Of a DNA stretch of 64,000 bases, positions 1-64,000 are shown one piece after another; position 1 is the stretch's first letter, and the number at the start of each line of letters is the position of its first letter. A program made the translations under genes and the position numbers. The notes beneath the pieces were generated by a model. It was given only the letters and a program-made list of their open reading frames with translations, made no database searches and had not been told where the DNA came from. Origin of the DNA: Symbiodinium sp. CCMP2592 (lineage: Eukaryota > Sar > Dinophyceae > Suessiales > Symbiodiniaceae); the NCBI GenBank assembly GCA_905221615.1, contig CAJNDT010004546.1:51001-115000 (forward strand), read 5' to 3'.

Positions 1-118
1 AGGGTTCAGGGTTTAGGGCTCTGTTTCTTGAGGGTCTATAGTCTATAGGGTTTAGGCTGAAGTCTCGTGGGTTTCATCTGTTACAGGCGCCAGCTCACAC
101 AGAGTTTGGCAGGCTGTC

Positions 119-1195
119 CGCCGGCACACCGAAGAGGATGTAGGCTGCCATGACGGAGCCGGCAATCGAGGCGAAACCGCTGGTCATGGCCTGAGAGCCG
201 CGAGCCCGAAATGCCGAAGCACCCCGAAGCTAGAACGTACCTTACTCATCAAAGACGACGGTGACATGAGCCCGGGCAAGTGGCAATTCAATTTTCAATC
301 TATCGGGGGAGCATTATGTCCAGCACAAGAATAGCGTCGTAAAGCAAGACATACTATTACATCGGCCCTTGAAAGACCGATGAGTCCAATCTGGGAACTG
401 CAGGTTATCAATTCTGTAAGTACCACTCACAACATCTGATTGAAGTGGTCACAACATGCACATACGAAGAATAGCAATCCATGCTGCTCAAAGAACCAGA
501 AACACCAATGCGGAAAAAAACAGTCATAATCAGTTCATAATATCTGAGACCTCTAAACCCTAAACCTTACTCATACTCAGACCAGCTTGTGCTTCGAGCG
601 GCAGAATGAATCTCAGAGCGGGTCATGTGCACCAGGAAAGGCTTCACGATGAGAGGGGCCTCCACGGTTTTTGGTTTAGGATTCAGGGTTTGCTTCTGCT
701 GGGGCTCCGGTGTTCTGTGAGAGATTTCAACATCCGCATGAATGAAAACAACGGAAGGACTTGCAGTATGCAAAGTTCCTGCGCTTGGACCTTATTGCGC
801 TTGGGACGGCTTAGGGTTTTCGGCTTCAGCAACACTTGGGGAATGATCCTGATGATGATCATTATTAATGTTCTTACCATTGTCACTACCACTTGTTCTG
901 TCTGTGCTAGGTGTGCCAGTACTATTACTGACTATTACATTTTGTCGATAGTAACTATTGTTATTGTTACCATTGGTAATTTTTGACTTTCTTCCGATCA
1001 GGTGGCCTCTGTCTGACCCAGAAAGATGTTGGCAGACGCCTGAGCTGCAGAGAACAAAAGCTGGCAGCATCTACTCTTGATTTGAAAAACCAAACACCAG
1101 AAGCCCTAAACTCCTGATCAAAGGAGGGCTGTGTTCCCCGTGACGATGCCAACGATAATGCATACACAGATGGATCGAGGGATGGATGTGTGTGT

Positions 1196-1230
<35 letters not shown>

Positions 1231-1253
1231 TATATATATATATATAGATATGC

Positions 1254-1293
<40 letters not shown>

Positions 1294-4200
1294 GTTTTTA
1301 TAGATGCTTGCTTCCCGGTGTAGTTTTGCGTGGTACTACATGTGTGTACGTAACATGTGTGTACGTACATGCACACTCTAACCCGAAACCCCTAAGCCTA
1401 AGCCCTTAAACCCCAGACTCAGGCTCCTCAACTTTGAAGAACTACAGCCCCACAGACGACAACTTAGGCCAAGAGGCGATCAGAGACTCGCAGTAGCCGG
1501 TACCCATCGTCTTCCTGGGTGCTTTTATGCGTGTTTTTTGAGGGGGGGGAGGGGCGAATTTGGGGTGCTTGCGTCTCCCTGGAAAGGCTGAATCACCAGC
1601 GGTCGGTGCATGGCCGAGTGTTTATGTGGCCTGGCAGACTTCTTGAGCCTGAGATTTGTAGCGTTTCGACTTTGAGCGCTTGTGATGCAGTGCTCAAGGT
1701 ACTGCATATGGACTTACAGTGCAACGGCTTCGGGTCTCGGACTCACGTTCCAGAGTTGCTCGGGCATGCACCTGGGTTTCGGGGTTTCAGGGTTTGGGGT
1801 ATTGCAGCTCAGCATCTGCATCACCCATCCGACCCGGATGAAGATCTCTTGGATGATCCCCAGATGATAGCATGCCGACACTACAGAACTGAAGAAGATG
1901 ATCACGGGAAGGACCTTGAAGGCAAAGAAGAAATCCTTGTAGGATTCGCCAAACACCTCTGGTCGGTATGCACACTCCACAGAAAACACTTCAGGTCTGG
2001 GCAATGAGGGTGTTTGTCTTGTTCGCTTTGACCGCTTTGCTCTGCCATCGATACTTCAAAGCAAGGTTCCGCCGAAAGTCACGCCTGCAAAGGTGCTGCA
2101 GTCTCCGCCACCAGTACCCTCCAATGCAGCACCGCAGTAGCAGCAGTAGCATCAGCAGCAGCAGAAACAGCAGCATCACCAACAAGAACAACAACAGCAG
2201 CAGCAGCAGCCAACACAATGCCCGCAAAGCATTCGCCGCGCGAGCCTCATCAACGCCTGCCCCACTGACTGGCGCTTTCTGAATCAGGATGCCCTACAAT
2301 CATCCAAAGATACGGCACTCTTGCAATGCATGAGTCAGTGAATCGCGGATCCTACTGCTCAGGAGCTATATTGGGGCCACCGTACTACAGCTCCCAACGA
2401 GGAACAGCGCTGGGGCTTGGGCTGCAGGCTCAAACCCTGACCTGAGGTCCGGTGAAAACGCAACTGCTGATGAATATCAAGAATCAAGAACTCTCAGCAC
2501 AAAGTCCACTACCCCACGCCGAAGCCCTTAAAACACGGCCCCAAACCCTCGAGCCTACATGCCGAACCCTAATCCCTGAGCGGGCATGGCACGAACTCGC
2601 TGCCCTGGTCCGTAAAGCTTAGAAATCCAATCACAAGATCACCGAGCTCCTGTCGAAGCCGGCAGCTCACGGCAAACGAGCTTGAGGTATAGGGTTTATA
2701 GGGTTTAGGGTTTACCTTAACCCCGAATAACCTGCATTTTTGAGGACTTATATAAGGAAATCATAATCAGGAACCCTAAAAGCGTAGTTAAGGGTTAGGG
2801 CCAGTTTAGGGTTTTGGGTGTAGGGTTTAGGGTTTAGGGTTTATAGGCTTTATAGGGTTAAGGGCTTAAGCCTTCGGATCGAAGTCGGCAGTTTAGGGCA
2901 ACTGGCATAAGAGTTGAACGGTTTAGGGTTTAGGGTTTAGGGTTTAGTGGGGGCGGGAGTCCGGGGGGAGGGAGTCTAGAGTTTAAGGGTGTATAGGGTT
3001 TTGGGTTTGGTTTAGGGTTTACGGCCGGGTCCTTCCAATTGGCAACGAACCTCACTTCCACCCCAACTCGGATCGAGCCTATACAAACGAAGCCCAAGCT
3101 GCAACACCCCAAATCCGAAGCCCCAGTCTGCTCCTCTAAAGCCCTAAGCCTCAAATCGTAAAACCCTAAAAGCCTTAAACCGCAAACCCTAAACCCCTAA
3201 ACCCAAACCTAACACCCTAAAACTTTAAAACCCCAAAACCCTGAAGCCTCCACCAACAAAATCAACCCTGAACCCAAGCCTGAACCCCTCAAGCCCCAAA
3301 AAGGCCCTGAAGCAAAGCTAAAAACCCGAGTTGTCCCTTAAGCCCTCTGAAAATTGTTTACTATTATGGTTCTCTACACATTACTAGGGGAAATTAAAAA
3401 GGATCCCAAAGGACAACCCAGAAACCTAAACCCTACATCCATCAACTCCCAGCTCTAGAGCTCTCCTGAAAGGCCCTGTAGCCGAATGTTGTCTTCATGA
3501 TCAGAAGACCTTCCCGCACTCTTGGGATTCAGGGCTTCATGGCTCTAGGGATGATAGGGTATAGGGCTTTATGGCTTTAGGGTTTAGGGTTTACAGCGTT
3601 GGGGGCTTTGTGGCTTTCTGGCTTTGGGGCTTAGGGCTTTATGGCTTTGGGGTTTCGGGCTTCAAGGCTTTTGGGGGTTGAATATTTTAAGATCTAGGGT
3701 TATTTGGGCTTAGGGATTAGTGCTTAAGGCTTTTGGAGCTCCCGGTCAAGGGCTTACTGGAAACCCTTTAGCTCTGCCCTAAACCCTAAACCCTAAAATA
3801 ATGTAACCCTTCAGCTCTGCACCCTTACTTGGAGGATCCTGGGACTTAGTAAGTATGGTTATAAGTACCTTAGTTGGGGTTATAAGTAATTCTAAGTATA
3901 GTCACCTTAATTACATTACCCTAGTTACTAAGTCCCATGGTCCTCTAAGTAGGCTGTCAACCTCAGGCCGAAGAACCCTAAGTCTGAAGACCCCTTCCAG
4001 AAAGAGACCTAGGGGGTTAGGGTTTAGGGATTTAGGGGTTTAGGGGTTTAGGGGTTTAGGGGTTTAGGGGTTAGGGCTTTAGGGGTTTAGGGTTTAGGGT
4101 TTGGGGGGGTCAGATTCGAAACGACCTTGGGAATTCCGGAGCTGCGCTCCGGGCTCAGGATTCATGCCGCAGGGTCCGCGGGTTTGGGTGACAGGGCCTC

Positions 4201-5554
4201 CAGGGAGTGTCGAATTTCACAGGACTTCGGGGCTGGGTTTCGTTAGGCTTACCTTAACCCCGAATAACCTGCGTGTTTTGTGGACTTATATAGGGAAATC
4301 ATAATAAGGAACCCTAAAAAGGTCGGTTATTCGGGCTTAAGGTAGGGTTTAGGGTCTCTAGCAAGATTGGCGGGCTCGTCCGGTGCGATTTTGGGAATAG
4401 GCAACCTCAACCCGAATCTTCCCACCGTAAGCTGAATAGATTAGACACAGGCAGGGCTCCTTCAAAGGGTTATATATAAGGGCTTCTTAAAGGGGTTCTA
4501 TAAGCGTGACTAATTACATGCGGTTCTATAACGGTGACTACCTACATGCTACCATAAGGGTTCTACAATGCAGGGGGCTAGATAAGCTGCGTTCGAGGGT
4601 TCTATAAACCTTACCATATGGGCTGGACAATTAGACTATCGGTTCGGGGGAACCCTGTAATATGGTAGTCCTGAAGCCTATAGCTTAAGAAGTTTAGGGC
4701 ATGGTCCGATCCCCAGTGCGGCCTAAGAGGAACTGCAGCGCAATTCCGGCGACCACCGGTCTCCACCGAACATGAGCCCTCGGCGTGGAATGAATACATG
4801 ACACGCAACTGGGGCGACCAACACAGTCGCAAGCATCGCAGTTACTAACCGGGGACCTAAGGCCCGGATTCGCAGCTTACGCTTTGGGTTTCGAGAGATT
4901 GGGTCTGTTCAGTTCATCGGTGACCTCCAAAATAGACAACGGACAAACAGTGCCTTAAAGAAACCCTTCTAGAACCTTAGAGAACCCTATAGATCCCATA
5001 AAGAAACCCTTAAAGTTAAGGGAACCCAAGCCCTAAAACCCAAGATCCCTTTCAAGGAATCCTTTGAAGCATGAAAACTGGCTTCACCCGAGGAAGAAGC
5101 ACCGCGAGCTCTGACTGTGGGAGATTCGGGTTTAGGGTTGAGGGGTTAAGGGGTTTAGGGTTGAGGGTTTGGGGGTTTAGGATTTCTTGACAGGTCCTTT
5201 CTGTGCACAGCAAGACGACTCATGGGAGCTCCTTGCGAAAGTTCGCTCAGCTCCCTTTTGCTTTAATATGCCCAGTCCATATTGGGTGCCAAATGTTGTG
5301 GCGCTGTGGCTAGCCCATCGCCGTGACAGGCAAGTGATGGCTAACTCGAGTTAGTTCTCAATTGCCATCCGCTGGATCGCCTAAGTGTCTCGCTTCGTGA
5401 CAGTCCGCATGAACGATTGCATAAAACCTAAGCTCTAAACCCCTACACCCTAAAGCCTCATCTGCGCGCCGGGATTCCGGTGAGCTGAGCCGAGCCAGCC
5501 GAGTAGGACCAAAAGCCCAAGCCCCGTGGCGGGGACGAGGCGATTCCATTCGTC
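119..5554 (-). CDS. Concentrative nucleoside transporter (CNT/SLC28 family), multi-exon, 3' end outside window
   Basis: Sodium- or proton-coupled nucleoside uptake at a membrane is the known role of this family. Exons in transcript order: 5554-5463 ([20 protein letters not shown], a membrane helix), 4778-4723 ([15 protein letters not shown]), 3509-3466 ([14 protein letters not shown]), 2649-2593 ([19 protein letters not shown]), 1956-1817 ([20 protein letters not shown]...), 1514-1478 ([12 protein letters not shown]), 1039-1007 ([11 protein letters not shown]), 659-603 ([19 protein letters not shown]) and 190 to about 119 ([20 protein letters not shown]). These reproduce the CNT core in order, including the FVFGE, GQTEAPL and [12 protein letters not shown] signatures, with no residue missing between 5554 and about 119, and intron phases agree at every junction. 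Donors are GA (5463, 3466, 1817), GC (4723, 1478, 1007, 603) and GT (2593). The start codon and N-terminal helices are not certain (possible exons at 6.2-6.4 kb); the C-terminal part runs off the left edge. Known for the family: the fold; inferred: substrate. Confidence 0.9.
1198..1287. repeat. (AT)n microsatellite
   Basis: Two runs of TA dinucleotides separated by short interruptions. Similar AT arrays are at 21071-21146 and around 51750-51870. No coding potential. Confidence 0.95.
2110..2220. repeat. CAG/CAA-type trinucleotide-rich tract
   Basis: Imperfect AGC/AAC/CAG triplets, for example GCAGTAGCAGCAGTAGCATC and AACAACAGCAGCAGCAGCAG. It lies inside the CNT intron between exons 2649-2593 and 1956-1817, so the Ser/Asn-rich or Leu-rich ORFs over it are not credible genes. 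Confidence 0.8.
3827..3950. mobile_element. MITE-like inverted-repeat element, family A
   Basis: About 124 bp whose two ends are inverted copies: ACTTGGAGGATCCTGGGACT at one end and AGTCCCATGGTCCTCTAAGT at the other, with an AT-rich centre containing GGTTATAAGTACCTTA. Further copies are at 20859-20984, 37657-37779 and, more diverged, 23880-23998. No coding capacity, so non-autonomous. Confidence 0.8.
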
Positions 5555-6223
5555 CTTTTGGGGTTTAGGCGTTCTTCCTTATCATCGGGGCGTAGGGTTT
5601 AGGTGTTTTGGGCCTTTTGTGGGTTTAGGGCTTGAGACTTTACGGCTTTAAAGGTTTTAGGGGTTTTGGGCCTTTTAGCGGCAACGAAAGGGGTCTTGGG
5701 TGGGCTTCTTGGGTTTAGGGTTGTAGTGCTTTGAGTTTTAAAGCTTCGGGCTTTTCGGGAAATTGGGGGTCAAGGTTTAGGCTCTTAGGGCTTGGGGCTT
5801 TGTGATTTGAGCTTTTAAGGTTCTAGGGCTCTTAGGGTTAGGATCCTATGTTATACGGTTCTATAGGGTTTAAGAGGTATTCCAGCCGTCCTGCGGTTTT
5901 AGGGGGCTTCGGCTTCCCAAGTGTTCCAAAATCGTTTGGGGCTTCAGGATCTCTGGGGGCCTAGGGATGTATGTAAGGTCTAGGCTTAGGGGACTGTCAA
6001 GGCTTCTACCAAGGCTCTCGGATAAAAGGTGTAGGGTTTAGGGCTTATAAGGAGCTAAACGGTTGATGATATGAAACCTGCATTGGATTCGGAGTTCAGT
6101 CTGCAGGAGTTGGGATTGCGGTCTTCTGGGGCGCTGGGGGTAATTATTAGGGTTGGCGCTTCATTGTGCGTGGGACCAAGACTAAGACTAAGACCATTAA
6201 ATGCTTGAGCCCTGGCCGTGCTT

Positions 6224-6415
6224 GGGGTTCAAGACGCAGAAAGCGAGAATGAAGAACCCTTGCATTTTGCGAGTGCCTTGAGGTTAGCGGCGTCGGGTTT
6301 TCGAAACCATCAACCACAAATCTCAAGAGCTCGCTCCTTGCTCCAGCAGATAAACAGCAAGGTCAGCAGCATGGCTGCGATGACCATAGCCAGGCCAAGA
6401 CCTGCCCCAGCGGAC
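6224..6415 (-). CDS. Possible N-terminal membrane exons of the CNT gene
   Basis: On the minus strand two hydrophobic open stretches occur just upstream of the first sure CNT exon. One (about 6400-6331) reads GLAMVIAAMLLTLLFICW followed by SKERALE, a textbook membrane helix with a charged edge, after a possible CAG acceptor. The other (about 6287-6224) reads MQGFFILAFCVLNPK. Eukaryotic CNT proteins carry extra N-terminal helices, so position and strand fit. I could not fix splice sites or phases, and the plus strand is also open here, so this is tentative. Confidence 0.35.
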
Positions 6416-7079
6416 CCTCAGCCCTAAACCCTAAACCCTAAGATCTAAACCCTAAACCCTAGAATCTAAACCCTAAACCCTAAACCCAACCCTAAAGCCT
6501 AAAACCTAAACCCTAAACCAGGAGCAAGAGCTTCGAAGATCACTGAACCAGGGTCGAGCTTTAGGGGCTTTACTGACTCACACGCTAGACACGAAGCCTC
6601 TTAGCGCCGAGCAGCTCCGGCATGCGAGAGCTGCGCTTGGGTAGTCAGGGGATTCTAGGTTTTTAAAGAAAACATAGGTTTTTAGGTTGTTTAAATAAGC
6701 CCACTGAAGTCCCAACAACTGATGGCAAATGGATGTTATGATTTCACCATAACAAACCTTGTGCTAAGACTTCATGAGGCAGAGGACACTGTATGCCCTA
6801 GTCTTGGTGCAATGCATCTTGCGAGGCTTGGCACAATGGTTTTGGTCTGAGCGAGCGGGGAACCCGCTCCGGAAGCCGCTGCGGAAATGCTCCGGAACCC
6901 GCTCCGGAAACCCGGGTTTGGGACCCCTCCGGAAACCCGCTCCGGAACCTGCTCCAGCTCTCCGGAACCCGCTCCGGAACTTTTCCAGAACCCGGAACCG
7001 CTCCAGAACCCACTCCGGAACCGCTTCGGAACCACACTGCAGAACCCGCTCCGGAACCCCACTCCGGAATGCGACACTG

Positions 7080-8350
7080 ACTTGAACGTCCTTCAAAAAC
7101 ATCTCGGATACCACGCTGGCCACACGGAACCACATGAAGCATCTCGAGTACCACACTGGCCACACGAAACCACATGAAACATCTCGAGTACCATGCTGGC
7201 CACACGAAACCATAAGAAACATCTCGGGTACCGCAAAAACCACACGAAAACGTATGAAAAATCTCGATTACCACGTTGCCCACACGAATCCACATGAAAC
7301 ATCTCGAGTACCACGCTGGCCACACGAAACCACATGAAACATCTCGAATGCCAAGCTGGCCACACGAAACCACATGAAACATCTCGAATAGTATGCTGGC
7401 CACGAAGGCACATGAACCATCCAAAGTACCACGTTGGCCACACGAAACCACATGACAAAACAAGAGTGTACTACACTGGCCACGCGACACCACGTACCAT
7501 ATGACACATCTGTAGTAACACCAGACTGGCCACACGAAACCAACTGAAACAACTCGAGCACATGCTGTCCGCGCGAAACCACATGAAACATCTCGAGCAC
7601 CACATTGGGCACACGGAACCACATGAAACATGTCGACTACCACGCTGGCCATACGACACCACATTATAAATATGTCGATTACCACGCTGGCCACACGACA
7701 CCACGTGAAACATCTCGAAGACACCTCTGGACCCGGGCCACAGGAAAGCACATGCAACATCTCGAATGCCGCGCTGGCCACACTCAACCACATGACTTAT
7801 GTCGACGACCTTGCTGGCTACACGAAAAAAATGTCGAATACCACGCCGGCCACACGGAACCACATGAAACATGTCGACTACCAGGTTGGCCACGCGAAAC
7901 CACAGGAAACATCTCGGGCACCACGACAGCCACACAAAACCACATGATACATCTTGAGCACTACGCTGGCCACACGAAACCACATGAAACATCTCGAATG
8001 CCACTCTGGCCACACGGCACCACGTGCCATATGACACATCTGGAGTACCAGGCTGGCCACGCGAAACCACATAGAACATCTCAGGTGCCACTCTGCCGCA
8101 CGACACCACGTGGCACGCGACACATCTCGAGTACCACGCTGGCCACACGAAACCCCGTGAAGTATCTCGAAATCCACACTGACTGCACGAAACTATATGA
8201 AGCATTTCGAGTACCACACTGGCCACGCGAAACCACATGAAACATCTCGAAGACTATATAGGCTGGCCACACGAAACCACATGAAACATCTTTTAGTCGA
8301 AAACGATAAAGGCTGGCCACACGAAACAACGTGAAACGTCTCGAATACCA
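7080..8350. repeat. 40-bp minisatellite array, block 1
   Basis: About 32 diverged head-to-tail copies of a 40-bp unit containing GCTGGCCACACGAAACCACA and TGAAACATCTCGAGTACC (for example ATCTCGAGTA recurs at 7141 and 7181). Because 40 is not a multiple of 3, each reading frame cycles through all three frames every 120 bp; the minus strand is largely stop-free, which creates long spurious ORFs with a 40-residue repeat (FRVASVVLEMFHVVSCGQRG...). Copies differ by point changes and small indels, so the array is not freshly homogenised. Confidence 0.9.
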
Positions 8351-8694
8351 GGAAACCACCGCTCCGAACCCGCGCCGGAACCACTCCCGAACCCACTCCA
8401 GAACCTGTTTCGGAGCCCCGCTCCTGCTCCGGAACCTCTGCTGGAACCCACTCCATAACCCGCTCCGATTGCCGGAACCCGCTCCGGATCCCGCCCCAAA
8501 ACCCACTCCGACCCGCTCCAGAATCCGCTCCGGAACCTGCTCCGGAACCTGCTCCGGAACCCGCTCCGGAACCCTCTCCGGAACCTGCTCCGGAACCTCT
8601 CCGAAACCGGACCCACTCCGGAACCTGCTCCGGAACCCTCTCCGGAACCGGAACCTGCTCAAGACTCCATCGCTTCGCTGTTGGGGAAAAATTC

Positions 8695-10527
8695 GAGTAC
8701 CACAGCCACGAGAAACCACATGAAACATCTCGATGTCCACGCTGGCCACCCGAAACCACATCCACGCTGGCAACACGAAACCACATGAAACCTGTCGGCT
8801 ACCATGCTGGCCACACAAAACCACATGAAACATTTCGAGTACCACGCAGGCCACACGGAAACACATGGAAAATCTCGAATAAAAAAAGCCGATCGAACCA
8901 CATGAGCCATCTCGAGTGCCATGCTGGCCACACGAAATCACAAGGAAAAAGTCGCAGCTCATACGAGACCAATTACCTCGCTGGCCACACGAAGCCACTC
9001 GAAAGATGTCCAGCACCACGCTAGCCACCGGAAACCACGTGAAACGTCTCGAGGGCCACGCTGGCCGCAAGAAATCCACGCTGGCCACACGAAACCACAT
9101 GAAAAATCTCGAGAACCACGCTCGCTATACGAAACCACATGAAATATCTCGGGGACCACGCTGGCCACACGTCACACGTGAAAACACATGAAAAATCTCG
9201 AGTGCCACGCTTGCCACACGAAGCAACATGAATTATGTCGCAGAGCACGCTGGCAACATGTAGCCGCATGAAACATCGAAGACTACGCAGGCCACTCGAA
9301 ACAACATGAACCACACTGGCCACACGAAACCACATCCACGCTGGCCACAGGAAACCACATGGAACATGTCGACTACCACGTTGGCCACACGAAACCACAA
9401 CAAAAAAAATCGAGAGTACCACGCTGGCCATGCGAAACCTCATGGAACATCTCGAGTACCACATTGGCCGGGCGAAACCACATGAAACATTTCGTGTACC
9501 ACACTGGCCACACGAAACCATATGAAGCATCTCCGAGTACCACGCTGGCCACACGAAATCACATGAACATCTCGGGTACCACACTGGCCACACGAAACCA
9601 CATCCACGCTGGCCACACGGAACCACATGAAGCATGTCGACTACCACGTTGGTCCCACGAACCAAATGAAGCATCTCGAGTACCACGCTGGCCACACGAA
9701 ACCACATGAAGCATCTCGAGTACGACGCTGCCCACACGAAACCACATGAACATCTCGGATACCACACTGGCCACACGAAACCACATCCACGCTGGCCACA
9801 CGGAACCACATGAAGCATGTCGACTACCACGTTGGTCGCACGAACCAAATGAAGCATCTCGAGTACCACGCAAGCTACACGAAACCACATGAAGCGAGTA
9901 CGACGCTGGCCACACGAAACCACGTCCACGAAGGCCACATGAACCCCCATGAAACATCTCGACTACCAGACTACCACACTGGCGACACGAAACCACATGA
10001 AACATCTCGAATTCCACGCTGGCCACACGAAACCACATCAAACAATTCGAGTACCGCCCTGGCCACAGGAAGCCACATGAAACATCTCGAACGCCAATAC
10101 GCCAAGCTGGCCACACGAAACCACATGAAGCATCTCGAATAGTATGCTGGCCACGAATGCACATGAAACATCCAAAGTAATCACCACGCTGGCCACACGA
10201 AACCACAACTAATGTCGACGACCTTGCTGGCTACACGAATAACATCTCGAATACCACGCTGGCCACACGGAACCACATGAAACATGTCGACTACCAGGTT
10301 GGCCACGCGAAGCCACAAGAAACATCTCGAGTACCACATTGGCCACACGAAACCACATGAAACATCTCGAGTACCTTGCTGGCCACACGAAACCATACGA
10401 AACATCTCGAGTACCGCAAAAGCCACACGAAAACATATGAAACATCTCGATTACCACGCTTCCCACACGAATCCATATGAAACATCTCGACTACCACGCT
10501 GGGCATGAAACATCTCGAGTACCACAC
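8695..10527. repeat. 40-bp minisatellite array, block 2
   Basis: About 46 diverged copies of the same 40-bp unit as at 7080-8350. Some local segments are themselves duplicated: the stretch near 9595-9700 recurs almost unchanged near 9770-9870, and 10205-10500 closely resembles 7140-7290. This suggests unequal exchange of multi-unit blocks. Long minus-strand ORFs here are repeat artefacts. Confidence 0.9.
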
Positions 10528-10529
10528 TG

Positions 10530-10947
10530 AGCTCCAGAACCCGCTCCGGGTTTAGGAGCAGGGGAGCAGGTACCTGCTCCCGCTCCGGAACCCGCTCCAG
10601 AACCGGCTCCGGAACCTGCTCCGGAACCCGCTCCGGAATTCGCTCCAGAACCCGCTCCGGAACCCGTTCTCTCCAGAACCTGCTCCGGAACCTGCTCCGG
10701 AACCCGCTCCGGAACCCTCTCCGGAACCTGCTCCGGAACCACCGGACCTGCTTCGGAACCCTCTCCGGAACCTGCTTCCGGAACCCGCTCCAGAACCCGC
10801 TCCGGAACCCGCTCCCTCTCCCCGCTCCGGAACCCGTTTTCTCCAGAACCTGCTGGAACCCGCTCCGGGAACCGTTTCGGAACCCGCTCCGGGAACCGTT
10901 TCGGAACCTGCTCCGGAACCTGCTCCGGAACCCGCTCCAAAACCCAA
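10530..10947. repeat. 12-bp CCGGAA-rich array
   Basis: Degenerate repeats of GCTCCGGAACCC / GCTCCGGAACCT, with the palindrome TCCGGA in each unit. Sister arrays are at 6858-7066 and 8356-8660. Antisense translation gives low-complexity GSGAGSGA or VPERVPEQ runs with no recognisable domain. Confidence 0.88.
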
Positions 10948-12616
10948 GGGCTGAAGACCCCGTCGGTTCGCTGTTGGGGTAAAACCTATGTTCTTTAAAA
11001 AAAAAACCTAAAGAACCAGCTCCATCGTGCGAAGCTTCTGCAACTGTTGTTCCTTGTTCAGGCCTGCATACCACCAACTTCCACAAAAAACGCCAAACAC
11101 ACCCTATCCAGACACAAAGGGAACCCCACTTCTATTCACTCAAACCCCACCCCCTAAACCCTATAAACCCTACCTTCCCTTACTCCGCCCCGAGGTCGGA
11201 GCCTGACGGACAGCGAGCACACCGCCTCTGGAGGGGTGCCTGAGGGCTACAACAACGAAAATGATTTCGGTTTAGGGCTCCTTTTTAAGGGTACAGTACT
11301 AGGGCTGGCTCTGTTATTGGGGTTCCCCTTAGGGGGTCCAGGGCTCACTGTAAGGGTACTATAGTGTTCTATAAATATGGTTCCCTTGGCTTCTTGTCAA
11401 TGAATGCATCATAGGGTTCCATAAATAGCGTTTTCCTCTCAGGCTCCCTGCGGGTTTGCTGCAGATTTGCAGCGCAGCCAGTCTCAAGTATCGGTTCAAC
11501 GGTTCTGGCTGAAACAACTGGGTCTGGCACAGAAGAAATTTGACGAGAGAAGCAGGGCACAACCGTGTGCGTAAAGCTGAACCAGACACAGACGCATGAA
11601 GCACAACTCAATACCCGGAACCCTAAACCCTAAACCCTTCTGACAACCATACTTGAAATTGACGGAAAGCCCTGCAAAGTGCAGCTGTGGCCACTAGAAG
11701 CCCCTCCAAGTCCACGCCCGTGGAGGTGGAGATGGCATCCCTCGGTTTCAAAGATTTGCTACACAGGGCCTGTAGGGTTAAACGATGTTCAACGTTTAGG
11801 TTTGGGGCTTACGGCCTGGGGCTTAAGTTTTCAAGCTTAGGATTTAGGGCTGCTTGTTTCGACACTCCGAGCTAGTACCTAATGATGTTAATGTCATCCC
11901 TGTGATGGCGGGGAGATGTTTCATGCTTGCACGCCAACTCCGGAGCGCATGTTTCAGCAAACCGCAAACCTCCAACTTCCACCCTCAACTCTCTTTTTGC
12001 TGTTCTGTTTGAGCCATTTATCTGAGACTTCGCAACTGCTCTTCCTGCAATCCTTGCGGTCAGCTTCATTCGCCACATGTTTCTGGAAGTCCCATGATTT
12101 CCGCTGTGTTGCTACTCCTCCTCGGGGCTGTTTTCAATAACTCCTGCCAAAACTATGGTTACTTCTAGTGTTGCTAGTATAATACATGACAGCTGCTGCT
12201 GCGGCTGCTGCTGCTCCTCCAACCACCACCACAACCGCCACCACCACCAGCACCTCTACTGCTACCACTACTCACTACTCAGAGCTGCCCGGATGATGAC
12301 GACGAAAACTTTCAGCACCAGTGGTTTCAATAACTACATCACGGCTGTGGGGATCACGAAGTCGTTTCGGCAAAGGCCGGAACTCACAGTTGCGTTAGCA
12401 CTCTCCGCCAACTTAAGACACGGCGTTTAGTCTTTAAGCTGCTCTTCCCAACCAGCCAACCACTGACTGCTGTTCAGCTTGCCTGCCCAAACCTGTTCCC
12501 AGCGGCGTGAAAAGAAGGCTGTAGGCCGAGCACCGATGTCCATGTCTACGAAGCTTTGACTCTAACCGATTCGAAGCAATGTGAAATACGTGGGTAGCCA
12601 CACCCATGTTCTAGGG

Positions 12617-12718
12617 GCCGAAATAACTACCAATACTATTGTTGGGGTTCCTGCTTATGAAATATTGGTAGAATTGGCCCCCAAAACCCTACTCTATGAT
12701 TATTCAGGCTCCTATATT
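12617..12718. mobile_element. MITE-like element, family C
   Basis: Diverged member of a family whose consensus ends are TAGGGGCCTTAATAATTAGA and its inverse, with internal GGGGTTCCT / CCCCCAAAACCCTA. Better copies: 16072-16168, 20730-20822, 24747-24836, 38454-38566 and 55858-55963. Confidence 0.6.
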
Positions 12719-14189
12719 CAAGGATCCCGCAGTTGGCTGAGCCATGACACCACGCTTGAATCAGGAAGAGCGCCAGGACCAGCAGAGACAGCGGAAGCGC
12801 TCTCGAGGCGTTGTGAATCAAAGCCACCGTGAGGTATCCTGAATGGGGGTCCAGGGTTTGGGGTTCAGGGTTGAGGGTTTAGGGTTCTGGGTTGAGCAGG
12901 GTTAGGGACTGCGTAGCCATCGGAGCAGAAAATGACATGAAGCTTGCCTGCAATCATACTTTCCTATGATCTGAGCCCTTCGCAGTGTAACACATCTGAC
13001 ATGCGCCCAGTACGCTCACTCACAGCATTCGGCAGTCTGAACCCTTGATGAGTTTGGGGCTCTGGGGCATACCTACGTAATCCAAAAGCTTTAGTCTGAA
13101 AGCCAATTCGAATGCCGGTCGAGGATTCGAGGTGCTGTGTAGAGTAGTTGTATTCAGGGTTTGGGGCTTTGGGGTCCATCGCATTTGGCCTCATGAAGCC
13201 GGTAACACCCAAAACCCAGCACCTGCAAACACAAAGCTTAACCCCTACTGTAAGCCCTAAGCTTGCTGCAAGCACCCTGCGGGTACAAGCCTACTTGGAC
13301 CCCCATTCCAAAACCCAAACACCGCTGATCCCCATTCCCCGCGCGTGTTGGCGCTCAGCCTGCCATCGCAAGCCAAAACAGCGCCCTCTTCCATCTCGCC
13401 TTGAGCCTTACAATGGTCTATTCTATTCTGCTATATCATATGTCATTCTTGAGCTTCCGCTAAAGCTTTCTTGGGTTGAGGCTCTTCCGTGGCTGGGTTT
13501 GGAGTCGGCGTAAGAGCCTTAAGACCAGTATGGTATATTAAGCAAACAGAAACTCCAGCTTCCTTGCAGACAACCCCCACTTCCGACTCCCATGTCCCTA
13601 CTCTAAAACCCTAAACCCTAAACCCGCTTGCAGCGGCTGTTGTGCCGCAGGCCCTGTTCTGAGTTGTTCTGAAATCTAGGGGTTTAAGGGTTTCAGGTAA
13701 ACCGCAAGGGGCTTTGAGACCTGCATGGCTAGACGTCCCTCTTGAGAGGGGAGCCCCTAGAAGGTTTCGCACGTGATCGCTTGGGCTACAGGGCTTTTGG
13801 ATTTCGGTTTGGGGAACCCTAAACCCTAAACCCCACATTTTGTTACCAGCTTCCAGTGTCGTGGCTTTAACTCGGGAATACCGTCGTCCAAGCTCCCGTC
13901 ACCCTACGGAGTTTGGGGTTTAGGGTTTCGGTCCTAAGCCCCGCCACCGAAACTCAAATCTCCCAAAGCTCAAACGCTTGGTCTCTGTGCCAAGTTGCCA
14001 AGCCGGGCAGCAACTGCTCTGGACGCTGTCACCTCTGCGCTCGCAAGCTCCGGGGCTTTTCGGACTGCGGCTGTTTGGGACTGTCGAGCTTGTCACCTGG
14101 GGAATAGGGGACCCTAATATAGTACCCTGAATAGTAGGATCCTTGTGATAAGGACCCTAAATAAGGTACCCTCTAATTTTCGCTACGGT

Positions 14190-14247
14190 CTTCCGTCCTT
14201 TTGCTTTCTTCATCGCGAACAAACTGTATCTGGGCCTCATCTGGTGT
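14190..14247 (-). CDS. Possible short exon, unidentified
   Basis: Minus strand reads AQIQFVRDEESKRTEDRS after an AG. The antisense reading (VFRPFAFFIANKLYLG) looks like a membrane helix but is what antisense of Glu/Lys-rich codons produces; strand consistency with neighbours favours minus. Low certainty. Confidence 0.25.
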
Positions 14248-14497
14248 CCGATGCTACACCCGAACACCCAACCCCTTCACCCCAAGGCCCGAGCCTCGAA
14301 ATATGTGGGTGGTTGTCAAAATTTGGGTCCCTTTTGGGGTCCTTATTATGATACGGCACCTATTACTTAGGGTACCCAAAAAAGTGACCCTAAGTTTGAT
14401 AACTACCCATGTGGGCTGAGCCAGAAATCGCGAGGTTCCGCAAGTGACGAGCTGAGACTTGAGGATTTGGGGCTTTCCGAAATTAAGGGGTACCAGT

Positions 14498-14616
14498 TAG
14501 GTACGGCCCGAATACAGTAAGAGTGTATAATAGGGCTACTATTAAGGTCCTACTATATCTATATTATGAATATATTATTCAACTATTACTGAGTGGGGGC
14601 CGTACCTAAGGTACCA
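14498..14616. mobile_element. MITE-like element, family E
   Basis: Left end GGTACCAGTTAGGTACGGCC, right end GGGGCCGTACCTAAGGTACC. The sister copy 60884-60999 shares GGTACGGCCCCCCATACAGT and TTGGGGGCCGTACCCAA. Both have an AT-rich middle with ATAGGGCT. Confidence 0.75.
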
Positions 14617-17559
14617 GTACCTTGCTTTGGGGGGGTCCTGATAATAGGGATCCTACTATCTAGGGTACTATGTTAGGGTACCCTATTTTCGGAAACTCCC
14701 ATTTTGGATGTACTGCAGAAGTTTGCAGAAGCGTTTTCAATCCCATCCTCCAGATCCGAAACACCAAAAAGCCCCAAAACCCCTAGAACCTTAAAACCCA
14801 AACCCGGAACCCCGAAGCCCAAGCTCTAAACTCTAAAGCTCTACATCCTGAAGTCCCGAACCCCGACCCTTGAAACCCAGCTGGATGCGACCAAATCGCT
14901 GCTTCCTGCGAGACCTCCTTTCTTAGGCGAGTACTGCCCCGAGCAGAGGGGCCTGGCTGCTACCAGAAAAGGTTCAGGAAACGAAAGGGTCTCTCTTTGA
15001 AGGGATCTATAGGGGCTACTATAAGGGCTACTTTCAGGAGTAGGATTATAGGTCTTTAGAGGGTTCGAATAACAGAGCTACTATCAGGGCTACTATACGG
15101 TTGACCATGCGAGTTACCATAAGTTAAGGGTTATATGATGTAGCTTGGGGCTCGGACTCTGTGCGACCTATGCCCTAGAGCTTAGTCGGCACCCTCGTCC
15201 CTAGACAACGGAGAGTCTGGAGAGGGGGCCTCGTGGGAAGCGAAACACTGAAAACAACAAATCAATCAACAAAGATAAATGGAGATAGCATACAAGTTCA
15301 TATCTATATCTATAGATCAATATCTATATCTAAATGTAATGGCATAGCAGGTGCCCCAGCCGAGGCGCTTTGGTTTGGAGATCTTTCGAGAGCGTGGTCA
15401 TCTTTGGGGTTTGGACCTTAGCACCTGAATGTCAGAATAGGGTCTTCGGCTCCCATATGGAACCCTGAGGCACATCATTAGCAATTAATTATGCAAGTAG
15501 CCTTCAAGAAAACGAGATACAAGTCCAACAGCTCAGGATACAAACGGCTTGACCTTGCAAGCTTACACTACCAGTATGAGGCTCAGGCTTCTACAGCATG
15601 CATGCGCTGACTGCTAAACATGCTGACAATGGCTGGGTTGCCATTGGCGGGTGCTTGACACGGCTACCGGGGCGAGAGCCTACATCAGGACTGAAGGCCC
15701 AGATAAAGATTAGACAGGTTTAGGGTTTAGGGTACAGGATGAAAAGTAAAATGCCAATGATTTGCGCTGACATCGGTGGCAGAGTCCAGTAGAAGCTGTA
15801 TGCAACACAGAAGATCCTCCTACCTTCAGAATTCCCGTCATCACTCATAGCATCATCCTCGTTTTCAGCATCATGGACCATCATCATGGTCAGCATCATC
15901 ATCGCCACTAGCCTTGGCAGCATCGCCAGAAAGCAGAGCTATACTGCCTGGACCAATGCGCTCTACGACCCCGGGAAGACCTCTCTCCATCATCGCCATC
16001 GCTGGGTACAGCGCGGCTCGGAGCTCCAGGAGGGACCAACTCAGGAACAGCAAAAGGCAGCTTAAAATCGGCACCTAAATAATTACCAATACTATTTTGG
16101 GGGTTCCTTATAATCAGTACAGCAAAGCGGGCCGCAAAACCCTATTCCAATTATTAAGGCCGCCCCATTAGGAGGCTCACAGGCCTGCCTCTTGGGGTCT
16201 TCTTTAAGATGCTTTACCTCGAAGGGGCACGCTCGGGAGGTTCGAGGCATGCTTCTTTGGGCGGTACTCTGCGCGCCACTCAGGGGATTCGTGTCTCGAA
16301 GCATCAAAAGCACTGATTCGCAGGAATAGAGCTATCAGCATGCTGCGTACCCCTGTTGCGGCTTACGGCTGATGTGCTCAACATGACGACGAAACAGAAA
16401 AGCAAGAGGACACCCACGTCGACAATAAAACGAGACGAGTACGAGTATGATAGTGAGAATGGTACTGACTAGCATTTCCGAGATGGTTAACTGCTGGCTA
16501 CGGGGATTCCATGGTTTCCACGAAGTGCAGTTTATGCGCCGGAGGCCCTACACTGACCATGATGGTCATGTGATGATGACAATGATGACGAGGATGGCGA
16601 TGCAGAATATGAAGACGAAAGCGACGACGAAGACGAGGATGAGCGTGAGGTGATGATGATGCTGACGACGTTGATGATGACGACGGCGACGACAAAATGC
16701 TTCAATATTCTGCCTCTCACAACATCAACTGCTACTATCGTCCTGCTCGACACCTCCAACCCCAAGCTCCCTGAATTTGCCCAAGCGAGAGATTACTGTG
16801 CCAGCTGACGGCCGAAACAGGACTCCCCAGAAAATCATCCCCCCCCCATCCTCAAATAGTGCAGAACAAAAAGAACACAACTCATGATGAGAAACACTCA
16901 AGCCAAATCAACCCAACTCTTTGCAAATGGGGTGGTGGGGCTTCTCTGGGTTTGGTGTTTACCAGTGTGCATACCAACCCACCACCGTCACGACCACGAC
17001 CACAGCAGCAACAACACCAATAACAACAACAATCGATTATGACAAGTCTGAGTAATAAATGATATATATTTTGCATAGTGCGAGTTGCATCCAGGCTGTT
17101 CTCAACTTCCGACGACGCCATGTGCCAAAGCTCAAACCAAAAGGGGCAGGACTGTGCTAGAGTGGTGAGGGTGTCAAAGGCCGCATTACTGGACGTGTTA
17201 GAGTTTGGGGTAGCTTCCATGACAGCAGGCGGACATCCACATCGAGTGTTGACTGCACAGCTTGGGCTCGTGCTGTCGGGCTCAAAAACTATATAAAGTT
17301 GTAGGATAATATCAACACAAAGCTCGCACGGATGTCATAAGACTCGGCTATCCGAGTTCCGTGCTAACCTGCTTCGAGACATTGGCATCTTGTCAGTAGG
17401 GTTTGGGGCTCAAGGGAGTCTGTTCAAGATTCTTTTCACTTCAGGGGTAGAGCTTGGCGAGGCTGGCGTCGAAGCACATAGGTCGGCCCGATAATTGCAG
17501 CGGGGAGCTGGTGCGAAATTGCCGTACCCAGAGTATAGCAGTAGCAGTTGCAGTAGCAG

Positions 17560-17895
<336 letters not shown>

Positions 17896-18295
17896 AGTAG
17901 CAGTAACAGTAGCTATAGGAATCGCAGCAGCAGTAGCAAGAAGCAGCAGCAATAATGGCAGCAGGAGCAGCACAAGCAGTGGCAACAGTAGCAGCAGCAG
18001 TACTGCTTCCAGAAGGGATACTATGGGTGTACAGGTAGTACCTGAAGTGTTGCGGCCGTGCATCAAATCAGAGGCGGCTAGGTACAAGTCTAATCAGAAA
18101 GTGATAGCAACATCCTCAGAAAGACAGCCGTGCACACTGAACGAGAGCCTGGATATGACCTTTCAATAGAATTCAGAATGGCAGTTGGCCTTGCACCCGG
18201 ACTTCCACCCACTTAACCAAGAAAGCCCGAAGCCTCAACACTCACATCTCTCAGCTCCGACAAGTCGGGTTGAGGCCGTGTGGCTACGCTTTGCT

Positions 18296-18442
18296 TCAGG
18301 TTCCAGGCAGTCGGAACAGCTTTTGTTTCGCGAACAGCTCAGCTGGCGCTCTACTCAACAAAATCGTCATTTTCTGAACCTCCCGCACTTCACCGGAGAT
18401 CCGAATCCCGAAACGGTAGAGCCCCCGTACCGAGATCAAGTG
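18296..18442 (-). CDS. Possible terminal exon of an unidentified protein
   Basis: After the acceptor CCCCAG the minus strand is open for 48 codons to TGA: it includes LISVRGLYRFGIRISGEV and MTILLSRAPAELFAKQKLF. Composition is protein-like. The opposite strand is also open with a basic, Gln-rich reading, so the call rests on strand agreement with neighbouring genes and on the acceptor. No family recognised. Confidence 0.35.
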   Translation of the reverse strand, partial: HLISVRGLYRFGIRISGEVREVQKMTILLSRAPAELFAKQKLFRLPGT

Positions 18443-18916
18443 CTGGGGAGGTTCAGAAAAGCGAGAGCTATCCAGTCAACTCCCTTCAGGTGATGAGTCT
18501 GGAATTTCATGGTTGCAGCCCCCCGGTGCCCCCTGCCCCTGTCAGCTCCAGTATCTAAATCCCGAAAATCAAGAAGACCTCAATCTAAACCAACCGCCCC
18601 AAGTCTCCAAAACCCCAGCCGTGAGCCAGAAACCTAGTCACTTAGCCTTAGCAAGCCATGCCTACCCTGCCAAGCATTGACTCACGGCTTCTACAATTCT
18701 AGGGAGAAGTTGGGGTTCAGGGTTAGGGGTTTTCCCGTTAAGGATTTAGGCTTGGGGGCTCAGGAACAAGGTCTACGTAGGCAGTTACATGTAAAGGATT
18801 TATGTTTTACAGGTAAGCTTTAGCGGAGTTTGTCGCTCAGGGCAGTGTTAGGCTGCGGGGTTGGGACATAGGAATACTGCAAATCCCTATAGAAGCCTTG
18901 AAGGGGGCCTTTAAGG

Positions 18917-19028
18917 AACCCTACCTTAACCTACCAAACCCTACTTATTTGTAGGGTCCCTATAAACTCCATATTAGGGTTCATAATAAGCACCGACAAA
19001 AAAGTAGGGTTTGGTAGGTTAAGGTAGT
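18917..19028. mobile_element. Inverted-repeat element
   Basis: Left arm CTACCTTAACCTACCAAACC, right arm GGTTTGGTAGGTTAAGGTAG, a 25-bp perfect inverted repeat around an AT-rich centre. A related end, TACCTTAACCCCGAATAACC, borders another element at 4248-4334 with a diverged copy at 2712-2800. Confidence 0.7.
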
Positions 19029-19770
19029 TACTAAGTCCCGTACAGTGGCCTCTTGCGGCCTTCAAGCTTCAGCTTCACGGTTTTTATCAACTCGAAAACC
19101 CCAGGCACAACACCCGAAAGCCCATACCAGGACCCCCGAATGGCCTTTGATGGAATGCTTGTGGTCCGTAATGGTGGGTATTTAGCTTATGGGGGGTCTA
19201 AGTAGGACCCAAAACCCTATACTCCGAAACCCTGTAACCCTAAACCCTACAACCCAAAGCCTGTGAAGACCCTATATGCAACCCTAAACCCTAAAATTAC
19301 ATCCTGCATTAAAGCCGATGCCGCGCGGGGTTTAGGGTTTAAGAGACTACTGCAAGCATATGATGGTGGTCCCAGAGGACAGGGCGCTTGCAGACAGTAC
19401 TAGCAGGATTCGTGACAATACAAAGGACTGGCAGAGAGGAGGCTGTACATGTCGGACGTTCGATTTAAAGGATTCGTTCTGCTAAAGTTGGGTCTCGAGC
19501 CCCGGCACAAGTAGGCAAAAACCCCTACCTAAGTGCAAAAGCCACCTACATCCTGAAGCAGCCATTGTTGAGGGTTGAGGGCTTCGGCTCGACCCTAAAA
19601 CACAAAAAAGACGGACCCCACAGGTTTCTGCAGGTTAGGATTTTGGGGCTGGAGCTCAACATGTTACCATTCCTCCAGCTGCAGGGGGGCCTGCTGAAAG
19701 AGGGGCTGCCTTCTGGAACCTGCAGACGCCTTTGCCGCTTGCAGGTTCCAGGGTCGGTTCTTGGAAATCC

Positions 19771-19859
19771 TTACCTTGGGTTAGTAGGGAATGGAGGAAT
19801 GGGGTACAAGTATAACTACTATAACTACCATTCTTCCATTCCGTACTAACCAAAGGTAA
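19771..19859. mobile_element. MITE-like element, family B
   Basis: An 89-bp palindromic unit: TTACCTTGGGTTAGTAGGGA at the left, and CGTACTAACCAAAGGTAA at the right, with GGAATGG/CCATTCTTCCATTCC inside. A sister copy is at 40182-40267; related elements with GTGCTTAGTAGGGAATGG ends are at 35969-36053 and 49335-49434. Confidence 0.8.
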
Positions 19860-20337
19860 GAATCTCCTTCTTCGGGAACTAAGCCCGAAGGCTTGAGCTC
19901 TCAAGGGTTTCTTCAAGCGTTCTTTTCGGGCACCAGTACGGGTTCTATGGGGAGTGCCATGACCGCTTGAGGGTAAAGTTTTGGGTTCACAGGTTAGGGC
20001 AGCTAGGAATTTAGGGTCCCGCCAAGAATCTCAATACTCGAAAGAACCCTAAACCCTAAACCGCAAATTTTCCTTCGTTTCAGAGCTCAGGGGCTTCATC
20101 AAGCCTTGTGCCGAAAAGCATTGGGGGCCGTTCTGCAGGAGGCGAACTCCATTTTGAGAAACCCTCCTCTTCAGACTTCCAACCACTGGGCGTAGGTAGG
20201 CTTTGGGGCTTGGAGCTTTCACGCTTTGTAAGGCTTATACAGGGCTCTTATATTCTTGAAGGTCTTCTTTAAGGGTTCCTTTAGGGCTCCTTTATGGGAT
20301 CCTTGAAGCTGTGAGACCCAAAGCCTTTGGTCAGTGC

Positions 20338-20429
20338 AAAACGCCAGCGAGCTCCTCGATTTGCACCTTGCCGTTTCCGTCTTTGTCCGCCGCCAGCAGC
20401 CTCGAGACCATCTTCTCACGTCCAAGCAG
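20338..20429 (-). CDS. EF-hand calcium-binding protein exon
   Basis: The 92-nt exon reads LLGREKMVSRLLAADKDGNG then KVQIEELAGV. DKDGNGKVQIEE is a canonical EF-hand loop (D1, D3, N5, K7 backbone, Q9, E12). The acceptor is TTCAG, and a GC donor follows (TT/GCAC), leaving phase 2. A likely upstream exon is at 20648-20568. The rest of the protein is not assembled, so whether it is a calmodulin-like or a larger multidomain protein is unknown. Confidence 0.72.
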
Positions 20430-20567
20430 CTGAAGCACTGGAGTAGATGATGGCTGTAGTCCTAATAAGGAGCCCTGAGGAATAATGCTGGTAGTTCTTC
20501 CAGCTTCTGTATATTATGGTTGGGACCGAAACCTGGACGCCGAAGCCCGACCAAGTTGAAAGGGTCC

Positions 20568-20648
20568 TTCTTGCTATCGGAATCCTGGCATTCGAGGAAA
20601 GCTTCTTCTTCTGCGTGTACAAGGGCCCAGAGGTCGGACCTACCGTTA
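20568..20648 (-). CDS. Possible exon upstream of the EF-hand exon
   Basis: After the acceptor CGGTAG the minus strand reads SDLWALVHAEEEAFLECQDS followed by DSKK, an acidic helix-like segment typical of sequence preceding EF-hands. It lies 140 nt upstream of the EF-hand exon on the same strand. Splice donor not resolved. Confidence 0.45.
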
Positions 20649-20858
20649 CAGAAGTCAGCGGATAAAGCTGATTATCATGCCAGGAACTTTTTAGGATGCA
20701 TGTTCACAGCACCAAATCCTCGTATGTAGGGGCCTGAAGCATTAGAATAGGGTTTTGGGGGCTCCTTACTGCAATTATGGTAAAATACAGCCCCAAGTCC
20801 TATTCTAATTGTTCCGGCCCCTACAGCACATGCCTCTGAGCCCCGCAACAGATCACTT

Positions 20859-20984
20859 GCTTGGAGGATCATGGGACTTAGTAAGTATGGTTACAAGTAC
20901 CTTAATTGTGGTTATAAGGAACTATAAGTATAGATAGTTACCTTAATTATAACCCTAGTTACTAAGTCCCATGATCCTCTAAGT
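20859..20984. mobile_element. MITE-like element, family A
   Basis: Second copy of the family at 3827-3950. It starts CTTGGAGGATCATGGGACTT and ends AAGTCCCATGATCCTCTAAG. The internal GGTTACAAGTACCTTAATTG matches copy 1 with few changes. Confidence 0.8.
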
Positions 20985-21068
20985 GCAACTGGGAGGCAGC
21001 TGGTGGGCTAAGGAGCCGGAGGCATTGCCAGGAAGCCGCGTCCGGAGAAAGCTCTCCACCTTGCGGGC

Positions 21069-21102
<34 letters not shown>

Positions 21103-21410
21103 TATATATATATAGGTATACATATATATATATATATATATATATGGCTGCTTCAGAGATGGTAGGTCTGAGTGGTTCAGCTCGTAAGGTTTGGGATCCA
21201 AGGATGGGAATTTGGGATCTGCGAGTGTGTGGTTCGAGATCCAGTGTTGAAGGTTTGGCGTTCCGACTTGCCTCTGGAAAGACAATGTTCAGTCCCCAAG
21301 GGTCCAAAGGACCCAATAATTAGGTACTCGGGTTTAGGATAGTAGTTATGTAGCTCAATATTTAGGGGAGTATATGATTATTAGGTACTTGGACCCTTAG
21401 AAAGTCAGTA

Positions 21411-21545
21411 TCGAATCGGGTGGGATGTCTGAGAGAAGCCTCCCTTTGCTACCCTTGGGATGGGTGGCAAAGGAAACAGTCCCAGTCTAAGCTTCTGGAT
21501 TAAGGCTGCAGCCAGTTCTACTTCATCAGCCATTTTCTGATTCGG
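21411..21545 (-). CDS. Possible coding exon, unidentified
   Basis: Minus-strand open segment MADEVELAAALIQKLRLGLF followed by PLPPIPRVAKGGFSQTSHPI, ending at a stop. Reads as ordinary protein; no family recognised. Could be a C-terminal exon of a neighbour. Confidence 0.3.
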
Positions 21546-22167
21546 GGCACTAGATCGAAGCAGAACCCTAAACCCTAAACCCCAAAATGGGACGAGAGAT
21601 ATCAGATACAGCCTCTGCGTTTCGGACTTCGGGGTTGCAAAACGAGAATGGCGCTGGCCTTCGGATTCGGGGTTCCAGGAAATCAAGAGGTCTATAGCTT
21701 TCGGATATCGGGCCATCCTAACCTAAACCCCTAAAACCCATAAAACCCCTAAAACCCCTAAACCCCTAAACCCCTAAACCCCTAAACCCTAAACCCCTAA
21801 ACCCCTAAACCCCTAAACCCCTAAACCCCTAAACCCTATAATGCCTAAGTTCAAGCTCGAGGGAAGCCTCTCGGTTGTGGCCTTCCCTGTTTCTGGGGCT
21901 CCGTGTTTTCTCGTTTCGTCACTCCTACTGCCCTAGGTTTAAAGGTTTAGGGTTGAGGGTTTAGGGCTTCTACCTAACATAGGGAACGAAATCAGTACCG
22001 ATATCATTTTGGGGTTTCTTGTTGTAGTATAACCAATCGCAAAAACCTTTTTGTTCGAACTACTATCTAAGTATAATCTTGCAATTAAGGCCAAAAGTAC
22101 GTGCACTACCCTGCCCTGTAAGGTTTAGGGCTGTTTGAGGTATAGGGGTCTGGGGCCTCAGGGTTTA

Positions 22168-22385
22168 AACTACAACCGCACTGCTCTTCGCTGGAGTGCC
22201 GTGAGTTGGGCTTGCGAGGCATGCTATTGCCGCTCTCGGATACTACGGCTACGTCTGCTTCAGAATCATCAGTCTTGCTGACATGCAAAATGTGGATAGC
22301 ACCAGGAAATGTCTTGCGCTTGTCAACCTTTGTTGCTTCTTGCGGCAGCGCGCTTTCAATTAATCCTATGCCTGGCGCAGCCCTC
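22168..22385 (-). CDS. Possible coding exon, unidentified
   Basis: About 65 codons on the minus strand: IGLIESALPQEATKVDKRKT, FPGAIHILHVSKTDDSEADV, AVVSESGNSMPRKP... The hydrophilic, mixed composition and length exceed what chance in this AT-balanced region would usually give. The plus strand is also open. No domain recognised. Confidence 0.4.
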
Positions 22386-23062
22386 GACGCTCATTCCCGG
22401 CCTCAGCGCTGTCGGCCAAGCCACCTCAGCTCACCCGAGGGTTTAGGGTTTAGGGTTTAATATAACTATCATGTCAGAAAACTATAGAAATACCACCACA
22501 CTACTGTACTGATAAAGGCCACTTCTGGGGCTTGGGGAGTCTTCTCAAACGCTTTGCTTCAGACCGGAGAGTCTAGACTTCTGGGTTTGGGTTGACCGAA
22601 GGATCCCCGAGCCCTGGGCGCGGGGCCCGGCGAAAGAGGATTATCCTCGAGAGCTAGGAGCTTGCGCCCTGCACAACAACAAATATGACGATGCAAAGTA
22701 TGTTGGTCCACGCTTTCTAGTACTAGAATAATACTATTATGGTACTAGACTAATACTATTATAGTACTATAACAGCACTAACGATGAAAGCCAAAAGCCC
22801 CGGGAGCCAGCTAGCCTAGAGCCGGCCAGCAAGTTAGAGGACATGTGTGAGGTTAGGGTCTCGCCAGCATAGGGTCTTTGAAGTTTCTCACAGCAACGTG
22901 GACCCCAAAGCACTATCATTGCCATTAAAGTACAATAAACTCGTTATTATAGTACTAGAATAGTCAATGTCGTTATAGTAATAGAGTCGTACTATGACAA
23001 TACTACTATAGTACAATAAGAGTACTATTATAATACTAGTTCAGTACTATAACCTCAGGACT

Positions 23063-23128
23063 TGACCGGGCGTTCAACATGATTCCAATAATAGGCTCGC
23101 AGACGCTGAAGGGCCTGATGAGGCATCC
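23063..23128 (-). CDS. Possible short exon, channel-linker-like
   Basis: Reads CWMPHQALQRLRAYYWNHVE. The pattern LQxRxRxYYxxxWxx resembles the C-linker start after S6 of cyclic-nucleotide-gated/HCN/KCNH channels, but 24 residues are not enough to be sure. Minus strand, as are its neighbours. Confidence 0.25.
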
Positions 23129-23673
23129 AACACGCATAGTACAAACTAAAATAAGTATACGATTCTGCTATATACTTTAACAGTGTACTGTTATCGTACA
23201 TACTAGAATAGCGTGCTATCAGAGGCTTCCTGGAAAGCTTCCGGAGCGGCCTAAGTCCCATCCTGAAGAAAAATACAATGTGTAGTTCAGCACTGCCTTT
23301 TGTTCTGCTGCTATTGCCAGGTAGGAAGCAGAGCTGCAGTGCGGAGTATCATTGCCCCTCGTTCTGTACACTGCGTTCGTGTACGAGACTGTGCAGCAAG
23401 TCGGCCGTTCTGTTCTGTACACTGTACATGTGCAAGGTTGGCAAAACATTGAACCCTGCTTTGGGCAGCCTGAAAAACCTTTCCAAGCACCGGATGCATT
23501 CTTGAGTTAGTAATTGGCGATAGCGAAAATCACGATGACTATCGCGATTCGGATAACAGTCATAGCAATAGCAAGAGTAATAGAACGAATGCTTGTGTGA
23601 AATACATTGTGATTACTTTACGAGAACACTAAACAAGTACTACAATAGCTGGGTTCAGTCTACTGTATGCCTT

Positions 23674-26600
23674 TCAGGCACACGGCTCAGGCGCAAGTTC
23701 AGAGAAACGCACTTGCTGCATGAGGCCTTGGTTTGCGAAGCCTAGCTTTTCGTAGAGGCGCTTGGCACCATGCGCTCCGCGTGGATCCGCGTTGAGGCAC
23801 GTTCTCAGACCTGGGGTCGATGTCGTTTCGCAACAAAGGGTACAAGAAATGCAGACCATGCAGCACATAGCATACTAAGAGGCCCAAGGGACTTAGTAAG
23901 CAGGTTATAAGTATAGGGTTATAAGTACCCGAAGTGAAGTTGCCCCAATTATAACCCTACTTATAACCTCCTTGCTAAGTCCCCTGGGCCTCCAAGTAAA
24001 AAAGCATGGCATAGCAGGACATCATGATAGAATACCGCACTGTGTACTCAAGGTCTGCTTATCCCGCCTCGCTCGTTGAGGGCAGCCCCAATCGTTGCGA
24101 CCAACGCCGCGGCGCAGCCCCGCCTTCGGTGCGGTGGCGATGTGTACACCAGTTGGATCCCACGCCCAACATCTGCCAGAGCTCTACCAGCAGTCGAGAC
24201 GGCAGCAATGTCAGCGCCCACTTGCCACACATAAACTTCGCATGTGGCAATGAAAGCCTCCATGGCCTGTCGGTGCGATTCCCGTGTTTCTTGAGGGTCA
24301 TACAGGCCGACATCCTTTTTGAAGGCCACATGGTAGTCCGTGAGCTTTTCGACCACGGCCTCCTCCGCCAAAAGCACGTCGTTGCAGAGGCCGGCGGGCA
24401 CAGCTTGAGGCGTTTCCTGAGGTTTAGGGTTTAGGGCTTAAGGGTTTAAGGTTTAGGAGTTTCGATAGGTAGCTGCAGCTCCTTGTAGCCGAGGTTCAGG
24501 ACAGGAGGTCTACCGAAGGGGAACTACTTCACTGGGTTCACTCAACCCGGGGGTTTTGCCGCGCCTTCACAGGGAGCACGCGAAGCATTTGCCCAGCTGG
24601 GGGGTCTCCGACTGCAGGAGAGGATGAGAGCTCCATGGCCGTCACAACCATCTTGGGAGTCCAGGAAATGGCCTTTGCGGCAACTTTTGCCTACAGAAAT
24701 AGAAGTGAAGAGGGACGGCAGAAGAAAAGCTGCGGTGCTCTGTTTTAAAATTAGAATAGGGTCTTGGGGGTACATCATACTATAAGTATAATAAGGAACC
24801 CCCCAAAACAATTTAGGTTATCATAATTAAGGCCCCTACGTTATAGTACCCTTATGGGTATCCCTTACAGACCCCTTCAAAGGAACCCAAACAAGTATAA
24901 TAGGAACTTATTAAGGCCCCTATATTTAACCCGAAGTGGCCGGGCGCAGCTTCTGCAGAGCCCGCGCCGCCTCTTCGACAACTTCATGAGGGCCGTAGGC
25001 TGTCGTGATCATCCTCACCAAACTGCACATGTTGGGTTTAGGGTTTAATAAGGTTTAGAGTTTACGTTTAGGATCTAATAGGGTTTAGGGTTTTGGGTTT
25101 ATAAGCTTATGTAGCATGATAATGACCCCGGGGTCCTTATAATAAGAATCCCACTATTTGGGGTGCTATATTAAGGTCCCCTCCGATATGTTGGGCTGAG
25201 GGTTGAGAGTTTAGCCTTTAAGGTTTGGGGAGGGGTCCAGTCTAGGAGTTAGGCTTGAATGAAGGCTTAAGAGTTCCTTCAAGGTTTACGGTGACGACCT
25301 TTAAAAAAACCCTCGAATACAATACAAAAGCTGCCACCCTTAAAACATCTTAAAACCTTAAGCTCCTTACATCCTCAACCTTAAGGCGCTAAACCCTAAA
25401 CCCCAAGGTTACTCTTGACTTCCACATCTTCCTCGCCAGCTCAGGGTGGACCATGGAGAGAGCCTCTTCCACCCAAGCTTCCTTCAAGGCCCATGGAAAC
25501 CCCTAAACCCTAAACCCCTAAACCCCTAAACCCTAAACCCCTAAACCCCTAAACCTCTAAATCCTAAACCCCCGAAGCTCCAAACCCCCGAACCCCTAAA
25601 CCCCAAAGATCCCCCCAAACCCTAAACCCTAAAACCCTTCCTTGAGCTCACCTCCCATGGTCAGGGCGAGCTCGGGCTTTGCGCCCTGCGGTCCGGGCGA
25701 AAGCACCAGGACCCCCCGGGCCCGTGGCCCATGGAAGCTGAAGAGTTGCTTCACCTAGGCTTTCTGTTTAGGATTTAGGGTTTAGGGTTTCTGTTTAGGA
25801 TTTAGGGTTTAGGCTTTCTGTTTAGGATTTAGGGTTTAGGGTTAGGGGCTTAGGGGTTTAGGGGTTTAGGGCTTAGGGTATAGGCTCTATAGGGTTTAGG
25901 GGGCTCAAGGCTTTGAGAGGGTATAGGCTTTAGGCTTTAGGGGCTCCAGCCGCTTCAGTTTCAAGTTGAGGGGCTTAGGGTGTCGCGTGCGCTCCCAAGT
26001 TCTGGACCGCCTCTTGAGGTTGTTTCGGGTGCCAGATACGTAGGGTAATCTACCATGGTATAGTCTTCGGCAGTAATTCTATAGTATGCTCTACTACACT
26101 TGCTCTTTCTCCAAGATCAGACTGAGGCCTTAGGCTACAGAGTTTAACACTAACCCAAACTCAAACGGATGACAGTGGGGGTACGGATGAGACTCCAGAT
26201 AGTCTGAGAGCTGGCAATATGGAAGCATGCCCTTAGTTAGTACTACGGTAGTATTACAGTTCTACTATAAGACTTTAGTCTATAGTATAGAATTACTACT
26301 AGACTAGGGTTTTGGGTTTCGGGGTGGTTGTTGGACATCCGGGCGACTAGACAGTAAAACGGATGGACTGCCTCCGCGTAGCAGGGCGCCAGGAGATGGG
26401 GTGTTAAAAGCACGGAAACGCGAACGTAACTTGACCCGAACGGATTTTAATAGTACCTCACTGGCCATGGCAGGTTGGCCGCCCTCCTCCACTTGTTCTA
26501 GAACATCTCACTTGAAACGATGCTGCACTGTAGACAAGCATACTCTGACCGACACAGAAGGCCAAGAAATCCAACTCCTACCATCGGCATAGCCAAAAAC

Positions 26601-29600
26601 CCTAAACCCCTAAACCCTGAGCCCAAAGCCCTAAAAACTCTAAACCCTAGTCCCCTAGTAAACGTCGCCTGAAGCCTAAAAGTGGGATTCAAGGCTGAGG
26701 CATTATTAGGGGCGCGCTGACCTGAGCCTTCTCCACTGGCTGCGTCGGCAGGGCTCTGGGAGAGGACAAGACCTGCTGTGGTTAAGGTCTACGAACACAT
26801 GGTTGGGAAAGTAGTAGTTTAAGGTTTAGGGTTTGGGGTTTTGGAGTTTAGGGATTAGGGTTTAGGGATTCTAGTTCATGGTTTGGACAGCATTACAAAG
26901 TATAATTTGTATTCGTTGTGGGGAAAGCGTACCCATAAAAGCTTAGAATGTTGCCCAACTATCAAACAAGTCTAAGGTCCCAGAGACTCCGATATCCCTT
27001 GGTTAAGGATATATACTAAATTATAGGAGGATCCCTAATATGATTTTTTTCCCCCGTGATTAAGGAATATACCTTAGATCATAATGGGACTCCCAATTCA
27101 ACTTAAATTTTATTTCTTGTAGGTGTGAATGTTTGCGAGGGCAGTTGATCCGGATAGCTCGCGGCATGCTTCATGTTTGACTTTTGAAAGTTGATTCGAC
27201 CGCGCAGCAGTGTGGCTCCTGGTGCAAACAAAAGAGCCGTTCGTTGCCGTAGCGTTGCAGCGGATGGGTGGCAAGGCTGCATTTTGTTAGGCTGCCTGCA
27301 TTGGCAGCGGAGCCGAGGCTCCATGGCGGCTAGTTACAGCGCTGAGGTGCAGCATGATGCCTCCCAATCTGGGAGCGGGCAAGCGGCAGACCAAAGCAAC
27401 GGCAATCAGGACCGGCAGTCTTGGTACAGCAGTAGCCAGTGGCAGGGTGCGGGAAATTCCTGGGATTACTACGGGAGTAATGGTTGGAGTTATTCTGCAC
27501 CGAGCGCATGGGCTTGGCAAAGCGCCCCGTCTTGGGGCAATGCTCAGTGGGGCGGCAGCTGGTGGCATGGCGCCGCATGGACGGATGATTCGACGAGCCA
27601 GTCGAAGAATGGGGCTGCTGAAAGCCAGGCTCAGGCGAGCCCAGAGGAGGCGGATACGACCAGGCGGCAATCTGCATCTACCATGGAAGAGGATCCGTGG
27701 GGTGTTCCAGAGGGCACCGGATCGCTGGACGACGATCAAGGATCGTCGAGCAAGCAGGGATCGGCGGCACAGCCGAAGGCCACCGGGAAAGACTATATCC
27801 CGGAATATGACGGAACCACTCCGATGAGGGAGTATCAGCGACGTGTCAAGCTGTTTGAGATGAGTACGGGAATCGACCCGTCGTTCAGGGCCCAGAAGTT
27901 GATGGAGAAGCTGTCAGGGAATGCCTGGTTGGCTACTGAGTCAATTCCTCTGGAGTCTCTGAAAGATCCGCAAGGGGTGACACGTTTGTTGGAGCACTGC
28001 ACCTCTGGAAGGAGCTCGAGCCGCTGGAGTTTCTGAGGACGTTCCAGACTTTGGCAGATTTTTACAAGGGTTTCAGAAGATCAAAAGGGCAGGAGTTCGT
28101 CGCCTACGACATGGAGTTTAGGCGGCATGGTCAAAGGCTGGAAGAAGTGGGGGCTGGTATCGCTGGTGTGACCAAGGCGTACTGGTTCCTGGAGAAGGCT
28201 TCACTCTCCAGCGAGCTGCGGAAGCAAGTCGTGGCAGCGGCGGGTGGCCAGTACGATTACAACAAGCTCCGTGCCGCGGTGATGGCGATTGTTCCTCAGG
28301 TGAACAAGGAAGATGACGGGCCATCTACGAGCTCAAGTGGAGGCAATCATCGACAATGGCGGCGGTCCCCTGCTAAGGTACATGCCACGACGCAAGATGG
28401 CGATGAGAACATGGAGGCCCCGGAAGGCGAGGAAGTCGAGGAGCTCCCCGTCGAGGCCCTTGAAGAGGAACTCCAGGTCCTCATGACGCAAGCTGCTAAG
28501 AAACGAGCCCAGGTGGAGCGTGCTCGTGGCTATGGCGCTCCGCCTCAGAAAGGGGCGAACCGTGGCGAGACGCCGGAGGCTCGTGAGCGGCGGATCGCCG
28601 AGCTAAAACGGCGTATGCCATGCTCAGCTTGCAAGGCGAATGGCCGTACAGTTTACGGCCACTGGCACAGCGATGCCAGCTGCCCCTTCAATCAGAAGGG
28701 GAAGGCCGAAGCTCCCGCTGGAAATGTGATGGCGGTGATTGAAGAGGAGCTCTCGGACTCAGATGAGTATGGTCCTGACTCCTCCGACGTCTTCTTCACG
28801 GAGTACCTTTGCGCGAGTGCGGTGTCCCAGATCGAGGTGGATGGTCACGACCACCGATTGGCCCTGTCGGACACCTGTTGCGCGAGGTCGGTAGCTGGAG
28901 AAGCATGGGCGTTGCGGCATATGCGCCACCTTCACGGTTTGGGAGTTGATGTTTATGTGGTTGATGAGCAGCGCCCATTCCGTTTCGGGGCCGGTCCTCG
29001 TGTGGAGTCCCGCTACGGAATTGTCATGCCGCTGATTGTGGAAGCTGCTCAGGTGACACCATGGGTTCGTGTGAGCGTTGTTCAACAAGACGTTCCGTTG
29101 CTGCTGAGCAAAACGGCCTTGAAGGGTTTGGGAGCGCGCCTTGACCTGGGTGATTCGAGGATCCTTCTTGGGAAACTGGGCACCCAGGCGCCGCTGATTG
29201 AGACCGCTTCAGGACTGTGCGGTTTCATGATCAACGACAACGTGGCGTTTTCTGAGAACGACATGACTTTGCCGCCTCAAGCAATGCTGGAGGGCGAGAC
29301 CGAGATCTATGTACCTGGCGAGGCCGAGGACGAGAACGTCGAGCCGATCTACAAGGTCCATGCCGAGGCCGATCGAGGAAGCACCTGCCAGAAGTGCGAG
29401 ACTTGCGCGAGAGCTCTGATCGAGAGCCGAGATTTCTCCTACAATGCCTTGGAGATGTTGGCTAACCTTCTCCCGGAGGTGAAGATGAAAAAGCAGCGGG
29501 CTATCAACCAAGCCGGGGAGAGCCGAGCGCAAGGTCTCGTTGCTGGGGTGTGGGCCCATGGAGGTTTCAGTGGGATAACTCGAGCTACGAGGGACCTGCC

Positions 29601-32600
29601 TTGGACCATCAAGTATATCAACCAGTTCTTGAGGCAGCAGGTGAAGATGGAATGGAGTTCTTTTGTGCTGATGAAGAACATCAAGACCAACCTCCACCGC
29701 GACAAGAACAATGCCAAGCAAGCTTTGTCGGCCACGGTGACGTTTGGAAACTTCCAAGGCGGCGAGCTTTGGATGCGTGAAGGGTCGGCCGAGAACCAGC
29801 CGGGCGCATCTGTTGATCGACGAGATCGCGAAGGAAAGCTTGTGAAGGGCACTGTGGTCAGCACTCGAGAAAAGCCGCTGGTATTTGACCCGCGAGTGTC
29901 TCATGGGACTCAGCGATGGAAGGGCACCCGATGGTGCCTGACGTGCTACACCTCAAGAGCGATAGTCGAGTTGGGGGACAACGATCGACGCTTGCTGCAC
30001 GACTTGAAGTTCCCCTTGAAAGCCGTCGACAAGACCAGGACCTTTGGGAAAGTGAGTTTTCAGTGCCAAACTTCGTCCAGTCACCAGGAGCCACATGTTT
30101 TGAAGGATGAAGTTGGTAGTGTAAATGTTTGTACTCCGCATGATTTAAGCTCTCCGTGTGTGGCTCAGCCGGAGAGTGATTCAGCTAGATCAGCAAACCA
30201 TCAGCCACAGTGTGACAGTGAGTGCGATGGTCTCCAAGTACACTGCGCCGAAGAAGAAGGAAGAATATGTCGCGTGCATCATGGCACGGACTACCGTGTC
30301 GGCGGAGGAGTTGCGCAAGCACGATGTGGAGCGGCTCAAGCAGATCTGGACATTGATCAAGCCGAAGAAAGCGGCGGCCCCTCTGCCGACCGGTTGGAAG
30401 AAGTACGATGTTCCAGCCCTCAAGCACCTGTACGAGACAGTGGTCGTGCCGGATTTGCAGCGGCCCCTGGACAATCACTGGGTCCGTTGGCAACGTCCCT
30501 TGTTGGTCACGGAGATCGACATGTGGGCCCAGGAGGTTACGGAGGCGCGGAAGGACGAACCCGAGGACCTCTACTCGGAGACGCCGATGTGCCAATCGTG
30601 TCAGATACCATTTGTGATCCGCACCAACAGGATGACACGGGAAGATTTCTTCGGGTGTGTCCGATTCCCGATGAGTCGGAACACAATGGCTCTCACGTAC
30701 AATGGCATGCCGGCAAAGACGGTCCAGGACGGGCTGGAGAAAGAGCGCAAGGCCAAGACCCTCGAGGAGTCCGCCGAAGATGTGAAAAGGGAAGAGAAGC
30801 CGAACAAGTTCACCGGGTATCCGAAGGGCCCGACCAATGCGGCTCGTCGCAAGACTCCCTGCTTGACAGAGTGGCGGGGCGACTCCTCCGATGGGTCGTG
30901 GGCGAGGACGGGTCCCCTCCCCGTCGAGACGGATTCCGACCACGAGGATTCCTCCAAGGTGATCAACGCCAATCTGACGTCAGAGGAGATGGAAATGATC
31001 AAGCAGCTCCGGAAGAGCAAGGGCGAGATCGAGAAGTGAAGCCCACGTTTTCGGCTGAAGCCACGGCAGGTGATACCTCAGAGCATCGATCCACTTCGGA
31101 GAGCGTTCTGAATTGTAAGAGTTGTAATGCCGAAAGCCTCCCGAGAAATCCCGATGAGATTCGGGCTAGGATTCGTGATGGGTGTGAAAGGCGCCGTCAC
31201 TTGAAGAAAGGTGCGATCAAGAGATTTCTCGGGAATGCAAAGGCAGTGGCTGCAAGTGTTATGATTGCATCCACAGCTGCTCTCGGAATGGCTATGCAGT
31301 CTGTCCCCAGTACTGCAGTTGTCAGGCCAGATGTACTGGAGGTGTTTGACGGTGAAGCACAGGTGTCTTCTAGTTTTGGCCGGTGGGGTTGGAGTACTGC
31401 TAAGCCTGTGGATCTGAAGCTTGGTGATGGTAAGTGCGATGCTGAACGGCATGATGGCCTTCTTGAGTGGGTTGAGCGGAATCGGCCTCGCCTTGTGGTG
31501 GTTTCGTGTGCTCGCGATTTCAAGTCTCTCGATGTGATCGACAAGTCGAAATCGTCCCAAGAAAAGAGAAGACTCAAACATCATAGGGAAAAGCAGCTTC
31601 CTTTCGTGCACTTCGTTGAAAGCGTGTTTGAGAGACAGATGAAGCGAGGAGACGACGTCCTTGTGAGTACTTGTGCTGCTAGTGGTGCTTTCAGAGAACC
31701 TGTGTTTCAGAAAATCATGAACCACCCGCAGGTTTATGCCACCGCTCTTGACAGTCGAGGAAATAGCGCTAAGGATGCTTCATCAAGGTTCTCTGGAAGC
31801 CATACCGTGCTTTGGCTGAGCACGGCCCTCGAGATCTGTGAAGAACTCAACATGCTGAGTCGTGAGGGTTCGAGAGGTGGAGGTTTACGTGAAATGATCC
31901 ACAGTCATGGTAGGCAATGTGCTTCAGCGATTTGCAAGGGATATGTGAAGGTGTTGAAGCGGAAGGATCCGAGCCGTGTGCGGAAGATGCTTAGGCAAGT
32001 TGCAGCTAGGATCCGGAACCCTCGCAATCGGCAAGTGATTCGCGATCTACGATGGAACGAAAAGAACATCAGTAAAGCGCTAGCACGGTGGAGTGCAGTT
32101 TTCGCGGTAGATTCCTCAGGGGGCGGTGACGCCCACTCAGATGCACCCATGCATGATCCCCTGGAGGATGAAACCGACCAAGAGCTCCTCGCCGCTGATC
32201 GGGTAGATCAAGGAGGGGAACCTCTCAGAAGCGATCTGGCCTATGACGGCGTCAAGTTCGAAGTGCCCAGCGGGCGCAGGCTGAGTCCCGAGATCAAGGA
32301 AGGGTTACGGAAAGCACACTGCAACTTAGGACACCCCAGCAAAGCGGATCTTAAGCGGTTTTTGAAGCTAGGTGGGGCTAAACAGGAAGTTGTTGAAGCT
32401 GTCGACTGGATGCAGTGCGTTTCGTGTGCCCATTCGAACCGGCCCAAAGCCCATCGGACCACGAATATACCTCCTTGCTCTATCACGTTCGGTGACGAGG
32501 TTCATTTGGACTGTTTCTGTATTCATGATAACACTCCTGAGGCTTATTGGTTCCTGTCTATTGTGGATAGGGCGACCAGTTATCATGTAGTTGAGTTACT

Positions 32601-35600
32601 TCGCGATCATAGTCCCAACGAACTTCATCGGGCTTTCGACAGAGCGTGGGCCAAGTGGGCTGGACCTCCGCTGAGGGTGAGTGTGGATTTTGAAGGCGGG
32701 TTTCGGGGCAAAGAGTTTTGGAACCAAGTCAGCGAGTCCGGCGCTTCACTCGTGTCGATAGCCGGCACAGCACACTGGCAGGCAGGGAAGGTTGAACGAC
32801 ATAATCAGACTGTCAAAGACATGCTGAGGACTGTCATTAGGCATACCCATGTTAGGGGACGAGAACAGATTCGCGTTGCCGGCCGGGAAGTGTGTTGGGC
32901 TAAGAACACGTTAGTCAGAGAGCATGGTTGGTCGCCGGTGGCTTTAGTGTTCGGGAAAGAGCCTAGGGTTTTCGGTGAACTTCATAGTCAGGGCGAACCA
33001 AACATGTTCCATCCCAGGGTTGGAGACCCTGATAGTGAAGTGGCTAGGCGCATGAGGTACAGGTATCATGCCAAGCTGGAATACGTGAAGTCCCAGGCTA
33101 GGCAGATGCTTGCTCGAACTGCTCACAATAGGGTGCGTAAGATTACTAACCCTAGGGTCGGTCAGATGGTTTTCTTCTGGAGGGCCGAGCGGAAGAAGGA
33201 ACCGAGTAGGTGGGTTGGTCCCGCTTATGTGGTTGGTCTTCAAGGGTCTAGCGCTTGGGTGGCGATAGGAGGTAGATGCTTTCTGGTTGCGGGTGAGCAT
33301 TTGCGTGAAGCCTGTGGGGATGAGAGAAACTTCGGTGATCCTCAGATTCAGAAGGCGATTGCTCTGTTCAAGAAGACCCCTAAAGAAGCTACTTTCGAAG
33401 ACCTGACTAGACAACCTCCTCCTAGCGAAGAACCTCTTGAGATTGAGCAACAGTCATTTGCACATGATCTTGCACGAGATGCAGGTGACTTTGAGCAAGG
33501 AGTTACCGAGTTGCCTGAGGAACTTCGGAGAGTGGTCAAGCGAGTAGGATGGACTCAGGACAGCTCTGGTAATCCTGTGCTTGTGACACGTCGCGCCTGG
33601 GCCTATCGCACTCCCGAAGCCAAGTACGAAGGTACTAGCTATCCCTATAGAACTACTTGGGGTCGGTTTGACGGGGAGTGGATTTGGCTTGAAAAGGACG
33701 TGAAGTGGAGTGAGCTCTCCAATCCCAACAGTTTTCTCCCTCAGGCTCCTGCCGAAATCCTGATCACTGCGTTTAGCCGTAGGAGTAAGAGAGAGATGAC
33801 TTTGGATGATGTGCCTGTTGTGATAAAGAGAAGGAGAGAAGGAGAGGAGCGAGAGGCTGCTGTTCACGCGGTTCATCATGGGAAAATTGTGGGAAAGAAC
33901 AAATTGAAGAGAATGATGGATAAAGAGGTTCCGTATGAGAAGATTCCTGAGAGTGAGCGCGCCGCCTATCATGAGGCGCAAGAGAAAGAATGGCAGAGCT
34001 GGAGGCAATATGAGAGCTGTGAGGTCTTGAGTGAGGAGGAGAGTGCGAGAGTTTTGAGGGAGAATCCCAAGAGAGTCCTCCCCAGTAGATACGTGTACCG
34101 AAACAAGAATGCGGGATTAGTTGATGAACAGGGAAGGGCTCTCCCTGTTCGGGCAAAGGCCCGGTTGTGCCTTCAGGGGCATTTATGCCCAGACTCCCAA
34201 ACGGGTCAGGTTCAGGTGGATTCCCCGACGGTTGAAAGGGTCTCGACCATGCTTTTCTTGCATATGTGCATCAGCTACGGTTGGTCCCAGAATTGGTTTA
34301 TCGGTGACATAAGTAATGCCTTTCTTCAGGGTGCACCATTGCAAGGAAAGGAAGCCATGTACATGAGACCTCCAAAGCAAGGCCTGAAAGGGGTTGGTCC
34401 AAACCAGATCCTGAAGCTGCTTAAGCCAGTGTACGGGCGTCCCGATGCTCCTCGAGCCTGGTACGAGGAACTGGCAAAGGTCCTGACCCAGGAGTTGGGA
34501 TTCTCGAAGTCCTACATAGATCCTGCAGTGTTCATGCTCAGAAATCCTGAAGGCCTGTTGATCGGTGTTATGATAATCCATGTTGACGACCTTATGGTTT
34601 GTCATGACGGTTCCCAGCAGGCCATGGATGCAATTGAGCGTTTGAGAAAGAGATTTCCCTTTGGAACTTGGGAGAGGGTTGCGGACAAGCCTCAAGGAGT
34701 GACCTACTGCGGCAAGGAGATTTGTCTTCGCAAGGATACGCAACCATATATCACCCTCGCCCAAGACGGTTTCGTGGACGGCAGATTGGAGGAAATGGAT
34801 ATTGAACCAAGCAGAAAGCGTTGTCCTGAACAGTATGCCAGTGAAGAAGAGAGAGCGGAATACAGGTCAATCGTTGGTAGTCTCCAGTGGCTGTCCACCC
34901 AATCTCGTCCTGATATGAGTTTCGAGACGAACCAGCTTCAGAAGAGAATCGCTGATCTCCGTGTCTTTGACCTCAGTCGCGCTAATAAAGCTGTGAGAGA
35001 GGTGAAAGAGAATCGTATGCTGTTGACGTTTAGAGATCTCGGACGAGATGCTCAGTTGATCGTGTATTCGGATGCCGGTCTGTACTCGAGTGTCGGAGCT
35101 GAGATCAGTGAGCAAGAGTGTGAAGACATCCTTCAGTCTCAGAAGGATAAGAAACTTGTTTATTCGCAGAAGGGCGCTTTGGTGGGCTTCGTTAAGCGTG
35201 GATCCACTGAAGTCAGAGGCGAGAGTACGCATGTGAATGTTCTCGACTGGAAGAGTAGCACCAATCGTAGAGTGTTGGAGTCGAGCTTCGCTGGTGAAAC
35301 GCATGCGGCCTTGATGGGTTTAGGCATGGGCCATTTCTGTCAAGTGCTGATGAGCGAGCTGCGTTTTGGATCGGATGTTGTTGGCAGTGTCGATGACGAT
35401 GGATGGAATGATTTGGTCCCTATGACCTTGGTTACGGATTGCAGGTCTATTTACGATACGGTTCATAAAGATGGCCAACATATCTCCGACAAAGCCAGTG
35501 TTGTCCATGCAGTGCTTCTTCGTCAAGCTCTCACGACTCGCCAAGTCGCTTGTAGAGTTAGATTGCTCTGGGTTCCCACGAGACATCAATTAGCTGACGG

Positions 35601-36204
35601 TTTGACTAAGGGTTTGAGGGCTAAGGAAACTCGTGAGCAATTGCGACAGGGCGCAGTTTTTCGTGAAGAAGCTGCCAAGCGAAGGGTTCCGGATCAAAAA
35701 GATAGTGTTATCGGTGTGAATGTTTGCGAGGGCAGTTGATCCGGATAGCTCGCGGCATGCTTCATGTTTGACTTTTGAAAGTTGATTCGACCGCGCAGCA
35801 GTGTGGCTCCTGGTGCAAGCAAAAGAGCCGTTCGTTGCCGTAGCGTTGCAGCGGATGGGTGGCAAGGCTGCATTTTGTTAGGCTGCCTGCAGTAGGGATA
35901 TTGGAGTCTCCGGGTCTAAGGGTGCAGACTAGAGTCCGGGAAACAGGGCGCAGCCTTTTGTCCCTGGTTCTTAGTACGGAAAGGGGGAGTGGATTTTGGA
36001 GACAAAACCTGGGGATTATATAGGGACTACCCATTCCCTACTAAGCACCAGACAGTTTTCGTGACCCCCTACCTCCGCGCCGGGTTTGGTAACTTGGCCC
36101 AGCACGACCTGGTTCTGCGCCAGGTCTCTTAAAACCAGTTCGGAGCATTCGGCAAAGAAGGCTTCCGCGTCCCTGTGCAGCCGCACTTCCACGGCCTCCT
36201 CCAT
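23674..36204 (-). CDS. GNAT-family N-acetyltransferase, four exons, ~247 aa
   Basis: Transfers an acetyl group from acetyl-CoA to an amine; substrate unknown. Exon 1 36204-36073 (ATG; VRLHRDAEAFFAECSELVLR, then NQVVLGQV), exon 2 24690-24565 (AKAISWTPKMVVTAMELSSS), exon 3 24416-24068, exon 4 23810-23674 (stop TGA). Exon 3 holds VWQVGADIAAVSTAG and the acetyl-CoA loop motif IQLVYTSPPHRRRGCAAALV (V-Y-T-x-P-x-x-R-R-x-G-x-A); exon 4 holds the late GNAT strand AKRLYEKLGF. The order and spacing match the GNAT subgroup with an N-terminal 'LxxNQxxLG' segment. Phases agree at all junctions (0/0, 0/0, 1/1). Donors: GT (36072), GC (24564), GC (24067). Intron 1 is 11.4 kb because a copia retrotransposon sits in it; intron 3 contains a MITE. 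Intron 2 ends CCCTAAACCTCAG. The exon 1-2 join could hide one more small exon. Confidence 0.88.
23880..23998. mobile_element. Diverged family A MITE inside GNAT intron 3
   Basis: Starts GGCCCAAGGGACTTAGTAAG and ends CTTGCTAAGTCCCCTGGGCC, i.e. the same ACTTAGTAA signature with altered outer ends. It fills almost half of the 257-nt intron between GNAT exons 3 and 4, a direct example of a MITE residing in an intron. Confidence 0.7.
27124..27300 (+). repeat. 5' LTR of copia element
   Basis: Begins TGTGAATGTTTGCGAGGGCA and ends GGCTGCCTGCA. Identical to the 3' LTR except at 27228. Confidence 0.96.
27302..27314 (+). promoter_or_regulatory. Primer-binding site
   Basis: TGGCAGCGGAGCC begins one base after the 5' LTR. 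Its complement ends in CCA, as a tRNA 3' end must. The pattern resembles the initiator-Met-tRNA-type site TGGTATCAGAGC of plant copia elements, so an initiator tRNA is a reasonable but unproven primer. Confidence 0.7.
27323..28036 (+). CDS. Copia Gag, N-terminal part (frameshifted relative to Pol)
   Basis: Starts at ATG 27323, 23 bases after the 5' LTR. The first ~150 residues are Gln/Ser/Trp-rich and low complexity (WQGAGNSWDYYGSNGWSYS), then comes a structured Gag segment (YIPEYDGTTPMREYQRRVKL). The frame ends at a stop at 28036, but the next frame continues the same Gag (LWKELEPLEFLRTFQTLADF). The break is near 27998-28002, where an extra TGCAC appears to be inserted. Either this copy is mutated, or Gag-Pol needs a frameshift; a 5-base insertion is easier to explain as mutation. 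Confidence 0.85.
   Translation: MAASYSAEVQHDASQSGSGQAADQSNGNQDRQSWYSSSQWQGAGNSWDYYGSNGWSYSAPSAWAWQSAPSWGNAQWGGSWWHGAAWTDDSTSQSKNGAAESQAQASPEEADTTRRQSASTMEEDPWGVPEGTGSLDDDQGSSSKQGSAAQPKATGKDYIPEYDGTTPMREYQRRVKLFEMSTGIDPSFRAQKLMEKLSGNAWLATESIPLESLKDPQGVTRLLEHCTSGRSSSRWSF
28003..35739 (+). CDS. Copia Gag-Pol polyprotein with extra domains (~2,570 codons)
   Basis: Residue numbers count from codon 28051. Gag C-terminus; CCHC-like knuckle C-x2-C-x9-H-x6-C at ~191-211; aspartic protease with SDTCCARS (D274); 2OG-Fe(II) dioxygenase-like domain with H549-R-D551, distal H618 and R627; out-of-frame linker ~668-997; degenerate methyltransferase-like domain ~1091-1240 (LEVFDGEAQV); integrase zinc site H1423, H1428, C1456, C1459 and catalytic D1487, D1546, E1582 (D,D35E); RT with D2086 in GDISNAFLQG and HVDD at 2177-2180; RNase H with D2341, E2416, D2463, D2516. 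All hallmark catalytic residues of integrase, RT and RNase H are present, so those enzymes may be active. HVDD in place of YVDD is a tolerated variation in copia RTs. Confidence 0.93.
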   Translation, partial: LWKELEPLEFLRTFQTLADFYKGFRRSKGQEFVAYDMEFRRHGQRLEEVGAGIAGVTKAYWFLEKASLSSELRKQVVAAAGGQYDYNKLRAAVMAIVPQVNKEDDGPSTSSSGGNHRQWRRSPAKVHATTQDGDENMEAPEGEEVEELPVEALEEELQVLMTQAAKKRAQVERARGYGAPPQKGANRGETPEARERRIAELKRRMPCSACKANGRTVYGHWHSDASCPFNQKGKAEAPAGNVMAVIEEELSDSDEYGPDSSDVFFTEYLCASAVSQIEVDGHDHRLALSDTCCARSVAGEAWALRHMRHLHGLGVDVYVVDEQRPFRFGAGPRVESRYGIVMPLIVEAAQVTPWVRVSVVQQDVPLLLSKTALKGLGARLDLGDSRILLGKLGTQAPLIETASGLCGFMINDNVAFSENDMTLPPQAMLEGETEIYVPGEAEDENVEPIYKVHAEADRGSTCQKCETCARALIESRDFSYNALEMLANLLPEVKMKKQRAINQAGESRAQGLVAGVWAHGGFSGITRATRDLPWTIKYINQFLRQQVKMEWSSFVLMKNIKTNLHRDKNNAKQALSATVTFGNFQGGELWMREGSAENQPGASVDRRDREGKLVKGTVVSTREKPLVFDPRVSHGTQRWKGTRWCLTCYTSRAIVELGDNDRRLLHDLKFPLKAVDKTRTFGKVSFQCQTSSSHQEPHVLKDEVGSVNVCTPHDLSSPCVAQPESDSARSANHQPQCDSECDGLQVHCAEEEGRICRVHHGTDYRVGGGVAQARCGAAQADLDIDQAEESGGPSADRLEEVRCSSPQAPVRDSGRAGFAAAPGQSLGPLATSLVGHGDRHVGPGGYGGAEGRTRGPLLGDADVPIVSDTICDPHQQDDTGRFLRVCPIPDESEHNGSHVQWHAGKDGPGRAGERAQGQDPRGVRRRCEKGREAEQVHRVSEGPDQCGSSQDSLLDRVAGRLLRWVVGEDGSPPRRDGFRPRGFLQGDQRQSDVRGDGNDQAAPEEQGRDREVKPTFSAEATAGDTSEHRSTSESVLNCKSCNAESLPRNPDEIRARIRDGCERRRHLKKGAIKRFLGNAKAVAASVMIASTAALGMAMQSVPSTAVVRPDVLEVFDGEAQVSSSFGRWGWSTAKPVDLKLGDGKCDAERHDGLLEWVERNRPRLVVVSCARDFKSLDVIDKSKSSQEKRRLKHHREKQLPFVHFVESVFERQMKRGDDVLVSTCAASGAFREPVFQKIMNHPQVYATALDSRGNSAKDASSRFSGSHTVLWLSTALEICEELNMLSREGSRGGGLREMIHSHGRQCASAICKGYVKVLKRKDPSRVRKMLRQVAARIRNPRNRQVIRDLRWNEKNISKALARWSAVFAVDSSGGGDAHSDAPMHDPLEDETDQELLAADRVDQGGEPLRSDLAYDGVKFEVPSGRRLSPEIKEGLRKAHCNLGHPSKADLKRFLKLGGAKQEVVEAVDWMQCVSCAHSNRPKAHRTTNIPPCSITFGDEVHLDCFCIHDNTPEAYWFLSIVDRATSYHVVELLRDHSPNELHRAFDRAWAKWAGPPLRVSVDFEGGFRGKEFWNQVSESGASLVSIAGTAHWQAGKVERHNQTVKDMLRTVIRHTHVRGREQIRVAGREVCWAKNTLVREHGWSPVALVFGKEPRVFGELHSQGEPNMFHPRVGDPDSEVARRMRYRYHAKLEYVKSQARQMLARTAHNRVRKITNPRVGQMVFFWRAERKKEPSRWVGPAYVVGLQGSSAWVAIGGRCFLVAGEHLREACGDERNFGDPQIQKAIALFKKTPKEATFEDLTRQPPPSEEPLEIEQQSFAHDLARDAGDFEQGVTELPEELRRVVKRVGWTQDSSGNPVLVTRRAWAYRTPEAKYEGTSYPYRTTWGRFDGEWIWLEKDVKWSELSNPNSFLPQAPAEILITAFSRRSKREMTLDDVPVVIKRRREGEEREAAVHAVHHGKIVGKNKLKRMMDKEVPYEKIPESERAAYHEAQEKEWQSWRQYESCEVLSEEESARVLRENPKRVLPSRYVYRNKNAGLVDEQGRALPVRAKARLCLQGHLCPDSQTGQVQVDSPTVERVSTMLFLHMCISYGWSQNWFIGDISNAFLQGAPLQGKEAMYMRPPKQGLKGVGPNQILKLLKPVYGRPDAPRAWYEELAKVLTQELGFSKSYIDPAVFMLRNPEGLLIGVMIIHVDDLMVCHDGSQQAMDAIERLRKRFPFGTWERVADKPQGVTYCGKEICLRKDTQPYITLAQDGFVDGRLEEMDIEPSRKRCPEQYASEEERAEYRSIVGSLQWLSTQSRPDMSFETNQLQKRIADLRVFDLSRANKAVREVKENRMLLTFRDLGRDAQLIVYSDAGLYSSVGAEISEQECEDILQSQKDKKLVYSQKGALVGFVKRGSTEVRGESTHVNVLDWKSSTNRRVLESSFAGETHAALMGLGMGHFCQVLMSELRFGSDVVGSVDDDGWNDLVPMTLVTDCRSIYDTVHKDGQHISDKASVVHAVLLRQALTTRQVACRVRLLWVPTRHQLADGLTKGLRAKETREQLRQGAVFREEAAKRRVPDQKDSVIGVNVCEGS
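30158..31039 (+). CDS. Overlapping-frame ORF in the copia element with a topoisomerase-type zinc-ribbon-like motif
   Basis: This frame, not the long Pol frame, reads like real protein here: KKKEEYVACIMARTTVSAEE, LKHLYETVVVPDLQRPLDNH, then MCQSCQIPFVIRTNRMTRED and FFGCVRFPMSRNTM. The last part matches the C-x2-C...FxGCxxFPxxxxT plan of small zinc ribbons from the topoisomerase I tail, with the fourth Cys replaced. It stops at 31039. The Pol frame translates the same DNA as a Gly/Arg/Gln-rich linker with no domain. A donor-like GTGAGT at 30052 in phase with the upstream dioxygenase domain, and CAG at 30191-30193 in phase with this ORF, suggest a spliced product joining the two, but this is inference. 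Confidence 0.6.
   Translation: MWLSRRVIQLDQQTISHSVTVSAMVSKYTAPKKKEEYVACIMARTTVSAEELRKHDVERLKQIWTLIKPKKAAAPLPTGWKKYDVPALKHLYETVVVPDLQRPLDNHWVRWQRPLLVTEIDMWAQEVTEARKDEPEDLYSETPMCQSCQIPFVIRTNRMTREDFFGCVRFPMSRNTMALTYNGMPAKTVQDGLEKERKAKTLEESAEDVKREEKPNKFTGYPKGPTNAARRKTPCLTEWRGDSSDGSWARTGPLPVETDSDHEDSSKVINANLTSEEMEMIKQLRKSKGEIEK
35715..35891 (+). repeat. 3' LTR of copia element
   Basis: 177 bp, one mismatch to the 5' LTR. The polyprotein frame runs into it and stops at TGA 35737-35739, so the last codons are LTR sequence. Confidence 0.96.
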
Positions 36205-36254
36205 GAAGGATCCCTGTAGGGTTTCGGGTTTAGGGTTTAGGGTTTAGGGGGCAC

Positions 36255-36347
36255 AAGCTGTCGGCCGAAGGACTTGAGCAAAAACTGCTTGCGCTGCATG
36301 GCTTGGAAAACATCCGGCACAAAGGCCATGAAATCCAAAACGATATC
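36255..36347 (-). CDS. Possible exon just upstream of the GNAT gene
   Basis: After the acceptor CATAG, 31 in-phase codons read DIVLDFMAFVPDVFQAMQRK then QFLLKSFGRQL, followed by GTGCCC or by a stop provided by CCCTAAACCC. Only about 40 nt separate it from the AG before the GNAT start, so it may be the last exon of the upstream gene or a GNAT 5' exon. Family not recognised. Confidence 0.45.
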
Positions 36348-36554
36348 CTATGCTGAACTTAGAACCCTAGCAAAAATTAGAATTTTAGCTGCTTCTTAGG
36401 GATTATATATAACCAAAAACTAAAAATTATTTCTAAGTACCCCTAAGTATCGTAGAGCCTCAACCGCAAACCCCGAAGCCCGTCTCAACATCCCAGGGCC
36501 CGGTACCGAGCCCTAGGCCCCCCCAGCCCAGAAGCACAATGGGCACCTCATCCT

Positions 36555-36738
36555 GGGTTTAGGGTTTAGGGTTTAGGGTTTAGGGGTTTAGGGTTTAGGG
36601 GTTTAGGGTTTAGGGTTTAGGGGTTTAGGGTTTAGGGTTTAGGGGTTTAGGGTTTAGGGGTTTAGGGGTTTAGGGTTTAGGGTTTAGGGTTTAGGGTTTA
36701 GGGGTTTAGGGTTTAGGGTTTAGGGTTTAGGGTTTAGG
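36555..36738. repeat. Interstitial telomere-type (TTTAGGG)n array
   Basis: About 25 tandem TTTAGGG units with occasional TTTAGGGG variants, the longest such block here. Others: 21719-21837, 25499-25560, 60360-60410, 61890-62020 and 63843-63950. They occur in both orientations far from any chromosome end in this window. Confidence 0.93.
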
Positions 36739-36800
36739 TTCTTTTTTGTTTAACGCCTTTTTCCACCTGCCTGTTTGTTGGTCGGTAGAATCCACAGGGT
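36739..36800 (-). mobile_element. Short 5'-truncated retro-insert sharing its 3' tail with the 42-48 kb insertion
   Basis: On the minus strand: GTGGATTCTACC, about 20 nt of spacer, GGAAAAAGGCGTTAAACAAA and an A-rich tail. The 6.3-kb insertion ends GTGGATTCCAACC, spacer, GGAAAAAGGCGTTCAAAAAA. The common elements and their spacing suggest a shared 3' recognition tail. It is embedded in telomere-type repeats, so a target duplication cannot be judged. Confidence 0.55.
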
Positions 36801-36915
36801 TTAGGGTTTAGGGCTTCATCCCAATCCCTGGAATCAGCGCCCTAAAGTCTGAACCCCAAACCCCGAACCGCTAGACCGCTAAACAATCCTCAGACCCAAA
36901 ACCCTACAGGGAACT

Positions 36916-37001
36916 CCAGAAAGTTGGAATATGGGCTTCAGGGTAGGATACCCTGTAATTTACCATAAAGGGTTTAGGATAATCATATTCCAACTTTCTG
37001 G
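36916..37001. mobile_element. Short inverted-repeat element
   Basis: CCAGAAAGTTGGAATATG at the left is matched exactly by its inverse CATATTCCAACTTTCTGG at the right. Only one copy is seen in the window. Confidence 0.7.
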
Positions 37002-37118
37002 CTTTTACTTTCCACCCCGAAACCTCAGAAAAGCCCTGGCCCCAAAAACTTCCAAAAACCCAGAGCCGCTGAACCTCGCAGGGACCCTATACCTCCAAAA
37101 GCCCCCAAAAGCCCGAAC

Positions 37119-37211
37119 GTAGGAACCTGATTAAGAAACCTTGGGCCTTTATTCGGGCTCCTTTTATAAATTGGCGGTTATAGGCCCAGGGTTTCTTGAT
37201 CAGGTTCCTAC
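37119..37211. mobile_element. Short inverted-repeat element
   Basis: GTAGGAACCTGATTAAGAAA at the left and TTTCTTGATCAGGTTCCTAC at the right, with CTTGGGCC/GGCCCAGG inside: arms of about 28 bp with two mismatches. Confidence 0.7.
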
Positions 37212-37219
37212 ATGACAGC

Positions 37220-37320
37220 CCCAAATCTCTGCGGAGGAGCTCTGGTCCATGTCCATCTCCTTGAAGGCCTTCATCAGCCCAGCTTTCAACTCATGGGGCT
37301 CCACGTTTCCGTCCTTGTTC
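37220..37320 (-). CDS. EF-hand-containing exon
   Basis: After the acceptor TCGAG the minus strand reads NKDGNVEPHELKAGLMKAFK then EMDMDQSSSAEIW. NKDGNVEPHE supplies positions 3-12 of an EF-hand loop (N3, D5, N7, E9, E12), the first two residues coming from the preceding exon; the start leaves phase 2, as at other junctions here. It may belong to the downstream end of the 5'-nucleotidase gene or to a separate gene. Confidence 0.65.
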
Positions 37321-37656
37321 CTCGAAAAAAAGGGTTTTGGCGTTTCGGGTTTAGGGGTTGCGGGGTTTAGGGGTTTAGGGTTTTAGGGTTTAGAGCTTGA
37401 GGGCTTAAGGGTTTCGGCCTGAGTGTTGGGTATAGGGGCTTCTTGGGCTCAGCTTTAGGGTGCAGGGTGCTGGGGTTTAAAGCATCGGATCGGGCTTTGG
37501 GGCATGGGGGCGTTGAAAGGAATCTCTGCATGTGAGGGCTGCTTCAAGGGCGCCAAGACCTGAAAACCCAAAACCATCTAAACTCGAACCCTAAACCCAA
37601 GACCCTCCTCCCAGAATCCTTATTTAGAACCCTTCGGGCCCTTGAGCAACCCCTCT

Positions 37657-37779
37657 ACTTAAAGGATCATGGGACTTAGTAACTAAAGTTATTATTAGGG
37701 TAACTATACTTATAACTACTTATAACCCCAATTAAGGTACTTATAACCTTACTTACTAAGTCCCAGGATCCTCCAAGTA
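37657..37779. mobile_element. MITE-like element, family A (opposite orientation)
   Basis: Third copy, inverted relative to 3827-3950: it starts ACTTAAAGGATCATGGGACT and ends AAGTCCCAGGATCCTCCAAG, with the core CCCCAATTAAGGTACTTATA on this strand. Confidence 0.78.
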
Positions 37780-37799
37780 GAAGCCTTTTAGAACCATCT

Positions 37800-37867
37800 G
37801 CCAGGCCGCTGGTCCCAGGAGGAGAAGCCGAGCAGTTTCCTCCAGAGGTCCTTCATGCAGACCTGGA
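37800..37867 (-). CDS. Possible exon, unidentified
   Basis: The acceptor CTTGTCTTCCAG has a good pyrimidine tract. The exon reads VCMKDLWRKLLGFSSWDQRP. It lies upstream of the EF-hand exon at 37.2-37.3 kb on the same strand. No family recognised. Confidence 0.4.
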
Positions 37868-38453
37868 AGACAAGAGGGGCCCAGATTCGGGGCTAGGGGG
37901 TTTGGGGTTTCAAGGTTTAGGGCTTTACAGTTTAGGGTTCAGGGTTTGGGGTTTTGGGTCTGAGGTGGTTAGCGTTTGGGGTTGAGGGAAAGTCTCCACT
38001 ATATGGGGGCCTTGATAGATAGAATGCGCTGCTGAAGCGCCTAGAGCGCCTTATATGGTTTTGTCAAAGCGCCTTCCTAACTAGACTCTCATCTGGAAGC
38101 ATCAAGAACCAGTTTCAACCCTCTTTGTTACCCTCGTTCGCATTTGCATTGCTATTCCTTCCGACCTATCGTATCAAGCTCAGCCCTCAGGACTCAGACT
38201 AAAATGCGGGTCTTAGTGAGTAGAGTAGGGTTTTGGCTATGTTACGTAATCGTGGTAAAATTTGACGGGGACGATCAGGGGATACTATTACTAAGTATTC
38301 CGATCCCCCCCCCCCCCCCCCCCCGCTAATTGCAAGCCCGTACCCCAAGAAATCCTGCAGTTCTAACTTGCACCCCTAAACCATATGCTCAACCCGAACC
38401 CTAAACCCGACACAACACTGAAACCCTAAACTCTAAAACCTAAAGCCCGAATA

Positions 38454-38566
38454 TAGGGGCCTTAATAATTGGAATGTGATTTTGTGGCCCAGTATATATA
38501 CCATAACTATAATGAGGAACCCCCAAAATTGTATTGGTAATTATTTAAGCCCCTACGTTACAGTAC
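38454..38566. mobile_element. MITE-like element, family C
   Basis: Starts TAGGGGCCTTAATAATTGGA and ends TTGGTAATTATTTAAGCCCC, with AATGAGGAACCCCCAAAATT inside. The same layout recurs at 20730-20822, 24747-24836 and 55858-55963; in two of these it is followed by CGTTATAGTACCCTTA, implying a longer original unit. Confidence 0.72.
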
Positions 38567-38636
38567 CCTTATAGTATCCCTTCTAATAACCCTGACCCCT
38601 TGACAGGAACCCTACTCTTATTATAAAGGCTTCTCT

Positions 38637-38752
38637 ATGGGAGTTTCCGAAAAAAGGGTACCCTAATATAGTACCCTAGGTAGTAGGATCCTTATTATGA
38701 GGACCCCAAAATAAGGTACCCCTAATTTTCGGAAACTCCCATATTAAACTCT
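38637..38752. mobile_element. MITE-like element, family D
   Basis: Starts ATGGGAGTTTCCGAAAAAAG and ends CTAATTTTCGGAAACTCCCA, a long near-perfect inverted repeat. Half-copies with AGGGTACCCTA and TAGGATCC signatures are at 14105-14185 and 14636-14703. Confidence 0.75.
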
Positions 38753-38759
38753 TAGAGAC

Positions 38760-38850
38760 CCGAATCTTCGAGAGCTCTCGCCTCGATGATTGCAGGCTTC
38801 GCAAGCGCACAGCACTCCTGGAGGGCTCCAGACAGAAGGGGCTCCCTCCT
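38760..38850 (-). CDS. Possible exon, unidentified
   Basis: Minus strand reads EPLLSGALQECCALAKPAII then EARALEDSG, amphipathic helix-like. The strand agrees with its neighbours; boundaries not resolved. Confidence 0.35.
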
Positions 38851-40035
38851 AAGATTAAGGCTAATACAAATGATACGAATAGCAAGAATAAGACAAAAGA
38901 ATAGGACTAGTCATAACATAACCAGAAACATGATACTAGAAATACGAATACTAGCAATAGGAATATTAATGGGTGGTCTTTACAGATCCCATTCTGGGAA
39001 TCCTTCTTAGAGGTCCTTCGGGGATCTGGGATCCTACTTTGGGAGTCCTTCTCAGAGGTCCTTAGGGGTCGGTGGACCACAAGGCGATCCTGCTAGGGGG
39101 GGTCCTTCCAAGGGATCTCTTCGAAGTCAGTCGCATTTCGATCCTACTACCATGCAGTGGGTGGAGGAGCCTTGAAGGTGAAGGACACCAAACCCCAAGC
39201 CCTAAATTCCAAGCCCAAAGCCCAAACCCTAAACCCAGGGCCCTAAGGCTTTGGACGTCCTAGAAGGGACCTTTTTGGCTTCCCTTACAGGGACCCTAAA
39301 AACCTACAGTAGCCTTTGAAGGAGCCCTATTATAGGTCCCTTGGTGCCTCCGCACTCAAAATCTGGGCCGTTGGGTGTGGAGTCGATTCGAGTTTGGGTC
39401 GCCGTGGTCAGGGCTCAGGGTCTTCACCAGAGGGTTTCTCAAAACCTTTTGTTTTAGGGCTGAAGGTTTAGGGTTTAGGGGTTTAAGGTTTAGGGTTTAC
39501 CCCTAAACCCTCTTCTGTTCTAACAAAAAGCCTCTGTTGAAGTCTGGGGATGTGGGTGGCTCTGAGGACTGTAGGGTTTAAAGTTTGCGGCTGCCTAAGC
39601 CGAGGGCTAGGCAAAAGGAGCTCGCGGATGGACGCAAAGACGTGTTGAGAGCATTTCCCTCCAATGTTGAGTTGCTCTCCGAAAAGAAAAAACTGTCGCA
39701 AAGCATGATCTGGCTGCTTTGGTATGCAGACATTCCTATGGGTGGAATCATCATGTACTACTACGGTGACCGGTGCTGCGATAGTAGCGATCATGGTGAA
39801 AGGTGTGATAATGATTGCTCTGGCTGTCACTCGCAGCAGAAGAACCAGTACTTACGTACGGACCGTTCATACATGACTGTGGTGGAAATAGAAGGAAAGG
39901 GATAAGCACCAAACTCACCATTAACCCTCGCCCTTACACCCTCAACCCTAAATCGAAACGCCTAAACACAGGGACCTAAACCCTGAAACCTGAAAACTAA
40001 ACTGACCCTAAACATACGCACTGAACTCCGCAAAC

Positions 40036-43000
40036 CTTAACGAAGGCTTCCCCGAAATCCGAAAGCCGAACGGCTCTGAATGGCCCTGCCTCGTCGGGAA
40101 CACCAGCTGCTGTGCCGAACTCCACCTTTCCGCTCCGAGGTGGGAGCAAGAGAACCAACGGCTTGGAGTTTGGTGATTTACTTACCTTCGGTTAGTAGGG
40201 AATGGAAGAATGGTAGTAATAGTAGTTATAATTGTACCCCATTCCTCCATTCCCTACTAACCAAAGGTCAGTTTAGGGTACAGACGGTACAGGAGTTGGA
40301 AGCCTGCCCTGCTCCGGCGCACGTAGCTAAGTCGACGGCCCCAGCCCCGAAACCTTGCGCAACCAAACGTGTCAGAGAAATCCGAGAAGCCAAGGGCGTG
40401 ATGGAGTTCATGCCGAGGAGGAGCACGCGCTGGATCGCGACCTGGTGATGAAGCCAACGGCTTGCGCTGAGCTCTGGGTAAGGGGACTTGGTTGATCGAC
40501 ATAAAGAGCTTTTGACGGCTTTATCAAAGTCTCGTTGAGCCTTGAAAACGACGAGCTTTTAAGTTACCATGGCAGAATCGCACTCTTTTTCGTTCCTACT
40601 ATGGTAACTTGAAGCTAAGTTTCTCTTCAAGAACTTAGTCCTGGCCTTCGGCAGCAGGAACGCAGTTATGAGCCTAGGGGTGTTCGCACAACGCCCGAAA
40701 GCCTAAAGGCACAAGGAGCACAGTGCAAGGGGAGCAGGGCTCCTCCCTGCGAAGATCAGGATGATTTCGAGGATGACGCGGGTTTAGGGGTTTTGGGTAT
40801 CAGGGAGGACGAGAGGACGAGAAAGGGAGGATGAGAGGATGAGAATCCATGGAGACGGCGATGATCAAAACTGTTAGCCATGGTTTGGTAAAAGATTAGA
40901 GCCTCTCCCTGAAGCCAAACCCCCGACATCCCCAACCCTGTACCTTGCCTGAACCCTAAACCGAAATGCTAAGCAATAAACCCTAAAGGGTAAACCCAAA
41001 GCCCAAACCCTGAACCAATTCTAAACCCCAATCAACCCCAACATCCAAAGCACCCAACCCCGAACCCTCAGCCATAAACCCATGGCCTTGTACGTTCTGT
41101 CCGGGTCGAAGGGCTGGCTGTTGATGGTCAAGATGTTGTTCTCCTACCGTAGGATACGTATACACATATGTGTATAAATATATATATATATAGATAGATA
41201 GATAGACAGATAGATAGATAGATATAGCATACTGCAATGTAGCGTAGTGTAAAAACCTGCCTGTCTGTTGTAGTACAATACAGTACACCAAGGTATATCG
41301 CATATTGTATTGTAGTATACTCAGCAACATAGTGTGTATCGTCACAGGTTGGATTGTATCATATGCATTATGTGGGGAAACTCTGAGGTTTATGCATCAA
41401 GCACGTTCGTCGGATTCACTCCTCATGAATTGGGGTCCGAAACGCTTTGCTACGTTTCCCGCAGCCTTTGCCAAATGACTCCCGGCCACTTGGTTTTGAA
41501 ACGCAGCTCGGGGCCATTTGCACTAGTTCTTGAGGCTCCCGTCTACTTCAATGAAGCTTTAAGTGCAACGAAATCTTCCCTTTTCGTCGCGAGGCAGCTG
41601 TTACTGAGTATGCCCATCTCTGTGCCTGTGGTGATAATGACAACCACAAGGGTCATGAAGCTGCCACGGACGAACCGGAAAGCCTTAACCCCTGAAACCC
41701 CAAAGCCCGAAACCGAACTAGGTGTCGACTTCAACAGCTCCTACTGTAAGTAAATTCGGACCCGAAAACTAAAATAAAAAATCCCAAATCGATACCTAGA
41801 TTAATTAATGCTTGCATATCATCCCCCTAAACCCTAAAGCCCCAAACCCTGAAGCCCTAAAGCCCTAAAGCCCTAAACATGAATTTCTGAAATATCATCC
41901 CAGTTCATGTCGAGGCTCTGCATCTGTGCTGCAGTCTTGATCCAGATGCAGGAAAGCAGGCTTTTGCTCAGTGCCCATCCTTGGCTAAGGGAGGCCCTGA
42001 GATCCCAGAATTTAATTTTTTTCGGGGTTTGGAGGTTTAGGGGTTTAGGGGTTTGGAGTTTGGGGGCTTAGGGTTTAGGGGTTCAGGGTGCAAACTTGGG
42101 GTTCAGGGTTTAGGGCTTGGGGTTTAGGGTTTAGTAGAGTCTTGGCTATGATGCTCCAAGGATCCAGTGATTTTTTTTTGAACGCCTTTTTCCGTGCGCA
42201 CTTTCGATAGGTTGGAATCCACGTCGTGGAAGGCCTACAACCCTTCAGCTGGCGATGTTGTCGAAACTCCCTTCAAAGTACTGTGTCTGTTCCCCTTGTG
42301 GCTCTGGCCCATCACCACTCGAACCATTGCGACCCTGGTACTGCTCATCGTCAGGCACAAGGGCGATGCACCAGGGTTGCTGTGTGCTGTCACCCATGTC
42401 GGCCACGTCATCCCAGTCCACCAGACCCGGAAATTGCCGACGACACTCTGGAAGCCCGTGATCTCTCCATATGCGGAACATGCGTAGCCAATGGGCACCG
42501 TAGATCTGCTCAATGGTGGAATCGGAGATGCCCCCTTGCAGCCAGCGCGAATGAACCATAGAGACCACATGCACTGGTACACGCGTCCCCATACTCCCTG
42601 TGTTGTAGGGCCGGTTGATCGGCTCCGCAACCTCGGAATCCCTTTCCACCTTGTCGTCCTGCATATCAAGGATCTCCGGCAACTTCTGGTAAATGGACTG
42701 CCTGAAGAGGGTGAGCCACTGAGCTCCGAAGGAGCGAACAATCTCTGCATCTGTCCGCTCTTGCCTTTTCCATTGTCCGTAGATCGACTCGAAAAGCCCA
42801 TACCCCGGTCTCGGGCCACCAGGGACCAGCAATCCCGAGGTCGGGATCATGTGGCCATGTTGCGAGCTGTTGATGGAGGTGTTCAGGCACGTGTCCCGCG
42901 TCCGTGGCACCACCCCTTCGCAACTCCATGATCCCCGTCTCTTCGGGCTGGCCAACCTCCTCCTCTATTCTAGATTCTAGGCATGCCCTCGAACGGATCA

Positions 43001-46000
43001 ACGCTCACAACCGTGTCTTGTCTGGCGCTCGCAGCCGTGACGACAAGGACGATGGCTTGGTAGTCCTCAATCGGTTCTTTGATTCGAGTCCTAACCCTGC
43101 TCCCGAAGTCCTTGTGGGATCTAGATCCTTGTGAGAATATGTTGAACCTGTCAAGGACATCTTTGAGTCCGCAGGTGTTCAAGTACTTGACCACTTCAGT
43201 GACTGATTCCGCCGCGGTGGCTTCATCCTGAAGGTTGGGCCCTCTCATCTTGAGGAACTTGAAGGCAGCCACAGTCGCCAAGCAAGACTCGAAATAGGCC
43301 TCCAATGTAGAGTGGCCCTTGTCTCTGACTGCGCCATAGGTCCAAGCTAGGTTCCCCACAAATGTCCCTCTGTCGAGACTGAACACATCAGTGGATTCCA
43401 AGACCCTATGAATGGAGTTGATCTCATTCTTCGAATCTAGAGGGATGCTCTTGTCCAGAAATACATCCGTCTTGTCTCTCCAGAGCACATATGCTCTGAT
43501 TTGAAACTTGCAGATGTAGAAGGTGCCTCGAAACCGAGCCTGGTCCAAGCTGGCGGCTTGACCACTCTCTCTGTGGCAGATGCCTTCGACGATGCAGACA
43601 AGACGCTGACTGCGTCCTCATCGCCCTTGAGGGCCGCTCTGTCCAAGAATATCCCAGCATCTCCAGCACATTCCCTACTCCAAAAAGCATCGTCTCAAAA
43701 CACTCCTTTGACATGTCCATGATGGCGCTTGGGATCCTTCGTCCTGATCTGACTGGCCTCGTCGAAATCTCCAAGCTGAAGTCTCTTGAGATTTTGATCG
43801 CCGCAGCAGCTGCGTAGACAATCTCGTCCCTAGTCGCTCTCCTTGTTGCAGGCGCGGACGGATTAACTTTCGCAGTGTACTGGAGCTGATCGAAGTAGTG
43901 AGCAGTCATCTTTCTCCATGGCGTCATCCTGGCAAGTGCGGTGACGTTGGCCTTGATCTTCTTCCGAGAGAGAGGCACCACGGGCCCGATCATACCTCTG
44001 GCTTGGACGTAGAACCCACCTACTAAGGGCATGACGTTTTGCACTGCTTCCATGGGGGAGCATGACGTTTTGCACTGCTTCCATGGGGGAGCACCTGGTG
44101 TCTTCTATCAGCATGCACATGCCTTGGGCAATCGCATTCATCATGGCATTTTTGTCGACCATTGCTCTCCTCTCCTGTTCCACCAGAATTATGCTCCTGG
44201 CTGTGACAACAAAAGGGGCTACTCTGCAGGGAGCAGCTAGAAGACTGGCGTTCTCCGTGGACCAGAGGTGACCACTTCTCTTGGCCGAAACTATCGGGTG
44301 AATCGTCTTGCAAAAGGACAGAAACTTGGCGCACCGACTGAGTTGGCCACTAGACCTACGATCTTCGCCAAGTCCTCCTGATCGACAAAAGGCGCTATCT
44401 CTGCTAGCAGCGTGATGATCTAATCACAATCCCTCGCAAGTGTTCATTCAATGTGAATTCCACGTCGTAAGATCTCTTGAGCTTGTTGGTTTTAAATTTG
44501 AAATATGGCCCAGAGTACCATGGCTCCCTGAGTCCACCGTAGAGTTCCTTATGATTGAATGGCGCCTTGTCCACGGTGAGATGCATGTAGACCGAGTCAA
44601 TGCGGACAAATGTAGACTTGTCGAGCTTGTAGTCCGTGTAGACGGGTCCACCTATGTCCACCTCGTAACCCTCGAACTTCTTGCTGAAGAAGTTCGTCAT
44701 GAACTTGTGGGAGTCTAATCCTATTCCCCATTTGTCCGGGTTGTTGTGACTCAGCATGTAAAGCCTCATCCTTGCCACCAAAGTTTTCATCCTGAACAGC
44801 TTCTCATTGGCAAGCTCAGTATTTTGAGATGGCAGAAGCTTTTGGAAGACCGTGGACCCCAAGGATTTCTTGTTGATGTCAGCTCTCACCATGGCATAGT
44901 AGTTGCAACACATGATCTTCTCGAACATGAAAGGCCTGATCGTACCATCGCTCGTCAACGATTTCCAGAGGGCCTTGAGGAACATAGATTCCTCTTCTTC
45001 CATTTCTGTATAGAACTCTGCAGACAATCCTCTGGACAGGAATCCCAACTGAGCCGCCCGCATCTTGCAAAATCTCCTCCTGAGCTTAGATGTCGCTGTA
45101 GGCGCATCGTTGCCCACCTGCAACAGTCTCCATGCAAAGACGGTCGTGTTGTCGTTGGCTTCGATGGATTGCATGATATCTTTCTCCGCATCGAACTTCA
45201 TGGTTTCCATCGCCGCCGCCAAAAGCTCTCCACATCCCCTGATGCCACCATACCTCGCCATCTTGTTGCACGCAGCTAACGCTAGGGCGTTATTGTAGGC
45301 TGCAGAAGGGATGGACATGCCCTCTATAAGGGACAAGTTCATCCCCTGCAAGCCATAAGGCATTTTGAACAAGGCCATCCAGCCCGCAGTCTCGAGCGTG
45401 CCTGCCGAAGGACACCTCTGAAGAGCCAGGGTTTTGAGCTGAGTGTAGCCTGCCAATATGGATGGCAAGTGATAGCAGTCATACTCCAGACATGCACCTG
45501 CCGCAAGATGGATCGTCGGGAAATCTTCCGCGGTGTCGGTTTGGGATGTCAATATAGGCTCATGCATGTTGGGGAATGTCTTGCCAACCAGGCCGAAAGA
45601 GCAGTCGCAGGCGTACATGCTCCCCACGAACTTGCTGCCCAAGTAACCCTCGAATGACTCTTCCGCTTTCGCTATCATTTTGAAGTTGGCATAATCTTGC
45701 TCTCTGATCTTGATCTTCTGCTCGGCGACGTTCTGGACGTCGACATCTTTTGAGTTGGCGGAAACCTCGATGGAATTGTCGCCCATGAAATAGCAGAGCA
45801 AGTTGTAAGGAGGGAACTTGACCACCTTCCCGAGGGCTGCAGCGATCTCGGTTCTTGCCACCCCATTTATCGCCTTGTTGATCTTGCTCATGATGGGGTT
45901 ATTGATCCCCTGGCTCATCATCTGAGTCTTGTTGACTTCAATAGAGTAGGCGCCGTCAAATCCGGTGATCTCCACCTTCCCACACAAGCGATAGTGATCC

Positions 46001-49000
46001 CATAGGTGTATTTTGCTCCGCGTCATCATGCATTCGATCTTGATCGCAACTGTCTTCAAGGCCTCGACTATCGAGTGAGTGTAGGGTAGCACTGGGCAAA
46101 TCCCACGCCCCCGGTCCAAGCGAACAGTGTCTTCATCTCCTGAGTTAGAGCTTCCTCTGACATTGTGACCGCGAGCCCTGCGTGCTTGCTTTTCACTGCG
46201 TTGGTCTTGGATGCTCTTGCAGACATTTTCTGGAGCAGTTTGGACAGGTAGTCCTCTGCCGTGACGTCGCGACCAGACTCTCCCTTTGGGACATTCAAGT
46301 TGGACGTCTTTGAACCCATAATCCTCTCCGGAAGATTACCGAAGTCGGGGAGCGGAGCTGCGAGGTTGTAAATGTCCACCTCTGCAGCTGCAGATAAGAA
46401 CTCGTGCGCAGAGGCTTCAGCTCTCTCGAGACCGTCAGTCGTGAAGGTCAAGATGCTCTCTCTTGAGTTAGAGTTGGTCCACAGAGGGACAGCATCTGCC
46501 ACTAAAGGCGCATTTTCGGGGCAGATGTACTTGTCGCAGCTGACTACTTCTGGGACCCAGTTCATCTGAACAGGGGCGGGTCTAAATGTCGCCCACTTCT
46601 CCAGGGAAATTGCATCGAAGCCTCCTGTTCCAATTGCGACCTTGGTCTCATCGTCCAATTCGTCATAGTTCGCGATCACCTCCCGGACATCGCCCGAACT
46701 TGGATCAATCCTGTTGATCAGGCAATCTTTGATGTACGAACCCGCAAGCTGAACCAGATGGTGGGTTGCAACTCTCCCCGGGATCTTGGAAGAACCTGAG
46801 AGCAAGGAGTGGACTGTAGGTATGAATCTTCTTGGAGAGAAGGGGTAGGATCCCTTGGACCTCGTCATTCTCATTTCTCCCAAGATCATCATTCTATCAC
46901 TTGCTTCTTTTGTGGATTCCATCAGATCTATCAGCCAGACCCAAGAGGAGGGCAGTTTCCCAGTGGAAAGCACAGCTTCCTTCAGCTTTTGGTACCTATC
47001 TTGGTGCGACTTGTGAGCTCCAAGGGCAATGAATTCTCCGACCGACAGCGCCTTCTTGCAAGCTTTCGTCACCGCTATGAAGTCGGGGGCGTTTAAAAAC
47101 CATGCTCTCAAGAAGCTTTGGGAGACTCTGTTGACCATCCCGGAAGCGTTAAAGTATCCCATCCTCTCGGCATGAAAAGATGCAGTCATCGATGAATCAT
47201 GTTCAGCGATGGCTTGAAACATGTCTCCAAAGTCTTGGACTGAGAAGACAAATGCGACTTTCTTGAACTCGAAGAATAATGCCATTGGCCGAGAAATGAA
47301 CCGCCTCCAAACCCATATACATCTGTGGATTAGAAACGAACCATGTGATGCTGGTGCATGCTGCAAAGTCGAGCATCATTGAAGTGGCCATGGCTCTGCA
47401 CAGAGCCAACGCCTTCAAGCTCATCTTGGGATGATCCCTCGCGAGTGCCATCTTCTCCGAGAAAGACAACTTTGTGATTCGACTCCTCAAAAAAGAACCT
47501 ACAACCTTGTTGAGCCTCGCGATGTGGTCACGTACTCTGGGATTCTCTCGGATCTCGTCTTCCTCTTCTCCCTCATCTCGAACTTCGAGAGGTTTTCCCT
47601 CAACTTCCTCGATGTGCTTCTCTATGTCACAATCTAGGTAGTCGTCAACATCTGAGATGGCCCCCGCATCTATGGCTTTGGAGATGGCGCCAGAATTGCG
47701 CATCTTCGTAATCCACTCCTCGACCACCTCTGGGTAATAGCCTGGATCTTTGACCATGTGAGCGAACTTCATAGCCAAGGCGCTTCTGCTAGTGCGCTTG
47801 GCTTGCCTAATCGCTCTCCGAAGATGCCTCATGGCGGTTGCGTTGGAAACAATCCTCCTATCCAGCCCAAGCTCCACTTCCAGAGACGTAGCTGTGGTGA
47901 ACTTGCCGCAATTCCTGGATGCCTTTGATCTAAGTATATCGAGTCGGTCCCTCAAGGATCCGAGGAGCATTTTCGAGGACTTGATGTCCAGGACGATCTG
48001 ATAGATCTCCGCTTGGGGCATGCGCGTGCTGTAGCCGAATGACGAGTAAGAGGGGCAACATTTCAAATCTGCCTCAGCCAGGTCGTCGACATTCGAGAAG
48101 GCAGCCAAAGCTTGGGGCATCCATTTCCTGCATCCTTCTGCGGCTTTGCCCATCATGTAGGACTCAGCAGCCGTCCCAATCAGGAGCCTCTTCTTGAAGG
48201 CTGCCGTAGCTTTGATCGTGGCCCCGGCGTTAGAGATGTTTATGACTTTGCTGTCATGGAGGCCCTTGACGTCAGGCTCTTTGGCTCTCGTAAGGAAGTC
48301 TTCAATGAAGAGTGCCTTAGCTCTTGGGTCCGAGAAATGTGTGCTTTGCCAGATTTTCTCCCTTCGCTGGAGAGAGGGCTCCAATTTTTGAAGCCCCTCG
48401 AACAGCTTCGTAGTGGCACCACTTTCTGATCTGTCATTCTCCGAATTGGGAAAGACGTGTTCTTCGGAGACATCATCTATGATCTGCGCGAGTGTCTCTG
48501 GAGGGTAGAAGGGATCCAGGGATTAGGGGTGAAGGCTGTCGGGTGAGGTTTCTCAGTCTTGGGCAGAAGACGGCGCTCCAATGCAGAATCTCAAGGGGAA
48601 AACCCTAAACCCTTGACCCTTAAACCCTAAGATCCTAGACAGTTCTCCCTCATCCCCATGCTTTCCAAATGCTAAACGAGCACTCCTGGAAAAGATTACT
48701 CAAGAGTTTGGGGTTTAGGGTTTAGGGTTTCGGCTTTAGGGCCAGCATTCACCCAAAAGAAAGCAGTGGCAAGAACAAACAGTAGTCGTTGTCGTCGTAG
48801 TGGTGGATCCAGCCGCAGCATCAGCAGTAGTAGTCGCAGTAATAGTCAGCGTCGTCATCATCAACAACAACATAACCAGACTACCAGTAGGAGCACTACT
48901 TTGTAATATTAGAAGCAGAAGCTGCAAAAGAATAAGGCGATGGTGTTGATCTCAAGAACTATGCGAAGAAACTAGAACACGGATAAGGACAGGATGCTTG

Positions 49001-52000
49001 GCTGTGGAGTGACCCCGACGCTTCTTCATAAAGGGCTACTTTCCAGAACGATGGACAACATGGTCTGATGTGCAACACATCCGAAAGCCATGATACCCCA
49101 AGATCTTGAACTTTGAAAACATATCGGATCCTCGTCAAGGCGGCCTGAAGCTTTAAGTGCGGTTGCTGGTTCCTCTGTGTGCACTCTGAATTCGTGGCGC
49201 CGGTGTCCGTTGGACCCTAACCCGAAACGCCTGAACCCTAAACTGTAAACCCTAAACCCGTAAACCCCTGAACCCTAAACCCCTAAAACCCGTGAACTGA
49301 ACCTGTAAACGTAGAAAACCCCACTAAACCCCCTGGTGGTTAGTCGGGAATGCGGGAGTGGATTATGGGGACTATTATTGGGGATTATATAGCAACTACT
49401 ATAGGGATCCATTCCCCCATTCCCTACCAAGCACCACTAAGTAAACCCCACGACCCAGCTTCTAGCTCATGGTTGGGACAGGATTAAAAACCTACAGTTT
49501 TATTCCTTATTGGGTTTAAGTACCCATAAAAGTGTGAAATGTTTCCCAACTTTGACCAAGGCTTCCGTGAGAACTTGACGGCCTCCTGCAGCACGGAGCC
49601 CTTCATCGGCACCACGGCGATCGCCTTCGGAAGGTCGCCGGTGAGAAGTTTCGGGCTTAGGATTTAGGGTGTAGGAGTTAGGGGTTTAGGGGTGTAGGGG
49701 CTTTGGAGTTTCAGGATTTAGGGTGTTGGAGTTAGGGGTTTAGGGGTGTAGGGGCTTTGGAGTTTCAGGATTTAGGGTGTTGGAGTTAGGGGTTTAGGGG
49801 TTTCGGAGTTTTTGGATTTAGGGTGTAGGTGTAGGATTTAGAGGTTTAGGGGTGTAGGGGTTTCGGAGTTTTGGGATTTAGGGTGTAGGATATAGAGGTT
49901 TAGGGGTGTAGGGGGTTTCGGAGTTGTGGGGTTTGGGGTTTAGTTTTTCAGGTTTAAGGCTTCGGGTTTGGGTGTAGAGGTTAGGGGTGTAGGGTTTGGG
50001 GCTTCGGGTTTGGTGTTTAGGAGAGTTTAAGGCTTTTGGTTTAGGGCTTGGAGTTTAGGGTCTTGGGCATCGCAAAGCTAATATTGTTCTTGCCTTCATA
50101 AACAGAGCCATGCTGCCAAAAAAAGACTTAGATGCTAAACCCCAAACCCTAAACCCCAAACCCTAAACCCCAAACCCTAAACTCCAAAACCTCAACCCTC
50201 AATTAACCCCTCAACCCCAAAACCTCACAGAAGGGTCGATCTCAAACCTAAACCCCAAACGCCTCAACCCCAAAACCCCCTAAGCCCTAAACCCCTAAAC
50301 CCCAAACGCCTCAACCCTAAACACCTAAACCAAAAACCCCAAACCCCTGCACCCTAGCCCCACTTAGGGAACCCCTAAACCCTATAGAGAGTCCACCTGA
50401 GCCAGGCCTCCGCGAAGGCGAGCTCCTTGTAGAGATCACCCAGGGTGAAGGGTCCCGCCTCATAGTCCGCTCTGCCACGGACGTCGCCTCCGTTCCTGGG
50501 TTTCTTTCGGGAGTTTAGGCTTCTTGTTGCTGTTGAGGGTTTAGAAGGCCTCTTTTTGGCGTTGAGGGCCTAGGGTTCTTATTTGGGGGTTTAGGGTTTC
50601 GGAGTTTAGGAGTTTTAGGGGTGTTTTGTGGAGTTGTTTCGGGTTTAGGAGTTTAAGCTTCTGCTTGGGAGTTACTTTAATTCTGAGGGGCAGGGGGGGT
50701 GGATTTACTGTGATTTATGTTAAGGCATTGTGATTTTTGGGGGTTTAGAATTCGAAAGGATTCTTCGGGCTTCAGGATCTAAGGTCAATGGCGCTCGAGG
50801 TTTGCAGTTACGGGTTTGGGCACTCACACTACACCCTTGACCCTAAACCCTAAACCCTAAATAAGGCTTAGGAGCTGATCCGCATGGGAATCTGCTCTTC
50901 AATGGTGATTTCAGCGGCACGCGGTTGAGGGTGCAAAGTTTAAGCTGTAGGTGTAGGGGTTAGGGGTTTGGTGTGGGGTTTGGCCTTTAGGGGTTTCGAG
51001 TTTAGGGTTTAGGGTTTAGGGGGTTCGAGGCTTCTGCTAGAATCCTTCTACAGCTTTTGCGGACAAGTGGAATGCCTCAATCTGTCTGTCTTTGTGCATG
51101 TTGCGTTATGCTATGTGCTGTGCAGGTTGCACTGCTGGGGGCTTTGGACCAGAACCTTAAACCCTGAACCCTGAAAGAGGTGGGTACAAGGCATCTGAAT
51201 AGGTCCAATCCGGCCAGGTGCATGACCGCCACATCGGCACCATGCTGCTGCAGGCCTGCAACGGGAACTCCTCCCCCCTAAACCCTAAACTTCCGTGGCC
51301 ATAAGGGTAGTTCTCGAAATTTGGACCCCCTTTTGAGGTCCCCAATGTAATACGGCACCCTTGTCAATCGGACCCAAGCAGATACCCAATCTAGAGAACT
51401 ACCCATAAGGCAGGATCGTGGGCTGAAGATTCTCTTGCTGTCCTTTGTCTCTGAGCAACGCCATACAGCTAATCCATCACGAGGCAACAATGATGATACT
51501 GATAAGATGGTGTCCAATATGGTTGAAGGTTGAAAGTGTCTGGATTCAATTAAAACTAAAGTTCATGCATATACTCTGAACTCTAAACCCTAAAATGGCT
51601 TTGGACATTAAGATCCCAGATTTCAAGAGTCTTGAGGCAAAGGCGGTCCCAAGGCTTCTGGGTGAGGGCCCTGGGATTGCGCAGTCAACCTGAAGCCAAC
51701 GAAGCCAAAAGTCTCCCCTGCAGTGAGGCTCACTTTGGTGAGCATACTTCTATATATATATATATACACACACACATCCATACATACATACATATACAGA
51801 AAAATACGTGTGTGTGTGTGTGTGTAGATATTGTACAATGGTTATACATATATATATATATATACACATATACATATGTATGTTTGTATGCTTACAACTC
51901 AAACTCTGCTTTCGAGCTGGAGGCTGCGACTCGGCAATAAGCGCTTTGATGGTTTAGGCCTCTGCAGTGTTTAGAGATCTTGGGTTCAGCCAACTTGTCG

Positions 52001-55000
52001 GGTATCATGGGGAACTGAAGGTTAACCTTTTGCTTATAAAGGGGTTATAGAGCGGCTATACTACCCAAAAAAAGATTAAAGGTTACCTACTCTACTACTA
52101 CTAGGTCAGAGAGGTTGCAAGATATGGGGAACACACGACTTTTCGTCTTCTGCGCAGTCGATGTACCACTGCCACTGGCGAGTCAATCACCCTTCAGTGA
52201 CATCTCAAATCTTGTCTCCTCCCGCCTGGGCTCCACACAGGTTGAAAAGAACCTAAAGCCCGAACAAGAAGCGAAGACACCTAAAATCACTGCATTTATT
52301 TTCAGCGATGACCCCAAACACGATTAGGTCCAGAACCAGCGACACCTCGAATGCCAATTTACACCCTGAGCTATACCTGAGATCTGAACCATGCATACAG
52401 CTGAACCCCAAAATTCTGAACCCTAAAACCAAGACAGCTGAAGCCCCAAGACCTTGTAACACCTCAGAGCAGCCAAAACGGTTTGCCACGGCGAAACCAA
52501 GTCACACCTTTCCACAAAGGAGCCAAAGAGAGGCGAATGTACAAATCGGACTCAAAACTGACCTGAGCTGTTTCCCGGAAGGAGGGGTGCAGGATTCCAA
52601 TGGTATTTGAGGTATGTGAATTTCAGAAGTTACGGCTGGCAGCCTGGAGGTTTGGGCTCGGCGGTAAACCCCATCGGCGCCGCTGCACGTAAGTTATCGA
52701 AGCCATGGGGGCAGTTGCAAGTGGCACAAGGCCTATCAGCCATAAACTCCGAAATTCTAAACTAGGAAACATATTCCTGCAGAACGTAACGGGGACAGCC
52801 CTCTAAACAAGCTGACATGATATACTAAACCCTAAGGTCCCTAAGGCCTAAACCCTAAAGCGATAGATGCACTGAGTGGCCATTGCAAGTTGAGACCGGC
52901 CCACTTCACCCAATATCCGGCCCAGCCGTCGGCGATATTCTCGTAGTTGTCGTAGATCTCGGCGATGTAGATCACGGAGGTGTTCGCCCAGAAGAAACCC
53001 CAATGAGTCAGGGCCGAAATCCTGAGATTTCTCATGTGCTCAGAATCTCACGGCCTGTGAGCACAAAGCATACCTTAAAGTAATATCCCTATACTGTAAG
53101 GGGCTTCCGCATCCTTCGTTTGTGCGCTATCGCCCTAAATTTCAAACTGTTGAACCCCTACACCATAAACCCTCAATCCGAAGCCCCGAAACCCTAAACC
53201 CTCTAACACGTAGGCTGGAGGTTCTTCCCTTAAAGGCCCAAATGAGACGCGAGCCGAGCATAAGCTACCGCTGTTACAGTATATCACGGTATACTCCAGT
53301 AGGCTGTAGTAGATTGTAGTAAGTTGAAGGTCATGACAGATTATCGCATATTATTCCCAAAAACCCCTCTGGGGTCTCGTTTAGTGCTCCAACGCGAGGT
53401 GCGCGATATCGGGCCCTGTTTTGACGGAAGAGCTTTAGAAGACTAAGCGGTGCACGGGCCTTGATGTCGGGCGCGCGGATCGGGTGCGCGGACGGTACGC
53501 GGTGGAGGGCCGGGAGGGCGGGGACAAGGCGCGGACGGTGTGTGGGGGAGGGCAAGACTTAACGACTGCGTGCGGGGAGGGCAAGGCTTGGCGGCTGGCT
53601 GCGTGGCGGAGGGTGAAGGCTTGGCGGCTGCGCGGGGAAGGGTTGGGGGAAGCGCGATATCGAGTGCGCGGACGGTGCGCGTGGGACGGCCGGAGCTTGG
53701 GGGAAGCGCGATATCGGGTGCGCGGACGGTGCGCGCGGGACGGCCGGAGCTTGGGATAAGCGCGATATCGGGTGCGCGGACGGTGCGCGCGGGAGGGAAG
53801 GAGCTTGGGGGAAGCGCGATATCGGGTGCGCGGACGGTGCGCGCGGGAGGGCCGGAGCTTGGCGGAAGCGCGATATCGGGTGTGCGGACGGCGCGCGCGG
53901 GACGGCCGGAGCTTGGGGGAAGCGCGATATCGGGTGCGCGGGCGGTGCGCGCGGGACGGCCGGAGCTTGGGGGAAGCGCGATATCGGGTGGCGGACGGTG
54001 CGCGCGGGAGGGAAGGAGCTTGGGCCTGGGTGTTCAGCAGGCGACCGCACCGCTGCCGCAGCTCGAAGATTGCAGGACGTGAGAAAAAAACGTGCGGACT
54101 TCCATTCTGGCAGTCTTCTTTTCGGCTGGGTTTTCGGGTTCCCGGCTTGACCTTGTTATTGTTAGTGTTATTATTAGCATTACTATTATTATTATTGTTA
54201 TTATTATTATTACTATTATTATTATTATTATTACTGTCATTATTTGTATATATATATATATATATGGGAAATTACGCCGGGGCTTGCTCTGATGTCGAAA
54301 TGCTGTATGAAATCTCTCTGAAACCTAATAATTACAATTATAAACTCCCCCAACAGTGAACCCAAATCCATCGACCGGGAATCAGGAGAGCCGTCTTGTA
54401 GTGGCGACGCGCCTGCAATGGCTAACTACGGGTCTGCTGCAACCGCTTGTTTCTGAGTTTCGGGCGGCTACAGGTTTAGCAAGGTCCCTGGTATATGAAG
54501 GTATATGTATGATATACAAATGGACATATGAATTTCGGCACGCAAATTAACTCGGAACGAATTATAGGTTAAAATAAGGTATGTATGTATCTACACTGTA
54601 TACATGGGGTCCTTATAGACGAGTTCGGGTCCATACTCGGCTCCCGTCTGAGATCGAAGCATTAAAAGACAGGCCTCAGACCTCAAATCTCCGAGGCCTG
54701 AACCCCAGAGCACATATAGGTCAGAATAGGTCTAGTTTTCTAGGGCTTTAGTATGGGGGGTGGGGCTGAATAATGCGAATAGGATGTTGGGGTATACAAA
54801 GATTTAGATGTAAGTTCGGAAACCCTGTGGTGTTGTGTTGGTAATATTCAAGCCAGTGCCCGCCTTTGGCATGGACTTGGGGCACTCCATCTTGCTTGAC
54901 AGCCAGGGTAGTTCAGAGTTCGGAGTTTAGGTGAGCATTCCGTTTGGAGTTTAGAACGGTGTAAACCTTGTAGAAACACTCTGGGATGCACTGTTTTCGA

Positions 55001-58000
55001 GGAAAATCAATACAACCCAACCTGGGAGTTCCGGAAAACAAGTTACCCGGTTTGGACCCCTAGATTCTTAGATGAGACAACTACCCCCAATCTGTCAATG
55101 TAAGGAACCCTCAAAGGGTGAATCTTAGCCCCAACAGCCTTGAACATGGCGACGGCCGCGAGCTCGAAAGGACCAGAGAGGACTAACATCGTCTCCGTGG
55201 CATGCGAGGAGGAATGCTGTCGCATGTAGCGGGTGTCCCCGGATCCGTACCTAAAAGGCATCGAAACATTCACCTGCTGTTTCAGCTCGAAGGCTTTGGA
55301 TGCGCAGACCCCTAACCGTCACACATAGCCCGAAATTCCAAACAGTACAGTCCAAAAAACAGCTCCAAGGAGGCACTACTCATGACTCAGACTCGCAAGA
55401 GCTCCCCATCGCTCCGCCACAAGAATAATACCAAGGTTTAGGGTTTAGGGTTGCCAATAATCACCAAAAAGAGCCCCCACGGAGGCGAATAGTGTGGCCG
55501 GGGCCTGGCACTTCAGAGACTTCGAAGCCTTCGAGAGCGAAAATGAACGCTGGACTCCCCTGTAGTAGTCCTGAAAAGAATCCTTATAGAACCCTTTATC
55601 GGAACCCTGTTCAAATTGTTAAGGCTCCTACGGTACTGTGGCAATAGCGCAGTTCCTTCAAGTTCGGCAGCATCAGGAAAGCGGCAATTCACAATGAGTT
55701 CGGCTTCGTGCAAGGAGGAGAACCGTTCTCTAAGGGCCCCCAATCCCTAATCCCCAACCCAAAACCTATGGTCCAATAGCGTTACCGCACTGCTCGGCAC
55801 ACAAAACCCAGATCTCAGCCCCTAAAACTTTAACCCTAGAACCTCAGCCCCTAACATAGGGGACTTAATAATTAGAATAGGGTTTTTGGGCCATTATACT
55901 ATAGTTATAATAAGGAACCCCCAAAATAGTACAGGTAATTATTAAGGCCCCTACGTTATAGTACCCTTAAAGTATCCCTTATAGTAACCCTTATAGACCC
56001 CTTTAAAGGAACCCCAAAATAGTATAGGTAGTTATGAAGGCCCCTATTCTAAGCACTCAACACGGACATCACCAGGGCACATCCAGAAAGGCCAGGCCCA
56101 AAGCTCATCGACCTGTACTTTCAGAGCTTCAGGACTTTAGGATGGTTTAGGATTTACGGTTTAGGGTTTAGGCTTTGGGGTTTAGCGTATAGGGTTTAGG
56201 GCTTCAGGACTTTACGATTTGTCGTTGCTTTGTTTTGGCCTTGGAGTCTTGGGGTTCAAGGGTCTCATGTTTGTTGCGGTCGTAGGCCTGTTTAAGAGCT
56301 GAGGTTTGACAGCTTCACGGCTTTATTGTGAGGCTAAGGAGTATTGTCGTTGGGGTGCAGGACTTGCCCGGTAGAGGCTTGGAGTTAGAGAGCGCAGGCT
56401 TCTCCGAAGTACCTTGATTTTGCAGCGGTTTGTTTAGGGTTTACAGGTTGTGGAGTAAGGTTTTGGCTTAAGGTTGAAGGCCAGGGCTGGGAGGGCTGCC
56501 TGCATGGCAAACACCAGACTCCATCGTTGACCCTCCCCACCCTCACGAAGCCAAGGCACCTCGAGCGTCTTTGTAGACTTGATGGGCTGCAAGTACCGCA
56601 CCTGTGTCCAGAGATTTGTCCATACCCCATACCCCATCATCGTAGAGACCCGCCTTTCAGACCCCGACAAGGACGACGACTAGAACCCATGCTACCGTTA
56701 GATTTTCATTCGAGCAAGTTGGTCAGGACTGAAAGTGAAAGATGTGGCGAAAATCCGGAGCCCTACAGCTAAACTTCGAAGCATCGATACTTAGGCTGCA
56801 AACCATGGATACGACAATGAGGTGACGGTCATGATGAAGATGACGTTGCTGATAATACTGGCAATGGTGATGATCCTGATTCGGCTGGTGATGACGATGA
56901 TGATGATAATGCTGAAGATAATAGTGATGATTACGATGATTAGGATGATGGCTATGATGACCGTGATGATGTTGAAGATGATGTGGATGATGGTGATGAT
57001 GATGATGAAGATGATGATACTGTTGTTGATGATGTGGATGATGGTGGTGTTGACAAAGATGACGATAACGATGACGATGACGCTGATGAATATTATGATG
57101 ACTATGATGAGATGATGATGATGATGAATGATGCTGATGATGACGAAGGCGATGATGCTGATGCTGGTTGTGATGGTGATGGTGATGACCACCGTCATCA
57201 CCATAGTCGCTATCATCATTGTGGATCCTTTCAATCCACATCCGAAACCTCCAGGCACCTGCGTAACAACTGCGTTGGCAATCATGACAATGGGATCCCA
57301 CATCTTGCCTTCCAAAGGACGAAGGGCAACTCCCAGAAGACTTGGGCAAGGCCGCTCGTCAACACCCACATGGTAATGAACTCCTCAAGGACGGCGGAGC
57401 AGCCTACGACTGCTGCTACTGTCGCTACGGCTACTGCGCCGCTTCTGCAATACCCCGACCTCTTTGAAGCTAGAAATTTGGCTTAGGTTGGCGGGTTCAG
57501 GTCATATTGACGGTACAGCCCGGGGAAGCCGTGCTGCAAAAACAGGGTCAAATCCGGATCCCGGAGTGTTGCATGGCGGCGGTCTCCTCCCACCTCTGGA
57601 TGCGCGTCCGTTTCTCGCCGGGGTTGTCAACAAATGCAAAGACTGACAGCCACAGGCACAGAAAGGCGGTAATCCCGCAGTAGTCATCCGTTGGATCCGG
57701 TGGGAGATACTGGATGTAGACCAGGAAGTAGCCGAGAGTGGCCCAGAGGAAGAGGAGGGTAAAGCAGATACCGTAAAGCACACCACGCACCCCGCGGCCA
57801 CAATCCATCAAACCAAATGCGCTCACCTGGGTTCACGATTAGGAACTCAATTTACCAGACCACAATGGGAATGCATAGTGAACAGTCCTACCGCCTTCGT
57901 AAATGTGGTTTCTGCATGGGCCTGAATGAGATTAGGGTTTAGGGGTACATTATGGTATAACTACCAAGAGCCCCAGCAATTATATAATAATTGATCCGGC

Positions 58001-61000
58001 CTTTATAGTAGTTATATACAGCTCCTTAACACCCAGTCACGGCGACATGGTCTGCCTTCGACATGGCCCCCGCAGCCCTGTCCGCGCTGGGCAAGATCAA
58101 ACCTTGAGCCCAGCTCCCCGAAACGAAAGCTGCGAGCCAAAAAATGAGCGCCAGATGGGAACTTCATTCAAATCAAGGTGGTCCTACTATAAACCCCGAA
58201 AAGTGGACCCTTGCGACAAAGCTTTGCAATAAAGGCCCTCTACTCTCTCTGAAGCGGGGTGATGGGAACTCCAACTGACAATGCTTCTGCAAACCTCGGC
58301 GACGACTAAAAAAACGACTAGAGTCACTGGAGCTAATACTACGACAAGTACGACTAGTTCCACAATTACTGCAAGTACTTTCCTGCGTCCACTACAGATT
58401 ACTACTGCTACCGCTAACGCTTCCGCTAAAACTACCATTATTACTGCTGCTGCTGCTGCTGCTGCTGCTACTACTAATTCTTCTTCTTCCTTCAGCTTGC
58501 CTCCCAGTCGTCGCGTGGTTTAGCTGTCCCGGAAGATGGTACCCGGCTTTTAATGGCCTCGCTTCAGCTTCTCCAAGAGGAACCCGGCCAGGTCAGACTG
58601 CTCGAACCTAGCACGTCTTAAGGCAAAGGGTTTCGGGTTTAGGGTTTGGAGTTTATGGTTTTGGGTATGGGATTAAAGGTTCAGGGTTAAAGGGCTTAGG
58701 GGTTTCGGACTTAGGATTAGCATTGGCACTCCCAGAACCCAATATCCTTTGGCAGCTAAGACCTGGAGGCGTTTTCAACCTAAAACCCAAGACTCCACCG
58801 AGCCTCACCATCTTCGTCGACATTTTGGAAGGAAGCTCGGTGATAGTCGCCTGAAGGAGCCCGAGCGTACACAGCCGAAATATGGTTTCCGGGCTTAAGG
58901 TGGATTCCACAAGTAATATCAGGCTGCTACGAAGATTTACGGCGTAGTTCAGGAGATGTTGCGAAAACACATAAAGGGGTGCAGGACGTACTGGTTAGCT
59001 GTTTGTGGCTTGGCCCGCTGGGAGTTCGGGATCAGGTGCAGTGGTTTCGGGGTGCCGCAATCGCCAAATCTGTTCTTGCTTCTTAAGCGTGGGAGTGTCT
59101 GTTCGGGTGAGGTTGACGACTCATGATGCAACAACTGTGTCTTGCGATCTCGGTTTCGCGGATTATGGATTCCTGAACCATGAACTCTGGGCCGCAGACC
59201 GCTGAACCCCGAAACCCGAAGCCCTTACAGTCCCAAACCCTGATTCTCGAAACCCCAAACTATACCACCCAACCGACCAAACCTTAAGCCCACTACTATG
59301 AGCACCACACTCCGTTGCGCTGCCGATTCCTACCACCATGCATACCAGAGATGTCGGTTGCGTGACTACTTCCTGAACCCTCAAACGCCGTGACTCTAGA
59401 CGCCCTAAACCATAAACCTTTAACACCCTAAGCCCTACCCCTGAACTGTGAACCCTAAACCCTAACCCAAAAAACGGGCTGCCTGCATGGCCTTCACCAC
59501 GAAGTCTTTCCGATCCTTGGCCCAGGCGGCAGCCTCGCTGGATAGCCCGCGACCCAGTAAGAGTTGGCCCTCTGGGGTTCAGGGTTTAGTTTAGGGTTTA
59601 GCGGTGTAAAATCCATAAACGAATTTATGAGCGAGAAATATGCATATGTTTTGCACGCATATGTACACGCACACGCCCGGTGTCGCATAGACACGGATAG
59701 TAGGGTGATGGTAGTACTTGTCATCATAGCCGCAGTAGCGGATTGGGAAGCAAGAGTAGTCGTAGTAGTCGTCGCAGTCGCAGTCGCGGTCGCGCTAGCA
59801 ATACTTGTAGCACTAGTAATCCTAGCACTAATTGTAGTACTAGCTTCATAGACACATTCATGCATAGACAGATGCACAGACAGATAAACAAATAGATAGA
59901 TTCAGTCTACACTAGTGTCAACCGTGAGCCCGAAACCCACCGGACCCTGAGCCCCAAAGCTCCGGGCCCAAGAAGGGAAGCCTCAATCCTCAAGTCCCTC
60001 TCACAGAAGACCTGCCAGAGAACTCTAGAATCAAGAGTTTTAAGAGGGAAGTGCTTCCACTCGTCAGATAAAGAGCGTCTCTCAAATTATGCTGTCACAG
60101 AAGGCCCACCCACCTATATACCCTGACAAACGCCGTGAAACCCTACCCTTTGCAGCCGGCAAGCACACACTTTGGCTGTGGGATGCCTTGAAGGAACCCT
60201 TAAGGGTTCCTTGAAGGCCTCGTTTGAGGGAACCCTCTAATGCTTCCTATCTAATGCGACACCAAACCTCCCAGCCTCGGGTTCTGGTGTGAACTCTGCG
60301 GCCGGAACGAGGACGTGGCGACTTCGAACCTGACACAAGCACCGGGCGGCTTCGGGTTTAGATGGGTTTAGGGGCCCTAAACCCTAAACCCCTAAACCCC
60401 TAAACCCCTAAACCTCGATTTGGGGCTAAGACTTAAGGGGGTTTCGGGTTTCGGGTTGGGTGGGGTCGATCTCCAGAGCTCTTTTCAGGAGTTGCGAAGG
60501 GTTCTAATCAGACGGGTTCTCGAAGGGTTCTACAAGGATTTCTTTTCTATGAGGCTTCTATGAAGGTTCCGTAAAGTTGCTGAAGGTCTTTGAGACTTTG
60601 GGTTCAGGATTGGGAGTTTCAGGTTTGGCTTTGGCGTGCAAGGCCTTCGTGGTTCGGGGTTTAGGGCGGTTTAGGGTTTAGGGATCATGGGCTCAAGGAT
60701 CAGGGCTTCAGGCGCGAGCTTTCGATCGTATCTAACTTCTGATGGGCTTACGGGCGCAAGGTGCCCAGCTATACTCAGTAAACCCTCGGCCCTCAAGCCC
60801 AGACTCAACACCCAAAACCGAGAACCCTCCAAGTCAAGACCCTTGTAGAACCAGAACCCCCAAACTCGACACCCTAGACTTGGGTACGGCCCCCCATACA
60901 GTAACAGTCTATAATAGGTATTTAATAGGGCTTCCTTTAGAGGGCTCAATATAACTATATTACGAGTACTATCCAACTGTCACTGATTGGGGGCCGTACC

Positions 61001-63831
61001 CAACCCTAAACCCTAAATCCCCTAAAACCCTAAACCCATAAGCCCTAAACCCTTAAGCCCTAAACCCTTAAACCCGTAGACCATCAGCTTTCAGTCACTG
61101 CCTCGCCCTCAGCCGTCCACCACACATCCACGATAGCTATGCTTGCCCCGTCCTGAAGGGGCTTGGGGGAGACGAAGGTTTGGGGCGTTAGGGCTTCTGG
61201 GGCGGTCGGGCTTTCGGGGCTTTAGGGAATAAAGGCATTAGGGCCTTAGGGTTTTGGGGCTAGGTCGGGGTTTTCAGGTTATGCGAGTGACATGGGTAGC
61301 TTCGCATCGCTTTGAGGTTACCGGTTAGTTGGGAGTTTCTTAGATTGTCTATTCAGGGGCTGAGCACATACGCTCCTCAACTGCTATCCCAAACTCAAGT
61401 TTCAGCTGTCAACTCTTCTGAGCATTCAGCCTCTGGCTTCCGGTTTTGGGATTTTAGGGTTCAGGGTTATAGGGTCAACAATCCAAGATCAGCAGTTTTT
61501 CAAGATTCAGTCGATGAGCACTCTGAAACATTCAATGGGCCGAAGTTATTAACCCCTAGGACCCGAAACCCCTGGACCTCAAAACCTAGAGCCCTGCCGA
61601 AACTCGGATCCTCAACACGTAAGGTCTGAGGTTTAGGGTATATAGGGATTAGGGGTTTAGGGTTTAAAGTTGAGGGCTTTAGGGTTTTTTTTTTTTAAAG
61701 TGCAATGGCCCCTTTCCGTCTCGCAGCAGAGCAGGATCTGAGCCCGCCATTCTCGGCATACACTACACAAAGAGCCCAAGGCAAAGTCTCAGGCAGAGCT
61801 GCAGCAAAGCAGGATCTGAACCCGCTTTCACGACATACACTACCAAAATGAGCCCACGGTAAGGGTTTAGGCAGTGCAAAACAGCTTTAGGGTTTAGGGC
61901 TTAGGGTTTAGGGTTTAGAGGTTTAGGGGTTTAGGGGTTCAGGGGTTTAGGGGTTTAGTGTTTAGGGCTTTAGGGTTTAGGGCTTAAGGTTTAGAGCTTT
62001 AGGGGTTCAGGGGTTTGGGGTTCAGGGGAACCCTGGTCCTGGCCGGTCTTGACAATCAAGGAATCGCCGGCGCGTTCCTCGAAGACGGTGTGCTCGTGGC
62101 CGCCCAAAATCACAGGCACCTGTTTGGGCCGGCAACGAATTACTAAGGCCCCCGTATTACCCCTAAAACTCGAAAGCTGGAAGCCAGAAGCCGGACACTC
62201 CAAGTCCTACATACCCCCCCCAATGAATCCGATATCCCTGCCCTAGACCCGTCTGTCCCGGGTGCCTTCCCTCTCAACGTGGGGTCCTTCTGTATTTCCA
62301 AGGCAAAAGAGCGATCTTCCTCGATGAGCTGGTGTGTCATGGGCACAAGGATGTCGGGCTTCTCCCCGGCAGCCGCCTGCGAAGGACGTTTAGGGCTTTA
62401 GGGTTTCAGGGATTTGGGGTTTGGGATCTAGGGTTTCGGTTTAGGTTTTTTGTTTTAGGGTTTTGGGGTTTAGGGTTTTGGGGTCTAGGGTTTTGGGAAT
62501 TAGGGTTTAGGGTGTTGCTTCGGCTTCAGAGGTTGAGGCTTCTGGGCGTCTGGAAGCGATCCGATGGGCAACTTTGCTACCACGGCATTTCGGGGGTCCA
62601 GGTGCCGCAGAAGCTGCTAGTTCTTGCATGAGTCTACCCGGGCCTTTATAATTCAAAGGTAGCATGGTTTCATTTCGTTTTATGAAACGCGACCGTGGAA
62701 ATGAAACGCGGGAAAAATGGAGCGCGCGCGAAGATCGCTAGAAATAAGCAAAGGCATGGAAAGCCCCAATGTTCCAAAGCTAACTTGGTTTCATTTCGTT
62801 CTGTGAATCGCGATCGTGGAAATGAAAGGCGGAGAAAATGAAGCGCGCGCGAATGTCGCTAGAAGTAAGCAAAAACATGGAAATCCCCGATGTTCCAAAG
62901 CTAACATAGTTTCATTCGTTTTATGAAGCGCTATTACCGGAATTCAACGCGGAAAACAATGGAACATCAGCATGAAAGCTTTAGAATCAGGTAATGTTGG
63001 ATGGAGCATCACTGACGATTCAGTCCGCCACAACGCTTCAAGCTTAGATAGTGGCTCAAGCCCAAAAGTCAGGGAAGTGAACGTTCACCTTTCTCCAACA
63101 GTGATTTGCCTAAAGATCCCTTTAAAGAACCCTAAAGATCCCTTTAAAGAACCCAAAAGATCCCTTTAAAAAGTACCCTTAAGACTGGCCATTGGCTCGA
63201 GAGAAACCTGAACTTACATCAACATTTATCTTTAAAAAACTCAGGATGCCTGCCTTCCAAGCCGTCAAGCAAGAGTCCAAGAATGGGAGCATTGTCGGAC
63301 AGCCTTTCTCCTGAGTTGATCTGTGCTGCAGCACCACCATGTCACAACTGAAAAAATGCGACTGTTTCCTCATCCCTGGATTGTTGTAGTCACGCCGACC
63401 TTCCAAATGGCCTAAACATTAATCGTGCAAGCCAGGTGAGTTTGGCATGCATCCCCTAAAATCGCGTGGTTGGGGCATCTTGTCCAGATTGCAGATAACT
63501 TCACAAGCAAGCCTTCTACCTCCTCATCTAGGTTGCTATGAGCTCCTAACCCTTCACCCCAAACCCTAAGCACCCATCCCCAACCCGCAAGCAAATGAAA
63601 CCGTAAGCTTACAGCCCTATACCCCAAACCACACACACAAAAACAAAAACAAAACAAAAAGCATCAAACAAAGTAAAAACTAAACTTCAAGACCTATACC
63701 CCAAAGCTTAAACAACCCAAAACAAAAAAAATCGGCACCAATCAGGTCCCATCTCAGAGTAGATCGACTTGTCTCCAGTGCAGAGACCGGCCATCACCAC
63801 CTTTCGGCTGCCGACCACGAGAATGTCGTAC
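40036..63831 (-). CDS. 5'-nucleotidase / metallophosphatase (UshA/NT5E family), multi-exon
   Basis: Hydrolyses phosphate esters of nucleotides with a two-metal site. Exons found: 63831-~63740 (YDILVVGSRKVVMAGL), 62376-62287 (KPDILVPMTHQLIEEDRSFA), 62119-62039 (VPVILGGHEHTVFEERAGDS), 59569-59483 (GQLLLGRGLSSEAAAWAKDR), ~51270-51222 (LQQHGADVAV), 50495-50408 (NGGDVRGRADYEAGPFTLGD), 49624-49563 (AIAVVPMKGSVLQEAVKFSR), 41996-41879 (AAQMQSLDMNWDDISEIH), 41143-41087 (NILTINSQPFDPDRTYK), 40441-40391 (VAIQRVLLLGMNSITPL), 40125-40036 (VPDEAGPFRAVRLSDF). MTHQ and GGHEH are metal-site motifs of the catalytic domain; NGGDVRG is the start of the substrate-binding domain. Phases match at all six 3' junctions from 51222 to 40125. 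Donors are mostly GC. First metal-site exons lie upstream of the window; the part between 59.5 and 51.3 kb is incomplete. Two large pieces of foreign or other-gene DNA lie in introns. Confidence 0.85.
40182..40267. mobile_element. MITE-like element, family B, in a 5'-nucleotidase intron
   Basis: Starts CTTACCTTCGGTTAGTAGGG and ends CCCTACTAACCAAAGGT. It lies between the 5'-nucleotidase exons ending at 40391 and starting at 40125, so it is intronic. Confidence 0.8.
42160..42170. repeat. Target-site duplication, left copy
   Basis: GGATCCAGTGA, directly followed by nine T. The right copy at 48512-48522 is GGATCCAGGGA, 10 of 11 identical. It brackets the 6,341-bp insertion. Confidence 0.75.
42245..42960 (-). 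pseudogene. Unknown large protein, C-terminal segment 5
   Basis: Final piece after another frame change near 42800: YGLFESIYGQWKRQERTDAE, FGAQWLTLFRQSIYQKLP and, about 75 residues later, IYGAHWLRMFRIWRDHGLPE. The two segments (F/I)YGA-x-WL-x-(L/M)FR look like an internal repeat. Stop at 42245, then 65 nt of 3' sequence ending GGAAAAAGGCGTTC and the poly(A). Confidence 0.65.
42970..44240 (-). pseudogene. Unknown large protein, segment 4 (several frames)
   Basis: Coding sequence continues through at least four frame changes: IAQGMCMLIEDTRCSPMEAV (to ~44090); a 31-bp tandem duplication shifts the frame; VGGFYVQARGMIGPVVPLSR and TRDEIVYAAAAAIKISRDFS (to ~43645); a short middle frame (KGDEDAVSVLSASSKASATE); then YICKFQIRAYVLWRDKTDVF and SLDRGTFVGNLAWTYGAVRD to a stop at 42970. 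Clearly decayed. Confidence 0.65.
44029..44092. repeat. 31-bp perfect tandem duplication
   Basis: Copies 44029-44059 and 44060-44090 are identical (GCATGACGTTTTGCACTGCT...). Because 31 is not a multiple of 3 it moves the minus-strand coding frame by one. Confidence 0.95.
44404..46119 (-). pseudogene. Unknown large protein, segment 3 (frame a)
   Basis: About 565 codons, the longest intact piece: EITGFDGAYSIEVNKTQMMS, NLLCYFMGDNSIEVSANSKD, YACDCSFGLVGKTFPNMHEP, AYNNALALAACNKMARYGGI, FEGYEVDIGGPVYTDYKLDK. Cys, Met and Tyr are frequent. FMGDNS recalls the GDN of some RNA-virus polymerase motif C, but motifs A and B are not recognisable before it. A stop near 44404 and further frame changes follow. 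Confidence 0.7.
46068..47300 (-). pseudogene. Unknown large protein, segment 2 (frame b)
   Basis: About 410 codons continuing the same coding run: ALFFEFKKVAFVFSVQDFGD, RVSQSFLRAWFLNAPDFIAV, GEMRMTRSKGSYPFSPRRFI, SCDKYICPENAPLVADAVPL. The frame breaks again near 46110 within a run of five G. The transition is consistent with loss of a base in the homopolymer. No domain recognised. Confidence 0.7.
47203..48505 (-). pseudogene. Unknown large protein, segment 1 (frame a)
   Basis: Open from the insertion's 5' edge with no ATG start (first residues ...YPPETLAQIIDDVSEEHV), about 430 codons. Mostly helical and charged: SFGYSTRMPQAEIYQIVLDI, RHLRRAIRQAKRTSRSALAM, an acidic stretch VRDEGEEEDEIRE, then RITKLSFSEKMALARDHPKM. 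Reading continues as real protein to about 47290, where the frame breaks and segment 2 takes over. No family recognised. Confidence 0.7.
48600..49560. other. Intronic sequence without recognised gene
   Basis: Between the RNA-derived insertion and the exon at 49624-49563: telomere-type repeats, a (GTC/AGT)n tract at 48780-48850, a family B-like element at 49335-49434 and a GGTTGGGACAGG...TTTCCCAAC inverted element at 49470-49553. No supported exon. Confidence 0.6.
49665..49990. repeat. TTTAGGG-derived minisatellite, 54-bp period
   Basis: TCAGGATTTAGGGTGTTGGA recurs at 49711 and 49765, with further degenerate units rich in GGGGTGTAGGGG. It looks like telomere-type sequence that has been re-amplified as a longer unit. 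It lies in the 5'-nucleotidase intron between 50408 and 49624. Confidence 0.75.
51297..51410. mobile_element. MITE-like element, family F
   Basis: Left TGGCCATAAGGGTAGTTCTC, right GAGAACTACCCATAAGGCA, and CCTTTTGAGGTCCCCAATGT plus ATACGGCACCC inside. A second copy at 14303-14412 has GGGTGGTTGTCAAAATTTGG and TTTGATAACTACCCA with the same ATACGGCACC core. Confidence 0.7.
52871..57808 (-). CDS. EXPERA / emopamil-binding-like membrane protein, multi-exon
   Basis: Family members (EBP, TMEM97, TM6SF) are four-helix sterol-isomerase-like or sterol-binding proteins of the ER. Exons: 57808-~57570 (ATG; VRGVLYGICFTLLFLWATLG, two helices, then FVDNPGEKRTRIQRWEE), 57383-57309 (EFITMWVLTSGLAQVFWELP), possibly 56653-56600, 55250-~55125 (YGSGDTRYMRQHSSSHATET then LVLSGPFELAAVAMFKA) and 53021-52871 (IYIAEIYDNYENIADGWAGY then WVKWAGLNLQWPLS). 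YxxGDxRY...E...GP is the signature of the domain, and the final helix N-L-Q-W-P fits its last segment. Phases fit 57383/57309 and the 55.1-53.0 kb pair (GA donor). Part of the middle and the C-terminus are unresolved. All exons fall between two blocks of 5'-nucleotidase exons on the same strand. Confidence 0.68.
53652..54024. repeat. GC-rich 54-bp minisatellite, 7 units
   Basis: GCGCGATATCGGGTGCGCGG recurs at 53652, 53706, 53760, 53814, 53868, 53922 and 53976, exactly every 54 bp (one unit 1 bp short at the end). Degenerate traces extend left to about 53390. The period is divisible by 3, so long ORFs with 18-residue repeats arise on both strands; I consider them artefacts because all frames behave alike. 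It lies just upstream (in + coordinates) of the EXPERA exon at 53021 and is therefore intronic there. Confidence 0.92.
54160..54262. repeat. ATT trinucleotide and TA dinucleotide microsatellites
   Basis: A run of ATT triplets with single-base interruptions followed by (TA)n. It directly follows the GC-rich 54-bp minisatellite, an abrupt change in base composition. Confidence 0.9.
55513..55740 (-). CDS. Possible exon, unidentified
   Basis: Minus strand reads RERFSSLHEAELIVNCRFPD then AAELEGTALLP before repetitive sequence. Good protein composition, position among 5'-nucleotidase and EXPERA exons. It could supply the part of the 5'-nucleotidase missing between 59.5 and 51.3 kb. Splice sites not resolved. 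Confidence 0.4.
   Translation of the reverse strand, partial: GALRERFSSLHEAELIVNCRFPDAAELEGTALLPQYRRSLNNLNRVPIKGSIRILFRTTTGESSVHFRSRRLRSL
55858..56048. mobile_element. MITE-like element, family C, extended copy
   Basis: A family C unit (TAGGGGACTTAATAATTAGA ... GGTAATTATTAAGGCCCC) followed by TACGTTATAGTACCCTTAAA and a second partial right end (ACCCCAAAATAGTATAGGTA ... AAGGCCCCTA). A very similar tandem arrangement occurs at 24747-24930. Confidence 0.65.
56820..57200. repeat. GAT/ATG trinucleotide-rich tract
   Basis: Imperfect GATGATG repeats over 380 bp; a shorter sister tract is at 16560-16680. Translations are Asp-, Met- or His/Ile-rich runs and not genes. It separates EXPERA exons at 57309 and about 56650. 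Confidence 0.93.
61716..61870. repeat. 78-bp tandem repeat, two copies
   Basis: GCAGGATCTGAGCCCGC at 61731 recurs as GCAGGATCTGAACCCGC at 61809, both followed by CATACACTAC and AGCCCA. A 12-bp T run precedes the first copy. No coding potential recognised. Confidence 0.75.
62655..62990. repeat. 121-bp tandem repeat, ~2.8 copies
   Basis: GGTTTCATTTCG occurs at 62666 and 62787, and the related AGTTTCATTCG at 62908, giving a 121-bp period. Units share GTGGAAATGAAACGCGG, GCGCGCGCGAA, TCGCTAGAA and CATGGAAA. Successive copies diverge progressively. It lies in the 5'-nucleotidase region between exons at 63.7 and 62.4 kb. Confidence 0.85.
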
Positions 63832-64000
63832 CTCAGAGAAGTTGGGGCTTAGAGGTTCAGGGGGTTTCGGGGGGTTTCGGGGTTTAGGGGGTTTAGGGGG
63901 TTTAGGGGGTTTAGGGGGTTTAGGGGGTTTAGGGGGTTTAGGGTTTAGGGGTGATGACTGCAGAGATGATGTTGCAGCATGTGGGATTTGATGTCGGTAG

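Follow-up and report, generated by a model that had tools for sequence, protein, structure and literature searches.

Retroposition has been described as rampant in dinoflagellates (PMC11453091), and S. tridacnidorum has been credited with 183,516 putative pseudogenes (PMC8045281). As far as the published accounts set them out, dinoflagellate retrogenes with a relict spliced leader are intronless copies of polyadenylated RNA (PMC12014239, PMC6050394); DinoRNAV EVEs are RNA-derived loci in Symbiodinium genomes with incomplete, broken frames, for which retroposition by host elements has been proposed (Veglia et al. 2023, PMC10235124); and LINE template-switch chimeras, namely WEIRD/Mg-SINE/MGL in Magnaporthe grisea and those of mammalian LINE-1, fuse different transcripts directly and carry a LINE-type edge mark (PMC2104539, PMC13174262). 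The locus described here lies in the genome of Symbiodinium sp. CCMP2592, a coral-symbiont alga, within a 64-kb window (the whole stretch of DNA analysed, to which all positions refer). Like the retrogenes, it appears to be an intronless copy of polyadenylated RNA; unlike them as reported, it has several frame breaks, no parent among the proteins searched and no relict leader. It resembles the EVEs in being RNA-derived and broken in frame, and retroposition by host elements would apply to it as well. However, those described carry a dinornavirus-like RdRp or capsid and neither was found in the insert, and whereas 6 of 26 DinoRNAV RdRp copies have a relict leader within 500 bp, the insert has none, though 5' truncation would remove it. 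With the LINE chimeras it would share the direct fusion of different transcripts and the edge mark, a 14-bp flanking repeat pair in their case and a 13-bp pair here. It departs from them, as they are described, in that neither of its modules is a recognised LINE, snRNA or SINE, its 5' part is a 5.5-kb coding RNA and its parents were not found.

The insert is bounded by a 13-bp direct repeat, identical at 12 of 13 positions: GGATCCAGTGATT (42160-42172), at its 3' edge on the coding strand, and GGATCCAGGGATT (48512-48524), at its 5' edge. This contains the 11-bp repeat (10/11) that a first-pass annotation had placed at both ends. The nine-base poly(A) reported there is likewise present on the coding (minus) strand, as T9 on the plus strand at 42171-42179, adjoining the left repeat copy and sharing two bases with it; runs of at least nine in the whole window amount to two of T and one of A. 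Chance was gauged on random pairs of similar-sized stretches, by asking how often they shared a 13-mer with at least 12 of 13 positions identical: this happened in 52 of 1,500 pairs drawn from the two repeat-rich flanks and in 5 of about 1,500 within the element, pairs less than 200 bp apart having been skipped and left uncounted. Taken alone, the repeat is modest evidence for insertion edges; with an A-run beside one copy and an open frame running out at the other, the case for insertion is good. The putative nick site on the plus strand, between GGATT and AG, was read by eye, and no endonuclease nick motif is known to us for Symbiodinium LINEs.

Between these edges, a codon score traces a single minus-strand coding run from 48522 to about 42973 across seven frame breaks. 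The score was trained on four clear pieces and favoured one frame at a time over this interval; a second codon model, with nothing below 43700 and hence none of the last piece in its training, agrees over the lower part, its score remaining positive as far as about 43000 before it drops. The first piece (47320-48522) lies in a stop-free 439-aa frame (47206-48522) whose score is positive to about 47320; the second (46110-47375), in the next frame, belongs to a 435-aa frame (46071-47375); and the third and longest (44407-46098, 564 residues) falls within a 643-aa frame (44407-46335). Shorter pieces follow at 43440-44423, where the frame changes four times in close succession (frames 44294-44419, 43866-44423, 43427-44104 and 43440-43694) and a perfect 31-bp tandem duplication (44029-44090) coincides with one of the breaks. 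The last piece (42973-43530) lies in a 215-aa frame (42973-43617) that ends in a stop at 42970-42972, short of the 42160 to which the coding run had first been drawn. In all, the long part holds about 1,840 codons, its protein is Met-rich, and its pieces include no transmembrane-like stretch. The intronless run with at least six breaks that was first proposed is thus matched by seven breaks and a codon signal that needs no intron.

At its upper end, the long frame stays open as far as the insert's 5' edge, and its first stop lies in the flank. Because it is open to that edge and has no in-frame Met until about codon 122, the long frame is probably 5'-truncated. The suspicion of decay was also borne out, though the decay is slight: zero stop codons in 1,658 codons bound neutral decay at about 1.5-2%, a bound biased by the pieces having been picked for being open. 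Assembly error was considered as a source of the breaks and set aside, given that a copia-type ORF of 2,599 codons—the other long frame of the window—is intact and that one break is the 31-bp duplication; neither point is proof.

The 3' 0.8 kb, to judge from its homology and composition, is a module distinct from the long part. It carries a separate 239-aa open frame on the minus strand (42248-42964), within which 42488-42811 matches Pfam DUF6822 (PF20708; E 1.3e-27, 97.2 bits against a gathering score of 30), a family not named in the literature that we searched. The likeness covers the last 114 of the 288 profile positions only (175-288) and starts at profile position 174-175, at 42811; upstream of the domain, 42812-42964 gave no match, and the first 174 profile positions are missing. 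The codon signal of the long part falls at about 42970. Over the 189 codons on which the junction test rests, synonymous usage of the module, on a scale of long part versus copia, comes to -0.025. This is lower than any of 500 held-out long-part blocks (minimum -0.010) and within the range of held-out copia-ORF blocks. The module's codon usage looks host-like; the second codon model's score partly reflects amino-acid composition. First-position GC is 0.614 in the module versus 0.478 in the long part.

The first-pass annotation had spoken of a protein of about 2,000 residues of no recognisable family, which holds for the roughly 1,840 codons of the long part and fails for 42248-42964. Searched as segments between breaks, the course suggested at the time, the long part gave nothing above noise, whether protein family, solved structure or viral contig, in Pfam, PHROGs, NCBIfam, PDB or the contig scans. 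Pfam matches to its pieces were all below cut-off—DUF7770 (E 0.025-0.03), OpcA_G6PD_C (0.01-0.074) and BCA_ABC_TP_C (0.5-0.59)—and we regard as noise two PHROGs matches of no known function (E 0.17 and 0.27), an NCBIfam T4 RNA ligase match (E 0.01, 15 bits against a cut-off of 242) and PDB 4j41 (E 1.5), the other PDB searches returning none. PADLOC found nothing in the pieces, Pfam no polymerase, integrase or nuclease domain, and Pfam, PHROGs and PDB no RdRp or capsid. An 'MGDN' near 45780 was considered as an RdRp motif and rejected by eye, because candidate motifs A and B lie at the wrong distance from it; the pieces hold one isolated GDN and no convincing motif A or B. Eight viral-contig scans, each using six 8-residue patterns followed by tblastn, yielded 1, 59, 5, 2, 7, 9, 3 and 0 fitting stretches, and tblastn confirmed none; the same was true of 6 stretches in bacterial and archaeal genome contigs, and phage records gave no match. 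Rfam and tRNA scans of the 64-kb window were empty. Pfam scans of both flanks in six frames (36000-42160 and 48525-53402) gave nothing beyond one sub-threshold Lamprin match (17.2 bits, cut-off 34); they neither show nor exclude a host gene, and the earlier placing of the insert in an intron of one with exons of 50-350 nt, which they do not support, was set aside.

Homologue searches, bounded by shared words and protein length, pointed to a single copy. Among 7,079 candidate annotated proteins, only the public gene model at the insert locus itself (P0001, 1,371 residues, Symbiodinium sp. CCMP2592) matched the long part at E up to 10, and its 90% cluster has one member on one contig. Searching by pieces revealed no second copy among 8,000 scored candidate proteins, the window holds no further copy, and the annotated proteins searched, 353-1,123 or about 1,017-3,235 residues long, included no near-identical parent. 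The DUF6822 piece found no relative, not even of the DUF6822 family. The results tell somewhat against both an annotated multicopy element and, within the lengths covered, an annotated host parent, and they name no virus.

We tentatively favour a young, 5'-truncated, LINE-type retro-insertion made from two RNAs, the longer most likely derived from an undescribed RNA virus. A LINE-type reverse transcriptase would have nicked the plus strand after GGATT, with AG next, and primed on poly(A) RNA; its first template would have been roughly the last 0.8 kb of a host-like mRNA ending in the DUF6822 domain, from which it may have switched to a second, long RNA, copying at least 5.5 kb before halting inside the coding frame, and a 13-bp target duplication would have closed the insert. 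The repeat, the adjoining poly(A), the intronless run and the frame open to the 5' edge uphold the original proposal of an RNA-derived, LINE-type insertion. The frame of the long RNA would have been unbroken and at least about 1,840 codons long. Since decay is slight, a host parent would be expected to be nearly identical, and we count the failure to find one for a source outside the host's annotated gene set; against a viral source stand the missing RdRp or capsid hallmark, viral-contig relative and spliced leader. Possible but on balance doubtful is a LINE-made retrocopy of lineage-specific ('dark') host mRNA, one transcript or two fused, with no virus involved. In its favour, these lineages are reported to have dark genes (PMC8045281), the rampant retroposition and the pseudogene count cited above fit it (PMC11453091; PMC8045281), and the DUF6822 module looks host-like in codon usage, but the near-identical parent is missing at the lengths searched and the long part is unlike the copia-type ORF in codon usage, that ORF being a poor stand-in for host genes.

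The favoured reading has further counter-points: the public model joins both modules as one gene, and the repeat is only modestly above flank chance (52/1,500). That a single RNA, viral or cellular, carried the long frame and then a second frame with DUF6822 seems unlikely to us: the modules lie on one strand with frames 5 bases apart, between one repeat pair and with one poly(A), yet they differ in codon usage and first-position GC, and the DUF6822 match breaks off at profile position 174-175, as expected for a truncated copy. The public model, with eight exons and seven 'introns' of 44-339 nt, would suit a host gene that is decaying where it stands, or one still alive whose introns are short and unusual, a reading we consider very unlikely. 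Most of what its introns take out has a coding score in one frame or another: frame breaks lie within five of them, a sixth excises 93 nt from an uninterrupted frame and the seventh skips the stop at 42970. The model also omits about 1.2 kb of 5' coding signal, and the poly(A) and repeat would have to be coincidence. Single-copy status was judged from annotated proteins, which leaves room for an undescribed mobile element with intact copies elsewhere in the genome; since neither the window nor the proteins searched hold another copy, and no domain of a polymerase, integrase or nuclease appears in the long part, this is highly improbable.

On the favoured two-RNA reading, the insert could be the first fossil of an RNA virus lineage of coral-symbiont dinoflagellates, with a large familyless protein of at least about 1,840 residues and a LINE that jumped from a host DUF6822 mRNA to viral RNA; as a whole, we regard this as rather unlikely. 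If the long RNA was viral, public dinoflagellate genomes keep traces of viruses beyond naming by similarity search, and the marks of reverse transcription would offer a homology-free way of finding them. If it was a host RNA, the locus would be a clean, young instance of a fused retro-insertion that passes for a normal gene in the annotation, and its public model would show the route by which such loci enter databases as proteins. With either origin, so little decay implies that the source should still have intact relatives.

The insert at 42160-48524, which codes on the minus strand, is RNA-derived and probably young. It is bounded by the two copies of a 13-bp direct repeat, identical at 12 of 13 positions (GGATCCAGTGATT at 42160-42172 and GGATCCAGGGATT at 48512-48524), and a run of nine A's on the coding strand stands directly before the left copy, with two A's common to both; the flanking repeat and the 9-bp poly(A) described in the first-pass annotation are thus both present, the repeat at a length of 13 bp. 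Runs of T or A of at least nine occur three times in the whole 64 kb. An equally good 13-mer pair turned up in 52 of 1,500 random pairs of similar-sized stretches drawn from the flanks, and in 5 of about 1,500 drawn within the element. At the other end, the coding frame is open up to the right repeat, its first stop lying in the flank and its first Met at about codon 122, which looks like the edge of a 5'-truncated reverse transcript. Target-primed reverse transcription is established for LINEs, and under this mechanism the plus strand would have been nicked at GGATT|AG.

Around the insert, which the first-pass annotation placed in an intron of a gene, Pfam scans recovered no gene in six frames of 36000-42160 and 48525-53402 (one sub-threshold, low-complexity match) and no match in the three plus-strand frames of 57998-64000, results that fit both the presence and the absence of a spliced host gene lacking Pfam domains. 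The flanks used for the repeat control are full of telomere-like heptamers, which lie on either side of the insert and number 170 (TTTAGGG) and 120 (CCCTAAA) across the window, against 3.8 expected per strand. Farther away, the long stretch at 6859-10913 is built of internal repeats that have diverged (66-74% alike); it is strongly skewed, and open frames overlap on its two strands. At 53643-54024 a GC-rich unit of 54 bp, open in several frames, is repeated about seven times, its copies being 92% alike.

On the minus strand, stop-free frames measuring 439, 435 and 643 residues, together with shorter ones, tile the long part of the insert from 48522 to 42973. The codon score stays with a single frame before moving to another, and there are seven such shifts (near 47330, 46100, 44420, 44300, 44060, 43670 and 43540), bearing out the earlier description of a continuous coding run with at least six breaks. 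A perfect 31-bp tandem duplication within the element, at 44029-44090 and suggestive of a recent event, coincides with the break near 44060. No stop falls within the 1,658 codons of the long-frame pieces; read literally, the lack of stops caps neutral substitutions at about 72-100 (1.45-2.0%) with 95% confidence, a bound that is optimistic because the pieces were picked for being open. An apparently intact copia-type polyprotein in the same window (27940-35736, plus strand; RVT_2 reverse transcriptase match, E 6.1e-16) runs unbroken for 2,599 codons, an argument against gross assembly error.

When one stop-free piece of the long frame was searched against proteins, a single record came back, P0001, at 100% identity over 88% of the piece. 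This 1,371-residue protein from a 619,814-bp contig of Symbiodinium sp. CCMP2592 (taxid 631055, Dinophyceae; the strain is called S. tridacnidorum CCMP2592 in PMC8045281), listed as an "unnamed protein product", maps to the locus itself as eight exact segments from 47285 to 42248 on the minus strand; the window accordingly belongs to the genome of this alga, a dinoflagellate as the first-pass annotation supposed. The segments are eight exons parted by seven introns 44-339 nt long. Of these introns, five span frame breaks, one removes 93 nt from a continuous frame and another skips a stop at 42970, and the model starts only after the initial 1.2 kb of coding signal; judged from the sequence, we read P0001 as a probable prediction artefact over a broken locus.

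That the insert encodes no recognisable family holds for the long part, where searches gave only noise, and fails for 42248-42964, which matches Pfam DUF6822 (PF20708; E 1.3e-27, 97.2 bits, cut-off 30) over profile positions 175-288 of 288, at 42488-42811. Pfam gave nothing for 42812-42964, nor for the alternative frame 42669-43004. A codon model was trained with all sequence below 43700 left out; its score, which also mirrors amino-acid content, was +0.26 for the last long-frame piece (177 codons) and +0.08 across the DUF6822 match (108 codons), with about -0.03 to each side of that match. By synonymous usage alone, the 3' module (189 codons) scored lower than every one of 500 held-out long-part blocks and inside the span of values for the copia-type frame, and its first-position GC is 0.614 versus 0.478 in the long part. 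On this evidence the two modules join between 42811 and 42973; the DUF6822 annotation of P0001 unites these two unlike modules. A single RNA carrying two frames would be one source of such an insert, but we consider fusion of two RNAs more likely, and the simplest way to two unlike modules in one insert would be for LINE reverse transcription to switch templates. Such switching is described for a fungus (PMC2104539) and for mammals (PMC13174262).

The first-pass annotation had proposed profile searches to place the long protein; the family and sequence searches made named none, Pfam, PHROGs, NCBIfam and PADLOC giving noise or no match and PDB sequences a best E of 1.5. Viral contigs, scanned eight times with six exact 8-residue patterns each (which distant relatives would escape), prokaryote genomes (one scan) and phage records (one search) yielded no relative. 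Parts of three pieces contain 4.2% Met and 9.5% Ala, with no 19-residue transmembrane stretch at the usual threshold. An isolated GDN resembles polymerase motif C; it was rejected, its surroundings not fitting a polymerase.

With so little decay, a near-identical parent would be expected for a retrocopy of a host mRNA. In the protein set of 353-1,123 residues, E 10 was reached by none of the 8,000 candidates scored; in the set of about 1,017-3,235 residues, P0001 was the one candidate out of 7,079 to reach it, and it is the sole member of its cluster at 90% identity. These comparisons argue against an annotated parent of the lengths searched, and leave the likelihood of unannotated, shorter or longer parents unaffected; the same search with the DUF6822 piece also recovered no relative, though the family exists, a known blind spot of the method. 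A host mRNA as the source of the long part is an alternative only slightly less likely than the foreign source proposed below. DinoRNAV insertions are reported in PMC10235124 from 17 of 18 Symbiodiniaceae assemblies, so RNA viruses do enter such genomes, although the insertions as described there and the CCMP2592 locus have no DinoRNAV gene in common; PMC9927876 reports RNA viruses of marna-like and toti-like kinds from cultures of dinoflagellates. We tentatively put forward two templates with a foreign source for the long RNA, a reading that falls somewhat short of probable; its boldest form, the fossil of an undescribed virus lineage, is somewhat less likely than the host origin. The type of event is already known; the long protein matched no known family in the searches.
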